Source: Deltaproteobacteria bacterium
GTDB taxonomy: Bacteria > Myxococcota > Myxococcia > SLRQ01
Direction: 5' to 3'
Assembly: GCA_029210625.1 (NCBI GenBank)
Contig: JARGFU010000016.1
Coordinates: forward strand, 1 to 64,000
Length of the DNA stretch: 64,000 bases
Every line of letters begins with the position of its first letter. The first letter of the stretch is position 1. A model generated the notes under the pieces. It saw only the letters and a list, made by a program, of their open reading frames with translations. It was not told where the DNA came from and did no database searches. Positions 1 through 64,000 of this stretch are shown one piece after another. The translations under genes and the position numbers were made by a program.

Positions 1-1915
1 AGACCGGCGCGCTCCAGTTGCCCGCCCGATCCGAGAAGGTGACCCAGATCTCCTTGGCGCCGTCCAGGAGGGGGTCGAGGAGCGGGTGATCGAGGGTGCG
101 GTTGTAGGGCAGCGCGGTGGCGGCGTCCCAGTCGGTCTGCGCCGGAGGGCAGGGGGGCGTGCCGCAGGCCGCCGGATCGAGGTCGACGAACTTCACCGAG
201 GCCAGGCCGCTGGTGATGTCCACGCCCGGGGCCGGCGCCTCGCTGGCGGTGAGGGTGACCAGCACCGACCCGTCGAGGTCGTTGGAGAAACCCGAGCCGT
301 CCTCGACGACGATCGTGGGCTGCAGGGGCGCCGTCTGGTCGAGGACCACCGTGCCCTGGATCAGTCCGGAGAAGGCCCCGTTGCCGTAGACCTGCGCGGT
401 CACGTTGCGCGTCCCCTCGCTCGCCGCGAGGGTGAAGGTGCCGGTGACGGAGTAGGCGACCCAGCCGCCGTTGGTCGCCGGATCGGGGTTCGCCGGATCT
501 CCCTGGGTGGAGAAGACGGAGGGGTCCTCCGACATCCGCATGTGGGTGGTGCCGGCCGGGGCGTCGAGCTGGTAGCCCACGTCCAGGGTGTTCACGTAGG
601 GGAAGCCGCTGTTGAGGGTCAGGCCGCCCTGCTGCCGCTCGAGGACCGGATCGTTGCCCGCGGCGTCGGTGACCCGGGTGTCCTGCCCGGCGGTGACGGC
701 GAGGCCGCTGATCGAGGTGGTGACGTAGCCGTCGCGGCTCGCGACGATCTCGTAGCCGGTGCCGGCGCAGACGCCCGGGATGCGGAAGGAGCCGTCGGCG
801 GCGGTGAGGGTCACGAAGTTGGTGCCGTTGACCTGCACCAGGATGCCGCTGTGGTCGGTGGAGCCCGAGAGCAGGATCCGGCCGACGATGGCGCCGCGCG
901 AGGCGGCGAGCTGCACCGTGCCCAGGTCGGTGATCTGGCCGGCGGCCACCTGGTTGCCGGCGAGGCGGACCGGCTCCCAGCCGGCGAGGGAGAGATCGAC
1001 CCGGTAGATGCCGGCGGTCATGCCCGAGAGGACGAAGGCGCCGGTGGGATCGGCCGCCGCGCTGTAGAGGGGGGTGGCGCCGATGCCGGCGGAGACGTTG
1101 ACGCCGTCACCCGGCTCGTAGGTGACCGGCGGGGTGGCCGCGCAGACCTCGCGCTCGACGACGCCGGTGATGGCGCCGGGGTTGGAGAGGAGGACGATGG
1201 GATCCGCCTCGGGGGTGGCCGGATCGCCGTCCAGGGTGATGGTCTCGCTGATGCCGATGACCACCCCGGCGATGGTCTGGGTCTCGTAGTTCGGGAAGGA
1301 GATCTCGAAGTCGAAGGTGCCGTCGGAGATCGGGAGGTTGAAGGTTCCGTCCGGCGCCGTGAGCACGTCGAAGGGCCAGCCGATGGTCCGCACCGAGATG
1401 CCGCCGTGGAGGGTGCCGGCCGGGTCGAGGCCCTCGAGGAGCACGGTGCCCATCACCGCCGAGGGAGAGGTCTCGACGGTGGGCATCAGGTCGATGGTCC
1501 CCAGGTCCACGTTCGCCGCCAGGGGCACGGCGATGCTCCGCAGCCGGACCGGGAGGAAGCCGGGCTCGGAGAGCTCGAGGCGGTAGGTCCCGGGCACCAC
1601 GTCGGGGAAGAGGAAGATGCCCTCGGCGTCGGTCCGCGCCGTGCGCTCGCTGGCCGGCGCCTCGCCGCCGTCGGTGCCGGTCGCGGGCGCGTCCTCCTCC
1701 AGGAAGATGCGCACCAGGATGTCCTCGTTCGAGGCGCGGCCGGGCAGGGTCGGGCGGCCGATCGCGTTCACGCCGCCGCGGACGGTGGCCGGCGCGGGGG
1801 TCGAGCCCTCGGGGTCGAAGGGGTTGTCCCGCACGTTGACCTCGGAGTCACACCCTCCGACGACCAGCAGCAGCAACAGCGAACCAAAGAACCATCCCGC
1901 GCGAAGCGTCTTCAT
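1..1915 (-). CDS. Giant surface lipoprotein, paralogue of the next gene (3' end cut by window edge)
   Basis: The first 638 codons are visible; the gene runs off the left edge. Residues 1-22 are a lipoprotein signal (MKTLRAGWFFG, then a Leu/Val stretch ending VVGGC, lipidated Cys22, Asp at +2). About four carboxypeptidase-regulatory-like beta-sandwich domains follow (roughly 35-430), then a linker and the first Ig-like units, each opening with an LDxxxP-type strand. It aligns without net gap to the first 638 codons of the 4,440-aa protein encoded just upstream (constant offset 13,508 bp), so the two are tandem duplicates. The ATG at 1915 is preceded by GGGAGAGG. The protein is probably exported and cell-surface or periplasmic. 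Substrate and role are unknown; adhesion or matrix structure is inference from the repeat architecture only. Confidence 0.85.
   Translation of the reverse strand, partial: MKTLRAGWFFGSLLLLLVVGGCDSEVNVRDNPFDPEGSTPAPATVRGGVNAIGRPTLPGRASNEDILVRIFLEEDAPATGTDGGEAPASERTARTDAEGIFLFPDVVPGTYRLELSEPGFLPVRLRSIAVPLAANVDLGTIDLMPTVETSPSAVMGTVLLEGLDPAGTLHGGISVRTIGWPFDVLTAPDGTFNLPISDGTFDFEISFPNYETQTIAGVVIGISETITLDGDPATPEADPIVLLSNPGAITGVVEREVCAATPPVTYEPGDGVNVSAGIGATPLYSAAADPTGAFVLSGMTAGIYRVDLSLAGWEPVRLAGNQVAAGQITDLGTVQLAASRGAIVGRILLSGSTDHSGILVQVNGTNFVTLTAADGSFRIPGVCAGTGYEIVASRDGYVTTSISGLAVTAGQDTRVTDAAGNDPVLERQQGGLTLNSGFPYVNTLDVGYQLDAPAGTTHMRMSEDPSVFSTQGDPANPDPATNGGWVAYSVTGTFTLAASEGTRNVTAQVYGNGAFSGLIQGTVVLDQTAPLQPTIVVEDGSGFSNDLDGSVLVTLTASEAPAPGVDITSGLASVKFVDLDPAACGTPPCPPAQTDWDAATALPYNRTLDHPLLDPLLDGAKEIWVTFSDRAGNWSAPV
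1..1915. repeat. Tandem-duplicated gene head, copy A
   Basis: Copy A of a ~1.9-kb duplication; copy B lies 13,508 bp away at 13509-15423. The copies show no net length difference across the whole stretch. Identity is uneven: around 660-860 the two are almost or fully identical, while around 880-1300 they differ at many positions, including amino-acid changes. The copy continues past the window edge. Confidence 0.85.
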
Positions 1916-1953
1916 CCCGTTCCTCTCCCGAACCAGGGGCACAAGTCCGCACC

Positions 1954-1977
1954 CGTCCCTCCCCGCCGGGGAGGACG
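1954..1977 (-). promoter_or_regulatory. 5'-leader hairpin of the partial lipoprotein gene
   Basis: CGTCC-C-TCCCC / GGGGA-GGACG forms two 5-bp helices with one bulged C and a GCC loop, 39 bp upstream of the ATG at 1915. Further up (about 1992-1999, minus strand) is TAGGATAG, also present upstream of the paralogue, a possible -10 element. Function is unproven. Confidence 0.4.
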
Positions 1978-2100
1978 GCGTGCGCAAGGCCCCTATCCTA
2001 GCTCACTCGCGGGCTGCCAACCGGTGAGCCAAGTCACTTCGGGGGCGCCGGCGGGAGGAATCCCCCCGCTGGCCCCTATCGGGGAGAGGCGCCAGTTAAA

Positions 2101-5100
2101 TCAGCGGTTTAGGTAATCGCTGATCCGGCCCTCGAGGATGGAGAGGGGCTGGGTGTTGGTGGCGGTGTCGAACCAGGGCATCGGCCGGATCATCCGGCCG
2201 TTGTTGTTGATGCCCGTCCAGCTCCCGACCGAGTCCCAGACCGTCGCGCCCGCGTTGGTGGTGAGGAAGTGCACCGGGGGCCGGGTGAAGCCTCCCAGCC
2301 ACTCGTCGGCCTCGTAGCAGCGGCTCTTGCAGCGCCCCATGCCCCAGGACTCTCCGCCGAAGGTCACCGCGGCCAGGTCGGTGCCGAGGCTGGTGGCCGA
2401 CATCCGAAGCGGGGTCTGGAGGTTGTAGTAGGGGCTGGCCAGGAAGATGCCCCGCGACCACTCGTCGGTCGCGCCGCAGGAGACCTGCTCGTTGCACCAG
2501 GCCAGCTGGTTGCCCCGGGTGACGACGATGCGGTAGCGCAGACCCGAGGTCGTCGGCACCGGGTCGATCCGCATCGCCTTGGGGAAGGCGATGGTGCGGT
2601 TGCGGAAGATCGTCCCGAGGGAAGACCACTCCCCGGCGAGGTCGCAGCCGGTGGTCAGGGTGCAGCGGTAGAGGAAGGTGTCCAGGTTGGTCGGGTTCTC
2701 CCACTCGGGGGTCCAGTAGAGGTAGGTGCCCGCCATGATGGCGAGGGCGCCACCCTCGAAGCTCCGATCCCAGCGGACCGTGGTGAAGTCGGCGAGGGCA
2801 TCGCAGCCGGTGGACTGCTGACAGGAGGAGAGGTTCATCTGGCCGGTGAGCGGGGCCGCGCCCGCGTCGGTCAGGTCCCAGCTCAGGTAGACCCCGGTTC
2901 CGTCGGTCACCATCGAGATCGAGCGGGGCGCGACGTTCGGGGTCGGGACGGCGTCGGTCCCGGTGTCGTTGACGAGCCGGACCTCCTGGAAGTCGGTGGA
3001 GATCGTGCAGGCGGCGTCGATGGTCTTCCACTCGTACTCGAGGTTCTGGGGCTCGGTCGCGTAGGCGTAGGCGACGCTGACCCGGGTGTTGTCCATCGCG
3101 ATGGCCAGGTCGCCGATCATGTCCGGGCCGGGCGCCGAGCCCAGATCCCGTGCGTTCTCGAAGACCGCGGTCTTCCAGTTCGACTGCTGGCCGCAGTTGG
3201 AGCTCAGGGGGCAGGTGGCCACCACGACCTCGCCGGTGACCGGGACGTAGACCACGCCGTGGCAGTTCGAGTTGTTGGCGTACTTGGAGAAGGCGTCGCC
3301 GATGTCGGGGATCAGGTCGAAGACCTGCGCGGGCCAGGCGGTGAAGACCGGCTCGGCCGGTCCCTGGTCCAGTCCGCTGAAGCTCGAGACCACCCCGTGG
3401 TGGGCGGTGGCGTTGAGCGGCGGCACCGGGGTCCCCTCGCTCGCCAGGGTGGCGACGACCACGCTGGAGTCGAAGGGATCGGTGGCGACGGTGCCGTTGT
3501 AGTCGATGCGGTAGCCCTGGATGGAGCTCGTGTTCTGGGCCAGCCAGGAGGCCCGCATGCCGCCCGACTGGAAGTCGGGCAGCAGGGCCCGTCGCATGGG
3601 CGCCCGGGTGGGCGGCTCCATCAGGTAGGTCCGCACCTCGTCGGCGCCAGCGATGATCAGCGGGTTGCCGTCGATGTGGGTGACCAGCGCCTGCGGCCGC
3701 TGGAGGAGCCCCTCGAGGAGGGTGGAGGCGTTCCAGTTCGCGGCGACGCCGCAGTCGCTGGCGTGCGTGTTGCAGCGGGCGCCCAGCAGGTTGCGGGTGC
3801 CCAGGTCGATGGCGGCGGTGCTCAGGATCCCGGCGTGCCAGGTGAGCTGGGCGTCCTGGCCCTCCAGGCGGAACCAGGGTGAGGTGGTCAGGAAGCGGAC
3901 GTCCGCGGCCAGGTTCAGCTCGTAGAGCACGTCTCCGGCGGTGAAGTTCGCCGCGGAGGAGCAGGAGTAGGCGTTCCAGGTGAGCATCGGTGAGCCGATG
4001 TCGCAGGTCCAGAGCATGCCCTCGGCGGTGGTGGCGCCCTCGGCCAGGGAGTGGACGTAGAGCCGCTCGTCACCCTCCTTCACCGTGGTCGAGTAGTGAG
4101 CCCCGCTCCGGGTCCCCAGGTGGACCGCCCGCCAGGGCGTGGTGGTGCCGCAGTTCAGGGTGATCGGGCAGCCGCGCAGGACGGTGCTGTAGGTGCCCGC
4201 GCCGCTGTCGTAGGCGGTCTGGCTGATCCACATGTGGTTCTCCCCGATGTCGAGCTCCAGCGAGGTGTAGTCGTAGGGCCAGCCGATGCCGTTGACGCCG
4301 GCGGGGAGATCGATCGTCGTCGTCCCGGTCGCGATGGCGGCGGGGCCGGACCAGTCGCTGGCGTTCGTGCAGAAGGTGTCCAGGTAGCAGTAGTGGATGT
4401 TGGTCACCGGCGTCGCGCCGTTGACGTCGAGGTAGGCCACCGCGATGGCCTTGCCGCCGGCCGCCGCGTCGAAGGAGAGCCCGGAGGGCTCGGTCGAGGT
4501 CGCGCCGAGGCTCACGTAGTCCCAGTTGGCGACGTCTCCGATCAGATCCGGATCCTGATCGAAGTAGAGCGCCTCGAGGGTGTAGGCGCCGGGGGTGGTG
4601 CCCCGGATGGCGAAGATCCAGACGTGGCTGGCCCAGGAGGTGATCGAGATGGCGCGCAGGTCGGCGCCGCCCGGATCCCAGACCGAGAGGTTGAAGCCGG
4701 CCTCGCTGCAGGGCTGGTTGCGGCCGTCGCAGACGCCCAGCGCGATGCCGCTGCCCGAGGGGCTGATCCGGGGGATGAGGACCTGGCCGCGCCAGCTCAA
4801 GACCTGGTCGTGCCAGTCGGGCACCGAGGGCATGCCGGTGGTGACCGAGGGGGCGAGGCCCACGAAGGCCTCGATCAGCGCGCTCTCCGCGCTCTCGTTG
4901 CCCGCCTGGTCGAAGGCCGAGGCCCGGAACTCGTAGGGGCTGAAGGCCGGCAGCCCGGTCACCCAGTCGGAGGAGGAGGCGAGGTCCGCCGTCGCGATCT
5001 TGGGGCCGCCCTTCTGGTAGACGTGGATCCGGTAGTGATCGAAGCCCGAGCGGACGTCCGCGCCGCCGCTGACGTTGACCAGCGCCGAGGTCGTCCGCGG

Positions 5101-8100
5101 CGAGATGGCGTCGATCCGGGGGACGTCGGGCGGGGTCTGATCCAGCAAGATGTTGTCGGTGGCGTAGTTCGACTCGTTGCCGGCGGCGTCCCGGAGGATG
5201 ACGCCGACCCACTGGTTGCCGTCCCCGACGGGGAGGGTGAAGGCGTGGTCTTCACCGGGGGAGGCCGCCACGCAGGCGGCGGCGAGGCAGTTGGTCCAGG
5301 TGGCGCCGCCGTCGGTGCTGTACTGGGTCGCGTCCGCCGCCCAGAGGCTCAGGGTCACGCCGGTCACGTTGGTGAACTCGGCGCCGCCGTTGATGATCAG
5401 GCCCGGCGAGGTGGGCGCCGTCTCGTCGAGGGTGATCGTGTCGGAGAGGCTGGCGGAGACGTTGCCGGCCTGGTCACGGAAGCGGACGTAGACCGTCTTC
5501 AGGCCGTCGCCGGCCCGCAGGGTGTAGTCGAGGTTGACCGTCCCGCCGGCCGCGTAGGGCTGCCAGGCCACGCCGGAGAAGGTCGGGTCCTCGGCGATCT
5601 GCACCTCGAGGAAGGCCTGGCCGGTCATGTTGTCGAAGGCGCCGGAGATCCGCACGGTGAGGTCGCGGACCATGGTCAGGTTCTGGTTGTTCGACCCCTG
5701 GGCCTTGCCCCAGAGGTTGATCGTCGCGGCGCTGACATCGGGATCCACGTCGTCGAAGCGGATGGTGTCGGCGACGACCGTCGTGCGGCCGGCGACGTCC
5801 TTCAGGCAGACGTAGACCTTCTTCGTGCCGTTGACCGGGTCGAGGCTCCAGATCTTGGTCGAGGCGAAGGCCTCGAAGGGCGCCTGGGTGCAGGGGGCCG
5901 AGGTGTTCGACACCAGCATCTGGGTGACGTCCGCCGCGGCCGTCAGCGCGAGGTTGACGCTCTGGTTGGTGGTGTAGACGTCGTTGTCGTTGATGACCAC
6001 CGAGCCCGTCGGGTTCAGCGTGTCCAGGACGATCGAGTCGGAGTAGGCGCTGCGGTTGCCAGCCCGATCCAGGAGGCAGACCGTGACCGTCTTCGAGCCG
6101 TCCGGCGGGACGAGGCCGATGCTCACCGCCCCCGCGGGGGAGGTGGCCGGCGGGACGACCACGGTGTGGGAGGCCACCGGGATGAGGTTGCAGTCGAGGC
6201 TGCCGTTGGCGAGGTAGTAGCCGATGGTGTCGTTGGAGAAGGTGAGATCCACGCTCACCGTCGAGGTCTGGCTGTAGTCCGCGCCGCCGGCCAGCGCGAT
6301 CGTCCCGGTCGAGGGGACGGTGTCCAGCTCGATGCTGTCGGTGGACGAGGTCGTGTTCCCCGCGGCGTCCCGGAAGCAGGCCGTCACGTTCTTGGTGCCC
6401 TCTCCCGAGGGCAGGGTCCAGGTCTGGCTCGCCACGTAGGGCTGGTAGGCGGCCGTGGCGCAGACCAGGGAGGTGCCGTCCACGACGGAGATCTCCACGC
6501 TGCCGTCCCGGGGGCCGAACTGCAGGGAGACGTCCCGGCGGGTGGTGTAGCCGGGGAGGCCCGCGGTCGAGACGATGGTCAGAGCCGAGGTGGGGCTCAC
6601 GCGATCCAGGATGATGGTGGCCGAGGTGCTCGAGGTCCGGCCCGCGGCGTCCTTCACGCAGACCGAGACGGTCTTCGCGCCGTCGTTCCCGGGGATCAGG
6701 TCGGCCGGATCGAGATCGAAGCTGGCCACCGAGGGGGCGTAGGAGACGTAGGAGGCCGCGCCGCAGTCGATGGCGCCGTTCACGACCGCCATCTCGTCGA
6801 CGTCGGAGGCGGCCGTGAGGGAGAGGTCCACCGTGTCCGAGGTCGTGAAGGCGGCCCCGCCCGCGATCGTCAGGCTGACCGTCGGGTCCACGCGATCGAG
6901 GATGATGTCGTCGCTCTTGGCGACGGTCCAGCCAGCGGCGTCCTTGAAGCAGGCCACCACCGTCCGCAGGCCATCCTGATTCTGGAGGGGGTGGTTGTTC
7001 ACCGGGTTGACGAAGGGGCCGTAGGTGGCGCTCGAGCAGTCGAGGCTCTCGTTGCCGATGGCGACGGTGACGGTCTCGGGGGTCGTCAGGGTGAGGGTCA
7101 CCTGACCGCTGGCGTTCGTCGTGTAGGCGGCGCCGGCGTTGATGGTCAGGGTCGCGGTCGAGGGCGGGTTGGTGTCCAGGGTGATGGCGTCGCTGACCGA
7201 GGCGGTGTTGCCCGCGGCGTCCTTCAGGCAGACGCTGACGGTCTTGCTGCCCTCACCGGCCGGGAGGCTCCAGGCCCGAGCGGCCGAGAAGGGCTCGTAG
7301 GTCACGCTGCCGCAGAGGATCGTCCCGCCGTCGGCCACCGAGATCGCCACGACGTCGGCGGCGGCGGTGATGTCGAGGGTGACCGACTGGGTCCGGGTAT
7401 GGGAGGCGCCGCCGTTGATGGCGACGGAGCCCGAGGGCGCCACCGAGTCGACGAGGATGCTGTCCGAGGCGCTGGCGCGCAGGCCGGCGGCGTCCTCGAA
7501 GCAGACGCTCACGGAGCGCGTGCCCTGGCCGCCCAGGGTCAGCCCCTTGGTGGTGGCGAAGGCCTCCCAGACCAGGGTGCCGTCGCTGCAGACGATGCTG
7601 GCGGCCTCGCGGACCGCCATCAGGACGGTGTCCGCCGGGGCGGAGAGGTTGAGGGTCACGCCGGTCGAGGTGGCGTAGACCGCGCCGGCGTCGATGGCGA
7701 CGGAGCCCGCGGGCGGCGAGGTGTCGAGGGTGACCGTGTCCACCGCGGAGCCGCGGTTGCCGGCCACGTCCCGGAAGCAGGCGACGACGGTCTTCACGCC
7801 ATCACCGCTCGAGGGCGGGAAGGTGGTGCTGGCGGCGGTGGCGCCGGGGGTGACGCTGGTGTAGGTGGCGGCCGCGCAGTCGAGGGAGCCCTCGGCGATG
7901 GCGTAGCCATCGGTGTCGTCGGGGAAGGTCAGCGCCACCGCGAAGGGGGTCGAGGTCGCGTGGGCCTGTCCGCCGGCGAGGGTGATGGTCCCCGCGGGGG
8001 CCGAGGTGTCGAGGGTGATGGTGTCCGAGGCGGAGCCGGTGCGGCCGGCGGCGTCCCGGAAGCAGGCGGTGACGGTCTTGCCGCCGTCGCCGGCCGTGAG

Positions 8101-11100
8101 CACCCAGGTGCGCGGCGTGGTGAAGGGCCCGTAGCTGGCGGTGTCGCAGTCCAGGCTCGCGGCGTTGGCGATCGCGACCTCGGCGACGTCCGCCGGGGCC
8201 GTGAGGTCGAGGCTGACCACCGTGCTGGTGGTGTAGGCGGCGCCCGCCGCGATGCTCAGGGTGCCCGTGGTCGGGCTGGAGGTGTCGAGGATGATCGTGT
8301 CCGAGGCGGAGGCGGTGTTGCCGGCGCCGTCGCGGTAGCAGACGCTCACGGTCTTCGTGCCGTCGGCGCCCGGCAGGGGCCAGGTGAGGGAGGAGACGAA
8401 GGCCTGATAGGTCGCGCTGCCGCAGTTGATGGTGGCGCCGTCGGCGACCGCGAGCTGGGTGGTGTCCGACGGGGCGCTGAAGGTGAGGGTGACGCTGCTG
8501 TCGGTGTCGTAGAGGGCGCCGTTGTCGATGCTGACGCTCCCCACCGGGGCGCTGCGATCGAGGAGGATGGTGTCCTGCGCGGTCACGGCCCGGCCGCCGG
8601 CCTCCCGGATGCATGCCACGACGGTCTTCACCCCGTCGCCGCTCGAGATCGTGAAGGAGGTCGACGCGGAGGTGTTGCCCACGGTGACCGCGGTGTAGGT
8701 CGCGCTGCCGCAGTCGAGGGCGTTCTCGGCCAGGGCGTAGCCGTTGGTGTCGGCGAGGAAGGAGAGGCCGACCGCGACCGAGAGGTCGGCGCTGTAGGCG
8801 CTGCCCGCGTCGAGGCTGAGGGCGCCCGTCGGCGGGGCGGTGTCGAGGGTGATGGCGTCGGTGGTGCTGCTGGTGCGGCCGGCGGCGTCCTTGAAGCAGA
8901 CGCTGACGCTCTTGCTGCCGTCGGCGCCCGGGAGGGTGTGGGCGACGAGGCTGGCGAAGGGCTGGTAGCTGGCCGTGCCGCAGTTGATGGTCGCGCCGTT
9001 GGCGATGGCCAGGCTCGTGGTGTCCGGCGGAGCGGAGAGCGCCAGGCTCACGCTGGCGGAGAAGGTGTAGCCGGCCGGGGAGGCCACGAGGGTGTAGCCG
9101 CTGGTGTCACCCTGGATGGAGAGGGTCCCGGCCGGATCGGTGGTGTCGAGGGTGATGGTGTCCTGGGCGCTGGCGGTGAGGCCGGCCGCGTCCTTGAAGC
9201 AGACGCTGACGGTCTTGGTGCCGTCGGGGCCCGGCAGGGGCCAGGCCAGGGGGGAGGCGAAGCCCTGGTAGGTCGCCGTGCCGCAGTTGATGCTCGCGCC
9301 GTCGGCCACCGCCAGCTCGGCGGTGTCGGCGGGGGCGCTGAAGGCGAGGGAGGCGGCGCCCGTCGTGTTGTAGGTGGCGCCGAGATCGATGGTGATCGTC
9401 CCGGAGGGCGGCGTGGTGTCGAGGATGATGGTGTCGGCGCTCCAGGCGGTGTTGGTGGCCGCGTCGATGAAGCAGGCCGAGACGGTCTTGGTGCCGTCCC
9501 CGGCGGCGAGGGTGTGGGTCGTGCTCGCGGCCGTGTCTCCCACGGTGACCGGGGTGTAGGTGGCGGAGGCGCAGTCGATGACCCCGTCGCCCAGGGCGTA
9601 GCCGGTGGTGTCGTCGGGGAAGGCCAGGGCCACGGCCACGGTGGTCCCGGTGGTGTAGGCGACGCCGGCGGCGAGGGTGATCGTGCCCGTGGGGCTGGAG
9701 GCGTCGAGGATGATGATCGCCGAGGTGGTGCCGGTGCGTCCGGCGGCGTCCCGGAAGCAGGCCACCAGGTTCTTCGAGCCGAGGGCCGCGGAGAGCGTGA
9801 AGGCCATCGAGGGGGTGTAGGGCTGGTAGGCGGCCGTGGCGCAGTCGAGGGTGGCGGCCTCTCGCACCGCCAGGCCCGTCACGTCGGTGGAGGCGGTGAA
9901 GTCGAGGACCACGGACGCGGTCTGGGTGTGGGTCGCGCCGGCGTCGATGGTCATCGAGCCGGTGGGGTTCGCCGTGTCGAGGGTGATCGTGTCGCTGGCG
10001 CTGTCCCGGTTGCCGGCGGCGTCCTCGAGGCAGGCGGTGACGGTCTTGAGGCCGTCGCCCGCGGAGAGGGACCAGGTGAAGGGAGAGGAGAAGCCCACGT
10101 AGGTGGCCGTGGCGCAGTCGAGGGTCGCGGCGTTGGCGATCGACATCCGGGCGGTGTCGGCCGGGACGGCGAAGCGCAGGGAGACGGTGGTGCCGGTGGC
10201 ATAGGTGGCGCCGCCGTCGATGGTGACGGTGCCCGAGGGCAGGCCGGTGTCGAGGATGATGGCCGCGGAGGTGGAGATCACCCGGCCGGCGGCCTCCCGC
10301 ACGCAGGCGACGACCGTCTTGGTGCCGTCTCCGGCGGAGAGGGTGAAGCTGGTCGAGGCCGAGGTGTTGCCGATGGTGACGGCGGTGTAGGTCGCGTTCG
10401 CGCAGTCGAGGGACGACTCGGCCAGGGCATAGCCGCTGGTGTCGTCGAGGAAGGAGAGCCCCACGGCGACGCCGAGATCACGGGTGTAGGCGGCGCCGGA
10501 GTCGAGGGTCAGCCCCAGGGTGGGCGGCGCGGTGTCGAGGGTGATCGAGGCGCTGGTCGAGGCCGTGTTCCCGGCGGCGTCCTTGAAGCAGACGCTGACG
10601 TCCTTGGAGCCGTCGCCCGCCGGCAGGGTGTGGGGGATCACGCCGGCGAAGGCCCGGTAGGTGGCGGTGTTGCAGTCGAGGGTCGGGCCGTCCGCCAGGG
10701 CGACCTGGGTGGTGTCGGCGGGCGCGGAGAGCAGAGCCTGCACCGCCGGCGAGAAGGTGTAGCCCGTGCCGCTCCCGGCGAGGGTGTAGCCCGAGGTGTC
10801 ACCCTGGAGGGCGATCGTCCCGGCGGGGAGGGTGGTGTCCAGGACGATCTCGTCCTGCAGGGGCGCGGTGTTCCCGGCGGTGTCCTCCAGGCAGCCGTAC
10901 ACCGTCCGGGTGCCGTCGCCGGCGGCGAGGGTCCAGGCCCGGCTCGGGGCGAAGGCCTGCCAGCCGGTGGCGGCGTCGCAGTCGGCGATGGCCGTGTTCG
11001 AGAAGGTCATCCGGGCGGTGTCGCCCGGCGCCACGATCTCGAGCTGCACGCCCACGGCGTCGGTGTAGAGCGCGCCCCCGTCGATCGCGAGGGTGCCCAC

Positions 11101-14100
11101 CGGGGCGGTCTGGTCGAGGGTGATGGTGGTGGCGTAGGAGGCGGTGTTGCCCGCGCCGTCCTCGAAGCAGACGACCAGGGTCTTCACGCCGTCCCCGGCC
11201 GGCAGGCTCCAGGTGGTGGAGGTGCTGGTGCCGGTGGTGCCGGTGTAGGTGGCGACGCCGCAGTCGAGGGCGCCGTTGGCCAGGGCGTAGCCGGCCGTGT
11301 CGCTCGAGTGGGTGAGGTCCACCGAGACGGAGACGGTGTCCGTGACGGCCGCGCCGGCGTCGAGGACGATCGAGCCGGCGGGGACGGTCGTGTCCAGGAC
11401 GATCGTGTCCGCCGCGCTGCCGGTGCGGCCGGCGGCGTCCCGGAAGCAGACCGTGACGGTCTTGGTGGCGTCGCCGCCGGTCAGGACCCAGGAGCGCACG
11501 CTGGCGAAGGGCTCGTAGGTGGCGGTGCCGCAGTCGAGGGCGCCGTTGCCCACGGCCATGTGGGTCACGTCGGCGTCGGCGGTGAGGGTGAGGGTCACCG
11601 GGGTGTTCGTGGCGTAGGCGGCGCCGCCGTCGATGGCCACGCTGCCGCCGGTGGGGTCGGTGGTGTCGAGGACGATCTCGTCCTGGACGGCGTAGGTGTT
11701 GCCGGCGGCGTCGCGCAGGCAGGCGTGGACGGTCTTGGTGGCGTCGCCGGTGGCCAGGGTCCAGGCCCGGGAGGGGCTGTAGCCCGAGTAGCCGGTGGCG
11801 GTGTCACAGTCGGCGATGGGGCTGTTGGAGATGAGCGCGTCGGCGGTGTCGGCCGGGGCGGTGAAGCTCAGCACGACCGCGGTGCCGGTGGCGTAGGTCC
11901 GGTCGCCGTCGATCCGCAGGGTGCCGACCGGGGCCTCCCGGTCGACGATGATCGTGCCGGCGGCGTTGATCACGTTGCCCACCGCGTCGGTGAAGCGGAC
12001 GTAGAGGGTCGCCAGGCCGTCCACCGGCTCCAGGGTCCAGCCGGGGATGGCGTGGGAGGCGTCGGGCACGCCGCCGGTCGCCGGCCAGGGATCGGTCTGG
12101 CTGGTGGTGAAGCCCGGATCGTTGGAGAGCTGCACCGAGGCCATCCCCGAGCTGGCGTCGGTCGCCGCCAGGACGAGATCGACCGTGAGGTCGCGGGTGT
12201 AGCTGCTGCCGCCGTCGAGGGTGACCGCGACGCCGGTCGGGGCCTGCCGATCGAGGGTGACGCTGACCTGGCCGCTGCCGATGTTGCCGGCGATGTCCCG
12301 CACCTCGACGTGGACGGTGTGGAGCTGATCGACCGGGGGCAGGGTCCAGTCGAGGGCGGCGGCGAAGGGCTGCCAGATGGCGCCGGCGAAGTCGGCGCGG
12401 TTGGCGATCCGCATCTGGGCGGCGTCGGCCGGGTCGGAGACCGTGATGGCCAGGCTCACCTGGGGGATGCCGGTGTGGGTGACGAGGCCCGAGCCACCGT
12501 CGATGCGGGCCGCCTGCGAGGTGAGGACGACGCCCGTCAGGGTCGGGGAGGTTCCGTCGAGGACGACGTCCACGCTCGCCGGAGGCGAGAGGTTGCCGGC
12601 GGCGTCACGCAGGGTGACGATCACCCGCTGGCGGCCCTCGGTGGTGTCGAGCGTGAGGACCTGCGAGGGGGAGTAGGTGCCCCAGGTCATGGCGGTGCGG
12701 CGGATCGTCTCGTTGCCCGAGGCGTCCAGCATGGCCACCTCGATCATCATCTCGTGGCCGTCGAGGGGCCCGGGGATCGCGGTGGTCAGGAGGGTGACGT
12801 TGGTGGCCGTCACGTGGGTGAAGCCGGTGACCGGATCGGTCACGCCGTCGGCGAGGCGCGCGCCGGCGACGGTCGGGTTGCTCTGATCGACGATCACGCT
12901 GGCCGAGAGGGTGGCCGAGCGGTTGTCGGCGTCGTCCCGGAACTGGGCGTAGATGGTGTGCGAGCCCTCCGCCAGCGGGGGCGGGGTGGGGGCCGGCAGG
13001 CTGACGGGCCAGTAGTAGTTGGTGACGTAGCCCACCCAGGGCTCGGGGTTGCCGGCGGCGTCGAGGAAGCTCGGGTTCTTGGAGAAGACCATCTGGGTCG
13101 AGTCGGCCGCCGAGACGCGCAGCCGCAGGTTCCCCGAGCTCGAGTACTGGATGGGGACCCCGCCGGTGTCGACGATGTCGAAGGCCAGCGCGATCGGCAG
13201 CGCCCGGTCGAGGACGATGTCGTCGAAGAGGGCCTGGGTGATGTTCCCGGCGGCGTCCATGAACTGCACCCAGACCTCCTTGGTGCCGTCGGTCTGGGCG
13301 TCGAGGAACCAGGTGATCTGCGGCGAGAAGGGCTGCCACTGGGCGCCGAGGAAGGCCGAGTCGTTGGCCAGGCGCATCTGGATGCCGGGGTAGTCGTCGG
13401 TGGCGGTGAGCGAGACCGAGACCCGATCCGAGCGGGCGAAGGCGTCACCGTTGTTGATGCTCACCGAGATGCCGGCGGGGGGCTGCCGGTCGAGGATGAA
13501 GCCCGCCGAGACCGGCGCGCTCCAGTTGCCCGCCCGATCCGAGAAGGTGACCCAGATCTCCTTCGCGCCGTCGGCGAGGGGATCGAGGGTCGCGTGGTCG
13601 ATCGTCCGGTTGTAGGGCTGGGCGATCGCGGCATCCCAGTCGGCCTGGAGCGGCGGGCAGGGCGGGGCGCCGCAGAGGGTGGGATCGAGGTCGACGAACT
13701 TCACCGAGGCGAGACCGCTGGTCACGTCCACGCCGGGCGCCGGCGCCTCGCTGGCGGTGAGGGTGGTGAGCACCGACCCGTCGAGGTCGTTGGAGAAGCC
13801 CGAGCCGTCCTCGACGACGATCGTGGGCTGCAGGGGCGCCGTCTGGTCGAGGACGACCGTGCCCTGGATGAGGCCGGAGAAGGCCCCGTTGCCGTAGACC
13901 TGGGCGGTGACCTCGTGGGTGCCCTCGCTGGAGGTGAGGGTGAAGGTGCCGGTGACGGAGTAGGCCACCCAGCCGCCGTTGGTGCCCGGATCGGGGTTGG
14001 AGGGGTCGCCCTGGGTGGAGAAGACCGAGGGGTCCTCCGAGATCCGCATGTGGGTGGTGCCGGCCGGGGCGTCGAGCTGGTAGCCCACGCCGAGGGTGTT

Positions 14101-15423
14101 CACGTAGGGGAAGCCGCCGTTGAGGGTCAGGCCGCCCTGCTGGCGCTCGAGGACCGGGTCGTTGCCCGCGGCGTCGGTGACCCGGGTGTCCTGCCCGGCG
14201 GTGACGGCGAGGCCGCTGATCGAGGTGGTGACGTAGCCGTCGCGGCTCGCGACGATCTCGTAGCCGGTGCCGGCGCAGACGCCCGGGATGCGGAAGGAGC
14301 CGTCGGCGGCGGTGAGGGTCACGAAGTTGGTGCCGTTGACCTGCACCAGGATGCCGCTGTGGTCGGCGGCGCCCGAGAGCTCCATCCGGCCCATGATGGC
14401 GCCGCGGGAGGCGGCGAGGCGGATCATCCCGAGGTCGGTGAGCTGCCCGGCCGACACCTGGTTGTTGCGGATGGTGACCGTCTCCCAGCCGTCGAGGGCG
14501 AGGTCGACGCGATAGGAGCCGGCGGCGAGCCCGCCGAGGGTGAAGGCGCCGGTGGGATCCGCCACGGCGTTGTGGGTGGTCGCCGTCCCCACGCCTCCGG
14601 TGATCAGCACGCCGTCGCCGGCCTCGTAGCTCACCGGCGGGGTGGCGGTGCAGAGCTCGCGCTCGACCGTGCCGATGATGGCGCCCGGGTTGGAGAGGAG
14701 GATCAGGGGGTCGGCCTGGGGGGTCGAGGTGTCGCCGTCGAGGGCGACGGTCTCGCCGACGCCGACGGTGATCCCGGAGAGGACGAGGGTCTCGTAGTTC
14801 GGGAAGGAGATCTCGAAGTCGAAGGTGCCGTCGGAGATCGGGAGGTTGAAGGTGCCGTCCGGCGCCGTGAGCACGTCGAAGGGCCACCCGACGGTCCGCA
14901 CCGAGATGCCGCCGTGCTCGGGAGCGAGGGGGTCGCGGCCCTCGAGGAGCACGAGGCCGGTCACCGCCGAGGGGGCGGTCTCGACGGTGGACACCAGCTC
15001 GATGATCCCGAGGTCGACGTTCGCCGCCAGGGGCACCGCGACGCTGCGCAGGGTCACCGCGGCGAAGCCCGGCTCGGCGACCTCCAGGCGGTAGATGCCC
15101 GGCGCCACGTCGGGGAAGAGGAAGATGCCCTCGGCGTCGGTCCGGGCCGTGCGCTCGCTGGCCGGCGCCTCGCCGCCGTCGGTGCCGGTCGCGGGCGCCT
15201 CCTCCTCCAGGAAGATGCGCACCAGGATGTCCTCGTTCGAGGCGCGGGCGGGCAGGGCCGGGCGCCCCGGCGCGTTCACGCCGCCACGGACGGTGGCCGG
15301 CGCGGGGGTCGAGCCCTCGGGGTCGAAGGGGTTGTCCCGTACGCTGATGTCGGAGTCGCAGCCCCCGACCATCAGCAGCAGCGCCATCGAACCAAAGAAC
15401 CATCCCGAACGAAGCAGCTTCAT
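2101..15423 (-). CDS. Giant (~4,440 aa) repetitive Ig-like lipoprotein
   Basis: Lipoprotein signal 1-22 (lipobox MVGGC, +2 Asp); about four carboxypeptidase-regulatory-like domains to ~430; about 30 Ig-like units of ~94 aa from ~520 to ~3430, each with an LDxxxPxG opening strand, a GDGxKxVxVCFxDAAG closing strand and an acidic hinge; an Fn3-like unit ~3430-3520; then ~900 aa with repeated C..C..W hairpins, perhaps beta-propeller blades. Units 7-28 (~1160-3220) each carry exactly two Cys at fixed places, suggesting one disulphide per unit, whereas flanking units have none. I chose the ATG at 15423, preceded by GGGAGAGG and matching the paralogue's start; the frame stays open 26 codons further upstream. 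A secreted adhesin or fibrous stalk protein is inferred from architecture; no ligand motif was recognised. Confidence 0.9.
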   Translation of the reverse strand: MKLLRSGWFFGSMALLLMVGGCDSDISVRDNPFDPEGSTPAPATVRGGVNAPGRPALPARASNEDILVRIFLEEEAPATGTDGGEAPASERTARTDAEGIFLFPDVAPGIYRLEVAEPGFAAVTLRSVAVPLAANVDLGIIELVSTVETAPSAVTGLVLLEGRDPLAPEHGGISVRTVGWPFDVLTAPDGTFNLPISDGTFDFEISFPNYETLVLSGITVGVGETVALDGDTSTPQADPLILLSNPGAIIGTVERELCTATPPVSYEAGDGVLITGGVGTATTHNAVADPTGAFTLGGLAAGSYRVDLALDGWETVTIRNNQVSAGQLTDLGMIRLAASRGAIMGRMELSGAADHSGILVQVNGTNFVTLTAADGSFRIPGVCAGTGYEIVASRDGYVTTSISGLAVTAGQDTRVTDAAGNDPVLERQQGGLTLNGGFPYVNTLGVGYQLDAPAGTTHMRISEDPSVFSTQGDPSNPDPGTNGGWVAYSVTGTFTLTSSEGTHEVTAQVYGNGAFSGLIQGTVVLDQTAPLQPTIVVEDGSGFSNDLDGSVLTTLTASEAPAPGVDVTSGLASVKFVDLDPTLCGAPPCPPLQADWDAAIAQPYNRTIDHATLDPLADGAKEIWVTFSDRAGNWSAPVSAGFILDRQPPAGISVSINNGDAFARSDRVSVSLTATDDYPGIQMRLANDSAFLGAQWQPFSPQITWFLDAQTDGTKEVWVQFMDAAGNITQALFDDIVLDRALPIALAFDIVDTGGVPIQYSSSGNLRLRVSAADSTQMVFSKNPSFLDAAGNPEPWVGYVTNYYWPVSLPAPTPPPLAEGSHTIYAQFRDDADNRSATLSASVIVDQSNPTVAGARLADGVTDPVTGFTHVTATNVTLLTTAIPGPLDGHEMMIEVAMLDASGNETIRRTAMTWGTYSPSQVLTLDTTEGRQRVIVTLRDAAGNLSPPASVDVVLDGTSPTLTGVVLTSQAARIDGGSGLVTHTGIPQVSLAITVSDPADAAQMRIANRADFAGAIWQPFAAALDWTLPPVDQLHTVHVEVRDIAGNIGSGQVSVTLDRQAPTGVAVTLDGGSSYTRDLTVDLVLAATDASSGMASVQLSNDPGFTTSQTDPWPATGGVPDASHAIPGWTLEPVDGLATLYVRFTDAVGNVINAAGTIIVDREAPVGTLRIDGDRTYATGTAVVLSFTAPADTADALISNSPIADCDTATGYSGYSPSRAWTLATGDATKTVHACLRDAAGNTYAVQDEIVLDTTDPTGGSVAIDGGAAYATNTPVTLTLTADADVTHMAVGNGALDCGTATYEPFASVRSWVLTGGDATKTVTVCFRDAAGRTGSAADTIVLDTTVPAGSIVLDAGAAVTDTVSVSVDLTHSSDTAGYALANGALDCGVATYTGTTGTSTSTTWSLPAGDGVKTLVVCFEDGAGNTASYATTITLDQTAPVGTLAIDGGALYTDAVGVQLEIVAPGDTARMTFSNTAIADCDAATGWQAFAPSRAWTLAAGDGTRTVYGCLEDTAGNTAPLQDEIVLDTTLPAGTIALQGDTSGYTLAGSGTGYTFSPAVQALLSAPADTTQVALADGPTLDCNTATYRAFAGVIPHTLPAGDGSKDVSVCFKDAAGNTASTSASITLDTAPPTLGLTLDSGAAYTRDLGVAVGLSFLDDTSGYALAESSLDCANATYTAVTIGNTSASTSFTLSAGDGTKTVVACVREAAGRVISTSAAIILDTGLPSGTVTIDGGATYATGTTVSLRFAVPADTARMSIANAATLDCATATYVGFSSPFTWSLSAGDGLKTVTACLEDAAGNRDSASDTITLDTANPTGSMTIDAGATHTQTASVVLDFTASTDVTGLAVREAATLDCATAAYQPYTPSMAFTLSAALGSKNLVACFRDAAGRTGTTSAIIILDASSPTGTITLAAGVAYTTGTTVAVALAFPDDTTGYALGDGVIDCASATYTPVTVGDTAASTTHTLAAGDGTKTVSACFIDAATNTAWSADTIILDTTPPSGTITIDLGATYNTTGAASLAFSAPADTAELAVADGASINCGTATYQGFASPLAWPLPGPDGTKTVSVCFKDAAGLTASAQDTITLDTTDPAGTLSIQGDTSGYTLVASPAGYTFSASVSLALSAPPDTTSLAIANGATINCGTASYQPFASLVAHTLPGADGSKSVSVCFKDAAGRTSSTTDAITLDTAPPTGALSLDAGSAYSADLSVAVGLSFLADTNGYALAENALDCGSATYTAVTVGNTSASTSFTISSGDGVKTVVACIREAGGRAVTAQDTILLDRSAPVGSVSIDNGALYDTDSSVTLTFSAPSDTTQLAVADGATINCGSATYQAFVSSLTWPLPGADGTKTVSVCYRDGAGNTASASDTIILDTSSPTTGTLSIAAGAAYTTSTVVSLDLTAPADVAEVAIANAASLDCDTASYGPFTTPRTWVLTAGDGGKTVTACFRDAAGRTGSASDTITLDTSAPAGTITLAGGQAHATSTPFAVALTFPDDTDGYAIAEGSLDCAAATYTSVTPGATAASTTFPPSSGDGVKTVVACFRDVAGNRGSAVDTVTLDTSPPAGSVAIDAGAVYATSTGVTLNLSAPADTVLMAVREAASIVCSDGTLVWEAFATTKGLTLGGQGTRSVSVCFEDAAGLRASASDSILVDSVAPSGSVAINGGASHTRTQSVTLDITAAADVVAISVADGGTILCGSVTYEPFSAARAWSLPAGEGSKTVSVCLKDAAGNTASVSDAITLDTNPPSTATLTINAGAAYTTNASGQVTLTLTTPETVTVAIGNESLDCSSATYGPFVNPVNNHPLQNQDGLRTVVACFKDAAGWTVAKSDDIILDRVDPTVSLTIAGGAAFTTSDTVDLSLTAASDVDEMAVVNGAIDCGAASYVSYAPSVASFDLDPADLIPGNDGAKTVSVCVKDAAGRTSSTSATIILDRVSPTSALTIVSTAGLPGYTTRRDVSLQFGPRDGSVEISVVDGTSLVCATAAYQPYVASQTWTLPSGEGTKNVTACFRDAAGNTTSSTDSIELDTVPSTGTIALAGGADYSQTSTVSVDLTFSNDTIGYYLANGSLDCNLIPVASHTVVVPPATSPAGAVSIGLVPPDGSKTVTVCLLDRAGNRSAYSDSIVLDTLNPTGSVVINDNDVYTTNQSVNLALTAAADVTQMLVSNTSAPCTQAPFEAFASTKIWSLDPVNGTKKVYVCLKDVAGRTTVVADTIRFDDVDPDVSAATINLWGKAQGSNNQNLTMVRDLTVRISGAFDNMTGQAFLEVQIAEDPTFSGVAWQPYAAGGTVNLDYTLRAGDGLKTVYVRFRDQAGNVSASLSDTITLDETAPTSPGLIINGGAEFTNVTGVTLSLWAADATQYSTDGGATWTNCLAAACVAASPGEDHAFTLPVGDGNQWVGVILRDAAGNESNYATDNILLDQTPPDVPRIDAISPRTTSALVNVSGGADVRSGFDHYRIHVYQKGGPKIATADLASSSDWVTGLPAFSPYEFRASAFDQAGNESAESALIEAFVGLAPSVTTGMPSVPDWHDQVLSWRGQVLIPRISPSGSGIALGVCDGRNQPCSEAGFNLSVWDPGGADLRAISITSWASHVWIFAIRGTTPGAYTLEALYFDQDPDLIGDVANWDYVSLGATSTEPSGLSFDAAAGGKAIAVAYLDVNGATPVTNIHYCYLDTFCTNASDWSGPAAIATGTTTIDLPAGVNGIGWPYDYTSLELDIGENHMWISQTAYDSGAGTYSTVLRGCPITLNCGTTTPWRAVHLGTRSGAHYSTTVKEGDERLYVHSLAEGATTAEGMLWTCDIGSPMLTWNAYSCSSAANFTAGDVLYELNLAADVRFLTTSPWFRLEGQDAQLTWHAGILSTAAIDLGTRNLLGARCNTHASDCGVAANWNASTLLEGLLQRPQALVTHIDGNPLIIAGADEVRTYLMEPPTRAPMRRALLPDFQSGGMRASWLAQNTSSIQGYRIDYNGTVATDPFDSSVVVATLASEGTPVPPLNATAHHGVVSSFSGLDQGPAEPVFTAWPAQVFDLIPDIGDAFSKYANNSNCHGVVYVPVTGEVVVATCPLSSNCGQQSNWKTAVFENARDLGSAPGPDMIGDLAIAMDNTRVSVAYAYATEPQNLEYEWKTIDAACTISTDFQEVRLVNDTGTDAVPTPNVAPRSISMVTDGTGVYLSWDLTDAGAAPLTGQMNLSSCQQSTGCDALADFTTVRWDRSFEGGALAIMAGTYLYWTPEWENPTNLDTFLYRCTLTTGCDLAGEWSSLGTIFRNRTIAFPKAMRIDPVPTTSGLRYRIVVTRGNQLAWCNEQVSCGATDEWSRGIFLASPYYNLQTPLRMSATSLGTDLAAVTFGGESWGMGRCKSRCYEADEWLGGFTRPPVHFLTTNAGATVWDSVGSWTGINNNGRMIRPMPWFDTATNTQPLSILEGRISDYLNR
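7455..9150 (-). repeat. Six-unit super-repeat, copy 2
   Basis: Units 17-22 of the giant lipoprotein, repeating the order of units 11-16: the QGDTSGYT-insertion unit, a GYALAE unit with the shared stretch TAVTVGNTSASTSF, two ordinary units, a GYAIAE unit and an ordinary unit. Boundaries are approximate. Confidence 0.7.
9150..10850 (-). repeat. Six-unit super-repeat, copy 1
   Basis: Units 11-16 of the giant lipoprotein. The block opens with a unit carrying the odd insertion QGDTSGYT, then a GYALAE-type unit, two ordinary units, a second GYALG-type unit and an ordinary one. The same order recurs in units 17-22. The shared DNA segment GTGTCACCCTGGA lies at 10796 here and at 9104 in copy 2, a spacing of 1,692 bp. 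Confidence 0.7.
13509..15423. repeat. Tandem-duplicated gene head, copy B
   Basis: Copy B of the duplicated lipoprotein head: signal peptide, carboxypeptidase-regulatory-like domains and first Ig-like units. It aligns base for base with 1-1915 at a constant offset of 13,508. The alternation of near-identical and clearly diverged blocks fits past gene conversion between the two neighbours. Confidence 0.85.
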
Positions 15424-15447
15424 CGCGTTCCTCTCCCGAAAGGACGG

Positions 15448-15484
15448 CGCGGGTGGGCGCTCCACCAGGAGGAGCCCACCCGCG
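15448..15484 (-). promoter_or_regulatory. 5'-leader hairpin of the giant lipoprotein gene
   Basis: An 11-bp perfect stem (15448-15458 with 15474-15484) encloses a second CTCC/GGAG helix with an ACCA loop, 25 bp upstream of the ATG at 15423 and close to the ribosome binding site. A second 10-bp inverted repeat (15506-15515 / 15526-15535, CTAAACCAGA and its complement) overlaps the shared TAGGATAG motif and could be an operator. Regulation is inferred only from structure. Confidence 0.4.
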
Positions 15485-15620
15485 TCACTCGACCAGCCCA
15501 CTATCCTAAACCAGAAATCACGATCTCTGGTTTAGTTCAGCCGGGGGCCGTCCACAGGTGAGGAAGATCACCTCCGCCCAGAGATTTCGGGCGCTTGGGG
15601 TGCGGACCGGGGCCTCGTGC

Positions 15621-16805
15621 TCAGCGTGCCTGGCGGTCGTGGCGGACCCCCCCGGGCTCGAAGACCAGGGGGATCTCCAGGGTGACCACCGAGGTGGCGG
15701 GGGGGAAGCGGACATCGAGGAGGTTGTTCGCCAGGCAGGCCGTGACCTCGGGGGTCTGCAGCTCGTCGACCAGGAAGGTCCCGTCGAAGATCACTCCGTC
15801 GGTGCCGTAGCTGACCTCGGCGACCATCCGCCCCTGCAGGGCGGGGTGGTTCTTCAGGCCCCGCTCGTAGCAGCTCTGGAAGATGGGCAGGTGGCGGCCG
15901 ACGATGGTGGCGAGGAGGGCCGGATCGGGGCCGGGATCCTCGGCAACGGGCTCGGGCAGGGGCTCGGGCTCCGGCGCGGGCTCCTCGGCGGCCCGGCGCG
16001 GCCGCCGGAAGTGCTGGCGCGGCGGCGCGGGCTCCTCGGCGGCGGCCACCGCCACCGGCTCGGAGGGGAAGGTCTCGCGCAGGCGGGCGAAGCGCGGGCT
16101 GGTGGCCTCCACGGCCTCGACCCGCTCCGCGGTGGAGCGGGCCTGCTCGCCGGCGCCCACCAGGATCGAGTGCCCGGCCCGGTCGACGACCTCGACGGTC
16201 CCCTTCTGCACCCCCACCTCGGTGCGGTCCGCCTGGACGTCCACGAAGAAGATCGTCCCCCGGATGATCGCGTCACCGTGGGGGGTGCGCACCCGCAGGG
16301 GCCGCTGGCCGGGCCGGCGCTGGTAGCGGGCGAGGACGGCCTGGGCGCCCAGGTGGATCACCGGCCCCTCGTCGCTCTCCTCGAAGCGCACCTGCGCCGC
16401 CTCGGTGGCGAAGGCCTCGATCCCCCGCTGGGTCTCGAGCCACCCCTCCTGCACCGGCAGGGGCTCGGGCAGGGAGAGGACGAGGAGGAGGGCGGCGGCC
16501 GCGGCGGCGAAGCCCGTGGCGGGCGCCCAGACCACCGGCCGCCGCCAGAAGGGAGCGCGCTGCTGCTCGTGCTCGAGCCGCTCGTGGATCTGGCCCAGAA
16601 TCTGCCGCTTCCGGGTGTCGGTGAGGGGCTCGGGGCCGGCGCGGGCCGTGCGCTCGAGCTCGCTCTCGAAGGCGAGCTCCGCCTTGCAGGAGGCGCAGCC
16701 GGCGAGGTGGACCTCGACCCGCTGGCGCTGGAGGGGCGTCACCTCGCCGGCGCGGTAGGCGATGAGCAGCTCGCGGACTTCCAGGCAGTGAGAACGATCG
16801 TTCAT
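15621..16805 (-). CDS. Anti-sigma factor: zinc finger, TM, FecR domain and TonB/AgmX-like C-terminus
   Basis: 394 aa. The N-terminus has a ZAS-type zinc-binding HxxxCxxC (VHLAGCASC, ~35-45), typical of anti-sigma factors. A single TM segment follows near 100-120 (FAAAAAALLLVLSLP), then a FecR-like beta domain (~150-240, with RTPHGDAIIRGT), a Pro/Glu-rich spacer rich in PEPEPLPEP, and a C-terminal domain (~290-385) like the AgmX/TonB-type domain of myxobacterial proteins (IFQSCYERGLKNHPALQGR). The ATG overlaps the sigma gene's stop as ATGA, so translation is coupled. Likely role: inner-membrane sensor holding the ECF sigma factor. Spanning the periplasm through the Pro-rich linker is inference. 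Confidence 0.8.
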   Translation of the reverse strand: MNDRSHCLEVRELLIAYRAGEVTPLQRQRVEVHLAGCASCKAELAFESELERTARAGPEPLTDTRKRQILGQIHERLEHEQQRAPFWRRPVVWAPATGFAAAAAALLLVLSLPEPLPVQEGWLETQRGIEAFATEAAQVRFEESDEGPVIHLGAQAVLARYQRRPGQRPLRVRTPHGDAIIRGTIFFVDVQADRTEVGVQKGTVEVVDRAGHSILVGAGEQARSTAERVEAVEATSPRFARLRETFPSEPVAVAAAEEPAPPRQHFRRPRRAAEEPAPEPEPLPEPVAEDPGPDPALLATIVGRHLPIFQSCYERGLKNHPALQGRMVAEVSYGTDGVIFDGTFLVDELQTPEVTACLANNLLDVRFPPATSVVTLEIPLVFEPGGVRHDRQAR

Positions 16806-17374
16806 GCGCTTGCTCTCCCACGGGCCTGCAGGCGCCGCTCGAGCGCGCGCCGCACTTCCTTGCGGGCGGCGCGTAGCCGCGACGCCACCGTGTTCACCGA
16901 GGCCTCGGTCAGCTCGGCGATCTCCTCGAGGGTGTGCCCTTCCACGTGGTAGAGCACGAAGACGATCCTCTTCTTGGGCTTCACCTCGCCGACGATCCCG
17001 TGGAGGAGCTCCAGCTTCTCCCGCCGCCCGGCGGCGTCGTCGGGGGCGGCCGGGCCGGCCGGCTCGAGCGCCGGCCGCAGGCTCTCGGGCTCCTGCCCGA
17101 AGCGCAGCCAGCGCTGCCGCTTGCGCAGGTGCATCAGGGCGACATTCAGGGCGACCCGGTGCAGCCAGGTGGCGAAGGCGCACTCGCCGCGGAACTCTCC
17201 GATCTTCCCGTGGATCTGCAGGAAGGTCTGCTGGATCAGGTCGTCGAGCTCGGGGTCGGGCCCCACCACGGCGTGGAGCTTGCGGTGCACCCGGTCGACG
17301 TACGCGTAGTAGAGCTCGTCGAAGGCTCCGGGGCGCCCCTCCTGGACGCGGGTGATGAGGTCCATGTCTCGCAT
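16802..17374 (-). CDS. ECF-family RNA polymerase sigma factor
   Basis: 190 aa, the normal length for a group 4 (ECF) sigma factor. Region 2 is seen around 10-80 (FDELYYAYVDRVHRKL, then DDLIQQTFLQIH and FATWLHRVALN) and region 4 around 120-180, with an HTH (HTLEEIAELTEASVNTVASR). A flexible Pro/Ala linker joins them. It overlaps the downstream anti-sigma gene by 4 bp. The ATG at 17374 was used; a second ATG at 17365 is equally possible as neither has a strong ribosome site. It directs RNA polymerase to an unknown regulon, probably including its own promoter just upstream. Confidence 0.9.
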   Translation of the reverse strand: MRDMDLITRVQEGRPGAFDELYYAYVDRVHRKLHAVVGPDPELDDLIQQTFLQIHGKIGEFRGECAFATWLHRVALNVALMHLRKRQRWLRFGQEPESLRPALEPAGPAAPDDAAGRREKLELLHGIVGEVKPKKRIVFVLYHVEGHTLEEIAELTEASVNTVASRLRAARKEVRRALERRLQARGRASA

Positions 17375-17425
17375 TTTCGGTGGGTTGCGGCCCGCGGACG
17401 GGGATCCAGGGGCCTTCTAGAGAGT

Positions 17426-17450
17426 TTAGATGCTGTGGCCCTCGAAAGTT
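17426..17450 (-). promoter_or_regulatory. Candidate autoregulated ECF promoter
   Basis: On the minus strand ACAACTTTCG (AACTTT at 17450-17445) is followed after 14 bases by TCTAA (17430-17426), matching the AAC.../TCTAA style of ECF promoters. It lies about 50 bp upstream of the sigma gene start, in the gap between the divergent sigma and YqgE-like genes. Confidence 0.5.
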
Positions 17451-17484
17451 GTGGAAGAAAAATGTGCTGCGGGGCGCTAACCTC

Positions 17485-18066
17485 ATGACTGACGTGAACC
17501 GCCGGCTGGTCATGCGCCCGGGATGGGTCCTCCTGGTGCTCGCCCTCGTGGTGCTGGGGAGCTGGCCCGGGCTGCGCGCCTGGGTCGATGGCGTCGAGCA
17601 GGGCCGCCCCGAGGTCCGGGCGGGAGACCTGCTGGTGGCCCGCCCCGGTGGGACCGGGCGGCTCTTCGCCGGCACGGTGGTGCTGATGCTGGCCTTCGGC
17701 CCCGAGCGCATCCTCGGGGTGGTCGTGAACCGGCCCCCGGCCGAGGAGGCGGGGGGGGCCGACGCTCCCCGCTGGGGAGGGCCGGTCGACTCCGAGCACC
17801 CGATCCTCGTCGCCCAGGCCCGCGAGGCGCCGCCCGGCACCGAGCCCATCGGGGCCGGCCTCTATTGGCGCGAGGGGAGCGGTGACTGGCCGCAGGGGGC
17901 CCTGCGCGCCCGCACCTTCCAGGGCTACTCGGGCTGGGCGCCGGGCCAGCTCGAGGACGAGATCCTGCGCGGCTCCTGGATCGTGAGGCGCGCCGAGGCC
18001 GGGCTGGTCTTCGGGCAGAACGATCGCGACACCTGGCTCATCGCCCTCGGCGAGTCCATCCGCTAG
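17485..18066 (+). CDS. YqgE/AlgH-family protein with an N-terminal membrane anchor
   Basis: 193 aa. Family motifs are clear: GDLLVARPG near the start of the domain, TVVLMLAFGPERILGVVVNRP, a GGPV turn, and GYSGWAPGQLEDEI near the C-terminus. Usual YqgE proteins are soluble and begin at the domain; here a hydrophobic helix precedes it (WVLLVLALVVLGSWPG, ~12-28), suggesting a signal anchor. ATG 17485 was chosen; ATG 17512 would still include the helix. The gene is divergent from the ECF sigma gene. Biochemical function is unknown for the family. Confidence 0.8.
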   Translation: MTDVNRRLVMRPGWVLLVLALVVLGSWPGLRAWVDGVEQGRPEVRAGDLLVARPGGTGRLFAGTVVLMLAFGPERILGVVVNRPPAEEAGGADAPRWGGPVDSEHPILVAQAREAPPGTEPIGAGLYWREGSGDWPQGALRARTFQGYSGWAPGQLEDEILRGSWIVRRAEAGLVFGQNDRDTWLIALGESIR

Positions 18067-18161
18067 GTCGCCTCCATCGCGGCCGTCGTGGGCCGGAGGG
18101 GGAGTACCGGGCCGGGGGACGCTCCCCTCCCGGAAGCCCGCGAGGCGCCGCGAGGGAAGCA

Positions 18162-18941
18162 CTAGGGCGCGATGGGCTCGCCGACGGGGGTGAGGTGGTA
18201 GCGGCCGTCGGGGTGGACGCGGACCCGGGGCGGGCGGTGGGTCCGCTCGAAGTGGAGGTAGCCGGGCTGCAGCTCCTTCCAGAAGGCCTGCAGCTGCGGA
18301 TCGTCGTGCTCGGCGCGCAGGTCGGCGAGGCCCGCGTCGGTGAGGCGGGCGGGGAAGACGTGGACGGGGATGCGCTCCTGGCCGGCGAGGTGGGTGTCGA
18401 GGGTGGCGAGGAAGAGCAGCTCGATGGGGCCGTCCTCGATGGGGACGCAGCCGATGGTGACGCAGGAGCCGTGGACGAAGATGTCGCCGCCCAGGTCCTC
18501 CACGCCCAGCGCGCGCCCCCGGATGCGGTCGGAGCGGTTGGGGTAGTCGAGGCCCAGGGAGAGGTGGAAGTTCGACCAGGCGTTGTAGCGGTCGATGCCG
18601 TAGAAGCCCTCGGGCACCTGCAGGTCGCCGCGCCGTCGCTTGGGGCCGAGCACGCCGGAGTCGGCGCAGACCTCGAAGGTCTTCACCAGCACCATCGGGG
18701 CGCCCACCTTCCCGCCCCAGAGCTCGACCTGCCGCTCCTTCTTGAAGATCCGCAGGTAGAGGCGGGGGGGCACCGCCGGCAGGCCGGCGTCGGTGAAGAG
18801 CTTCCGCAGCTCCTCGCCCCTGCGCGCGCGCGCGTCGACGGTGCGGGGGGCGTCCCGGGGAGGGGAACGCGCGAGGGCGGGAGATGCTCCCACGAGGGGG
18901 AGGAGACCCGCGAGGAGCACCATCACCGCCGCTCGTCGCAT
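18162..18941 (-). CDS. L,D-transpeptidase (YkuD/YafK-like), exported
   Basis: 259 aa. Signal peptide 1-24 (MRRAAVMVLLAGLLPLVGA, cleavage after ALA). The YkuD catalytic motif is present as VHGSCVTIGC (~157-166), supplying the His and the nucleophilic Cys. The stretch EGFYGIDRYN and the overall layout match the YafK/DpaA subgroup, which act on meso-diaminopimelate cross-links or release lipoprotein from peptidoglycan. Likely a periplasmic peptidoglycan enzyme. The frame is open further upstream to 19016, but ATG 18941 gives a proper signal peptide. Confidence 0.85.
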   Translation of the reverse strand: MRRAAVMVLLAGLLPLVGASPALARSPPRDAPRTVDARARRGEELRKLFTDAGLPAVPPRLYLRIFKKERQVELWGGKVGAPMVLVKTFEVCADSGVLGPKRRRGDLQVPEGFYGIDRYNAWSNFHLSLGLDYPNRSDRIRGRALGVEDLGGDIFVHGSCVTIGCVPIEDGPIELLFLATLDTHLAGQERIPVHVFPARLTDAGLADLRAEHDDPQLQAFWKELQPGYLHFERTHRPPRVRVHPDGRYHLTPVGEPIAP

Positions 18942-19002
18942 CGATGAGGCCAACCGGGGAGGGGCCGGGGTCATTCCGGGAAAAGCGCAGGGCACGGATC
19001 GG

Positions 19003-19155
19003 TTATCCGTCATCACCGCCCGGCTGTCCGTATCCTTCCGGTAACGTCTCGTCCTCCCGTGGGAGCCCTCGCCGCTGGCTGACGAGCCAGCCGATCCCCA
19101 CGAGGAGCGGACAGGAGACGAGGAGCGCGAGCGCCAGCAGGGTGAGGCCGTCCAT
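19003..19155 (-). CDS. Small single-pass membrane protein (50 aa)
   Basis: MDGLTLLALALLVSCPLLVG begins the protein: one TM helix (~3-26), then a polar tail with RRGLPREDETLPEG and a Gly/Asp-rich end. It sits between the GH31 and L,D-transpeptidase genes on the same strand with short gaps, so is likely co-transcribed. The layout recalls small assembly factors such as CcoS, but no signature confirms that. No strong ribosome site is visible, so existence as a gene is moderately supported. Confidence 0.45.
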   Translation of the reverse strand: MDGLTLLALALLVSCPLLVGIGWLVSQRRGLPREDETLPEGYGQPGGDDG

Positions 19156-19206
19156 ACTCTTCACTTCGCCCCGGGGACCGGTTCGGTTACAGCGGGCCCT
19201 GAGTCC

Positions 19207-21771
19207 CTAGTGGGCCTCGAGCTGGAGCCCGGGGCTCCCCGCGGCCCGGATCCAGAGCACCTCGGCCAGGTCGTCGAAGAAGGCCCCGTCGGCCGGCGCC
19301 GCGGCGTCGAAGGCGGCGCGGTCGGCGTGCATCGTCAGGGCGGTGCCACCGGAGCTCACCCCCAGGGGGGCCTGCGCCGAGCGCAGGTGCCAGGCGATCT
19401 CCACGACGTGGGTCCGGGCCAGGGGTGCATCGCTCACGGTGAGGGTCAGGCCGTCGGCGCCCTCGGCGGAGGAGAGGCAGGTGCCGTCCTCGAGGCAGAA
19501 GGTGCGCTCCGCGCCCGGGAAGATCCGCAGCCAGAGCTCGTCCTCCCGGTCGGCCCGATCGATCACCCCCGGGGCGGTGGCCTCGGCCAGGGTCTCCACC
19601 TCGGGGGAGAGCAGCGGGACGAGCGCGCCGGCCCGGGCGTAGAGGGGCAGGATCGAGAGCGGCGCGGGCACGGTGGTGGTCGTCGGCCCCTCGACCACCT
19701 CGCCGGTGAACCACTGCACCCAGCGGCCGGCCGGGAAGGTCACCTCCCGGCTGGTGACGCCGGCGTCGATCACCGGGGCGACCAGGAGGTCCTCGCCGAA
19801 GAGGTACTGGTAGGGCGCGTCGGTCGCGGCGAGGTCATCCGGGTACTGCATCCCCAGGGGCCGCAGGATGGGCGTGCCCTCGTTGCTGTTCCGGGCGACG
19901 TACGAATAGAGGTAGGGGAAGAGCCGCGTGTGGAGCCCGGCGTAGGTGCGGTAGGCGTCGAGCACCTCGGGGCCGTAGGTGGCGCCGTCCCAGGGGTTGT
20001 GGTGCTCGCCGCCGCCGCCCAGCTGCATCACCGTGCCCAGGGCGCCGTACTGGATCCAGCGGATGAAGGCCTCGTCGCTCTCGGGCCGGCCGTGGAGGTA
20101 GCCGCCGATGTCCGAGCCGAAGTGGGGGTGGAGGCTGGCCGAGAGGGAGAGGCCGGCGAGGATCACCGCGGGCAGGCCGCCCACGTGGGGCTCGTCGTCG
20201 CCGGCGATCACCTCGCCGTGCTCCTGGAAGCCGTTGCAGAGGTCGCCCGGCCAGATGGCGGTGGTCCAGGCCGCGTCGAACTGGTTGCCGGTGCGGCCGA
20301 TCAGGTAGGGCTCGTGGCCGGCCTCGATCAGGGCCTCGTAGTGGGCCCGGTGGAAGAGGGCGCTGTAGCGGCCGTGGAGGGTGGTCAGCCTCGAGCCGTC
20401 GAAGGGGACCATCGTGGTCTCCAGGGAGATCGTGTCGAGGCCGGGGTTCACGTACTCGTCGAAGTCGAGCTTGAAGCCGTCGACGCCGAGGTCCACCACC
20501 TTGCGGACCTGCGTCTTCCACCACTCGAAGGCGGCGGGGTTGGTGAAGTCGACCAGGGCGCCGAGGGTGCCGCGCCAGGGCAGCTCCGTGACCTGCCCGT
20601 CCTCGTTCGTCAGCAGGTAGCCCGCGGCCGCCGCCTCCGCGAAGAGGCCGCCGGCGTTCGGGCCCTCCATGCCGCACATGGTCGCCGAGTCGTCCACGCG
20701 GTTCACGAAGGGCGAGGCCCAGACGACGACCCGCAGGCCCTGGGCGTTCATCTCCTGGATCATCGCCGCGGCGTCGGGGAACTGGGTCCCGTTGAACTCG
20801 AAGGTGTTGAAGCCGCTCTCCCAGGGAGCGTCGATCCACATCACGCTGGCCGGCAGGTCGAGGCCGCGCAGCTCGGCCACGTCCCGCAGGACGATGTCCT
20901 GGCCGGTCTCGCTGGCCAGGCAGCCCTGGTCGCAGGCGATGGTGCAGGTCACCCCCACGGCGTTGCGCCAGAGCTGCGGCCCGAAGGTCCAGGCCGGCCA
21001 GAGGGGCGGGGTGCCCACCGCGCGGGCTTCAGCGGCGAGCACCTCCAGGGGATCGTCGCCGGCGAAGAGGGTGCCGGAGAGCGCGTCGTGGACGACCGTG
21101 ATGCTCGCCTCGGCGGGATCCTCGAAGTCGGCCAGGAAGGGCTCGGTGTTCTCCAGCAGCAGGCCGAAGCCGTCGTGGGTCACCAGGTTGGGGGAGCGGA
21201 CGTGGCGGCCGGTGTCCCGCGACTCGGTCTCGGTGGAGAGATCGAAGCGCAGGTTGCGCGCCCGGCCGTGGTGCTCGGCGCTGTCGAAGAACTCGCCGAG
21301 GCCCCAGACGCGGGTGCGCTCGCTGGTCTCGAAGCTCAGGCGCAGATGGAGGAGATCCCGGCGGTCGCCGGTCGGGACCAGCGAGAAGGTCCAGCCCTCG
21401 CCCTCGGGGTTGGTCCGCAGCTCGAGGGCGAAGTCGTGCTCCCCCAGGCGCAGGCCCATCGAGAGGCGCTCTTGCTCGCGGATCACCTCTCCGTTCACCA
21501 CCGTCGCCTCGGTCGACCAGATCACCCCGTCGTCGTAGGTGGGGTCGTAGTAGTGGTCGGGGTCCGGCCGCTCGAGGCTGCCCACCGCGAAGGCCGGCGA
21601 GCCGGTGCGCGTGACGTGCCCGTCGGGGTGGAGGAGCTCGATCGCGAAGGGCTCGGGGACGACCCGCAGCGCCGTGCCGTCGTCCCGAACCAGGACGTTG
21701 GGATCGGGCTCGGGGTCACAGCGGCAGGCCGTGAGCAGGAGGAGCGCCAGGAAGGGGGCGAGGCGCCGCAT
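19207..21771 (-). CDS. Glycoside hydrolase family 31 lipoprotein (alpha-glucosidase/xylosidase type)
   Basis: 854 aa. Lipoprotein signal (LLLLTAC, Cys ~16). After an N-terminal beta-sandwich (GLGEFFDSAEHHGRARNLRF), the TIM barrel carries the GH31 nucleophile motif GFKLDFDEY (~432-440) and the acid/base motif WPGD (~508). FGSDIGGYLHGR and YLYSYVARNSNEGTPILRPL are further GH31 hallmarks, and C-terminal beta domains follow. It cleaves alpha-linked glycosides from the non-reducing end; the exact sugar cannot be called. Its ATG shares one base with the stop of the upstream nuclease gene (TGATG). Four extra Cys near ~275-290 may form a local disulphide loop. Probably acts outside the inner membrane. 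Confidence 0.9.
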   Translation of the reverse strand: MRRLAPFLALLLLTACRCDPEPDPNVLVRDDGTALRVVPEPFAIELLHPDGHVTRTGSPAFAVGSLERPDPDHYYDPTYDDGVIWSTEATVVNGEVIREQERLSMGLRLGEHDFALELRTNPEGEGWTFSLVPTGDRRDLLHLRLSFETSERTRVWGLGEFFDSAEHHGRARNLRFDLSTETESRDTGRHVRSPNLVTHDGFGLLLENTEPFLADFEDPAEASITVVHDALSGTLFAGDDPLEVLAAEARAVGTPPLWPAWTFGPQLWRNAVGVTCTIACDQGCLASETGQDIVLRDVAELRGLDLPASVMWIDAPWESGFNTFEFNGTQFPDAAAMIQEMNAQGLRVVVWASPFVNRVDDSATMCGMEGPNAGGLFAEAAAAGYLLTNEDGQVTELPWRGTLGALVDFTNPAAFEWWKTQVRKVVDLGVDGFKLDFDEYVNPGLDTISLETTMVPFDGSRLTTLHGRYSALFHRAHYEALIEAGHEPYLIGRTGNQFDAAWTTAIWPGDLCNGFQEHGEVIAGDDEPHVGGLPAVILAGLSLSASLHPHFGSDIGGYLHGRPESDEAFIRWIQYGALGTVMQLGGGGEHHNPWDGATYGPEVLDAYRTYAGLHTRLFPYLYSYVARNSNEGTPILRPLGMQYPDDLAATDAPYQYLFGEDLLVAPVIDAGVTSREVTFPAGRWVQWFTGEVVEGPTTTTVPAPLSILPLYARAGALVPLLSPEVETLAEATAPGVIDRADREDELWLRIFPGAERTFCLEDGTCLSSAEGADGLTLTVSDAPLARTHVVEIAWHLRSAQAPLGVSSGGTALTMHADRAAFDAAAPADGAFFDDLAEVLWIRAAGSPGLQLEAH

Positions 21772-22757
21772 CACTCCTCCCAGATCCGCTCGACGTCCTG
21801 CGCCTTCATCTGGGGCTTGCCCTTGTACTGGCTGACCTTGCCCTTCACGTAGATCAGCTTCCCCTTCCACTTCTCGTACTCGATCTTCGCGAGCTCCTCG
21901 TCGTCGAAGGCGACGATGATGAAGTCGTTGCGGTTCCGGTGGGAGAGGGGCAGGAGGTAGGGCTTCTTGTCGAGGCGCCCCTCCCCGAAGGAGGAGAAGA
22001 CCGTCACGGTCTTCCCCAGCTGCTCGCCGGCCCGCTTCAGGCCGTCGTCGGCCATCAGGTCGATGAGGGTGGGGTCCTTCGCGGCCTTCGCCCGGAAGCG
22101 GTCGATGGTCTGGGCGCGCTCCTCCCACCAGGCGAGGCGCTCGTCGTAGTCGGGGTAGTGCTTGAGCGCGTCGCTCCAGATGCCCCGGTGGGCGATGCGG
22201 GCCTCCTCCTGCGCCGCCTTGAACTCGGCGTCGAAGCGCACGCAGCGCCCGTACTTCGTGAAGTAGGGGGCCATGCCGGCGCGGACGGCCTCCAGGTTGT
22301 AGTTCACCCACTTCCCGTCCTTCTTCGCGAAGACGTAGACCAGGTGCCGCTCGTAGAAGCCGCGGGTGCGGCTGGCCTCGTCCCGCTCGAGGCGGACCTC
22401 CTTCACGCCCTTGAAGAAGCGCGCCGCCCACTCCTTGGCCAGCTCACCCAGGGGCGTCCCGTACTTCTTCGGCCGCTCGCCCTCGCCGCGCATCGCCTTC
22501 GCGTAGGCGGGGAAGTCCCGGTCGGAGGCCGCCTTGTTCTTGGGCTTCTTGAAGGTCTCCTCGGTGTCGATGCAGAGCAGGCGCAGGCTGGCGTCGAGGC
22601 CCTTCACCCGGATGGTGTCCCCGTCGATCACGGCGTCCTTGGGCTTCCCCTTCAGGGGGAAGACACCCAGCACCAGGGGGTCGGCTTCCTCGGCCTCGGT
22701 CCGGAGCGGAGTGGCGAGGAAGAGCACGCAGAGGGCCAGGAGCATCGGATTTCGCAT
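21771..22757 (-). CDS. Secreted staphylococcal-nuclease-like protein
   Basis: 328 aa. Signal peptide MRNPMLLALCVLFLATPLRT. The SNase domain spans ~30-190, with DGDTIRV, the catalytic Arg in LRLLCIDTEET, and RGFYERHLVYVF. The C-terminal ~70 residues (DDEELAKIEYEKWKGKLI, VKGKVSQYKGKPQ) look like an OB-fold domain. It likely cuts extracellular or periplasmic nucleic acid with Ca2+, though the middle region diverges from the classic nuclease. It ends on TGATG with the GH31 gene, so the two are translationally coupled. Confidence 0.8.
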   Translation of the reverse strand: MRNPMLLALCVLFLATPLRTEAEEADPLVLGVFPLKGKPKDAVIDGDTIRVKGLDASLRLLCIDTEETFKKPKNKAASDRDFPAYAKAMRGEGERPKKYGTPLGELAKEWAARFFKGVKEVRLERDEASRTRGFYERHLVYVFAKKDGKWVNYNLEAVRAGMAPYFTKYGRCVRFDAEFKAAQEEARIAHRGIWSDALKHYPDYDERLAWWEERAQTIDRFRAKAAKDPTLIDLMADDGLKRAGEQLGKTVTVFSSFGEGRLDKKPYLLPLSHRNRNDFIIVAFDDEELAKIEYEKWKGKLIYVKGKVSQYKGKPQMKAQDVERIWEE

Positions 22758-22833
22758 CGCGAGCGAGCCTATCGCACCGCCTCTGAAAAAAAGATCACAA
22801 AACCCGGGACCGCCGGCATCGAACCAGATGAGT

Positions 22834-22852
22834 GACCGGGAGAGGCCCGGTC
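22834..22852. other. Inverted repeat upstream of the TSP3 lipoprotein gene
   Basis: GACCGGG - AGAGG - CCCGGTC, a perfect 7-bp stem in the divergent interval between the nuclease and TSP3 lipoprotein genes. It may be an operator or mRNA leader hairpin; no T-run follows. Confidence 0.3.
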
Positions 22853-22935
22853 GCGACAGCAAAAGCACACCGCTCACCGCGCGCCGCGAGCTTGAGAAGA
22901 GCAGCCCGGCGCGACGGTCACGGAGGGAGTCTGTC

Positions 22936-24120
22936 ATGAGAGCCATCGGTCTGTTCGCATCCGCCGCCCTGTTGCTGCTGGTCTCCGGCTGCGACGTCCA
23001 CGTCGTCGACCGCAACGGCTGCGAGGAGGTGTGCATCGGCAGCGACTGTCACCTCACCTGCAGCGGGGAGCCCATCCCCTGCGAGCAGGCGGACTTCGAC
23101 TGTGACGGCCTCCTCGACCTCGACGAGTGGCGCTGCAACACCGATCCCGAGGATCCGGACACCGACGGCGACGGCGTGATGGACGGTGACGAGGATCCCG
23201 ACGGTGACGGCTTCTCCAACCGCGACGAGTGCGACGCCGGCTCGGATCCGGCGGACGCCGGTGACACCCCCGACGGCGGCACCGATCCCGATCCCGATCC
23301 CGTGACCGACACCGACGGTGACGGGATCGACGACGAGGACGAGGGCGCCTGCAACACCAACCCGAACTCGGCCGACACCGACGGCGACGGCATCCTCGAC
23401 GGCGACGAGGATCCGGACGGCGACGGCTACAGCAACCGCGACGAGCTCGACGCCGGCACCGATCCGGCCGACGGCTCGGACGCCCCCGGCCCCGTCGAGC
23501 CCCCCACCACCGACCGCGATGGTGACGGCATCGACGACGACGACGAGGCCCTCTGCAACACCAACCCGGACCTGGCCGACACCGACGGCGACGGCATCCT
23601 CGACGGTGACGAGGATCCGGACGGCGACGGCGTCTCCAACGCCGACGAGCTCGCCAACGGCACCGACCCCGCCGACGGCGCCGACGGTGGCGCCACCGAT
23701 CCCGACCCGGTCGACCCCGACCCGGTGGTCGACTCGGATGGCGACGGCCTCTCCGACGAGGACGAGGTCCGCTGCAACACCAACCCGAGCGAGCCCGACA
23801 CCGACGGCGACGGCATCGGCGACGCCGACGAGGATCCGGACGGCGACGGCTACACCAACTTCGACGAGTGCCAGCAGGGCTCGAACCCCTGCGACAGCAG
23901 CAGCATCCCCGAGGGCTGCGACCGCCCCGAGGGCGACTGCTGGGACGCCTGCTGGGACGGCTGGAGCTGCGGCTCCTGCCAGGGCGACCACTGCGGCAAC
24001 TTCAACGGCGGCGACGTGAGCATCTCCTGCTCCAGCCTGGGCAGCGGCAGCGCGGCCATCCCCGCCTTCCTGGCCTGCGGCCTGATCCTCTTCTTCCCGC
24101 TGGTCCGCCGCCGCTTCTAG
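22936..24120 (+). CDS. Thrombospondin type 3 repeat lipoprotein with MYXO-CTERM-like tail
   Basis: 394 aa. N-terminal lipobox LVSGC (Cys ~19, +2 Asp). Residues ~50-320 are four or five acidic Ca2+-binding thrombospondin type 3 repeats of the form DTDGDGILDGDEDPDGDG, each preceded by a CNTNP loop. A Cys/Trp-rich segment follows (CWDACWDGWSCGSC), then Cys-Ser-Ser, a hydrophobic helix (AAIPAFLACGLILFF) and terminal RRRF, resembling the MYXO-CTERM sorting tail. ATG 22936 is preceded by GGAGGGAG. Likely a Ca2+-stabilised surface protein. Having both a lipobox and a C-terminal sorting-type tail is unusual. A strong terminator follows. Confidence 0.85.
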   Translation: MRAIGLFASAALLLLVSGCDVHVVDRNGCEEVCIGSDCHLTCSGEPIPCEQADFDCDGLLDLDEWRCNTDPEDPDTDGDGVMDGDEDPDGDGFSNRDECDAGSDPADAGDTPDGGTDPDPDPVTDTDGDGIDDEDEGACNTNPNSADTDGDGILDGDEDPDGDGYSNRDELDAGTDPADGSDAPGPVEPPTTDRDGDGIDDDDEALCNTNPDLADTDGDGILDGDEDPDGDGVSNADELANGTDPADGADGGATDPDPVDPDPVVDSDGDGLSDEDEVRCNTNPSEPDTDGDGIGDADEDPDGDGYTNFDECQQGSNPCDSSSIPEGCDRPEGDCWDACWDGWSCGSCQGDHCGNFNGGDVSISCSSLGSGSAAIPAFLACGLILFFPLVRRRF

Positions 24121-24196
24121 TCCGGATTCCCGACTTCGGCGGCCGCCTCCCAACCAAACCCGAGCATTCGGCGGCCGCTCGACCAGAGGAGGGAAA

Positions 24197-24233
24197 CGCC
24201 CCCTGATCCGAGAGGGTCAGGGGGCGTGTCTTT
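24197..24233 (+). terminator. Rho-independent terminator after the TSP3 lipoprotein gene
   Basis: A 10-bp perfect stem (24197-24206 with 24217-24226, CGCCCCCTGA/TCAGGGGGCG) extends by three pairs, one G-T, to a GAGA loop and is followed by TGTCTTT. It ends 22936-24120 and may also limit transcription from the converging pilin-like gene. Confidence 0.7.
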
Positions 24234-24262
24234 GGTTCGATCGGGTTCCGGGAGAGGCCGTG

Positions 24263-24290
24263 AACGTACACGTACCCGTGCACGTGCACG
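24263..24290. repeat. Alternating purine-pyrimidine hexamer repeat
   Basis: Short degenerate tandem hexamers, ACGTAC-ACGTAC-CCGTGC-ACGTGC-ACG, almost strictly alternating purine/pyrimidine, between the converging TSP3 and pilin-like genes. It contains self-complementary CGTGCACG. Could favour Z-DNA or cruciform; no function is assigned. Confidence 0.45.
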
Positions 24291-24407
24291 GCTGTTCCAC
24301 GGTCTCGCGAGGCGAGGTCAGCGCTGAATGTCGTTCATCTCGTGGTAGGGCTCCCCCGCCCGCCAGACGGTGCCATCTCGCCCGATCCGTTCGAAGGAGG
24401 CGATGGA

Positions 24408-25055
24408 CTAGCAGTCGTAGGCGGGATCGTTGTCGAGGTCGCCGATGGCGTAGGCGAGGTAGCGCGCCTCGTCTCCCTCTCCGCTCGCGCCGAGGTCGAT
24501 CGGCCTCCCCTCCGGGTCGAAGCCGGTGGTGATCGGGCAGCCGCTCGCCCCGAGAGAGGGGAGGGCCTCCTTCGTCACGTACTTGAAGGTGTCCACGCTC
24601 ACGATGGTGTGAGCGCCCCGCGGTGGGCGGTCTCCCTCCAGCCGGTACTGCACCGGACCGATCGCCGATCCGAAGTAGGCGTAGCGGTTCCCCCGCTCCG
24701 GCGAGAAGCCGATCCGCTCGAGGTCGTCGTCGAAGCGGCCGAACTCTCTAGGGTGAACCAGCTGCGCCAGCCAGAGGCTCTTCAGGTTCGACTTCGCCTC
24801 CGACTGCTTCGAGCGCGCGCAGAAGTGCATGAAGTTCGGCAGCGCGATGACGAGGAGGAAGCCCCCGATCAGGAAGAGCGCGACCCAGAGGGCCGCGTTC
24901 TGCCGGACCCAGGGGGGTGGACGCCACCACCGCTCCTCGGGCTCCACCGGCCGCCGCAAGGTCCGGCCGCAGTGACACACGAAGACCCTCCCCGGCTTGC
25001 GATGAACGACGTTGTAGGTCTCACCGCAGCCGGGACACTCGATCGTTCCCGCCAT
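24408..25055 (-). CDS. Zinc-ribbon/TM/type IV pilin-like fusion, truncated by an amber codon
   Basis: 215 aa as read. An N-terminal zinc ribbon (CPGC at 7-10, CHC at 27-29), a basic linker, a TM segment (~55-75, ALWVALFLIGGFLLVIALP), then a pilin-like body (ARSKQSEAKSNLKSLWLAQ, SPERGNRYAY, DLDNDPAYDC) resembling deltaproteobacterial type IVa pilins after their N-terminal helix. Translation stops at TAG (24410-24408), where pilin-like proteins of this type normally carry Trp (TGG). The same frame stays open 29 further codons (SIASFERIGRDGTVWRAGEP and onward, ending DIQR) to TGA at 24320-24318, with the same G/C-rich third positions. So this is probably a recently truncated or read-through gene. 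No prepilin peptidase site is evident because the TM is internal. Confidence 0.75.
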   Translation of the reverse strand: MAGTIECPGCGETYNVVHRKPGRVFVCHCGRTLRRPVEPEERWWRPPPWVRQNAALWVALFLIGGFLLVIALPNFMHFCARSKQSEAKSNLKSLWLAQLVHPREFGRFDDDLERIGFSPERGNRYAYFGSAIGPVQYRLEGDRPPRGAHTIVSVDTFKYVTKEALPSLGASGCPITTGFDPEGRPIDLGASGEGDEARYLAYAIGDLDNDPAYDC

Positions 25056-25192
25056 GGGGACGGGTCACTGCAGATCGCGTGCCCACCCCGATCCCCCGGG
25101 ATCCGCCCGCAGAGCGGCGATCCCGGGTGGGTGCGGGGAACACGCCCGTGTTTCGTCACCCACGCGCGGCGTGCGGTGACGAGAATCGACCG

Positions 25193-26599
25193 TCAGCAGC
25201 GGGGCCCGTGGTGCAGGGTGAGCATCAGGCCGGTGCTGGTGTCGACCATCACCGCGGCGTACTCGCTGCACTCGGAGGCCGAGATGTCCAGGCGCCAGGA
25301 CCAGGTCGCGTCGCCGTTCTCGAGCACGCGATCCCTCAGCCAGCCGTGGAGGCCGACCAGGATGTTCCAGTCGCCCAGGACGTCCGGATCGTCCGGGTAG
25401 TCGCTCTGGGCCAGCTTGTCGTTCTTCACCTCGTCGAGGTCGTCGATCGACTTGTCGAGGAAGCTCACGAAGGCGCTGGGGGTGTCCATCGGATCGCGCA
25501 GCACCAGCATCTGGGGGAACTGATCCCGGGTGCGGGCCCAGCCCATCGCCTCGACGGCGTGGTCGTTCAGGGCCGCGATGGTGGCCGGATCGGTGAGGTC
25601 GAGGCAGGTGGGGACGAACCACTGGGTGAGCCGCCAGTTGGCCTCGGCCGGCCGGTTGTCGAAGGCCCGGATGGCGACGTGGTAGGCGTCCGCGGGCTCA
25701 CAGGTCCCGGGCGAGAAGCCGACCTCGCAGCTGCTGCTCGCCGGCCAGCTGCCGTAGGCGGCCATCTTCTTGAGCTGCTTCAGCGTCTCCCCGCCCACGC
25801 CCCAGGCCGCGGCGACCTCGGCCAGGTTCTGGTAGGGCCGGCCGGCGATCACGTTCCGGGCCGCCGTGGTCCAGAGGCCGCCGAAGAGGGTGAGCTGCTC
25901 GAAGGTGGAGCCGTCGGCGATCCGCAGGGCCTCGGCGGCCAGCGCCTCGTCGAAGCTCACGCCGTCGAAGGTGCCGGCCAGGGTGTCCGACTCGGCGCCG
26001 GTCTTCAGCAGGCGCCAGCGGGTGCTCCAGAAGCGCAGCTGGGTCAGGGCCCAGGCGCCGACGTAGGCCTGCTCGCCCATCCCGGCGATCGAGGTGTAGG
26101 GGGCGTTGGCCGCGAGGTTGCGGGCGGCCCGGGCGTCGAGGCCCACGGTGTCGTCGAGGTACTCGGCGCTGGAGTTGTTCACGCCCCAGATCACCAGGCC
26201 CGCCTCGAGGGCGCTGAAGTCGACGCCCTCGACGAGCTCGGCCTGCGGCAGGTCGAGGGTCCGGGCGAGGGCCAGCAGCCGGTCCAGGGCGCTCGGGCCG
26301 ACGTAGGGGACGGCGTCGAGCTCGGCCAGGGTCTCGAAGAGGTCGTCGTCCTCGCTCGGGAAGAAGCCGTCGGCGCCGGCGCGGTGGGTGAGGATGTTCT
26401 CGGCCGCCCGCCGGTCGAGCCCGGCCGCGTCGTCGAGGAGGGCGAGGTCGGTGCCCAGATCGTTGACCAGGGTGAGGATCAGCTCGGAGTCCCCGCCGGT
26501 GAGGGCCGCCTGCCCCCGGGAGAGGGTGGCCTCGGAGGTCCCGGTGCCACAGGCGGTGAGGAGCGAGGCGGCGAGGAGGGAGCTGAAGAGCTTCTTCAT
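25193..26599 (-). CDS. Lipoprotein with helix-hairpin-helix-like repeats
   Basis: 468 aa. Lipobox LLTAC in MKKLFSSLLAASLLTAC. Between ~30 and ~270 there are three ComEA-like helix-hairpin-helix units of the kind LDRRAAENILTHRAGADG / LAELDAVPYVGPSALDRLL. The C-terminal ~200 aa (with CEVGFSPGTCEPADAYHV and WSWRLDISASECSEYAAVM) have paired cysteines and no fold I recognise. HhH units usually bind DNA or proteins; in an exported lipoprotein the partner is unknown. ATG 26599 was chosen to keep the signal peptide; the frame opens 10 codons earlier. Confidence 0.8.
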   Translation of the reverse strand: MKKLFSSLLAASLLTACGTGTSEATLSRGQAALTGGDSELILTLVNDLGTDLALLDDAAGLDRRAAENILTHRAGADGFFPSEDDDLFETLAELDAVPYVGPSALDRLLALARTLDLPQAELVEGVDFSALEAGLVIWGVNNSSAEYLDDTVGLDARAARNLAANAPYTSIAGMGEQAYVGAWALTQLRFWSTRWRLLKTGAESDTLAGTFDGVSFDEALAAEALRIADGSTFEQLTLFGGLWTTAARNVIAGRPYQNLAEVAAAWGVGGETLKQLKKMAAYGSWPASSSCEVGFSPGTCEPADAYHVAIRAFDNRPAEANWRLTQWFVPTCLDLTDPATIAALNDHAVEAMGWARTRDQFPQMLVLRDPMDTPSAFVSFLDKSIDDLDEVKNDKLAQSDYPDDPDVLGDWNILVGLHGWLRDRVLENGDATWSWRLDISASECSEYAAVMVDTSTGLMLTLHHGPRC

Positions 26600-26708
26600 G
26601 GCCGGTCTCGACAGCAAGACCGGTGCCACGATCGTCCTAGTGATTTCAACTACTTGAGATTGCGGCCGTCCAGCTTCTGAGCGTCGCGACCAGTTCCTGA
26701 TCGGCGGC

Positions 26709-28046
26709 TCACCAGCGGTCGATGCGCCACTTCCCCTCGACCTTCACGAGGGTCACGTCGCGCAGGTAGGCCGAGCCCTTGTCGTCCCGCTTGCGGAAGC
26801 AGACCTTCAGCTCGCCCTTGTCGGCGAGCAGGCGGGCGTTCGCCTCGACGTCGTCGATGGCGAGCACGAAGAAGGGGCAGGCGTCGTGGCGGTAGCCGCT
26901 CTGCTCGGCCTTGCCGATCCCCTCGAAGGTGTAGGTCAGCGAGCGCTCCTTGCCGTCCTTGGTCGGGGCGAAGAGGGCCGCGAAGTCCGCCTCGGTCCCG
27001 CCGCGCGCGGTCTCCAGGGCCCGCTCCATCAGCTTCGAGCCGAAGGCGTAGACCCGCCGGTACTCCTTCACCTCGGCGCTGTCCTCGGCGACGACCACCT
27101 TCGCCGGCTTCACCTCGAAGGAGAGCTTGGTGGGCAGGGTGCCGGTGTTCAGCTTCACCTTCTCGAGGCCCATGGCGTAGTCCGACTCGACGATCTCGAG
27201 CTGATCGGCGAAGGCCCGGGCCTCGTGGAAGCGCTTGCGGGCGTCGAGGGCCTCGGCCTCGGTGTCGGCGCCGCGCAGCAACGAGATGATCCGCGGCCCC
27301 ATGAAGGCCACCGACTGCTTGATGCAGGAGATCTTCTCGTCGTAGCGCGGCTGGTGCGGGGTGAGGATCACGTCGCGCAGCAGCTTCTCGCGGGTCTCGG
27401 GGTGCTTCGGATCGTAGCGCTCCTTCTCGAGGGCCACCCGGTACTCGTCGTAGGCCTTGCAGAAGTCCCGCCGGGTCATCGGCTCGTAGTCGGGCCGGGC
27501 CTCGTCGCGGTTGCGGAAGGCGGCGATCTCGGAGGCCCGGGCGGCGCGGAAGGTGCGGCCGAGGAGCTTGTCGGTCAGCGGGCCGAGGGCGTCGACGGCG
27601 TCCTCCATCTTGGTCAGCTTCAGGGAGGCCCGGCCCGCCAGCTCCGACTTCTGGGTGTCGATCAGCTTGAGGGTCAGCATGTTCACGCTGCCGAGCTTCC
27701 CGATCCGGCCGGAGATCAGGTAGCGCGCCTCGAGGGCCCCGCCGATCTCGGCCAGGCAGGAGGCGTCGGTGCAGCCGAGCAGCTGCTTCTGCGCCTCGAT
27801 CGAGAGCATCTGCTGGATGTCGGAGGGCCCGAGGGCGGTGATCCCGTGCCGGTTGAAGAGCACGTCGAGGAGGACATCGGTGACCAGCTCGGCCGCGGCC
27901 TCGTCCACGCCGCTGACCTGGATCCGCGGCACCACCACCCGGGCGGCCTCCTCCTCCTCGGCGAGCGCGGCAAACCCTTGAAATCCCGAGGCCAGCAGCA
28001 GGGCTGCCGCCATCACCGATCGCCCGCGTCCGAGGGCCTTCCGCAT
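26709..28046 (-). CDS. Exported protein with TolB-N/CsgG-like N-terminal domain
   Basis: 445 aa. Signal peptide (~1-30, ending FAALA). Residues ~35-175 resemble the TolB-N/CsgG-like fold common in myxobacterial exported proteins: VVVPRIQVSGVDEAAAELV, QLLGCTDASCLAEIGGALEA with the paired Cys, YLISGRIGKLG and LTLKLIDTQKSE. The C-terminal part (~180-445) is not recognised, though it has a compact beta-rich end (LTYTFEGIGKAEQSGYRHDA). ATG 28046 is preceded by an excellent AAGGAGGA. It is divergent from the EF-G gene across 164 bp. Likely a periplasmic or outer-membrane assembly or sensing protein. Confidence 0.75.
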   Translation of the reverse strand: MRKALGRGRSVMAAALLLASGFQGFAALAEEEEAARVVVPRIQVSGVDEAAAELVTDVLLDVLFNRHGITALGPSDIQQMLSIEAQKQLLGCTDASCLAEIGGALEARYLISGRIGKLGSVNMLTLKLIDTQKSELAGRASLKLTKMEDAVDALGPLTDKLLGRTFRAARASEIAAFRNRDEARPDYEPMTRRDFCKAYDEYRVALEKERYDPKHPETREKLLRDVILTPHQPRYDEKISCIKQSVAFMGPRIISLLRGADTEAEALDARKRFHEARAFADQLEIVESDYAMGLEKVKLNTGTLPTKLSFEVKPAKVVVAEDSAEVKEYRRVYAFGSKLMERALETARGGTEADFAALFAPTKDGKERSLTYTFEGIGKAEQSGYRHDACPFFVLAIDDVEANARLLADKGELKVCFRKRDDKGSAYLRDVTLVKVEGKWRIDRW

Positions 28047-28210
28047 GCTCCGTCCTCCTTGTCGCTCCCTGCGCACTTCCATAGAATGCCCGCTTCGCTC
28101 CGGCGGCCAAAAAAGCATACCCCCCGAACCTCCAAAAGACATCCAAGTCACCGGACGCGCTCCCTTTTCACACACGTTCACTGCCATTCGCAGCGGGGAA
28201 GAGACGAACC

Positions 28211-30301
28211 ATGGCTCACGCGAAGTCCTACACGACCGAGAACATCCGCAACCTTGCCGTCATCGGGCACGGCGGCTCCGGTAAGACCGGGCTGATCGAT
28301 GCCCTGGCCTTCACCTCCGGGTCCTCCAAGCGGCACGGCAAGGTCTCCGAGGGCGTGGCCCTCACCTGGTTCCGCCAGGAGGAGAAGGAGCGGGAGACCT
28401 CGCTCTACTGCACCCCGGCCCACGCCGAGTGGGAGGGGAAGAAGATCAACCTCCTCGACACCCCGGGGTACCTCGACTTCTTCGGTGAGACGGTCGCCGG
28501 CATCCGCGTGGCCGACTGCGGCCTGATCGCCGTCGGCGCCAGCCACGGCGTCGAGGTGGGCACCGAGCTGGTCTGGAGCCACTGCGCCGCCCGCGGGATC
28601 ACCAGCGTCTTCGTCGTCACGATGATGGACAAGGAGAACGCCAACTTCGAGTCGGCCCTCTCCTCCATCCAGACCTCCCTCACCGAGAAGGCCGTGGCCG
28701 TGCAGCTGCCCATCGGCGCCGGGGAGACCTTCAAGGGCGTCGTCGACCTGCTCTCGGGCAAGGCCCACCTCTACAAGGCCGGCACCGTGAACGGCGAGTA
28801 CGACGAGTCCGACGTGCCGGGCGACATCGCCGACGCCGTGGAGGAGGCCCGCACCAACCTCCTCGAGACCATCGCCACCGCCGACGAGGCGCTGATGGAC
28901 CGCTACCTCGAGGGTGAGGAGATCTCCAACGAGGAGCTCTTGGCCGCCTTCCGCAAGATGGTCGTGGGCAAGGAGCTCTACCCGGTCTTCTGCGTGGCCG
29001 CCGAGTCCACCTGGGGCTGCCGTGAGCTGCTCACCGGCATCAACGCCCTGGCGCCGAACCCGGCCGAGGTCGAGAGCGAGGTCGCCAAGAAGGGCGACGA
29101 GGACGTCGCGCTGAAGATCGACGACGGCGAGCCCCTCGCCGCCCTCGTCTTCAAGACCACCTCCGAGTCCCACGCCGGCGAGCTCTCCCTCTTCAAGATC
29201 GTCGCCGGCATGGTGGAGAACGGCACCGAGGTCGTGAACTCCAACGGCGGCAACGAGAAGCTGGCCCACCTCTCCATCCCCCAGGGCAAGGAGCGCTTCG
29301 AGGTCGACGAGCTGCACTCCGGCGACATCGGCGTGGTGGCTCGCCTCAAGAGCACCCACACCGGCAACAGCCTCTGTGACAAGAAGCGGGTCGTGAAGGT
29401 CGCCCCGCCGGCCTTCCCCAAGCCCATGGCCCGGATGGCCATCCACGCCGAGTCCCGCAACGACGAGGACAAGATCGGCCCCGGGCTGGCGAAGCTCCAC
29501 GAGGAGGATCCCTGCTTCACCCACGAGTACGACGGTGAGTCCGCCGAGACGGTCATCTCGGGCCTCGGTGAGCTGCACCTCGACGTGACCCTCGGCAAGC
29601 TCAAGGAGCGCTTCGGCGTCGCCGTGGTGACCTCCGCGCCGAAGGTCCACTACCGCGAGACCATCCGCAAGGAGGCCAAGGCTCAGGGCCGCCACAAGAA
29701 GCAGTCGGGCGGCCGCGGTCAGTTCGGTGACTGCCACATCGTGATGCGGCCCACCCCCCGCAACGCCGGCTACAAGTTCAACGACAAGATCGTCGGCGGC
29801 TCCATCCCGGGCAAGTTCATCCCCGCGGTGGACAAGGGCATCCAGGAGGCCTCGGCGCGCGGCGCGCTCGCCGGCTTCCCGATGGTCGACTTCGAGGTCG
29901 ATCTCGTCGATGGCTCCTACCACGCCGTCGACTCCTCCGAGCAGGCCTTCAAGGTCGCCGGCTCCCTGGGCTTCAAGAAGGCCGCCCAGGCCGCCGCGCC
30001 CGTGCTCCTCGAGCCGGTCATCAAGGTGACCGTGACCGTGCCCTCCACCTGCACCGGCGACGTGATGGGCGACATCACGCAGCGGCGCGGCAAGGTGCTC
30101 GGCATGGACGCCCAGGGCGACAAGACCGTCATCGAGGCGGTCGTCCCCGAGGCCGAGCTCTACCGCTACTCCACCACGCTCCGCTCGATGAGCCAGGGCC
30201 GCGGCCACCACACCCGCGAGCTCCTCGGCCTCGAGGAGGTCCCGGCCAACATCGCCGAGAAGCTCATCGCCGAGCGCGAGAAGGAGAAGGAAGAGGAGTG
30301 A
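28211..30301 (+). CDS. fusA: EF-G paralogue of the FusA2/EF-G2 type
   Basis: 696 aa, full EF-G length with GTPase domain (~1-270), domain II, III, IV and V. G1 is GHGGSGKT rather than the AHIDAGKT of translocase EF-G; G3 is DTPGYLDF, with Tyr in place of the catalytic His; G4 is TMMDKEN. Domain IV carries KKQSGGRGQFGDC and GFPMVDFEVDLVDGSYHAVD; domain V has RRGKVLGMD. These traits fit the EF-G2 (FusA2) group, whose translocation role is doubtful or accessory. It ends in the acidic/basic tail AEREKEKEEE. A canonical fusA is expected elsewhere. It stands alone on its strand after a divergent promoter region. Confidence 0.9.
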   Translation: MAHAKSYTTENIRNLAVIGHGGSGKTGLIDALAFTSGSSKRHGKVSEGVALTWFRQEEKERETSLYCTPAHAEWEGKKINLLDTPGYLDFFGETVAGIRVADCGLIAVGASHGVEVGTELVWSHCAARGITSVFVVTMMDKENANFESALSSIQTSLTEKAVAVQLPIGAGETFKGVVDLLSGKAHLYKAGTVNGEYDESDVPGDIADAVEEARTNLLETIATADEALMDRYLEGEEISNEELLAAFRKMVVGKELYPVFCVAAESTWGCRELLTGINALAPNPAEVESEVAKKGDEDVALKIDDGEPLAALVFKTTSESHAGELSLFKIVAGMVENGTEVVNSNGGNEKLAHLSIPQGKERFEVDELHSGDIGVVARLKSTHTGNSLCDKKRVVKVAPPAFPKPMARMAIHAESRNDEDKIGPGLAKLHEEDPCFTHEYDGESAETVISGLGELHLDVTLGKLKERFGVAVVTSAPKVHYRETIRKEAKAQGRHKKQSGGRGQFGDCHIVMRPTPRNAGYKFNDKIVGGSIPGKFIPAVDKGIQEASARGALAGFPMVDFEVDLVDGSYHAVDSSEQAFKVAGSLGFKKAAQAAAPVLLEPVIKVTVTVPSTCTGDVMGDITQRRGKVLGMDAQGDKTVIEAVVPEAELYRYSTTLRSMSQGRGHHTRELLGLEEVPANIAEKLIAEREKEKEEE

Positions 30302-30367
30302 TCGCCGCCGGCGATCACCATCACACCGGCCGGCCCGGGGGCGAGACTCTCGCCCACCGGGCCCGCT
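30298..30367 (+). terminator. Paired hairpins after EF-G2
   Basis: GTGATCGCC-GCC-GGCGATCAC (30298-30318) overlaps the EF-G2 stop codon, and a second hairpin of GGCCCGG...CCGGGCC with an inner GGCGAGA/TCTCGCC helix follows to 30367. There is no T-run, so termination may be Rho-assisted or the hairpins may be protective only. Confidence 0.4.
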
Positions 30368-30387
30368 AGGCAGGGGCAGGTGAGCGT

Positions 30388-32094
30388 GTGAGCGAGGGTC
30401 GGGGGGCATTGATCGTCCAGTCGGACGGCTCGCTGCTGCTCGACGTCCACGATCCCGATCACGAGGCCGCCCGCGCGGCCCTGGCGCCCTTCGCTCACCT
30501 CGAGAAGGCGCCCGAGCACCTCCACACCTACCGGATCACCCCGGTCTCCCTCTGGAACGCGGCCGCCGCCGGCTTCGGGGTGGAGGAGGTCCGCGCCGCC
30601 CTCGAGGACCACGCCCGCTACGGCGTGCCCGAGGTCGTCCTCGCCGAGGTCGAGAGCCAGATCGGCCGCTGGGGCAAGCTGGTCCTCACCCGGCACGAGG
30701 ACGGGGAGCGCTTCGTCCTCACCCTCGAGGACGATCTTCTGCGCCTCGCGATCGAGAAGTACGCGGTGGTGGCCGAGCTCCTCGAGCCCCAGGACGACGG
30801 CACCTACCTCCTCCCGCAGGCGGGGCGCGGGCCCCTGAAGCAGGCCCTGGCGAAGCTCGGCTACCCGGTGGTGGATCGCGCCGGCTACACCGACGGCGAG
30901 CCCCTCCCCCTCGCGCTGCGCGAGCTGCACCAGGGCACCGACGCGCCCTTCGCCCTGCGCGACTACCAGCAGGACGCGGCCGAGGCCTTCCTGGAGGGCG
31001 CCGGCCGCGGCAGGGGCAGGGAGGGGATCGGCGGCGGCCACGGGGTCGTCGTCCTCCCCTGCGGCGCGGGCAAGACCGTGGTGGGCATCGGCGTGCTCTC
31101 CCGCCTGCGGATGCAGACCCTGGTGCTGGCCACCGGCACCACCGCGGTGCGGCAGTGGATCTCCGAGATCCTCGACAAGACCGACCTGACCCCCGAGCAG
31201 GTCGGGGAGTACAGCGGCGAGAAGAAGGAGATCCGGCCGGTGACGGTGGCGACCTACCAGATCGCCACCCGCAAGAAGCACCGCGAGCTCTTCGAGCGCT
31301 CGTCCTGGGGGCTGGTGATCTACGACGAGGTGCACCTCCTGCCGGCGCCCCTCTTCCGCACCACCGCCGACCTCCAGGCCCGGCGCCGCCTGGGCCTGAC
31401 CGCCACCCTCGTGCGCGAGGACGGCCGGGAGGCCGAGGTCTTCGGCCTGATCGGGCCGAAGCGCTACGAGCTGCCCTGGCGGAGCCTCGAGGCCGACGGC
31501 TGGGTGGCCACCGCCACCTGCACCGAGGTGCGGGTCGATCCCACTAAGGAACTCCTGGCGAGGACCCTGGTGGCCGAGGGGCAGGACCGCTACCGCCTCG
31601 CCGCCGAGTACGAGGGCAAGGACCGGGTGGTCGAGGCCCTCCTCGCCGAGAACCCCGGGGAGCGGGTGCTGGTCATCGGCCAGTACCTCGATCAGCTCCA
31701 GCGGCTGGCCAGCCGCCTCTCGGTGCCGCTGATCACCGGCGCCACCCCGCAGGACGAGCGCGACGTCCTCTTCGAGAGCTTCCGCGCGGGCGAGACCCCG
31801 GTGCTGGTCGTCTCCCGGGTCGCCAACTTCTCCGTCGACCTCCCGGACGCGTCGGTCCTCCTCCAGGTCAGCGGCCTCTTCGGCTCGCGCCAGGAGGAGG
31901 CGCAGCGCCTCGGCCGCATCCTGCGGCCCAAGTCCGACGGCCGCCCGGCGCGCTTCTACTCGGTGGTCACCGCCGACACGCCCGATCAGGACTTCGCGCT
32001 GCGCCGCCAGCGCTTCCTCACCGAGCAGGGCTACCACTACGAGATCGAGCGCTGGGAGGCGCCCGGCACCACCGCGAGGAGAGTGGCCGGATGA
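30388..32094 (+). CDS. XPB/Rad25-family DNA helicase
   Basis: 568 aa. The N-terminal ~190 residues match the helicase-preceding DRD-type region of bacterial XPB (ALIVQSDGSLLLDVHDP, ILVTLEDD-like core). SF2 motifs: ALRDYQQDAAEAF (Q-like), PCGAGKT (Walker A, ~225), YDEVH (DEVH box), LTATLVREDG (motif III), and QRLGRILRPK (motif VI). 3'-5' DNA unwinding, probably in DNA repair as for mycobacterial XPB. GTG start at 30388 behind GGGCAGGTGA. The downstream gene overlaps by ATGA and supplies a helicase-associated partner. Confidence 0.9.
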   Translation: MSEGRGALIVQSDGSLLLDVHDPDHEAARAALAPFAHLEKAPEHLHTYRITPVSLWNAAAAGFGVEEVRAALEDHARYGVPEVVLAEVESQIGRWGKLVLTRHEDGERFVLTLEDDLLRLAIEKYAVVAELLEPQDDGTYLLPQAGRGPLKQALAKLGYPVVDRAGYTDGEPLPLALRELHQGTDAPFALRDYQQDAAEAFLEGAGRGRGREGIGGGHGVVVLPCGAGKTVVGIGVLSRLRMQTLVLATGTTAVRQWISEILDKTDLTPEQVGEYSGEKKEIRPVTVATYQIATRKKHRELFERSSWGLVIYDEVHLLPAPLFRTTADLQARRRLGLTATLVREDGREAEVFGLIGPKRYELPWRSLEADGWVATATCTEVRVDPTKELLARTLVAEGQDRYRLAAEYEGKDRVVEALLAENPGERVLVIGQYLDQLQRLASRLSVPLITGATPQDERDVLFESFRAGETPVLVVSRVANFSVDLPDASVLLQVSGLFGSRQEEAQRLGRILRPKSDGRPARFYSVVTADTPDQDFALRRQRFLTEQGYHYEIERWEAPGTTARRVAG

Positions 32095-33626
32095 TCGCGG
32101 GCTGGTCCGACGGCGCCCTCCGCTCGCGGGGAGTCGAGTCTCCCGCCGCACACATCGGCAAGCTCCCGCCCGCCCGCCGCCGCCGCCTGGCCGAGCGGGT
32201 GGGCTCGGCCCACACCGACGCGACGAGCCTCTCCGAGGCGCTCTCCCGGCCCGAGTCCGCCCGCGCCCTCCTGCCCCTGCTGGGGCCGGCGGCGCTGCGC
32301 GCGGCCTCCCTCTTCGTGGAGGCCCTCGAGCCGATCCCGACGGACGTGGTGCTGGCCGAGGCCGAGCGCCGGGGCCAGGCCGACGACCTCGCCTTGGGGC
32401 TCGAGGCGCTGGAGAGCGAGGGGCTGCTCCTGCGCACCTCCTGGTCGGGGGGCGCGGAGGTGATGATGCTCACCCCGCCCCTCTCCCGCACCCTCCATCC
32501 CTACCTCTGGATGCTCGAGCACTGCCGCCCGCCGAGCAGCCTCGCGGTGACCTCGCCGGCCCGCCGCGCCTCGGTGCGGCTCCAGAGCCTGCGCGAGCTG
32601 ACCCTCGCCCTGGCGGCCACCGCGGTGGACGCGCCCCGCATCCCCAAGGAGGGCGGGGTCCACGGCGCCGACGTGGCGCGCATCGCCGAGGAGCGCTTCC
32701 CGGCGGGCACCGACGCGAAGCAGCTCGCCGCGCAGGTGGCGCAGCTCCTGGCGATGGGGCTGATCGCCGGGCAGGGCGGACGGGCCCGCGTGCTCTGGCC
32801 GCGGGTCGACGCCTTCTTCGAGCTCTCCGCCGGCGCCCGCCTCCCCCTCCTCCTCGCGACCGATCTCGAGCCCGCGGAGGCCGAGACCTTCGAGGCGGTC
32901 CCCGGCCTGGCCGAGCGGCGGGAGGTGCGGACCCTGCTGGCGGCCGCCCTGGCGCGCCTGCCCGCCGGCACCTGGGTGCGGGGCGACGCCCTGGAGGCCG
33001 CCGTCCGCCTGCGCCTCCCCGCCACCGACGCCGCCACCCCCTACCGGGAGGGCGCCGCGACCCTCGAGCGCACCGCCGCGATCGTGCGGCAGGAGCTCGC
33101 CACGATCGCCGACTGCCTGGAGGGCTTCGGCAGGGAGGGGCAGAGCCCCACCCACTGGCGCCTGCCCCGGGGGGAGGAGGGCGAGCCCGACGCCCTCTGG
33201 ATCGTGCAGCCCACCCACGAGATCTTCGTCCCGCCCGAGGTGCCCCCGGTGGCGCTCGCCTCGCTCTCGGCCCTGGCCACCCTGCAGCGCGCCGACGTGA
33301 TGGCGACCTTCCGGGTCGAGCCGGGCTCCATCGCCCGGGCCCACGAGGCCGGCCTCGACGCCGACGAGATCCTCGATCGCATCGCCCTGGGCGCCGAGCA
33401 CGATCCGCCGGACACGCTGGCGGTGCAGATCGAGGACTGGCTCACCCGCGCCGAGCGCGAGGGGGTCGACGAGGAGCGGGAGAGCTCGCGGCAGCGGGAG
33501 GTGCCGGCGCACCTGCAGCGCCTGCCGCCGGCGATCCCCGAGGAGCCGGCGCTGGCCTACCCGCCGAAGGTCCAGGCGCTGCGCGATCAGCTCCTCGCGC
33601 GGCTGCGGCCCGAAGACGAAGCTTGA
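32091..33626 (+). CDS. XPB-associated protein with Helicase_C_3-like domain
   Basis: 511 aa. The first ~340 residues are Leu/Ala-rich helices with winged-helix-like stretches (GPAALRAASLFVEALEPI, ARLPAGTWVRGDALEAAVRL). The part at ~365-450 begins IVQPTHEIFVPPEVPP, characteristic of the XPB/Ssl2-like helicase-conserved C-terminal domain (Helicase_C_3). It lacks Walker motifs. In actinobacteria a gene of this type sits next to the XPB helicase. Here the ATGA overlap indicates coupled translation and a likely protein complex. Confidence 0.8.
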   Translation: MIAGWSDGALRSRGVESPAAHIGKLPPARRRRLAERVGSAHTDATSLSEALSRPESARALLPLLGPAALRAASLFVEALEPIPTDVVLAEAERRGQADDLALGLEALESEGLLLRTSWSGGAEVMMLTPPLSRTLHPYLWMLEHCRPPSSLAVTSPARRASVRLQSLRELTLALAATAVDAPRIPKEGGVHGADVARIAEERFPAGTDAKQLAAQVAQLLAMGLIAGQGGRARVLWPRVDAFFELSAGARLPLLLATDLEPAEAETFEAVPGLAERREVRTLLAAALARLPAGTWVRGDALEAAVRLRLPATDAATPYREGAATLERTAAIVRQELATIADCLEGFGREGQSPTHWRLPRGEEGEPDALWIVQPTHEIFVPPEVPPVALASLSALATLQRADVMATFRVEPGSIARAHEAGLDADEILDRIALGAEHDPPDTLAVQIEDWLTRAEREGVDEERESSRQREVPAHLQRLPPAIPEEPALAYPPKVQALRDQLLARLRPEDEA

Positions 33627-33665
33627 TCTCCGGCGAGCGCCGCCGGTGCTATCCTCGGTGACGCC

Positions 33666-35100
33666 ATGCTCCGCTCCCTCTGCCTCGGCCTCCTCCTCTC
33701 GCTCGTCGCGAGCGGTTGCGGGCGGGACCTCTCGATGCCGGCGCCGCCCGAGGAGAGCGGGCCCACCGAGCTCGGAGCGCTGGCCGGACACTACCGGATG
33801 ACCGTGCCCGAGACGGTGCGGGTGGGGGGCCGGGTGATCGGCACCGCGATCCCGGTCAGCGGGATCGGGATCATCCAGCACCTCGCCCTGCCCGGGCGGC
33901 TGGCCGAGGAGGTCGGCGGCGACCCCCTCGTGATGGGCCTGGTCCCCCCGGGGGGGCTCGACCTCTCGAACGGCCTCGAGCTCTCCGACGGCGGGACGAC
34001 CTACGGCTTCGGCTTCGTCGACGGGGAGGCGCTCGTCGGGGGGAAGGTGCTGAGCGCCAACCCGACGGTCCTGGGAGACTTCTCCCTCCAGCCCATGCCC
34101 GGCGCGGGGCTGGCGACGGTCCTCCTCGAGGGCTGCCCCGGGCTCTCCTCCTTCGGCCCCGATCGGCCCCTCTACCTCGAGCGCAGCTGCCGCTTCGCCC
34201 CCTCTCGCTCGGGGGTCTACGCCGGCTGCGCCGCGGGCTGCGAGGAGGGCTGCGATCCCGACGCGGGTCCGCCCACCCACTTCGTCGCCGCCGGCTTCAC
34301 GCCGATGGCGGGGCAGCCCCTCGACTTCGTGGTGGCCACCTCCTACTGGAAGGACGAGGGCGCCCGGCCCTGGGTGCCGAACCTGGTCGCCGGGGTCTAC
34401 GATCGCTTCGAGGCCCGGGGGGTCGCCCTGGCCGTCGACGTCTCCCAGCCCCTCCCGGCGCCCGGGCTCTTCTCGCTGCAGCAGAGCGGGGGCTTCCTCG
34501 ATCTGGCTTTTCGTCAGGGTGCGCACGTCAGCCCGGCCAGCCCCGATCCCTTCGTGATCCCCACCGACATGAGCGACGTCGGCGGCTACCAGATGGCCAC
34601 GGGCTGCGAGACCAGCGCCAGGATCCGGCGGGCCCAGGGGGGGGCTCGAGGAGTCCTGCGAGCCCGTCGTCGATCCGATCTACGTGGTGGTCCAGGCCCA
34701 GATGAGCGGGAACGTCCTGCTGGTCATGGTCTTCGTCCCGGGCATCGGCGTCCTGCCCAACGCGGCGATCCCGGCCAGCCTCCTCTCGCTGCTGCGCCTC
34801 GCGGGCCTGCGCCCGGAGGGCGTGCCGACCATGAGTGACGTCCTGCGGGTGAGCGCCCGCGCCGCGCCTTCCGGACGGGAGCTCTCCCGCAACCTGCTCT
34901 GCCCCACCGCGACCGCCTGCTTCACCGGGGTGCCGGGCGTGAACGGCGTCGAGGTGACGGCCACCGTCCGCATCACCGGCACCTGGAGCGTCTGCCCGGA
35001 CTGGCCCGAGGAGCCGACCTGCGACGACACCCTGCGCGTCCCGGTGGCCGTCGATGTGCCCCTCGCCCAGGCCCTGCCCTTCTGCGTCAGCCCTTCCTGA
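33666..35100 (+). pseudogene. Lipoprotein gene with a +1 frameshift in a G8 tract
   Basis: The 5' part encodes a lipoprotein (MLRSLCLGLLLSLVASGC, Cys 18) with a beta-rich body and a Cys cluster (YAGCAAGCEEGCDPDAG). At 34637-34644 eight Gs move the frame: the read frame runs into basic, Pro/Arg-rich shadow sequence and stops at 34838. The other frame continues sensibly with LEESCEPVVDPIYVVVQAQM through VCPDWPEEPTC to TGA at 35100. Seven Gs would give one ~478-aa protein. Could be a real mutation, slippage-based switching or an assembly error. Function unknown; the Cys pairs suggest an extracytoplasmic place. Confidence 0.75.
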
Positions 35101-35112
35101 CGCTCCCCTCGC

Positions 35113-36402
35113 TCAATTGTCCCAACGGCCCGGGCGGGGCGGCAGCACCCAGCGATCGATGAAGACCTGCAGGCGCTCTCGCTGGATCTCGGAGAGGTGG
35201 AGCAGCAGCGCCGGGAAGCGCGGCGCGATGATCTCGTAGAGGGTCAGCTCCCCGAGGTAGCCCGCCTCGGCGATCGCCCGCACCCGCAGGAGGTCGGGGT
35301 CCGGCACGCCCCGGGTCTCGGTCCCCATCACCCCCACCGGGCTGGTGGCGGCGTCGGCCAGGGCGAGGGCGCAGGCGAGCTCTCGCCGCAGGCGCACGCC
35401 GTCCGGCTCGTCGTCGAAGGGCAGGAGGGAGCGGTCGGTCTCGTAGCGGGTGGTGGCCTGGCAGAGGGCCCAGGTGAGCCAGGCGCCGCTGCGGCGGGTG
35501 TCGGCCTGCACGAGCACCTTGCCCTCCTCGAGGGGCACCACCCGGGCGCGAAAGCGCAGGGGCTCCCAGGAGAGCACCCGGCCGGTGACGAGCTCCACCA
35601 TCGCCAGGGCGGTGGGGTAGCCGGGGTAGAGGGAGAGGGCCCGCGAGAGGTGCTGCCGCGCCTTGCGGCGATCGCCCGAGCGCAGGGCGAACTCGGCGGC
35701 CAGGGTGTGGACGTAGGGATCGAGGCTGCCGGACGCGAGGGCCTGCTCCATCGCGTGGCGGCCGGCCACGAGGTTGCCGGCGCGCACCTCGGCGTCGGCC
35801 CGCGCCAGCCAGCCGGGGGAGAAGCCCGGGTCGGCCACGTTGAGCTCGGCGAGGCGCCGCAGGGCGTCCTCTCCGTGGCCGGCGCGGCCGGCCAGCTCCG
35901 CCTCGGTGAGGAGCGCGGCGCCGGTGGCGCTCGGCGCCCGGTCGATCACCTCCCGCTCTCCCTCGGCGTCCAGGGCCGTCACGGCCCAGGGGCGCTGCTG
36001 GGCCGGCCAGCGCAGCACGGGCCCCAGGATGCTGTCGCTGGCGTCCTCCGGCAGCGCGGGGTCGAGGTCGAGCTGGTAGGCGGTGGGGGAGACCTCGGCG
36101 ATGCGCAGGAAGATCTGCCCGGTCCCCTCCCAGTCGTCGGGGCCGACCTCCTGGATCGTGATCCGCGCCGGCGCTCCGGGGCGCAGGGTGCGCTCCGAGG
36201 AGGCGCGGGGCATCACCGCGTGCGGGATCTCCTCGGGGAGGGGCGGCAGCCCCGGCGGGTAGACCAGCTCCCGCTCGGCGAAGCTGCGAGCGGGCGGCGC
36301 CCGCGAGGCCTCGGGCGGGGGCAGCGGCGCCACCGCGGCCGGGACGCTGGCGCAGCCGGAGGCGAGGAGCAGGGCCACCGGCAGCGCGAGCTTCTGGAAC
36401 AC
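35113..36402 (-). CDS. TPR-containing lipoprotein
   Basis: 429 aa. GTG 36402 is preferred: GAGGTGG lies just upstream and the product begins MFQKLALPVALLLASGC with a good lipobox. An ATG at 36420 (six codons earlier) has no ribosome site. After a Pro-rich stretch there is a beta region, then TPR-like helices (~180-300: RAGHGEDALRRLAELNVADP, DPYVHTLAAEFALRSGDRRK, ARQHLSRALSLYPGYPTAL). The C-terminal third is unrecognised. It is convergent with the frameshifted lipoprotein gene (12 bp apart) and divergent from the SDR gene. Probably an envelope protein-interaction scaffold. Confidence 0.75.
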   Translation of the reverse strand: MFQKLALPVALLLASGCASVPAAVAPLPPPEASRAPPARSFAERELVYPPGLPPLPEEIPHAVMPRASSERTLRPGAPARITIQEVGPDDWEGTGQIFLRIAEVSPTAYQLDLDPALPEDASDSILGPVLRWPAQQRPWAVTALDAEGEREVIDRAPSATGAALLTEAELAGRAGHGEDALRRLAELNVADPGFSPGWLARADAEVRAGNLVAGRHAMEQALASGSLDPYVHTLAAEFALRSGDRRKARQHLSRALSLYPGYPTALAMVELVTGRVLSWEPLRFRARVVPLEEGKVLVQADTRRSGAWLTWALCQATTRYETDRSLLPFDDEPDGVRLRRELACALALADAATSPVGVMGTETRGVPDPDLLRVRAIAEAGYLGELTLYEIIAPRFPALLLHLSEIQRERLQVFIDRWVLPPRPGRWDN

Positions 36403-36475
36403 ATCCACCACCTCAAGCATGGGCGCTGCGAGGTGCGCTTGGCAAGCGGCCGCCCCCCGTGGGAAGGAGACCGCC

Positions 36476-37309
36476 ATGAGCGCAGCAGAGCAGAGCCTCG
36501 AGGGGCGGGTCGCCATCGTCACCGGAGCCAGCCGGGGGGTCGGCCGGGCCTGCGCCCTGGCCCTCGCCCGGGCGGGCTGCAAGGTGGTCCTGGCGGCCAA
36601 GACCGTGAAGCCCCGGGCGCGGCTGCCCGGAACCATCCACACGGTGGCCGAGGAGATCGGCGCGGCGGTGCCGGGCGCCGAGACCCTGGCGGTGCGCTGC
36701 GACGTCCGGGAGGAGCAGGAGATCGTGGCGATGATCGACGCGGCCCTCGAGCGCTTCGGCCGCCTCGACATCCTGGTGAACAACGCGGGCGCGGCCTGGT
36801 GGTTCCCGGTGGAGAGCACCCCCGCCCGGCGCTTCGATCTCGTGATGGACGTGAACTTCCGCGCCGCGCACGTCGCCACGGCCCACGCCCTGCCCCACCT
36901 GAGGAAGAACGGCTGGGGCCACGTCGTGAACATGTCCCCTCCCGTGCACAAGGCCGAGGTCGTCGGGGGCAAGTGCGCCTACATGGTCAGCAAGTTCGGG
37001 ATGACCTACCTCGGCATCGCGCTGAAGGAGGAGCTGGGCGATCAGCCCATCGCGGTGAACGCGCTGTGGCCGGTGACCCTGGTCGAGTCCCTGGCCACCG
37101 CCAACCTGGGCCTGGGGGAGCCGAAGGACTGGCGCAAGGCCGACATCCTCGCCGACGCCCTCCTCGCCATCCTGCGGCAGGACCCCACCACCCTGGGCTC
37201 GGGCCACGCCTTCCTCGACGAGGAGGTCCTGCGCGAGTACGCGGGCGTCACCGACCTCGAGGGCTACGCCTGCGTCCCGGGCAGCACCCCGATGGTGATC
37301 CCCTGGTAG
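36476..37309 (+). CDS. Short-chain dehydrogenase/reductase, HSDL2-like
   Basis: 277 aa. Rossmann motif TGASRGVG (~17-24), NNAG (~101-104), catalytic Ser in VNMSPPVHK, and YMVSK (YxxxK). The stretches AAKTVKPRARLPGTIHTVAE and VNALWPVTLVES are typical of the hydroxysteroid-dehydrogenase-like 2 (HSDL2) group, NADP(H)-dependent oxidoreductases linked to lipid metabolism. It lacks the SCP2 tail found in animal HSDL2. ATG 36476 follows GGGAAGGAGA. The substrate is not known. Confidence 0.85.
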   Translation: MSAAEQSLEGRVAIVTGASRGVGRACALALARAGCKVVLAAKTVKPRARLPGTIHTVAEEIGAAVPGAETLAVRCDVREEQEIVAMIDAALERFGRLDILVNNAGAAWWFPVESTPARRFDLVMDVNFRAAHVATAHALPHLRKNGWGHVVNMSPPVHKAEVVGGKCAYMVSKFGMTYLGIALKEELGDQPIAVNALWPVTLVESLATANLGLGEPKDWRKADILADALLAILRQDPTTLGSGHAFLDEEVLREYAGVTDLEGYACVPGSTPMVIPW

Positions 37310-37315
37310 CGCCCG

Positions 37316-39328
37316 CTACTTGGCGAAGTCGAAGGAGACCTTCTCGTTCTGGCCGGCCCGGACGTCGATCCTGCGGGTGACGTCGATGCCCTCGCCCTCG
37401 TTCACGAAGCGCATGGTGTGCTTGCCCGCCGGGAGCTTTCGCTTGAAGAGCGGGGTCGTCCCCCAGGGGGTCCCGTTGACGCTCACCTTGGTCCAGGGCT
37501 TGGTGTTCACCGTCACGTAGCCGTCGCCGACCGCGGGCGGGGGAGGTGGAGGCGGCGGGGGGGCGCCGCCGGTGGAGACCGTGGCCGCGCCCGTGTCCCT
37601 GGGCCGCCGCTTCCCGCGCCGGCCCTGCTTCGGTGACTTCTTCAGGGCGATGCTCAGGTTCGAGCCCATCCCCGCCTCGAGCACGACCTCCTGGGTGTGA
37701 TCGTCGTGGCCGGCGAGGGCGAGCACCAGCTCGTGGGCGCCGGGCGCGAGGTCCTCGACGGTCAGCGGGGTCTGACCCCGCTCCACGCCGTCCACCTTCA
37801 CCGTGGCCCCGCCGGGCTGCGAGCTCACCGCCAGCTTGGGAGCCGCAGGGGCGGCGACCTCGACCGAGTCCTCGACCTGGCGGCCGTCCGGCAGCTCGAA
37901 GCGCAGCTGATGGCGGCCGGCCTTCAGCCCGGAGAGCACCGTGGGCACGACCTCGGGCCAGGGCTCCCCGTCGACGTAGAGCTTCGCGCCCTCGGGCTGC
38001 TCGACCTTGAGCTCTCCGGGCGTCGCGGCCGGCCGGATGCGCACGCCGGGGGCGGCCTTCACCGCCGTCGCCGGCGCGCCGCCGTCTTTCGCCGAGGGCT
38101 CCGATCCCTCCGGGCCGCTCCCCCGGGTCAGGACGTAGCCGCCCCCCGCGAGCCCGGCCAGGACGAGCAGCCCCACGAAGAGGCCGGCGCGTCCCCGCTT
38201 CGGCGCGGGCTCGTCCATGGAGAGGTCGAGCTTGCCGATGCCGTCGAGGCCGGGCGGGGGAGTGGCGCTGGTGGCGCCGAGGTCGATGTCGATCGCCTCG
38301 ATCGCCTCGCTCGGTCCCGGCACCCCGCCCTGCGAGCCCTCGGGCACCGGGTTGAGGGGGATGACGAAGTTCCCCGTGGAGCTCGGGGTGTTCATCAGCT
38401 TGGGGTCGTCCTCGGGGACCACCTCGGCGAGGAAGGTGCCGACCGCGCCGACCTTGCCGTCGAAGGAGCAGGTCTCGAGGTAGGTCCCGATCTCCTGCGC
38501 GGCGTCGGCGAGGCGATCGAAGCGCCGGGTGCGGTCCCGGGCGAGCATCCGGTGCACGGTGGCCGAGAGGTCGGCGGGGAAGCCGGGGAGCACCGACTCC
38601 AGGGTGGGGATCGGCCGCTGCAGGACCTGCTTGAGGGTCTCGATCTCGGTCGCGGCCTTGAAGAGGCGCTGGCGCGCCAGCATCTCCCAGAAGACGACGC
38701 CGAGGGAGAACTGGTCGCTGCGCCCGTCGAGCTCCAGGGTCTGCACCTGCTCCGGCGACATGTAGGGGTACTTCCCCTTGAGGATGCCGGTGGCGGTGCG
38801 CGCCATCTTGTTGGTCGCCTTGGCGATGCCGAAGTCCACGACCTTCGTCACCCCGTCGCTGCGCACCATGATGTTCTGGGGGCTGATGTCGCGGTGCACG
38901 ACGCTCAGCGGCCGGCCCTGGCTGTCGAGGGCGTGGTGCGCGTGGTCGAGGGCGACGCAGGCATCGTGGATGATCCGGGCGGCCACGGCGATGGGCCACT
39001 CCACCTGCTCCTTGCGCAGGCGCTTGCTGATCTGGCCGAGGTTCGCGCCCCGGATGTACTCCATGGCGATGAAGTAGGTGCCGCTCCACTTCCCGACCTC
39101 GTAGATCGCCACGATGTTGGGGTGGTTGAGGGTGGCGGCGACCCGGGCCTCGTCGAGGAACTGATTGACGAAGTCCTCGTTGTCCGCGAGGTCCGGCAGG
39201 AGGCTCTTGAGGATCACCCGGCGGTCGAAGCCGCCGATGCCCGTCTGCCTCGCCAGGAAGACCTCGCCCATGCCGCCCACGGCCAGGCGGCGGAGGATCT
39301 CGTACTTCCCGAAGACGAGGTTGGACAT
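37316..39328 (-). CDS. Membrane Ser/Thr protein kinase with PEGA repeats
   Basis: 670 aa. Kinase domain ~8-285: Gly loop LAVGGMGEVF, Lys in RVILKSLLP, catalytic HRDISPQN, DFG, and activation loop end YMSPEQ. An acidic linker leads to one TM helix (~378-396, LFVGLLVLAGLAGGGYVL). Outside are three PEGA domains (~436-495, ~499-560, ~600-668; EQPEGAKLYVDG, SSQPGGATVKVDG, NTKPWTKVSVNG) separated by a basic and poly-Pro spacer. Probably senses the envelope and phosphorylates cytoplasmic proteins. It is followed after 18 bp by the secreted TPR-like gene, likely the same operon. Confidence 0.9.
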   Translation of the reverse strand: MSNLVFGKYEILRRLAVGGMGEVFLARQTGIGGFDRRVILKSLLPDLADNEDFVNQFLDEARVAATLNHPNIVAIYEVGKWSGTYFIAMEYIRGANLGQISKRLRKEQVEWPIAVAARIIHDACVALDHAHHALDSQGRPLSVVHRDISPQNIMVRSDGVTKVVDFGIAKATNKMARTATGILKGKYPYMSPEQVQTLELDGRSDQFSLGVVFWEMLARQRLFKAATEIETLKQVLQRPIPTLESVLPGFPADLSATVHRMLARDRTRRFDRLADAAQEIGTYLETCSFDGKVGAVGTFLAEVVPEDDPKLMNTPSSTGNFVIPLNPVPEGSQGGVPGPSEAIEAIDIDLGATSATPPPGLDGIGKLDLSMDEPAPKRGRAGLFVGLLVLAGLAGGGYVLTRGSGPEGSEPSAKDGGAPATAVKAAPGVRIRPAATPGELKVEQPEGAKLYVDGEPWPEVVPTVLSGLKAGRHQLRFELPDGRQVEDSVEVAAPAAPKLAVSSQPGGATVKVDGVERGQTPLTVEDLAPGAHELVLALAGHDDHTQEVVLEAGMGSNLSIALKKSPKQGRRGKRRPRDTGAATVSTGGAPPPPPPPPPAVGDGYVTVNTKPWTKVSVNGTPWGTTPLFKRKLPAGKHTMRFVNEGEGIDVTRRIDVRAGQNEKVSFDFAK

Positions 39329-39346
39329 GAGGGAGAGGCCGGCGCC

Positions 39347-40399
39347 CTAGGGCGCGTCCTCCGGCGGTCCCCAGCGGGTGAAGGGGATCATGCCCACCGA
39401 GATCAGGCCGACCGCGGCGGCCGAGATGAGGCTCGCGTTGGTGGCCCGCTGGAGGCGCTGGCCGTCCTCGGCCATCTGCTGGAGCAGGGCGCCGTCGATG
39501 GGCTCGTCGAGGCCGCGGGCGGCGTAGGCGTCGTAGTCCTTCTGGGCGTCGCGGGTCGCGAAGCCGAGCCCGCCGCCGAGGGCCGTCAGCCCACCGGTCA
39601 GGACCGCGCCGGTCACGAAGGCCCAGCGGGGCAGGGGCTTGGGGAGGCGCCGCTCGACCTTGCCGGCGTCCATCACCGCCGAGAGGGGCGCGCCCTCCTC
39701 GCCGAGCTCGAGGAGGCTGCCCTTCGCGTCGAAGCTCTGCACGTAGTACTCGACCACGTAGTCGGCCTCGCTGGCCGTCCACTCGCCGGGGATGGTGCCG
39801 CGCCAGACGCCCTCGTCGTCCCGCTTCAGGGCGAGCATCGAGTAGGCGGGCTCGCCCTTGCGCCGGTAGGGGATCTGCACCATGTCGACCGCGCTGGTCG
39901 GATCCTTCAGCCGGAACGCGAAGCTCAGGGGCCGGCCGCCGCGCCCCTCCTTCGGGGGCTCACCGACGAAGGCCAGCCCCTCCCGGATCTGCTTGCGGCG
40001 GAGCATCTCGATCTCCTCGTTCATGGCCTTCTCTTCGGCCTGCACCTTCCGGAACACGCCGACGATCTTCGGGGCCGTGCCTTCGGGGAGGGCGAAGTCG
40101 GGCTTGGCCCGCAGCAGCAGCCGGAAGGGCGCCTCGGCGTCCACCGGATCGCCGACGACGGCCACGCACTGGGCGAGGAGGAGGTAGGCCTTCAGCTTCA
40201 GCTCGATGTCGAGGCCCTCGACCTTCAGGACCTCCTCGGCCACCGGGATCACCTGATCGAACTCCAGGGCCTCGTAGAGCCTGGTGGCCTTCTCGATCAG
40301 AGCGCCGGCGTCCACGTCCTCCGCCAGGGCCGGAGGGGTGGCGAGCAGGAGCGCCGCGGCCAGGAGACATCGAGATGCACGGGCCAGGCGAGTTCGCAT
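39347..40399 (-). CDS. Exported TPR-like protein with C-terminal TM helices
   Basis: 350 aa. Signal peptide 1-26 (LLAAALLLATPPALA). Residues ~30-120 are TPR-like helices (ATRLYEALEFDQVIPVAEEV, RLLLRAKPDFALP), ~150-245 a beta domain (DYVVEYYVQSFDAKG), and near the end two hydrophobic helices (WAFVTGAVLTGGLTALGGGL and ASLISAAAVGLISVGMI). This layout is common in uncharacterised myxobacterial envelope proteins next to PEGA kinases. It lies upstream of the kinase gene on the same strand and may be its partner; that link is inference. Confidence 0.75.
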   Translation of the reverse strand: MRTRLARASRCLLAAALLLATPPALAEDVDAGALIEKATRLYEALEFDQVIPVAEEVLKVEGLDIELKLKAYLLLAQCVAVVGDPVDAEAPFRLLLRAKPDFALPEGTAPKIVGVFRKVQAEEKAMNEEIEMLRRKQIREGLAFVGEPPKEGRGGRPLSFAFRLKDPTSAVDMVQIPYRRKGEPAYSMLALKRDDEGVWRGTIPGEWTASEADYVVEYYVQSFDAKGSLLELGEEGAPLSAVMDAGKVERRLPKPLPRWAFVTGAVLTGGLTALGGGLGFATRDAQKDYDAYAARGLDEPIDGALLQQMAEDGQRLQRATNASLISAAAVGLISVGMIPFTRWGPPEDAP

Positions 40400-40470
40400 T
40401 GCCCGAGGTTAGGACGGCGGCTACTCCAGGTTCAAGCCCGCCCTTCCCGGGCCGGGCCGTCGGGGCGGGG

Positions 40471-41178
40471 TCAGATCTCCGCGCCCGGCGGCGGATCGTC
40501 GGGATCGGCGTAGCGATCCTCGGTCCAGGGGTCGCCCACCCTCGCGTAGCCGCCCCGCTCCCAGAAGCCGGGCTTCTCCTCGGCGCAGACCTCGATCCGC
40601 TCGATCCACTTGGTGCCCTTCCAGGCGTAGAGGCGGGGGGTGACCATCCGCAGGGGGCCGCCGTGCTCGCGCGGCAGGGGCTCGCCGCCCACCCGGTGGG
40701 CGAGCAGCACGTCGGGGGCGAGGCCGTCGGCCAGCAAGAGGCTGGTGGTGTAGCCGTCGGCGGCGTGGCAGAGCAGGTGCGCGGCCTCCTCGTGGGGCTC
40801 CGCCCGGGCCAGCAGATCGACCAGGCGAACCCCCGTGAAGCGCAGGTCCATCTGCGACCAGCCGGTGACGCAGTGGAAGTCGCTCTCCTCCTCCACCTGC
40901 GGGAGCTGCAGCAGCTCCTCCCAGGAGAGCTCGAGGGGGTGCGCCACCGCGCCGTCCACCACCAGCCGCACCTGCTCCGGCTCGATCCGCGGGTGCTCGC
41001 CCAGGTCGAGCACCGGCCACTTGGTCGTCGGGCGCTGGCCCGGCGGCAGCTTGGGCTCGCCGTGGCGGTTCGGCTCCCCGCTGCCCCGGGCCGGCCGCTC
41101 CCGCCCCGGCCGCGCCAGGAAGCGCTCGCGGAGCCTCAGGCGCGCGGCGACGATGCGATCGGCCTTCTCCTCGCTCAT
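40471..41178 (-). CDS. Molybdopterin-dependent oxidoreductase (sulfite-oxidase/YedY-like fold)
   Basis: 235 aa, covering little more than the oxidoreductase molybdopterin-binding domain. The Mo-ligand Cys is seen in DFHCVTGWS (~101), and downstream motifs HAADGYTTSL and GGPLRMVTPRLYAWKGTKW match the family. No Tat or Sec signal precedes it, unlike periplasmic MsrP/YedY; the N-terminus is a basic, charged helix. Probably cytoplasmic, substrate unknown. The start overlaps the stop of the upstream DUF2330-like gene (ATGA), so the two are coupled. Confidence 0.8.
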   Translation of the reverse strand: MSEEKADRIVAARLRLRERFLARPGRERPARGSGEPNRHGEPKLPPGQRPTTKWPVLDLGEHPRIEPEQVRLVVDGAVAHPLELSWEELLQLPQVEEESDFHCVTGWSQMDLRFTGVRLVDLLARAEPHEEAAHLLCHAADGYTTSLLLADGLAPDVLLAHRVGGEPLPREHGGPLRMVTPRLYAWKGTKWIERIEVCAEEKPGFWERGGYARVGDPWTEDRYADPDDPPPGAEI

Positions 41179-42263
41179 GACGTTCTCCTTCGCAGGAAGA
41201 GGAGCACGAGCAGCAGCGCCAGCCCGCCGCGCCCCCCGCTCCCCGAGCAGCCCTCGCAGCCCTCCGGCGGCGCCGCGGGCCCGGGGGAGCTCGCCGCGGC
41301 CGGGCCGGGCTTCGGGGCGGGCCGCGCGCGCCGGGCGCCCGGGGGCGGCGGCAGGCGCAGGTCCGCGAGCTTCGCTCCGCCGGCCCGGGAGGGGTCCATC
41401 GCCGCGGCGGTGAAGGCCGCGCCCCGCCAGCCGCGGTCGGGCCGCTCGAGCTTTCCCTCCAGCCAGGCCAGCAGGGAGACGGGCACCTCGCCGACGCCGC
41501 CGGCCCGGCGCAGGCCGAAGGCGAAGTCCATCCCTCCGGGGTCGAAGCTCGCGCCCGCCCCCAGGAGGCGCAGGGCGAGCGGGTGGGGTGCGCTGGCGGC
41601 CTCCGCCAGCGGGATGCGGGGCCAGGCGCTCCCGAGGGCCACGGCGATCGGTCGAAGCCTCATCGCGACCGGGTCCCGGGGGAGCTTCACGACCAGGGCC
41701 ATCGGCGCGCCCCGCAGCAGCCGCTGCGCGTCCACGCCCGGTCGCGGGGCGCCGCAGCTCTCCAGGGCGGCCTCGAGACGATCGGCGGGGATCAGGAGGA
41801 TCTCGTCCGCCCGGGCCATCGGGGGTGGGAGCTCACTCCCCGGGGCCCCGCTCTCGAGCAGCCCCCCGAGGCCGGGCGCCTCACGCCGGCCGAGGTCCGC
41901 CCGGCTCGCCCTCGGCGCCTGCCGGGGCTCGACCCGGGGGGCCTCTCGATCGGCGGCCGCCTCCCGCGCCGCGGGATCCTCCGCCTGCGGCGCGCCGCTC
42001 CGGACGCCGAGCCACTCCGGCGCCTCGGGGCGGGTCTCGAGGAGGCGAGCGCCCTCGGGCAGGGGCAGCACCAGCGCCCCCCCGTCCTTCACGACCGGTG
42101 AGAGGATCAGGACCTCCTCGCCGGCCTCGTAGACGATCAGCGCGTCCATGCGCAGCAGCTCGCCCGGGGCGAGCACCGCGTAGGCGTGGGCCGACGCCGG
42201 CGCGAGGGCCAGGGTCAGGGCCAGGAGGCCAAGCCGGGAGGGCGCCGATCTCATCGCGGACAT
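41175..42263 (-). CDS. DUF2330-like exported protein with MYXO-CTERM-like tail
   Basis: 362 aa. Signal peptide (ALTLALAPASAHA). The start of the mature part, AVLAPGELLRMDALIVYEAG, then EEVLILSPVVKDGGALVLPLP, resembles DUF2330-type proteins. A Pro/Ala-rich spacer leads to GCEGCSGSGG, a TM helix (LALLLVLLFL) and RRRTS, the Cys-TM-Arg plan of MYXO-CTERM sorting tails. ATG 42263 was chosen because GGTGG precedes it; ATG 42254 is the alternative. It overlaps the molybdoenzyme gene by 4 bp. Probably a surface-sorted protein of unknown role. Confidence 0.7.
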   Translation of the reverse strand: MSAMRSAPSRLGLLALTLALAPASAHAYAVLAPGELLRMDALIVYEAGEEVLILSPVVKDGGALVLPLPEGARLLETRPEAPEWLGVRSGAPQAEDPAAREAAADREAPRVEPRQAPRASRADLGRREAPGLGGLLESGAPGSELPPPMARADEILLIPADRLEAALESCGAPRPGVDAQRLLRGAPMALVVKLPRDPVAMRLRPIAVALGSAWPRIPLAEAASAPHPLALRLLGAGASFDPGGMDFAFGLRRAGGVGEVPVSLLAWLEGKLERPDRGWRGAAFTAAAMDPSRAGGAKLADLRLPPPPGARRARPAPKPGPAAASSPGPAAPPEGCEGCSGSGGRGGLALLLVLLFLRRRTS

Positions 42264-42284
42264 GGTAAACCACCGTCCACCACC

Positions 42285-42731
42285 ATGATCACCCTCGACC
42301 AGAACGCCGTCCGGCTCCTCATCGAATTCATGGAGGAGCAGATCCCCTTCAACAAGCACCTCGGGCTGAAGTGCACCGCCCTCGAGGAGGGGAAGGCGAG
42401 GCTGGAGATCCCCTTCCAGGAGTTCCTCATCGGCGACCCCTTCCGGCCGGCGCTGCACGGCGGCGTGATCTCCACGCTGGCCGACACCTGCGGCGGCGCC
42501 GCGGTCTTCTCGCTCTTCGACAACGTGAACGATCGCACCTCCACGGTGGATCTCCGGGTGGACTACCTGCGGCCCGGCCTCCGGGAGACCCTCATCGCCG
42601 AGGCCGAGGTGATCCGCGCGGGCAACAAGGTGGCGGTCGTCGACGTCGTGGTCTTCCACCCCGACCGGAAGGGCGAGCCCGTCGCCACCGCCAAGGCGGT
42701 CTACAACCTGAAGAGAGCCAGCGAGGGATGA
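42285..42731 (+). CDS. PaaI/YbgC-like hotdog-fold thioesterase
   Basis: 148 aa. The hotdog motif HGGVISTLADTCGG carries the usual active-site region, and FNKHLGLKC / DLRVDYLRPGLRE complete the PaaI-type pattern. It hydrolyses acyl- or aryl-CoA thioesters. The ATG is only 21 bp from the divergent DUF2330-like start. It overlaps the methyltransferase gene by ATGA, forming an operon with it and the DNA glycosylase. Confidence 0.85.
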   Translation: MITLDQNAVRLLIEFMEEQIPFNKHLGLKCTALEEGKARLEIPFQEFLIGDPFRPALHGGVISTLADTCGGAAVFSLFDNVNDRTSTVDLRVDYLRPGLRETLIAEAEVIRAGNKVAVVDVVVFHPDRKGEPVATAKAVYNLKRASEG

Positions 42732-44266
42732 GCCAACCTCCCGGGGGCGCGCCGCGCGAGCGGAGCGGGGGGCCGGCCCACCTCGACGCCGAGGCCCGCG
42801 CGCGCCTCGGCGCCTTCTACACCCCGGCCGAGATCGCCCGGCGGATCGTCGAGGAGGCCCTCGACCTGCGGGAGGGGGCGCCCCCGCGGCGGGTCATCGA
42901 TCCGGCCGCCGGGGACGGCGCCTTCCTCCTCGCCTACGCGCAGCTGGCCCGGGAGCGGCGGCTGGGCAGCGAGCGGGAGATCGCCACCGGGCTCTTCGGA
43001 CTCGATCGCGATCCGGCCGCGCCGGCGCTGGCCGCCGAGGTCCTGGCCGGGCAGGGCTTCGTCCCGCTGCCGGGCCACCTCCACGAGGGCGACGCCCTGC
43101 TCGGCGACTGGCCGCCGGGCGGCAGCCGGGCCGGCCCCTTCGATCTGATCCTGGGCAACCCCCCCTTCCGGAACATCGTCCGCCTGCCCGCGGAGGAGCG
43201 TGACGCCCTCAAGGCCCGCTTCGAGACCTTCCACAACAAGTGCGATCTCTACGGGCTCTTCCTCGAGGCCTCCCTCGCCCGGCTCGCCCCCGGCGGGATC
43301 CTGGCGATGATCGTGGCCGACACCTTCCTCGGGACCTCCTCCTTCGGTCCCCTGCGGGAGCGGATCTTCGCCGCCGGTGACGTGACGCCCCGGGCGATGT
43401 GGGAGCTCGGGGCGGGGGTCTTCGACGCGGCGGTGCGCTGCCAGGTGCTCTTCGTCGAGGGGCGGCCCGCGCGGGAGGAGGATCGCCTCGCCCTGGCCCT
43501 GCTGGAGCGGGACGGCAAGCTGCGCCGCCGCGGCAGCCTCCCCCTCTCGCCGCTGCGCGCGCGCGCCCGCCTCTCGGCCGCGCTGCCCTCCGATCTCGCC
43601 GCCCTCGAGCGCGCCGAGACGATGCGGGCCCACGGCGTCCCCCTGGGTGAGCTGGCGAGCTTCTCCCTCGGGGTGAAGACGGGCAACGACGCCCGCTTCC
43701 TCGCTCCCTCCGCCGCCGAGCTCCCGCCGGGCGAGGGCGGGCGCCGCCGCCTGGTGCGCGCCCTGCGGGGACGGGACGTGCAGCGCTTCCGGATCGTCGG
43801 CGAGCAGGTCCTCGACTACCGGCCCGAGCTGCTGCGCACCCTCCACGGCGCCCGGCCCCGGCAACCGGAGGAGCTGCAGCGGCCGGTGAAGGTCCTCGTG
43901 CGGGAGACCTCGGGCAAGCGGCTCATCGCCGCCCTCGACGATCGCGGGCGGGTACCCCTGGACACCCTCCACGCCCTCTGGCCGGCGGAGGTGGGCCGGT
44001 GCTCCAACCACTTCCTCCTCGGCGTCCTCTCGGCCCGGCCGGTGGAGTGGTTCTACGCCCAGCACCACCCGGGCTCGCACGTGAAGCTCGGCGAGCTGCG
44101 CGAGCTGCCCGTGCCCTCCCCTGACGGCCCCTGGGCCGGGCCCATCGAGCAGCTGGCCCGGCGCCTCGGCGGAGAGCTGACGGCGGCCGCCCGCTCGAAG
44201 GCCCGGCGCGAGCTGGACGATCTCGTCGCCAGCGGGCTCGGCCTGCCCGGGGGTTGGCGCGAGTGA
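42728..44266 (+). CDS. Orphan N6-adenine DNA methyltransferase (Eco57I/TaqI type)
   Basis: 512 aa. Motif X GAFYTP (~29), SAM motif [14 protein letters not shown] (~58-70), catalytic motif IV NPPF in [10 protein letters not shown] (~140), and the [16 protein letters not shown] region typical of Eco57I-like enzymes. The C-terminal ~220 residues look like a TaqI-type target recognition domain ([31 protein letters not shown]). There is no nuclease domain N-terminal to motif X and no adjacent restriction gene, so this is probably a solitary methylase. It sits between a thioesterase and a DNA glycosylase, with 4-bp overlaps on both sides. Confidence 0.8.
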
Positions 44267-44799
44267 GGCGGCTGCCCCGGCGCTTCTTCGCCCGGGACAC
44301 CCGCGAGGTCGCCCGGGCCCTGCTGGGCTGCACCCTGGTCCACCGCCAGCCGGCGGGCTCGCTGCGCGCCCGCATCGTCGAGACCGAGGCCTACCACGGC
44401 CCGGACGATCAGGCCTCGCACGCCCGGCGCGGCCCGACGAGGCGGGCGGCGATCATGTTCGGTCCCCCGGGGGTGGCCTACGTCTACCTGATCTACGGGA
44501 TGCACCACTGCCTCAACGTGGTGACCGGCGAGGAGGGCTTCCCCTCCGCCGTGCTGATCCGCGGAGTCGAGCTCGCAGGGGACCGGATCGATGGACCCGG
44601 ACGGCTCACGAAGGCGCTCGGCATCACGCGAGAGGCACACAACGGTGCGACGCTCATCGGGGCGTCCGCCGAGATCCTGATCGAGGGACCCGGTCGGATC
44701 GAGCCCGGTGAGAAGATCGTCACGGGTCCACGGGTCGGGGTCGACTACGCGGGGGCGTGGGCGAGGAAGCCCTGGCGGTACCGGCTCCTGAAGCGCTAG
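44263..44799 (+). CDS. mpg: DNA-3-methyladenine (alkylbase) glycosylase, AAG/MPG family
   Basis: 178 aa. AAG-family motifs: [16 protein letters not shown], the catalytic Glu in [19 protein letters not shown], then [20 protein letters not shown] and LIRGVE. It removes alkylated purines in base excision repair. GTG 44263 was chosen because it makes a GTGA overlap with the methyltransferase stop, matching the ATGA overlap before it; TTG 44254 is the alternative. Its last stop shares CTAG with the converging TldE gene. Confidence 0.9.
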
Positions 44800-46184
44800 C
44801 CGATGTCCAGGTGCGTCAGCACCCAGGGGAACTTCCCGCTCCCCGTCACCTTCTGCTCGGCGGAGAGCGTCACCTCGCCGAGCATCCCCTTGCTCTCACC
44901 CTCGGGGAAGAGGTGCCCGGCCACGTTCCAGCGGCCCGGCGCCAGCATCCCGGTGAGCTCGCCCTTCTCGATGGCGAAGCCGTCGTAGACGGTGGTGGAG
45001 AAGGCGGCCCGCGCCCGGTCGGCGCCGTGGATCCCCAGGCAGGCGTAGAGGAAGATCCCCCGCTCCACGCCGGCGATCAGCTCCTCGAGCGGCGTCGCCC
45101 CCGGCGCCATCACCAGGCCCGAGAGCTTGTCGCGGATCGGCGCCTCGGAGAGCTCCTCCACCAGCATCGGCGCGCGGTAGCCGTTCCCGGTCGAGGCGAA
45201 GCCCTCACCGGCCTCCAGCGCCGAGCGGCGGCTGTAGATCAGGGCGCCAACCTTCCCGGCCTCGACCAGGGGGGTCGCCCGGGTGGCGATGAGCTCGTCG
45301 TCGCAGGGGCGCCGGCTCGAGAGGCCCTCCTCGATCCCGCTGTCCAGGAGGGTGATCGCCGGATCCCAGACCGCCTGGCCGGCGCGAAGATCGGTCATCC
45401 CCGCGTTGCGCGAGCTGCCGAGGAACTTCTCCGCGGCCGCGTAGCGCAGCATGGTCTCCAGCTGCCGCGGGTGGAGGATCACCGGCAGGGGCTGGCCGCC
45501 GCCGGCCCCGAGCTCCGAGGGGGTCAGGCTCCGGGGGAGGATCTCGGAGAGGGTCGTGGCGCCCAGGGCGCCCACCCGCTCCACGGTCGCGGCGTCGGGG
45601 GCCCGCTCGAGGTGCTCGACCTTGTAGTGGCTGCTGTCGATCTGGGTGAAGGCGCCGCCGGAGCTGCGCTTGAAGGCCGCGCGGCCCCCGCGGGTGGCCA
45701 GGGCGAGCCAGGAGGTGCCGAAGGAGACCCCGCCCTCGAGGGAGGTGAGCGTCGCGCCCTCCCGCGCCGCGTCGGCGGCGAAGGTGCGGTCGCGGATCGT
45801 GGCGGCGAGGTCGCGCAGCCGCTCGGGCTCTCGCGCCCAGGGCTCCCAGTCCTCGTCGTGGCCCGAGCCGTCCGGGGCGAACTCGCCCACCCCGAAGCTC
45901 TCGAGGGGCGTCGCCTGCGCCGCCCCGAGGGCCGCCTCGATCGCCCGGACGTTCTCCTCGATATCGAGGCTGCTGGTGGCCGCCACGGCCAGGCCCTTCT
46001 CGGTGAGCGCGCGCAGGCCGACGCTGACCCGGCCGAGGGCGAGCTCGGGGGCGAGCTCGCGGTTCTTGATCTCGTAGCCGAAGCCGTCGCTCCGGCTGAC
46101 CCGCACCTCGATGTCGCGGGTCTTGCCTTCGAGCCGGGAGACGATGGCCTCGGCCACCGCGGAGAGCTGCTCCAGGGTCTTCAT
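44796..46184 (-). CDS. pmbA: TldE/PmbA protease-complex subunit
   Basis: 462 aa, usual length for the non-catalytic partner in the TldD/TldE metalloprotease. Characteristic stretches: [37 protein letters not shown]-like core, and [18 protein letters not shown]. It lacks a zinc-binding HExxxH. With TldD (the next gene upstream) it forms the complex that matures peptides and degrades unfolded ones, within the cytoplasm. The gap to TldD is 18 bp, so they are one operon. Confidence 0.9.
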
Positions 46185-46202
46185 CTTGTCTTCCCTCGCT
46201 CG

Positions 46203-47756
46203 CTACCAGCCGATGGTGATGGCGTCGGTGCGGCGGATCCGGGTGACGGGTCCGCCGTCGGTGACGGTCTTGGTCTGGCCCTTGCCGCAGAAGCCGGGGT
46301 CGTCGCACTTGAGGGGGCCGGCGAAGGCCTCGACCCCCTCGAGGGCCGTGACCGTCCGGACGGTGAGGTTCGCCGGCAGCAGCACCTCGTCGGTGAGCTT
46401 TCCGTCGCGGATCAGGCGGCAGTACTGGATGTTGGTGCTCATCCCGTCCTTGCTGACCGCGCCGCCCTTGCTGCCCTCGAGGTAGACCCCCAGGGTGATC
46501 CCCTCGAAGAGGGGCTCGAGGTCCTCGTGCCAGGGCGCGCCCTCGGCCGGGTAGAGGTAGGTGTTGGTCATGCGGGGGATGCGCGGATCGCCCAGCTCGG
46601 AGAAGCCGCGGCCGTTGGGCACCACCCCGAAGTGGTGGGCGGTCTCCCGGCTGTGGAGCATGTCCACGATGCGGCCGTCCTTCACCAGGCGGACCGGCTG
46701 CACCTCGACCCCCTCGTCGTCGATGTAGTGGGTGCCGAAGCCGCCGTCGAGCTCGAAGCTGCCGTCGGGGCGGCGCACCTGGCCGTCGTAGAGGTCGACC
46801 ACCGGCGTGCCCAGGGGATCGCGGGCCGGCTTGCCGTCCTTCTCCACCAGCCCCGAGCCGCCCTCCTTGATGATGTCGGCCTCGAAGTTGTGGCCCTGCG
46901 CCTCGTGCACGAAGACCATCGCCGTGCTGTCGAGCACCAGGTGGGTCAGGGAGGAGAGCTCCTCGGTGGAGAGCTTGCGGCCGCCCTGCAGCTCCACGGC
47001 CTTGCGCAGGTAGCGGCCGAGGCGCTCGCGGTGCTCACCGCGCAGCCCCTCGCCCTCGGCGTCGAAGAGGAAGTCGAGGGGGAGGATCTCGCCGATCCGC
47101 GCCCGCTGCTCGGTGATCTTCCCGCTCTCGCGGTCCTTCACCTTCACGGACATCGAGAGGTAGGTGCTCGGCAGGATCTGGGTCTTGAGGACGCCCTCGC
47201 TGTCGGCGATGAACTTCTCCTCGATCTGGCTGTAGCACCACAGCTCGGTGCCGATCTCGAGCCGCTCCCGCAGGGCCTCGGGGGCCGCGAGGCGCTGCTC
47301 CTCGGCCAGCCGGTCGATCTCGCTGGCGAGCTTGCCGAGCATCTGCGCCAGGTCGACGTCCCGCAGGTCGAGGGGCACCGGCTTGCCGTAGCGCTCCCGG
47401 CCGGGGTTGGGGATCGGCGCCAGCCCGAAACCGGGGTTGGGCTCCTGCAGCTGGAGCGCGTGGACCGCGAAGGCCAGGTTCTCCTCGAGGTCGGCGAAGG
47501 GCAGGAGGCCCACCGAGAGCTCGAGCTTCCGCCCCTCCTCTCCGACCAGGCGCAGCTGCAGCGCCCCCTTGGAGGTGAAGGGCTTGACGATCTCCTCCCC
47601 GCTGATCAGCCGGTTGTACTCGGCCTTCGCGATCTCCTCGATGAGCAGGTCGGCGTAGACCACCTTGCCCTCGAGCCAGGCGAAGATCTCCCGGGCCAGC
47701 TGCCGGTGGCGCTCCTCGTGGGAGAGGGTGAGCTCCTGCGTTCCGTTCGTCGTCAT
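46203..47756 (-). CDS. tldD: TldD-family zinc metalloprotease subunit
   Basis: 517 aa. Zinc motif HEAQGHNFE (~285-293), of the HExxxH TldD type, preceded by VLDSTAMVFV. GRGFSELGDPRIPRMTNTYL and the C-terminal CDDPGFCGKGQ are further family features. Forms a hetero-oligomeric protease with the downstream TldE. The ATG at 47756 is about 78 bp downstream of a candidate terminator belonging to an RNA element read in the same direction, raising the possibility of leader control. Confidence 0.9.
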   Translation of the reverse strand: MTTNGTQELTLSHEERHRQLAREIFAWLEGKVVYADLLIEEIAKAEYNRLISGEEIVKPFTSKGALQLRLVGEEGRKLELSVGLLPFADLEENLAFAVHALQLQEPNPGFGLAPIPNPGRERYGKPVPLDLRDVDLAQMLGKLASEIDRLAEEQRLAAPEALRERLEIGTELWCYSQIEEKFIADSEGVLKTQILPSTYLSMSVKVKDRESGKITEQRARIGEILPLDFLFDAEGEGLRGEHRERLGRYLRKAVELQGGRKLSTEELSSLTHLVLDSTAMVFVHEAQGHNFEADIIKEGGSGLVEKDGKPARDPLGTPVVDLYDGQVRRPDGSFELDGGFGTHYIDDEGVEVQPVRLVKDGRIVDMLHSRETAHHFGVVPNGRGFSELGDPRIPRMTNTYLYPAEGAPWHEDLEPLFEGITLGVYLEGSKGGAVSKDGMSTNIQYCRLIRDGKLTDEVLLPANLTVRTVTALEGVEAFAGPLKCDDPGFCGKGQTKTVTDGGPVTRIRRTDAITIGW

Positions 47757-47833
47757 GGGCCGGCAGTCTAGTCCCTACCCCCGGGATTTTCCGACCCGGT
47801 TGCGAGATTGCAGTCAGGTGGTCGGCGCCGGGC

Positions 47834-47936
47834 AAAAAAAAGGACCCCGAGGGACCCGGTGACGCGCGGGGGGGCGTCGCGCCTACCGGACCTTCTCGAG
47901 GTCCAAGAGTCGTACGAGGTATTCCCCGACGATTTC
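47834..47936 (-). ncRNA. Candidate ~100-nt structured small RNA or leader upstream of tldD
   Basis: On the minus strand four stem-loops follow each other. SL1, 47932-47910: 9 bp with one bulge and an AATA loop. SL2, 47904-47888: GGACCT/AGGTCC with loop CGAGA. SL3, 47878-47861: GACGC/GCGTC. SL4, 47857-47842: GGGTCC-CTCG-GGGTCC, pairing through two G-U. SL4 is followed by eight Ts (47841-47834), a classic intrinsic terminator. A promoter-like TATAGT (47947-47942) lies just upstream. No convincing ORF covers it. It could be an independent sRNA or an attenuator leader of tldD. The family is not recognised. Confidence 0.5.
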
Positions 47937-47941
47937 AGTGG

Positions 47942-47969
47942 ACTATACCACCGGGATTCGTCCAGCAAA
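47942..47969 (-). promoter_or_regulatory. Candidate sigma-70-type promoter of the small RNA
   Basis: TATAGT at 47947-47942 (minus) with TTTGCT/TTGCTG at about 47969-47963, 15-16 bp apart, within an unusually AT-rich patch. The -10 is good, the -35 weak. Confidence 0.45.
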
Positions 47970-48166
47970 ACTGGATTTTTTCAACCGGTGAAGATGCCCG
48001 GAATCACGGGGCAAAAGAAAGGGGCCCGGGCGCGAACCGGCCCCCCCGGACCACAACGGATCGCACCCGGACCCGCATAACACTGATTCGTGGGCCAGGA
48101 TAGGTGAGCCCGGGGCAGGCGTCTGTGACCTGCCTCACGCCGCCGGAAAAAATCCCGCCGGCAGGC
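47970..48166. other. Intergenic stretch without a gene
   Basis: The rest of the ~410-bp gap between the tldD gene and the coiled-coil gene. It holds an AT-rich patch upstream of the small-RNA promoter, G/C-rich runs, and the terminator of the coiled-coil gene at its right end. Short open frames here have no ribosome site and are not supported. Confidence 0.6.
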
Positions 48167-48174
48167 TCAGCCGG
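48147..48174 (-). terminator. Weak intrinsic terminator of the coiled-coil gene
   Basis: Minus strand: CCGGC - TGAGCCT - GCCGG (48174-48158, the stop codon in the loop) followed by CGGGA and six Ts (48152-48147). The stem is only 5 bp, so strength is uncertain. Confidence 0.4.
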
Positions 48175-48844
48175 TCCGGGGCACGGCCTTCAGGACGGCC
48201 TTGCCGCCCTTGATCACCACCTTGAAGTCCACGGCCTTGGCGCCGTGCTTCGCCTTGATGGCGGGGATCTGCTTGTTGAGGCTCTTGCGCATGGCCTCCA
48301 TGCTGATCCCGGAGGTGTCCTCCTTGCACCGCTTCTTGGCGGTGACGAAGGCGCTGTAGAGCGCCTCGAGCTTGGCGTCGGAGATGCTTCCGCCGCCCTC
48401 GGAGGTGGGCCGGGAGGGCCGCTTCCTCGCGCCGCCCCGCGCCTCGTCCCGCAGGGCCTCGGCCGCGGCGACGCCCTTCTGCTGGGTCTCGGCCAGCTCC
48501 TCGAGCTCCCGCTGCTGCTCGCGGCTGGCGCGCATCTTCGCCTTGAAGACGTCGCGGTGGTAGCGCCCCTCCTCGATCTCCACGATGGTGCGCAGCCACA
48601 TCCGCTCGTAGGCGAGGAACTTGTTCCAGAGGGAGTTGAGCCGGAACTTCAGCGCGGTGTTGCGGACGTTCTCGCGCTTGAGGGCCTGGATCTGCTGCTT
48701 GATCAGATCGCGGTCCTCGCGGGGCTCCTTCCGGTCGATGCCCAGGAAGTAGAGCTCGTGTCGCCGCTGCAGCGCCGCGACGGCCGCGTCCAGCTCCTTG
48801 AGGAGCCCCTCGATACGCGCGTTGGCTTCCAGCTTTCTGTTCAC
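48167..48844 (-). CDS. Coiled-coil protein with a conserved myxobacterial C-terminal domain
   Basis: 225 aa, no signal peptide. Residues 1-130 are charged helices, likely coiled coil (RIEGLLKELDAAVAALQRR, KLIKQQIQALKREN-like). The C-terminal ~65 residues, LEALYSAFVTAKKRCKEDTS through VDFKVVIKGGKAVLKAVP, match a compact domain I have seen at the end of several myxobacterial proteins (MXAN_5187-type C-terminus). Function is unknown. It stands apart from its neighbours, with a terminator after it. Confidence 0.7.
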   Translation of the reverse strand: MNRKLEANARIEGLLKELDAAVAALQRRHELYFLGIDRKEPREDRDLIKQQIQALKRENVRNTALKFRLNSLWNKFLAYERMWLRTIVEIEEGRYHRDVFKAKMRASREQQRELEELAETQQKGVAAAEALRDEARGGARKRPSRPTSEGGGSISDAKLEALYSAFVTAKKRCKEDTSGISMEAMRKSLNKQIPAIKAKHGAKAVDFKVVIKGGKAVLKAVPRTG

Positions 48845-48864
48845 GGTTCCGATATTCTATCGAA

Positions 48865-49989
48865 TCAGGTCGCCGCTGCGCCAGTTGGACCTTGCCCCTC
48901 GCCCGCGCGGCCGCGCCGGCGCCGCAGGAACACCAGCAGCCCGACCCCGAGGGCCGCCACCCCGAAGGAGATGATCTGGGAGGTGGAGAGCATCACCGGA
49001 TCCTCGGCCGGCCAGCGGAAGAGCAGCCCGCGCTCCCAGTCTCCCCGGAAGGTCTCGTTGAGGGTCCGGAAGAGGGGATAGAGGATGAAGTAGAAGATCA
49101 GCACCTGCCCGTTGAAGCGCTTGCGCCGCTGCAGCCAGATCAGGGCGAAGAAGATCAGCAGCACCCCGAGGCTCTCGAAGAGCTGGGTGGGGTAGAGGGC
49201 CTGGGTCGTCCACTCGCCGGCGTGCTGGACGTGCTCGTCGATCGGGGTCTGGAGGTAGGCCAGGGAGCGGTTGGGGAAGTAGGTGGCGAAGGGGCTCGCG
49301 GGATCGCAGGCCTTCCCCCAGCAGCAGCCGGCGGCGAAGCAGCCGAGGCGGCCGAAGAAGTGCCCGATGGGCGCGGCCAGCACGATCACGTCGATGTAGC
49401 GGAAGTAGGGGAGCTTGTTCCGCCAGAGGTAATAGGTCGCCGTGGCGAAGGCCCCCAGGAGGCCGCCGAAGAAGACCAGCCCTCCGCGCCAGACGATCAG
49501 GAGGTTGGGGACCCGAAGGCCCTCGGGGCCGCCCAGGCGCAGGTCGGCCGAGTAGAAGTTCTCGCCGAAGTACTGGTCGAGGTTCACCAGGATGAAGAGG
49601 AGGCGGGCGCCCACCAGGCCCGAGACGAGCAGCCAGAAGGCCAGGTCCAGGAGGCGGTCGGCGTCCAGGCCGCTGCGGCGCCCCTCGCGGGTGGCGACCG
49701 TGATGCCCGAGACGAAGGCGATCGCCATCATCACCCCGTAGGTGTGCAGGGGGAGGGTCACCTCACCGGCCCAGGTCCAGGGCCGCAGGACCGCGCCGAC
49801 CAGCAGGAGGAGCCCCGCCAGCCAGATACCCCCCTCCTTGAGGGGCTTTCGCGGATCCTCCTCGAAGCCGTCCCGCACGTCCTGCCAGGCGCGGAAGGCG
49901 TAGAAGGCCGGGATCGCCAGGGCCAGCCCGAAGAGCAGCCAGGTCGCGACCGGAGGGGTCAGCCTCAACTCGAAGAGAACGGGCAGCAC
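48865..49989 (-). CDS. lgt: Prolipoprotein diacylglyceryl transferase
   Basis: 374 aa with about seven or eight TM helices. The Lgt signature is present: HFFGRLGCFAAGCCWGKACD, with the essential GRxGxF pattern, plus LHTYGVMMAIAF (H-Y-G region) and YPTQLFESLG. It transfers diacylglycerol to the lipobox Cys, the first step in lipoprotein maturation. The N-terminus is ~75 residues longer than in E. coli Lgt, adding two TM helices. It is followed in the same direction by nothing within 20 bp and preceded by two lspA genes, an unusual complete maturation cluster. Confidence 0.92.
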   Translation of the reverse strand: MLPVLFELRLTPPVATWLLFGLALAIPAFYAFRAWQDVRDGFEEDPRKPLKEGGIWLAGLLLLVGAVLRPWTWAGEVTLPLHTYGVMMAIAFVSGITVATREGRRSGLDADRLLDLAFWLLVSGLVGARLLFILVNLDQYFGENFYSADLRLGGPEGLRVPNLLIVWRGGLVFFGGLLGAFATATYYLWRNKLPYFRYIDVIVLAAPIGHFFGRLGCFAAGCCWGKACDPASPFATYFPNRSLAYLQTPIDEHVQHAGEWTTQALYPTQLFESLGVLLIFFALIWLQRRKRFNGQVLIFYFILYPLFRTLNETFRGDWERGLLFRWPAEDPVMLSTSQIISFGVAALGVGLLVFLRRRRGRAGEGQGPTGAAAT

Positions 49990-50000
49990 GGATCGTCTAC

Positions 50001-50669
50001 CTAGCTTTCGAGGGGTTCCGGCCCGGAGCCACCCGGCTCGACGTCCGCCTCAGCCTCAGCCTCAGCCTCCGCCTCAGCGGCTCCTCCCGCGTCTCGCTCC
50101 ACCACCGGCTGCGACAGGAACACCAGCGTCAAGACGCCGACCACGATCCCCACGTCCGCGATGTTGAACGCTGGCCAGTGATAGGGGCCCCAGTGCCAGT
50201 CGATGAAGTCGATGACGTAGCCGTGGGCGATCCGATCCGTCAGGTTGCCGATGGCGCCGCCGAAGACCATGGAGAGGGCCAGGAGGTGGAGGCGGGGGAA
50301 GCGCAGGGGCTGGAGGACCGAGCGCGAGGCCATCCAGAGGAGGCCGATGGCCGCGAGGATCGCCACGGCCACGAAGACGAAGCGGCGCAGCCCCAGGGGG
50401 GTGCCGTTGAGCAGGCCGAAGGCCCCGGCGGGGTTCTGCACGTAGACGTGGTTCCAGAGCCCCTCGATCACCACGTGGGGCACCCGGGCATAGGCGTAGA
50501 GCTCGTCGGTGCCGAAGTAGAGGCCGATCCGCTCGCCAAAGGACGCCGTGGAGGGCATCAGGCGGGTCAGCCGGGCGACGGCCAGGTACTTGGTCACCTG
50601 GTCGAAGAGGCCCCAGGCCAGGCCGCCGGCGAGCACGATGAGTGCTGCTCTGGTTCTCGATGAAGTCAT
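50001..50669 (-). CDS. lspA: Signal peptidase II, second tandem copy
   Basis: 222 aa. Catalytic Asp residues are in GNLTDR and FNIADVG. TM helices and the NPAGAFGL region match LspA, which cleaves the signal peptide ahead of the lipidated Cys. The C-terminus has a low-complexity Ala-Glu tail (AEAEAEAEAEADVEPG) not usual in LspA. The ATG overlaps the stop of the first lspA copy (ATGA). A ~30-residue insertion follows TM1 in both copies. Confidence 0.9.
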   Translation of the reverse strand: MTSSRTRAALIVLAGGLAWGLFDQVTKYLAVARLTRLMPSTASFGERIGLYFGTDELYAYARVPHVVIEGLWNHVYVQNPAGAFGLLNGTPLGLRRFVFVAVAILAAIGLLWMASRSVLQPLRFPRLHLLALSMVFGGAIGNLTDRIAHGYVIDFIDWHWGPYHWPAFNIADVGIVVGVLTLVFLSQPVVERDAGGAAEAEAEAEAEADVEPGGSGPEPLES

Positions 50670-51250
50670 GTCTGGAAGGCTTCCCGCCCGATGGATACCA
50701 GGAGCACCGCTGCGCCGCAGGAAATTCCCGCGTCGGCGATGTTGAAGGTGGCGATGTTCAGCCACCAGGGCATCCGGTAGAGCAGGTCGATGAAGTCGAT
50801 GACGTAGAGGTGGGCCGCCCGGTCGATGAAGTTGCCGACGGCTCCCCCGAGGATGGCCCCCAGGGCGACCATCCGCCAGGGCGCCTCTCGGGGCAGCCGC
50901 CAGGCGAAGACCCCGACGAAGGCCGCCGCGAGGATCATCGAGAGGACGAAGAAGACCTTGCGGAAGCGGGCCGGGGCCGAGTCGAAGAGGGAGAAGGCCG
51001 CGCCCGTGTTCTCGGTGTAGCGGTGGCTCCAGACGCCCGGGATCACGATGGCGGCCGGGCGGGCGAGGTGCTCCAGCTGGCTCTCGCCGTAGAACTGGGC
51101 CACCCGCTCACCGAGGGCCTCGGTGCCGCTGCGCTCGAAGACCGCCGTGAGGTCGCGCACCGCGAGGTACTTCGTGGCCTGATCGGCGAGCAGCACCGCG
51201 ACCGCCACGCCGAGGACCAGGAGTGCCTTGGGGGGTGCCCTTCGGCTCAA
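50666..51250 (-). CDS. lspA: Signal peptidase II, first tandem copy
   Basis: 194 aa. Catalytic motifs GNFIDR and FNIADAG, TENTGAAFSLF before TM2. The start is inferred as TTG 51250, which overlaps the ileS stop as TTGA, the same 4-bp arrangement seen between the two lspA copies; no ATG lies upstream of the first TM helix. The protein then begins SRRAPPKALLVLGVAVAVLL. The two LspA copies are clearly diverged, not a recent duplication. Confidence 0.88.
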   Translation of the reverse strand: MSRRAPPKALLVLGVAVAVLLADQATKYLAVRDLTAVFERSGTEALGERVAQFYGESQLEHLARPAAIVIPGVWSHRYTENTGAAFSLFDSAPARFRKVFFVLSMILAAAFVGVFAWRLPREAPWRMVALGAILGGAVGNFIDRAAHLYVIDFIDLLYRMPWWLNIATFNIADAGISCGAAVLLVSIGREAFQT

Positions 51251-54108
51251 GCTTCCACCGCGCGGGTACAGCGGGGGCAGAGCTCCGGATGCGCGTCGTT
51301 GGAGCCCAGCTCGGTGGTGCGCACCCAGCAGCGGGCGCACTTCTCGCCGGCCACGACCTCGACCTTCGCCCGAAGTTCGTCCTCGCCCGCGCCCTCGGTG
51401 ATCGAGACCTCGCTGACGATCAGCCAGGCGGGGAGGAAGTCCTCGTGGCGCTTCAGCAGGGCGAGATCGTCGCCGCTCGCGGCGAGGGTGACCTTCGCCT
51501 CGAGGGAGGCGCCGATGGTCTTCTCGCGCCGGGCCTCCTCGAGGACCCGCAGGACGACCGGCCGCAGCTCCATCAGCCGATCGAGATCGGCCGGGGAGGT
51601 GGCGCCGGTGGCCTCGGGCAGGGCGGCGAGGAAGACCGAGGGGGCGAGCCCGGCGTCCGGATGCTCGGCGCGCAGGGTCTGCCAGGCCTCCTCGGTGGTG
51701 AAGGAGAGGATCGGCGCCAGCAGGCGCAGCAGGCCCTCGGTGATCTTCCAGAGCACCGTCTGGGCGGCCCGACGCTCGGGCCAGTCGTCGCCGGAGCAGT
51801 AGAGGCGGTCCTTCCAGATGTCGAAGGCCATGGCCGAGAGGTCGACGGCGCAGAGCTCCATCGTCGCGTGGTAGACCGCGTGGAACTCGTAGCGCTCGTA
51901 GGCCGCCCGGACCTTCGCGACGTAGGCGTCGAAGCGGGCCCAGGCCCAGCGCTCCAGATCGCTCCACTCACCTTCCGGCAGGGCGTCCTTCGACGGATCG
52001 AAGCCGGCGAGGTTGCCCAGGGCGAAGCGCAGGGTGTTGCGGATCTTCCGGTAGCCCTCCGAGAGGCGATCGAGGATCTCGTCGGAGTAGCGGATGTCAC
52101 CGCGGTAGTCCTCGGAGGCGACCCAGAGGCGCAGGATCTCGGCGCCCCGGGTCTTCAGCACCTGCTCGGGCGGGGTGTAGTTGCTCTTCTTCTTGGAGAG
52201 CTTCTTGCCCTCGCCGTCGACCACGAAGCCGTGGGTGAGCACCGAGCGGTAGGGGGCCTCGCCCCGGGTGCCGACGGCGGCCAGGAGGGTGGAGTGGAAC
52301 CAGCCGCGGTGCTGATCCGAGCCCTCGAGGTAGAGATCGATCGGCAGGCCCAGGCTCTCGTCGCTCTCGCAGACGGCGGCGTAGGAGACGCCCGAGTCGA
52401 ACCAGACGTCCAGGATGTCCTGCTCCTTCTTGAACTTCTCGCAGCCGCACTTGCCGCACTTCAGCCCGGGGACCAGCTCCTGGGGCTCGCGGGCGTACCA
52501 GGCGTCGGCGCCCTCCTTCTCGAAGGCGTCGGCGACCTGGTTCATCGCCGCCTCGGTGGCCACCGGCTCGTCGCAGTCCTCACAGTAGAAGACCGGGATC
52601 GGCACTCCCCAGGCCCGCTGCCGGGAGATGCACCAGTCCGGCCGGGTGGTGAGCATCCCGTGGATGCGATCCCGGCCCCAGTGGGGGATCCACTGGACCC
52701 GGTCCACCTCGCCCAGCGCCTTCTCCCGCAAGCGGTTCTCCTCCATGGAGATGAACCACTGGTGGGTGGCCCGGAAGATCACCGGCTGGTTGCAGCGCCA
52801 GCAGTGCGGGTAGCTGTGGGAGAGGGCCAGGTCCTTCGGGGAGAGGAGGTGTCCGCTCTTCTCCAGGCGCGCGACGATCTGCGGGTTGGCCGCGAAGACC
52901 TTCTCCTTGCGAAGGTCGGCCATGCCCTCCGGCACGTCGTCGATGTAGCGGCCGTAGTCGTCCACCGGGTTGTAGATCTCGAGCCCGGCGGCCAGGCCGA
53001 GCTGGTAGTCCTCGACGCCGTGCCCCGGCGCGGTGTGGACCAGGCCGGTGCCGGCCTCGAGGGTGACGTGATCCGCCGGCAGCACCGGCCGCTCGCGCTG
53101 GTCCTCGAAGAGGGGGTGGGCGTAGGTGAGCTTCGAGAGCGTCTCGGCGTCGAGGTGCGCCAGCACCTTCGCCGGATCCTTCAGGGCGGCCACCGGGTCC
53201 TCGAGCAGGCCCTCGGTCGCCTTCGAGACGTCCTGGAGCTTGAGCTCGTCGGGCGCCACCTCGGAGAGGAAGGCGTGGAGGAGGGGCTTGGCCACGATGC
53301 AGGCCCGCCCCTTCAGCTCGTAGGCCACGTACTCGAACTCGGGGTGGATCGCGATGGCGAGGTTCGCCGGCAGGGTCCAGGGGGTGGTGGTCCAGATCAC
53401 CAGCGAGGACTTGCGCCCCTGGATCCCCTCGGGGAGGTGCTCGGTCCCCTTGGCGACGTCGAAGGCGACGTAGATCGAGGGCGAGGTGTGTTCTTCGTAC
53501 TCGACCTCGGCCTCGGCCAGGGCGGTCACGCAGCGGATGCACCAGTAGACCGGCTTCTTGCCCTTGTAGAGGCCGCCGGCGCCGGCGAAGCGGGCCAGCT
53601 CCCGGACGATCCGGGCCTCGTAGCCGTGGTCCATCGTCAGGTAGGGGCGCTCCCAGGCGCCCAGCACGCCCAGGCGCTGGAACTCGGTGGACTGGATGCC
53701 CACCCACTTCTCGGCGTAGGCGCGGCACGCCTGGCGGAACTCGACGGCGTTCATCTCGCGCTTCTTGCCGCCGAGCTGCTTGTCCACCTGCAGCTCGATG
53801 GGCAGGCCGTGGCAGTCCCAGCCCGGGACGTAGGGGGCCCGGAAGCCCGCCATCGCCCGCGACTTCACCACGATGTCCTTCAGGACCTTGTTGAGGACGT
53901 GGCCCTGGTGGATGTGGTTGTTGGCGTAGGGAGGGCCGTCGTGGAGGAGGAAGGTGGGGTCCTCCCGGTGGACCTCCTGGAGCTGGGCGTAGATCCCCTG
54001 CTCCTCCCAGAAGGCGACCCGGTCGGGCTCGCGCTCGGGCAGGTTCGCCCGCATGGGGAAGTCGGTCTTGGGGAGATGGATCGTGGTCTTGTAGTCCTGC
54101 TCGGCCAT
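51247..54108 (-). CDS. ileS: Isoleucyl-tRNA synthetase
   Basis: 953 aa, typical length. Class I motifs: NNHIHQGHVLNK (HIGH type) near the N-terminus and KKLSKKKSNY (KMSKS type, with Leu and Lys substituted). The editing domain (WTTTPWTLPANLAIAIHP) and the C-terminal zinc ribbon CARC...CPRC are present. Its stop overlaps the first lspA gene; ileS-lspA linkage is common in proteobacteria. The start at 54108 begins MAEQDYKTTIHLPKTDFPMR. Confidence 0.95.
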   Translation of the reverse strand: MAEQDYKTTIHLPKTDFPMRANLPEREPDRVAFWEEQGIYAQLQEVHREDPTFLLHDGPPYANNHIHQGHVLNKVLKDIVVKSRAMAGFRAPYVPGWDCHGLPIELQVDKQLGGKKREMNAVEFRQACRAYAEKWVGIQSTEFQRLGVLGAWERPYLTMDHGYEARIVRELARFAGAGGLYKGKKPVYWCIRCVTALAEAEVEYEEHTSPSIYVAFDVAKGTEHLPEGIQGRKSSLVIWTTTPWTLPANLAIAIHPEFEYVAYELKGRACIVAKPLLHAFLSEVAPDELKLQDVSKATEGLLEDPVAALKDPAKVLAHLDAETLSKLTYAHPLFEDQRERPVLPADHVTLEAGTGLVHTAPGHGVEDYQLGLAAGLEIYNPVDDYGRYIDDVPEGMADLRKEKVFAANPQIVARLEKSGHLLSPKDLALSHSYPHCWRCNQPVIFRATHQWFISMEENRLREKALGEVDRVQWIPHWGRDRIHGMLTTRPDWCISRQRAWGVPIPVFYCEDCDEPVATEAAMNQVADAFEKEGADAWYAREPQELVPGLKCGKCGCEKFKKEQDILDVWFDSGVSYAAVCESDESLGLPIDLYLEGSDQHRGWFHSTLLAAVGTRGEAPYRSVLTHGFVVDGEGKKLSKKKSNYTPPEQVLKTRGAEILRLWVASEDYRGDIRYSDEILDRLSEGYRKIRNTLRFALGNLAGFDPSKDALPEGEWSDLERWAWARFDAYVAKVRAAYERYEFHAVYHATMELCAVDLSAMAFDIWKDRLYCSGDDWPERRAAQTVLWKITEGLLRLLAPILSFTTEEAWQTLRAEHPDAGLAPSVFLAALPEATGATSPADLDRLMELRPVVLRVLEEARREKTIGASLEAKVTLAASGDDLALLKRHEDFLPAWLIVSEVSITEGAGEDELRAKVEVVAGEKCARCWVRTTELGSNDAHPELCPRCTRAVEA

Positions 54109-54158
54109 GGGAGGGGTGGCATATCACGCCCGGACCGGACCGGAGAACCTCCCGACCG

Positions 54159-56357
54159 TCAGCCCCCCTCCCGCAGCAGCTCCTCGCGCAGCCTGCGCCC
54201 CTCCTTGTTGTTCGGATCCAGGGTCAGGGCGCGCTGCAGGTGCTCGAGGGCCTCGTCGCGCTGGCCCTCGTCGTGGTCGATCTGGGCCAGGAAGAGGTAG
54301 CCCTCGACCAGGACCGGCATCATCTCCAGGGCCTTCACGATGCGCTGGCGCCCCTGGCGGATCATGGCGGCGTCCGAGCGCTCCTGGCCGGAGAGGTAGC
54401 CCGCCCAGCCGGCGTAGAGGAGGTAGATCGGCTCGTCGGTGTTGCGGCGGCCGGCCTCGACGAACTGCTTGAGGGCGGGATCGGGCTTGCCCTCCTCGAG
54501 GAGCTCCCGGCCCCAGCGGTAGCGCAGATCGGCGTGGAGGACCCCCGAGCGGCGGGCGAGCTTCTCCAGCTCCTGCTTGCGCGCCTCCCGGGCCCGGGCC
54601 ATCCCCTCCTCGGAGCGGACGGCCTCGTAGGCGGTGGTGATCCGGCGGTAGAGCTCGCCGGCCATCCGTCGCACCTCCTCGCTCGGGAAGTCGGCGAAGC
54701 GCTCGGGGGCGAAGCGCGAGAGGCCGGCCTCGTAGGCGCGGGCCAGCTCGGCGGCGTCGGCGGAGGGCTCGACCTGCAGGATGTAGAAGGGGTCCACCGC
54801 CGGCAGGCTGGTGTAGAGTTCGAGGACCTCGTCCCGCAGCCGGGCCTGCTCCTCGCCGATGACCGGGGCGATCCCGCCCTCGACCAGCGTGCCCCAGTCG
54901 GCGAAGACCGCGGCCTCCATCTCGCCGATGACCGCGTCGCTGGCCCGGGGAGAGGGGGCCACCTCGGCGGCCGGCGTGCTCGAGAAGGTCAGGAGCTCCC
55001 CGCGGGTCAGGGCGAGGAGGAGCTGGGCGATCATCAGCTCGTCCAGCCCCGAGGCGAGGCGCAGCTCGGCCACGGTCCGCTGCCCGGTGATGGCCGCGAG
55101 GAGGGCCCGCCCGCCCGGGATCGTCGCCAGGGCGCCGGTGTGGCGATCGAAGTGGGGGCCGGGGAGGGCGTAGTCCTCCTGGTGGGCGTCCAGGAAGTGG
55201 AGGAACTCCTGGGGGGCGGTGAAGAGCCTCACCGCGTCGGCGATCAGCCAGAGGGGCTGCATCTCGACGGTGAGCACCGAGCGCAGGGCTGAGGTCAGCG
55301 CCCGGAACTCGAAGCGCCCCTCGTTCCAGGCAAAGGCGTTCACCACCTTGCGCCGCACGTGGGCCGAGAGGGCCACCGCCAGCTGATCCCGGGTCACGGC
55401 CCCCTGGGCGACCAGGGCCTCCCCCTGCTGGATGCCGTCGGAGATCATCTGCTCCACCGACCGGGCCAGCGCGCCGGAGGTGATCACCCGCTGGCGGAAG
55501 AGGTACTCGCCGAGGGTCTCCGAGAGGAGGTTGGAGGTGCAGAAGACCGGCCGGCCGTGGCGGAGGTGGATGGTCTTCTCGAGCCGCCCGGCCTCGAGGC
55601 GCAGGCTGCCGGTGAAGCCGGCGGCGGCGGCGGTCATCAGCAGTCCGCCGAGGCCGTGCTCGGCCAGGGAGCCCTGCCGGTAGCCCTCGGGCAGGCGGGA
55701 GAGGAGGACCTCGGTGGGGGAGCGGATCGCGTCCGGGTCGGCGGCGCGCGCCGGCGTCGGCGCCGGAGGGATCGGCGCGCCCGGGAGGGGCACCGGCGCC
55801 TCGGGGGGCTCGTCGGGCGCGTCGAGATCGAAGTCGGAGGGGCCGTCGAGGTCGAAGTCGACCGGCGCCGGACCGGCCGGCGGGGGCGGCTCCTCTCGCT
55901 CGGAGAGGTGGTCGAGGTCGTACTTCCAGGCCACCTCGGGCGCGGCGACGGAGACCTCCTGCACCGGCGGCGCCTGCCGCTCGCGCGCCTCGACCAGGGC
56001 CGCCACCCGCTCGAGGAGCTCGGTGGCGGCGAAGGGCAGGTGGAGCACCAGGTCCCAGGCCGTCAGCTCGAAGCTCCGCTCGTCGGTGGCCTGCACCAGG
56101 TAGAGGCAGGGCACCGGCTCCCCGTGGCGGGCGCCCCGGGCGTGGGCGGCCACCTCCGGTCCCCGGACGTGGGCCAGATCGAGCACCGTGACCACGATCT
56201 CCGGAGGATCCTGATCGACCAGCTCCACGGCCTTGCTGCCGTCCACCGCGCTGGTGACCCGGTAGCCCTCCTCGATCAGGACCTTCTTGGCGGCGACCTG
56301 CACCCGGGGCGAGGCGGCGGCGAGAAGGATTCGGATGTCCCCTGGGTCGGTGCTCAT
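54159..56357 (-). CDS. Response-receiver/DUF4388/J-like/TPR fusion protein
   Basis: 732 aa, cytoplasmic. Residues ~6-125 are a REC-like fold (ILLAAASPRVQVAAKKVL, VVTVLDLAHVRGPE with the expected Asp). An acidic spacer (FDLDGPSDFDLDAPDEPPE) leads to a DUF4388/PATAN-type domain (~235-420; GSLAEHGLGGLLMTAAAAGF, SLRLEAGRLEKTIHLRHGRP). Near ~525 is DPFYILQVEPSADAAELARA, like a degenerate J domain without the HPD motif, then TPR helices to the end (EALEHLQRALTLDPNNKEGR). Common in myxobacterial signalling and motility regulation; partner unknown. It is divergent from the FabG-like gene. Confidence 0.8.
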   Translation of the reverse strand: MSTDPGDIRILLAAASPRVQVAAKKVLIEEGYRVTSAVDGSKAVELVDQDPPEIVVTVLDLAHVRGPEVAAHARGARHGEPVPCLYLVQATDERSFELTAWDLVLHLPFAATELLERVAALVEARERQAPPVQEVSVAAPEVAWKYDLDHLSEREEPPPPAGPAPVDFDLDGPSDFDLDAPDEPPEAPVPLPGAPIPPAPTPARAADPDAIRSPTEVLLSRLPEGYRQGSLAEHGLGGLLMTAAAAGFTGSLRLEAGRLEKTIHLRHGRPVFCTSNLLSETLGEYLFRQRVITSGALARSVEQMISDGIQQGEALVAQGAVTRDQLAVALSAHVRRKVVNAFAWNEGRFEFRALTSALRSVLTVEMQPLWLIADAVRLFTAPQEFLHFLDAHQEDYALPGPHFDRHTGALATIPGGRALLAAITGQRTVAELRLASGLDELMIAQLLLALTRGELLTFSSTPAAEVAPSPRASDAVIGEMEAAVFADWGTLVEGGIAPVIGEEQARLRDEVLELYTSLPAVDPFYILQVEPSADAAELARAYEAGLSRFAPERFADFPSEEVRRMAGELYRRITTAYEAVRSEEGMARAREARKQELEKLARRSGVLHADLRYRWGRELLEEGKPDPALKQFVEAGRRNTDEPIYLLYAGWAGYLSGQERSDAAMIRQGRQRIVKALEMMPVLVEGYLFLAQIDHDEGQRDEALEHLQRALTLDPNNKEGRRLREELLREGG

Positions 56358-56400
56358 GGTATGGCCGCGGACGACCTACAACCTAGCACGGAGGGTAACA

Positions 56401-57210
56401 ATGGCACTTCTTCAGGATCGTGTGGCCGTGGTGACCGGGGCGGGCAGGGGCATCGGGCGGAGCATCGCCGAGCTCTTCGTGAAGGAGGGGGCGAAGGTCG
56501 TCATCAACGACGTCGACGAGGAGCCGGCCCAGGCGGCGAAGGCCGCCTGCGAGGCCATCGCTCCGGGCTCGGCGGCCATCAGCCTCGGCAGCGTCGCCGA
56601 CGCCGCCTACACCGATCAGCTGATGAAGAGCGCGGTGGACACCTTCGGGGCCCTCGACATCCTGGTGAACAACGCCGGCATCACCCGGGACCGGATGAGC
56701 CACAAGATGGACGACGAGCAGTGGGACTTCGTCATCGCCGTGAACCTCACCGGCACCTTCAACTGCATCCGCTCGGCGGCGCCCTACATGCGCGACGTCG
56801 CCAAGGCCGAGATGGACGAGCACGGCGAGGTGCTCAAGGTCCGCAAGATCGTGAACTTCTACTCGACGGCCGCGATCCGCGGGAACCCGGGCCAGGCCAA
56901 CTACACCGCCGCCAAGATGGGGAACATCGGCCTGACCCGCACCATCGCCCAGGAGTGGGGTCAGTTCCGGGTCTGCGTGAACGCGGTGGCCCCGGGCTTC
57001 ACCGAGACCCGCCTGACCAAGTCCAAGGAGGCGGGCGACGTCCTCGGCGTCCCCGAGGCCCAGCGCCAGGCGATGCTCCAGCGCATCCCCTTCCGGCGCT
57101 TCGGCCAGCCCGAGGACGTGGCGGGCGCGGTGCTCTACTTCGCCTCGCCGCTCTCGGACTACGTCACCGGGCAGCAGATCAACGTCTCCGGCGGCATGCA
57201 GATACCTTGA
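56401..57210 (+). CDS. FabG-like 3-oxoacyl-ACP reductase (SDR)
   Basis: 269 aa. TGAGRGIG cofactor loop, NNAG, catalytic YTAAK, and the C-terminal YVTGQQINVSGGM typical of FabG. NAD(P)H-dependent reduction of 3-oxoacyl thioesters is likely; specificity is not certain. The residue before the catalytic Tyr segment is FYSTAA rather than the usual SSxxG. ATG 56401 follows GGAGGGTAACA. It is monocistronic as far as visible, ahead of the sdh operon. Confidence 0.85.
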   Translation: MALLQDRVAVVTGAGRGIGRSIAELFVKEGAKVVINDVDEEPAQAAKAACEAIAPGSAAISLGSVADAAYTDQLMKSAVDTFGALDILVNNAGITRDRMSHKMDDEQWDFVIAVNLTGTFNCIRSAAPYMRDVAKAEMDEHGEVLKVRKIVNFYSTAAIRGNPGQANYTAAKMGNIGLTRTIAQEWGQFRVCVNAVAPGFTETRLTKSKEAGDVLGVPEAQRQAMLQRIPFRRFGQPEDVAGAVLYFASPLSDYVTGQQINVSGGMQIP

Positions 57211-57379
57211 TTACGGGGGACGCTGCCGCAGGGTTGGCGGGGGCGTAAACGATAGGGCGCGACCCGCGCTCCGTCCGCCCGAATTTCGGCCTTTGTGGGG
57301 TCGATAGAAGGCTTTTGCGTTTTCCGGTCTGGTGCTAACTAGCGGCCTCCCCTTGGATTCCCCTTCAGGAGGCGCACCG
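57211..57379 (+). promoter_or_regulatory. Upstream region of the sdhCAB operon
   Basis: A relatively AT-rich 169-bp gap. TTTGCG...TAACTA (about 57315-57342) is a candidate -35/-10 pair; the match is loose. The ribosome site AGGAGG sits 7-8 bases ahead of sdhC. No gene is seen in the gap. Confidence 0.3.
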
Positions 57380-58057
57380 ATGGCAAATCAGCCGGGTTCT
57401 CTCACCTCCGTAGGCAAGAAGATCCTCATCGCCCTCACCGGGATGGGTCTGATGCTGTTCCTCGCAGGACACGTGTCGGGCAACCTCCTGATCTTCGTCG
57501 GCGACGAGACCTTCAACAACTACGGTCACACCCTCGTCTCGAACCCCTTCATCTACGTGATCGAGTTCGGGATGCTGGCGATCTTCCTCTTCCACCTGTT
57601 CACGGCGCTCGCGAACTGGATGAACAACCGGGACGCCCGGGGGAAGACTCGCTACTACTCTCCGGCCTGGGCGACGGGCGGCAAGAGCCGCAAGTCCTTC
57701 GCCTCGACCTCCATGATCCTCACCGGGGCGGTGCTGATCGTCTTCGTGATCCTCCACGTCGGCACCATGAAGTTCGGCTGGGGCTACACGATCACCGAGA
57801 CCCCCGAGGGCATCCGCGACCTGGCCACCCAGATGCGGGCCGCCTTCTCGAGCCCCCTCGTCGTCCTCGCCTACGAGGTCGTGATGGTCCTGGTGGGCAT
57901 GCACCTCTGGCATGGCTTCTCCAGCGCCTTCCAGTCGCTGGGCGTGAGCCACCCGAAGCTGGAGAAGGTGCTGCAGCCGGCGGGCTGGCTCTTCGCCATC
58001 TTCGTCGGTGGTGGCTTCCTCGCCATCCCCTTCGCCCTCTACCTGAACCTCTTTTAG
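57380..58057 (+). CDS. sdhC: Succinate dehydrogenase cytochrome b558 subunit
   Basis: 225 aa with five TM helices, the single-subunit (type B, SdhC b558) membrane anchor. His residues suited to haem ligation are seen in FLAGHVSGNLLIF, FLFHLFTALANW, VILHVG and GMHLWHGF. With SdhA and SdhB downstream it makes a menaquinone- or quinone-linked complex II in the inner membrane. It starts the operon behind AGGAGG; sdhA begins 15 bp after it. Confidence 0.92.
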   Translation: MANQPGSLTSVGKKILIALTGMGLMLFLAGHVSGNLLIFVGDETFNNYGHTLVSNPFIYVIEFGMLAIFLFHLFTALANWMNNRDARGKTRYYSPAWATGGKSRKSFASTSMILTGAVLIVFVILHVGTMKFGWGYTITETPEGIRDLATQMRAAFSSPLVVLAYEVVMVLVGMHLWHGFSSAFQSLGVSHPKLEKVLQPAGWLFAIFVGGGFLAIPFALYLNLF

Positions 58058-58072
58058 AAAGCGCGATCAGCC

Positions 58073-59986
<1,914 letters not shown>

Positions 59987-60000
59987 GCGAGGACGACATC

Positions 60001-60750
60001 ATGGAGACCACGATGAACCTGAAGCTTCTCGTCTGGCGCCAGCCGGGGCCCGACGCCCCGGGCAAGATGGAGGAGTACGACGCGAAGGAGATCTCTTCGG
60101 ACTGCTCCTTCCTCGAGATGCTGGACCTCGTGAACGAGGACCTGATCAAGGCTGGCAAGCAGCCCATCGTCTTCGACAACGACTGTCGCGAGGGCATCTG
60201 CGGGTGCTGCGGCATGATGGTCGACGGCGTGGCCCACGGCCCGGATCACGGCATCACCATCTGCCAGCTGCACATGCGGCACTTCCACGACGGCGCGACG
60301 ATCGTCATCGAGCCCTTCCGCTCGCGGGCCTTCGCCGTGATCAAGGACCTCGTCGTCGACCGGACGGCCTTCGACATGATCCAGGCCGCCGGCGGCTACG
60401 TGTCCTTCCAGACCGGCTCCGCCCAGGACGCCAACGCGATCCTGGTGCCGAAGGAGAAGGCGGACCTCGCGATGGACGCCGCCGCCTGCATCGGCTGCGG
60501 CGCCTGCGTCGCCCAGTGCAAGAACGCCTCGGCGCTCCTCTTCACCTCGGCCAAGGTCTCGCAGTTCGCCCTGCTTCCCCAGGGCGATCCCGAGCGCAAG
60601 GCCCGGGTGAAGAACATGCTGGCCGCCCACGACGCCGCGGGCTTCGGCTCCTGCAGCAACGAGGGTGAGTGCGAGGCGGTCTGCCCGAAGGAGATCTCGA
60701 TCTCCAACATCGCGCGCCTCAACCGCGAGCTCATCCGCTCGAACTTCTAG
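60001..60750 (+). CDS. sdhB: Succinate dehydrogenase/fumarate reductase iron-sulfur subunit
   Basis: 249 aa. The 2Fe-2S ligands are in [10 protein letters not shown] with a further Cys near ICQLHM. The C-terminal ferredoxin-like part has [13 protein letters not shown] and [14 protein letters not shown] for the 4Fe-4S and 3Fe-4S clusters. It passes electrons from the flavoprotein to the cytochrome b subunit. It ends the operon, and a hairpin follows within 45 bp. The ATG at 60001 is 14 bp after the sdhA stop. Confidence 0.95.
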
Positions 60751-60790
60751 GGCTGGGTGATTCCCCCGCTTCCCGCCGGGGCGATTCGAT

Positions 60791-60841
60791 GGGGTTCGTT
60801 TATTTGCGAACCCCTGTCTCACTCATGGCCTGATAGGGCCA
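60791..60841 (+). terminator. Hairpin downstream of sdhB
   Basis: GGGGTTCG (60791-60798) and CGAACCCC (60807-60814) form a perfect 8-bp stem with a TTTATTTG loop, followed by TGTCTC; a smaller TGGCC/GGCCA hairpin ends at 60841. The T-run is poor, so it may stop or stabilise transcripts from both directions. Confidence 0.5.
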
Positions 60842-60866
60842 CCGTAGAAGACGAAGACGGTCGAAT

Positions 60867-61022
60867 TCATGACGAGAGGGTGCGTTGCACCGACACCGCT
60901 GATGAGGCCACCTCACCGTGAGGGCATTCGAGGGCCTCGGCGACTGGTGTGAAGCCGAGGGCGCCGATCAGAACTGCCAGAAGAAGCGAGAGTCGTCGGG
61001 GGGGGGGCAAATGCCATGCCAT
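60867..61022 (-). CDS. Small secreted protein (51 aa)
   Basis: Signal peptide is convincing: RRLSLLLAVLIGALGF then TPVAEA, predicted cleavage after Ala, leaving a ~20-aa mature peptide with one Cys (LECPHGEVASSAVSV). ATG 61022 has GAGG with 7-bp spacing. A run of ten Cs in codons 6-9 makes the frame dependent on that tract. It is downstream of coaC on the same strand, 129 bp away. No relative was recognised. Confidence 0.5.
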   Translation of the reverse strand: MAWHLPPPRRLSLLLAVLIGALGFTPVAEALECPHGEVASSAVSVQRTLSS

Positions 61023-61151
61023 GACCTTTCCTCGTGCTGGGTGGGAGCGATCGACCAGGCGCAGTAGCCGGGTCGAAGAAAGGCAAGGCGTGGGTCCCCC
61101 CGACGTGCAGAAAGAGTCTAGGAGATCGAGATCGGCCTCGTCAAAGCGGAC

Positions 61152-61694
61152 CTAGGCGAGCAGGGTAACCGCGGCCCGGGCGATCACCTCGGGCTCGCTC
61201 ATCCGGCCGACGGCGCTGTAGCCCTCGGCGAGCTCGCCCTCCTCGGGGCCGACGAGGGTCGCGCCGCGCTCCTTCAGGAGCGCGAGGTTCGCCACGGTGG
61301 CCGGGTGCGCCCACATCGCGTCGTTCATGGCCGGCGCCACCAGCACCGGGGCCCGGGTGGCCAGCGCCATCGTCGAGGCCGCGTCGTCGGCCAGGCCGTG
61401 GGCCATCTTGGCCAGGAAGTTGGCCGTCGCCGGGGCGACGAGGAGCAGGTCGGCCCACTGGCCCCAGCTCACGTGATCGATCCCCTGCTCGTCGGCGGCG
61501 AAGAGGTCGAGGAGCACCGGGGAGCCGGAGGCCGCCTCCAGGCTGGCCGCGCCGATGAAGTGGGTGGCGTTGTGGGTCATGGCGCAGCGCACCTCGGCGC
61601 CGCCGGCCCGCAGGGCGCCGACCAGCCCCGGGGTCTTGTAGGCGGCGATGCCGCCGGTGACGATCAGCAGGATCTTCTTCTCGCCCTCGGCCAT
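61152..61694 (-). CDS. coaC: CoaC-type flavoprotein (phosphopantothenoylcysteine decarboxylase), stand-alone
   Basis: 180 aa. HFCD-family flavoprotein: GGIAAYKTPGLVGAL, THNATHFIG, DHVSWGQWADLLLVAPATAN, and the PAMNDAMW motif used for substrate binding and catalysis. Most bacteria fuse it to CoaB (~400 aa); here only the CoaC half is present and no CoaB domain follows. It would make 4'-phosphopantetheine for CoA synthesis; a lanthipeptide-type decarboxylase is a less likely alternative. The DUF523 gene precedes it by 8 bp. Confidence 0.8.
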   Translation of the reverse strand: MAEGEKKILLIVTGGIAAYKTPGLVGALRAGGAEVRCAMTHNATHFIGAASLEAASGSPVLLDLFAADEQGIDHVSWGQWADLLLVAPATANFLAKMAHGLADDAASTMALATRAPVLVAPAMNDAMWAHPATVANLALLKERGATLVGPEEGELAEGYSAVGRMSEPEVIARAAVTLLA

Positions 61695-61702
61695 GGCCCC
61701 TT

Positions 61703-62236
61703 CTACTCCTTTTCGCGCCGGGAGGCGTAGGCCTCGACCTCGGCGAGGAAGGCCCGGCAGGCGGCGGCGCCCGGAAGATCGGTGTCCTCCCGCACGGGCA
61801 GGCCGGGGTGCGTCGCCAGGAGGACCTCGGCGAAGAGGCCCGTGCCGTCCCGCAAGGGCTCGCTCTCCCGGCGCTCCCGGCGCCAGCAGCTGCCCACGCC
61901 GCAGCTCGGGGAGCGGGACTGGAGCACGAAGCCGTGGAGCTCTCCCACCCCCAGCAGCCACCCCCGGGCGAAGGTGCGCAGCCGCTCTCCGAAGGTGCGG
62001 CCGCTCTCCTCGCCGAGGACCTCGGGGGCCTCCCGGGGGCCCACGAGGAGGATCTTCTCCCGGGGGACGGGCAGCCCGATCTCGACCTCGGGGCAGACCG
62101 GGATCAGGACGCAGCGGGCGCCGAGGATCTCCTCGAGGAGGCGAAGCTCGGCGCTGCCCCCGTCGTAGCGGCAGGCGGCGCCGAGGAGGCAGTGGGAGAC
62201 CCCGACCCTGAGACGATCCGCGCTCTTCATCATCAC
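61703..62236 (-). CDS. DUF523 family protein
   Basis: 177 aa. Family motifs: SHCLLGAACRYDGGSAE, IPVCPEVEIGLPVPRE and the Cys in FVLQSRSPSCGVGSC. Function of DUF523 is not established. Three ATGs in a row begin the gene (62236, 62233, 62230); GAGGG just upstream makes the second or third plausible. It is 8 bp from coaC and so probably co-transcribed with it. Confidence 0.85.
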   Translation of the reverse strand: MMMKSADRLRVGVSHCLLGAACRYDGGSAELRLLEEILGARCVLIPVCPEVEIGLPVPREKILLVGPREAPEVLGEESGRTFGERLRTFARGWLLGVGELHGFVLQSRSPSCGVGSCWRRERRESEPLRDGTGLFAEVLLATHPGLPVREDTDLPGAAACRAFLAEVEAYASRREKE

Positions 62237-62311
62237 CCTCGAGGAGAAGAGGGTAGACGCGAAGCCCGCCGCCTTGCCAGCCGGCCGGGATGCGGGCTAA
62301 TCGAACTCCTC

Positions 62312-63769
62312 GTGGCCGTCGTCGACGCGCAGAGGGGCGCACTGCAGCTCTCCCGCTATGAGGCGGTGAAGCTCGCCTTCCACCGCTGGCTCCACCGGCC
62401 CACGACCGACCTGCTGGTGGCGGTGCTGATCCTGGTCTCGGTGGTGCTCATCGTCCTGGAGACCGTGGAGGGGCGCGACAGCCCCCTGCGGGTCACCCTC
62501 GAGGAGCTCTCCGACCTCATCACCTGGGCCTTCATCGTCGAGCTCTCCCTGCGCTTCTGGGTCGCGCCGAAGAAGTCGGTCTACTTCCGGCGCTACTGGA
62601 TCGACCTCCTCTCGGTCCTGCCGGTCATCCGGCCCCTGCGCCTCTTGCGGGTGCTGCGCCTGCTGCGCCTCTTCCGGCTCGGCCTGATCCTCAACCGCCG
62701 CTTCTCGCTCCTGCGCGGCGCCATCTCCGGGGCCACCACCGAGCTGATGCTCCTCGGGACGGTCACGACGGTGCTGGTCCTGGCCGGCGCGATCACCCTC
62801 TATCTGGCCGAGCGGACGGTGGGGACGGGCTTCGCGAGCCTGCCCCAGGCCACCTGGTTCTCGATCTACTCCCTCATCGCCGGCGAGCCGGTGGGCGGTG
62901 AGCCGGTCACCCTGCTGGGCCGCGTGATCACCCTGACCCTGATGCTCGGCGGGCTGACGGTCTTCGGCATGTTCGTCGGCACGATCTCGGCGACCATGGT
63001 CGGCCGGCTCTCCCAGCGCATGGAGGTGAACCCCATGGACGTGGACGATCTCTCCGGACACATCATCATCTGCGGCTGGAACCACGCCGGACCCCTCGTC
63101 GTCGAGGAGATGATGGTGGGGGAGGGGGCCGAGGACCTCCCGGTGGTGATCATCACCGAGGCCGAGGGCCTGCCCGAGGACCTCCCCCTCGACCGGCTGC
63201 GGCGCGAGCTGCTCTACCACGTCTCCGGGGACTACACCCGGGTGGAGGTCCTGGAGCAGGCCGCCGTCTCCCGGGCCTCCAAGGCCATCCTCCTCTCCGA
63301 CAAGACCCAGCCCCGCTCGGACCAGGATCGGGATGCCCGCACGGTGCTGGCGGCGCTGACCGTCGAGCGCCTCTGCCCGGGGATCTTCACCTGCGCGGAG
63401 CTGCGCAGCCGGCAGAACGAGGGCCTGCTGCGCCGCTCCGGGGTCGAGGAGATCGTGATCGCCGACGAGTACAGCGGCTTCATCCTCGGCTCGGTGGGGC
63501 GCACCTCGGGGCTGGTGGCCACCTTCGACGAGATCCTCTCGGCGCGCTACGGCAACGCCTTCCACAAGGTGACGGTGGGGGAGGCGCAGGCCGGCCAGAG
63601 CATCGGTGACCTGCACCGCTCCCTGAAGAAGGAGCACGACGCGGTGCTCGTCTCCCTCGAGCGGATGGAGGCGGGCTCACCGAAGGTCACGGTGAACCCC
63701 CCCTCGGAGCTCGTGGTGAACGCGGGCGACGCCCTGGTGGTCATCGCCCGGCGCCCGGTGAAGCTCTAG
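62312..63769 (+). CDS. Voltage-sensor-like ion channel with RCK/TrkA-N domain, atypical filter
   Basis: 485 aa from GTG 62312 (GTG 62366 is the alternative; no good ribosome site for either). S1-S4 are seen from ~15 to ~125; S4 has Arg at every third place (RPLRLLRVLRLLRLFRLG). S5-pore-S6 follow. The pore loop reads WFSIYSLIAGEPVGGEP, not TVGYG, so K+ selectivity is not assured. From ~250 an RCK Rossmann fold (HIIICGWNHAGPLVVEEM) and a TrkA-C-like end (VNPPSELVVNAGDALVVIAR). Inner-membrane ion channel gated by ligand or voltage. Confidence 0.8.
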   Translation: MAVVDAQRGALQLSRYEAVKLAFHRWLHRPTTDLLVAVLILVSVVLIVLETVEGRDSPLRVTLEELSDLITWAFIVELSLRFWVAPKKSVYFRRYWIDLLSVLPVIRPLRLLRVLRLLRLFRLGLILNRRFSLLRGAISGATTELMLLGTVTTVLVLAGAITLYLAERTVGTGFASLPQATWFSIYSLIAGEPVGGEPVTLLGRVITLTLMLGGLTVFGMFVGTISATMVGRLSQRMEVNPMDVDDLSGHIIICGWNHAGPLVVEEMMVGEGAEDLPVVIITEAEGLPEDLPLDRLRRELLYHVSGDYTRVEVLEQAAVSRASKAILLSDKTQPRSDQDRDARTVLAALTVERLCPGIFTCAELRSRQNEGLLRRSGVEEIVIADEYSGFILGSVGRTSGLVATFDEILSARYGNAFHKVTVGEAQAGQSIGDLHRSLKKEHDAVLVSLERMEAGSPKVTVNPPSELVVNAGDALVVIARRPVKL

Positions 63770-64000
63770 CTAGCCTCGCAGCAGGTCGTTCCCCTCGCGC
63801 TGGAGCTCGAGGGTGCGCTGCACGTAGTCCCGCCCGCGATCGACCCACTCGCGGTCGACCTTCAGGGCGTCGGCGACCGCCAGGATGGCCTTGACCTCGG
63901 CCTCGTGGAGGTTGTTGTCGGCCAGGGCCACGCCCATCATCTCCAGGAGGAGGGAGTGCCGGGCCACCGGGGTGTCGAAGCGGTCGAGGAGGGCCTCGAC
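63770..64000 (-). CDS. TerB-like protein, partial (5' end outside window)
   Basis: Only the last 76 codons are in view; the start lies beyond the right edge. The visible part, LLEMMGVALADNNLHEAEVK, AILAVADALKVDREWVDRGR, resembles the TerB/DUF533 helical domain, where an acidic D/E motif pattern (ADNNLHEAE) repeats. Function cannot be given from the fragment. It converges on the channel gene with no gap between the stops. Confidence 0.6.
   Translation of the reverse strand, partial: VEALLDRFDTPVARHSLLLEMMGVALADNNLHEAEVKAILAVADALKVDREWVDRGRDYVQRTLELQREGNDLLRG

Follow-up and report, generated by a model that had tools for sequence, protein, structure and literature searches.

What does it mean for a bacterial protein to carry 22 consecutive Ig-like units, each with two cysteines at the same two places? 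Such a run lies within a giant gene in the 64,000-nucleotide stretch analysed here (the window), which comes from a Deltaproteobacteria bacterium of the Myxococcota (contig JARGFU010000016.1). The reading that we consider probable, if well short of assured, is that the gene encodes a giant adhesin of the Ig-like type, a very long lipoprotein at the cell surface, working by the mechanism proposed below.

The giant gene and the layout of its product

The minus-strand ORF extends over positions 2101-15501, being open as far as 15501, and its start codon is likely the ATG at 15423 (Table 1). Third-position GC in this frame (0.97) supports coding, and a frame artefact was rejected on the same ground as a source of the cysteine pattern. 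A lipobox, LMVGG-C, read by eye, places the lipid on Cys22 and identifies the product as a lipoprotein; the same N-terminal layout is seen in a tandem twin and in relatives, where the motif C-x(n)-NP[FY]DP recurs, so that membrane attachment through Cys22, as proposed by the first-pass annotation, holds up.

Table 1. Features of the giant lipoprotein locus, with positions in the window
Feature	Position	Strand	Basis
Tandem second copy, N-terminal part (MKTLRAGWFFGSLLLLLVVGGC...NPFDP), cut by contig end	2..1915	-	sequence
Giant lipoprotein gene, 4,440 aa (likely start)	2101..15423	-	ORF call; third-position GC 0.97
C-terminal head: probable propeller-like blades with CX(3-7)C hairpins	2104..4851	-	Cys pairs, AlphaFold, Foldseek
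FN3-like domain (u31 in unit parse)	4852..5151	-	PF00041, E 1e-5
Units u29-u30	5152..5763	-	unit parse; no Cys in u29, another pair (C3379/C3384) in u30
Units u7-u28, run of 22 Ig-like units with two Cys each	5764..11952	-	unit parse; Big_13 PF19077; u19-u21 structure pLDDT 97.4
Units u1-u6, Ig-like, without the conserved Cys pair	11953..13857	-	unit parse
Base: four carboxypeptidase-regulatory-like beta-sandwich domains	13860..15360	-	Pfam PF13620 x4, E 1e-32
Lipoprotein signal peptide MKLLRSGWFFGSMALLLMVGG, then C22, then family motif NPFDP	15358..15423	-	sequence
Perfect inverted repeat CTAAACCAGA(AATCACGATC)TCTGGTTTAG, in the gap separating the giant gene from the FecR gene	15506..15535	.	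read in sequence
zf-HC2 anti-sigma / FecR protein, upstream gene	15621..16811	-	PF13490, PF04773; sequence
ECF-type sigma factor, upstream gene	16802..17374	-	PF04542, PF08281

According to the unit parse, the whole Ig-like array comprises about 30 units that follow one another in register and uninterrupted. Units within the window share a mean identity of 40-50% and display higher-order periods of 3 and 6 units, and have clearly been multiplied by block duplication. The earlier placement of the two-cysteine run at 5745-11950 was right to about 20 bases. Cysteines are not limited to this run: the protein has 73 in total, that is, the lipid-bearing Cys22 and an even 72, 22 of which fall in the C-terminal head. 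A further pair in the base, C258/C383, is kept in one relative (L030) and jointly absent from another (L031).

A cysteine pair in each of 22 units

All 22 units from u7 to u28 contain exactly two cysteines, as first described, in the settings ..LDCxxATY.. and ..TVxxCFxDAAG.. with 28-38 residues between them, and neither column varies when the 22 units are aligned. The flanking units u1-u6 and u29-u30 do lack cysteines of this type; the accompanying description of the ends as Cys-free fails for u1 (CGAPPC) and u30 (CLAAAC), each of which carries a separate pair away from the conserved columns. Taken alone, the window is weak evidence against chance because its units are duplicates of each other. 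Chance as the origin of the pattern was rejected on broader grounds, namely that the two columns reappear in relatives throughout the phylum that share about 30-50% identity.

The comparison set comprised 403 units from 36 Myxococcota loci, collected with a profile made from cysteine-bearing units, which may under-sample cysteine-free ones and leaves the parity of cysteine counts unaffected. That parity is even in 383 of the 403. Both cysteines occur in 167 units and neither in 144, the second alone in only 3 and the first alone in 50; 47 of these 50 possess exactly one other cysteine, a possible partner. Joint presence or absence is thus far from random (Fisher p about 4e-53, for units that are not independent), and the finding that the first-pass annotation had named as fatal to its reading, randomly placed cysteines in related proteins with these units, did not turn up when looked for: the pairs are kept or lost together. 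Cys49-Cys77 also ranks first among all column pairs, with z 11.3 in mutual information (MI-APC) and z 10.7 in mean-field DCA. The alignment behind the DCA is shallow, at 310 effective sequences, but the leading pair is well separated from the rest and mutual information gives the same result. At residue 40, which shows coupling with column 77, 98 of the 167 two-cysteine units have Ala, and the commonest residue in the cysteine-free ones is Arg (30 of 144), as expected if a bond replaces an exposed polar contact. Alternative pairs are found at other positions, with spacings of 12 and 7-9 residues. A tree of 324 units implied 35 joint changes of cysteine state (29 in column 49 and 24 in column 77); almost none of its branches is supported, and it was set aside as evidence of independent events.

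In the predicted secondary structure of u19-u21, the first cysteine sits in the C-C' segment and the second in strand F. Owing to the joint presence and absence, the even counts and the top coevolving pair, an intradomain disulfide in each two-cysteine unit, as originally suggested, is well supported at the level of sequence. The same genome encodes DSBA-family proteins; VKOR, a possible reoxidant, was looked for there and not found.

Unit fold and a predicted calcium-type joint

The three-unit prediction for u19-u21 (pLDDT 97.4, pTM 0.85) is Ig-like and extended, in agreement with the long rod-like array first envisaged. Its top Foldseek matches are SiiE, a large-adhesin tetra-repeat, the M. 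primoryensis ice adhesin and Aureispira GhpA. A three-unit profile likewise found SiiE among PDB sequences (E 3.5e-12), a search with the 22-unit profile alone having returned nothing useful, and the giant adhesin SiiE is the closest solved relative of the unit fold. The whole protein scores 101.3 bits against Big_13 (PF19077; gathering threshold 27; E 5e-29), with no single stretch passing the E cut-off by itself, as expected for diverged repeats; one stretch matches NCBIfam NF047446 'OmpL47-type' (E 2e-12).

What, then, would hold the chain straight? The interdomain type-I Ca2+ site has been defined in SiiE (PMC5466336), and all three of its Asp residues have counterparts here when aligned to 2YN3, in the linker, before the C strand and in the F-G turn. 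This predicted triad is kept in 22/22, 20/22 and 20/22 of the units u7-u28, and the linker and F-G Asp are equally conserved in cysteine-bearing and cysteine-free units. The first-pass annotation had attributed stiffness to the disulfides and flexibility to the cysteine-free ends. Neither part is sustained: intradomain bonds do not lock interdomain joints, the linker and F-G Asp are no less conserved where the cysteines are missing, and cysteine-free units are not confined to ends, since in one relative (L092) they alternate with cysteine-bearing ones. The aligned residues make Ca2+ linkers the more likely stiffener of the rod, with the disulfides resisting unfolding.

Head, twin and paralogues

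The C-terminal head is probably a beta-propeller, judging from a modelled structure. Its AlphaFold model is all-beta with a mean pLDDT of only 62, and Foldseek matches to this model are partial (TM (target) up to 0.56) and comprise propeller plus FN3 ectodomains and single propellers. Nine hairpin cysteine pairs are present, and a second FN3-like stretch is predicted between two propeller-like parts.

The tandem twin most likely continues on another contig (C40, locus L028). Compared with the giant protein, its proximal stalk is mostly 74-94% identical, but its head is very different, with little alike beyond FN3. Paralogues occur on four other contigs with heads that vary among Cys-hairpin, LVIVD and FG-GAP types; the head of one (L029) includes an added CBM6/CBM35 carbohydrate-binding domain. 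The Cys-hairpin distal head, the paralogues on other contigs and the twin at the window edge had all been overlooked earlier.

A surface stalk or something else?

The best reading of these features is a surface stalk with an exchangeable recognition head, a putative adhesin. Periplasmic DsbA-type enzymes would oxidise each cysteine pair to a single disulfide within the domain, linking strand F to the C-C' segment. This bond would protect the unit against unravelling by pulling force or protease, and between units Ca2+ at the SiiE-like triad of Asp would keep the chain extended. An Ig-like unit is about 4 nm long, so that the 22 units would measure about 80-90 nm and the array 110-130 nm. The lipid would fix the base to the outer membrane, leaving the head on show at the far tip, where it may bind a carbohydrate or protein partner. 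The alike stalks and very different heads of the twin and other paralogues would reflect a lineage that swaps or diversifies heads on a common shaft, which suggests how surface recognition may become diversified in predatory or social bacteria. A bolder extension, which we regard as doubtful, is that Myxococcota as a whole possess interchangeable surface 'lances', i.e. disulfide-locked, Ca2+-jointed, lipid-anchored shafts of Ig-like units, encoded by tandem twins and paralogues. Recombination would keep the shafts alike while the recognition heads are exchanged. If true, one cell would show many different heads on a single mechanical standard, with prey capture or kin recognition as examples of its use.

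Could the disulfides be structural and the protein nevertheless point into the periplasm, as a tether or sensor, and not be a surface stalk at all? The default orientation of outer-membrane lipoproteins is towards the periplasm. Ala at +7 marks extracellular-matrix lipoproteins of Myxococcus xanthus (PMC3222651); the giant lipoprotein has Val at +7 and Asp at +2, which makes its sorting uncertain, and no surface-export signal was recognised. Against a tether, however, the array alone would exceed 100 nm, far beyond the width of the periplasm, the heads are of recognition type, with a carbohydrate-binding domain in one paralogue, and the relatives in fold are surface adhesins; on balance a periplasmic role seems unlikely. 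Bonds between neighbouring units or molecules, cross-linking stalks into a cable or sheet, are more improbable still. Both cysteines probably sit at, or close to, the outward-facing side of the C-F sheet and might be reachable, but the strong pairing within units, the joint absence of both cysteines and the even counts of single units, even of those with cysteine-free neighbours on both sides in the alternating relative, all argue otherwise. We attach equally little credence to the idea that the pairs are neutral relics of unit duplication without mechanical meaning: the block duplication and its 3- and 6-unit periods would fit, yet the pair is kept in many families at about 30-50% identity, does not vary within the array and hardly ever loses just one of its two cysteines. 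Ligation of a metal or cofactor in place of a disulfide, for which the sole point is that paired cysteines are capable of it, is very improbable given an exported protein, an alignment with no conserved His and no third or fourth ligand alongside, and alternative pairs at other positions and spacings, as expected of disulfides.

Comparison with known systems

The putative surface stalk invites comparison with other repeat-built surface proteins. TraA of Myxococcus xanthus, for which a rigid stalk made of Cys-rich tandem repeats has been proposed (PMC3325183), resembles it as a myxobacterial surface recognition protein with a cysteine-bearing repeat stalk, but is anchored through a C-terminal MYXO-CTERM and has a PA14 head, as opposed to an N-terminal lipid and a different head. 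The TraA repeat family TIGR04201 gave no match, NF047446 being the only one reported at E up to 0.01. Periscope proteins, which have repeats of variable length and for which two papers name Big_13/PF19077 (PMC9704523, PMC8201768), likewise place a binding domain at the end of a tandem-domain shaft; they switch length from strain to strain between near-identical repeats, whereas units of the giant protein average just 40-50% identity. With GhpA, the giant extracellular 'grappling hook' protein of Aureispira, Foldseek matches to several cryo-EM fragments indicate similarity at the level of fold only (12-14% identity over the match). The repeats of LigA and LigB of Leptospira are Big_2, another Ig-like family, and we know of no per-unit cysteine pair in them. 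As in the giant protein, Ig-like repeats are numerous in these surface proteins (PMC7821625).

The nearest solved counterpart is the Salmonella enterica adhesin SiiE, with 53 BIg domains (PDB 2YN3/2YN5), grouped with other giant BIg/RTX adhesin shafts such as MpAFP RII, MhLap and the BapA type. It shares with the giant protein a long chain of Ig-like units of about 90-100 amino acids, and the likeness extends to unit sequence, fold and the three type-I Ca2+-site Asp. SiiE is, by contrast, a type 1 secretion substrate; the giant lipoprotein is lipidated at its N-terminus, shows no RTX/T1SS domain among its Pfam matches, and so does not resemble a protein secreted by type 1 with a C-terminal signal. 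It further differs in its large, probably propeller-type head and in the cysteine pair of most units, no per-unit pair being described for SiiE in PMC5466336. The units score as Big_13, and one stretch as NF047446. To our knowledge, paired cysteines are not a described feature of either, and they seem to be a refinement that arose inside this class of domains. Among force-bearing bacterial shafts, those of Gram-negative adhesins are reinforced by interdomain Ca2+, those of Gram-positive adhesins and pili by intradomain isopeptide or ester bonds; a Gram-negative shaft with one disulfide in nearly every unit and a conserved Ca2+-type joint would, if true, be another design, for which adjoining cysteine-bearing and cysteine-free units in one protein provide a natural comparison. 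The 'new class of surface stalk' first proposed is too strong a term: this is the well-known giant Ig-like adhesin stalk in a reinforced variant, not a novel type of machine.

Paired cysteines in the shaft of the giant lipoprotein

Gene 1, the giant lipoprotein gene of the window, most likely starts at the ATG at 15423, giving a product of 4,440 aa that opens with a lipoprotein signal ending in LMVGG-C22 and continues through four anchor-proximal carboxypeptidase-regulatory-like domains, about 30 Ig-like units assigned to Pfam Big_13, FN3, and a C-terminal region of ~900 residues with many CX(3-7)C hairpins. Its base (window 15358-13860, minus strand) contains two lone cysteines 125 residues apart, C258 and C383, which are present in the paralogue L030 and both missing in the paralogue L031; an interdomain disulfide between them is possible.

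The 22 consecutive two-cysteine units described in the first-pass annotation are borne out, u7-u28 (5764-11952) each containing exactly two cysteines in two invariant alignment columns (49 and 77). That the array ends are Cys-free is roughly true, but u1 and u30 each carry a Cys pair at other places. Because the units arose by duplication, with a signature of 3- and 6-unit periods, the Cys pattern was tested on relatives. The profile of the 22 units matched 20 of 147 genomes in the class and 35 of 195 in the phylum (E <= 1e-8), and giant frames among these relatives include those of 5,982 aa (locus L041 and genome G184) and 3,444 aa (locus L042 and genome G185). Random placement of cysteines in the same units had been named as the pattern that would speak against disulfides; the 403 units compared, which come from 36 loci, showed disulfide-like placement, with both columns occupied in 167, neither in 144, only the first in 50 and only the second in 3, the others being gapped. 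Nearly all first-column-only units (47/50) have exactly two cysteines, i.e. another possible partner, and additional cysteines usually occur two at a time (0 Cys in 144 units, 1 in 14, 2 in 217, 3 in 6, 4 in 19 and 6 in 3). In one relative (L092), the array is an almost perfect alternation of Cys-pair and Cys-free units. At the level of sequence, this is what disulfides would be expected to look like. In another family of the same class (L038, L039 and L040), the fixed Cys pair of the Ig-like units is a different one, VLCTTTANASGAWSC, with the cysteines 12 residues apart, i.e. a putative alternative one-disulfide-per-unit design.

Among all column pairs at least 4 apart, Cys49-Cys77 ranks first by both MI-APC and mean-field DCA. 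Column 77 is placed beside the C strand and C' segment by further couplings, 40-77 and 38-79 by both methods, 54-77 by MI and 54-79 by DCA; most Cys units have Ala in column 40, where Arg is the commonest residue of Cys-free units. The AlphaFold prediction for u19-u21 (pLDDT 97.4, pTM 0.85) has giant-adhesin repeats as its first Foldseek matches (SiiE, a large-adhesin tetra-repeat, the M. primoryensis ice adhesin and Aureispira GhpA). The genome encodes DSBA-family proteins.

What may stiffen the joints

The proposal that the predicted unit disulfides stiffen the rod is not supported. A three-unit profile matched SiiE (2YN3, E 3.5e-12), and the alignment pairs up all three Asp of the SiiE interdomain type-I Ca2+ site (defined in PMC5466336). 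These Asp occur in 22/22, 20/22 and 20/22 of the window's Cys units; Cys-free units conserve the linker and F-G Asp just as well as Cys units do. We therefore infer that joint stiffness would come from Ca2+ at the predicted site, and that the disulfide would guard each unit against unfolding or proteolysis. Elsewhere in the window (22507-24117, plus strand) lies a protein with five stretches of bacterial TSP3 repeats; TSP3 is typically a Ca2+-binding repeat.

Gene neighbourhood and a tandem twin

Features in and around gene 1
Feature	Position	Strand	Remark
Gene 1 open frame	15501 to 2101	minus	single frame
Start of second gene copy	2-1915	minus	runs off contig end
ECF sigma factor	16802-17374		directly upstream of gene 1
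zf-HC2/FecR protein			directly upstream of gene 1
Perfect inverted repeat	15506-15535		separates gene 1 from upstream genes

Co-regulation of gene 1 with the ECF sigma and zf-HC2/FecR genes is possible. The inverted repeats flanking gene 1 (the tabulated one and another at about 2080-2115) are AT-rich in a window of 71% GC, and are terminator- or operator-like. Further along, a plus-strand frame (42371-44266) matching N6-methylase, Eco57I and TaqI_C encodes a restriction-modification type methylase.

The part of the second copy's product encoded at 2-1915 is 63-93% identical to that of gene 1 (100-residue blocks). The last 55 bases of the window's contig, C16, at this twin match gene 1 near 13509 exactly, and the first 55 bases of contig C40 equal the gene 1 stretch ending at 11977. 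Such exact overlaps are what a k=55 assembly graph leaves when it collapses an identical stretch, here u2-u6, and the twin is therefore most likely composed of the C16 end, the collapsed stretch and C40 (L028), with 28 Cys-pair units. Identity between the twins is mostly 74-94% in the proximal stalk (100-residue blocks); the distal units show a drop, first to 67-77% and further on to 27-44%. Of the heads, FN3 alone is detectably similar. Each head is closer to heads from another family (L099; E 1e-41 and 4e-20) than to that of the other twin (E 3e-4), which suggests that heads were exchanged on a common shaft or diverged very fast.

Paralogues in the same genome lie on contigs C40, C8, C10 (two) and C1; those of C8 and C10, whose starts are covered, share the lipobox, an NP[FY]DP motif, the base and the Ig array. 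The Cys-hairpin head is found in the window, C40 and C8 proteins, the last also ending in a CBM6/CBM35 carbohydrate-binding domain; the others bear LVIVD (L030) or FG-GAP (L032) heads, and that of L031 gave no Pfam match. Three proteins of this genome carry the Cys-hairpin head at near whole length, as do proteins of other Myxococcota. Wherever the array was read, its bearers are Ig-array proteins, most of which were in the search profile itself; genome G157 has a further protein with this head, outside that set. The model of the window head (pLDDT 62) is similar both to propeller+FN3 ectodomains and to single propellers, and the head is probably of beta-propeller type.

Comparison with known shafts

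Cys-rich stalks are not without precedent, one having been proposed for TraA of M. xanthus (PMC3325183), whose repeats are unrelated to the gene 1 units. No description of an Ig-like shaft with a disulfide per unit was found in the open-access literature searched. The gene 1 units belong with the shafts of giant BIg adhesins and would work similarly, although the type 1 secretion of SiiE is a feature that the gene 1 protein does not share. What it has in addition to such shafts is a per-unit Cys pair, anchoring through an N-terminal lipid, and heads of large size. We rate this shaft, with its putative disulfide per Ig-like unit, as a variant of the known giant adhesin shaft.
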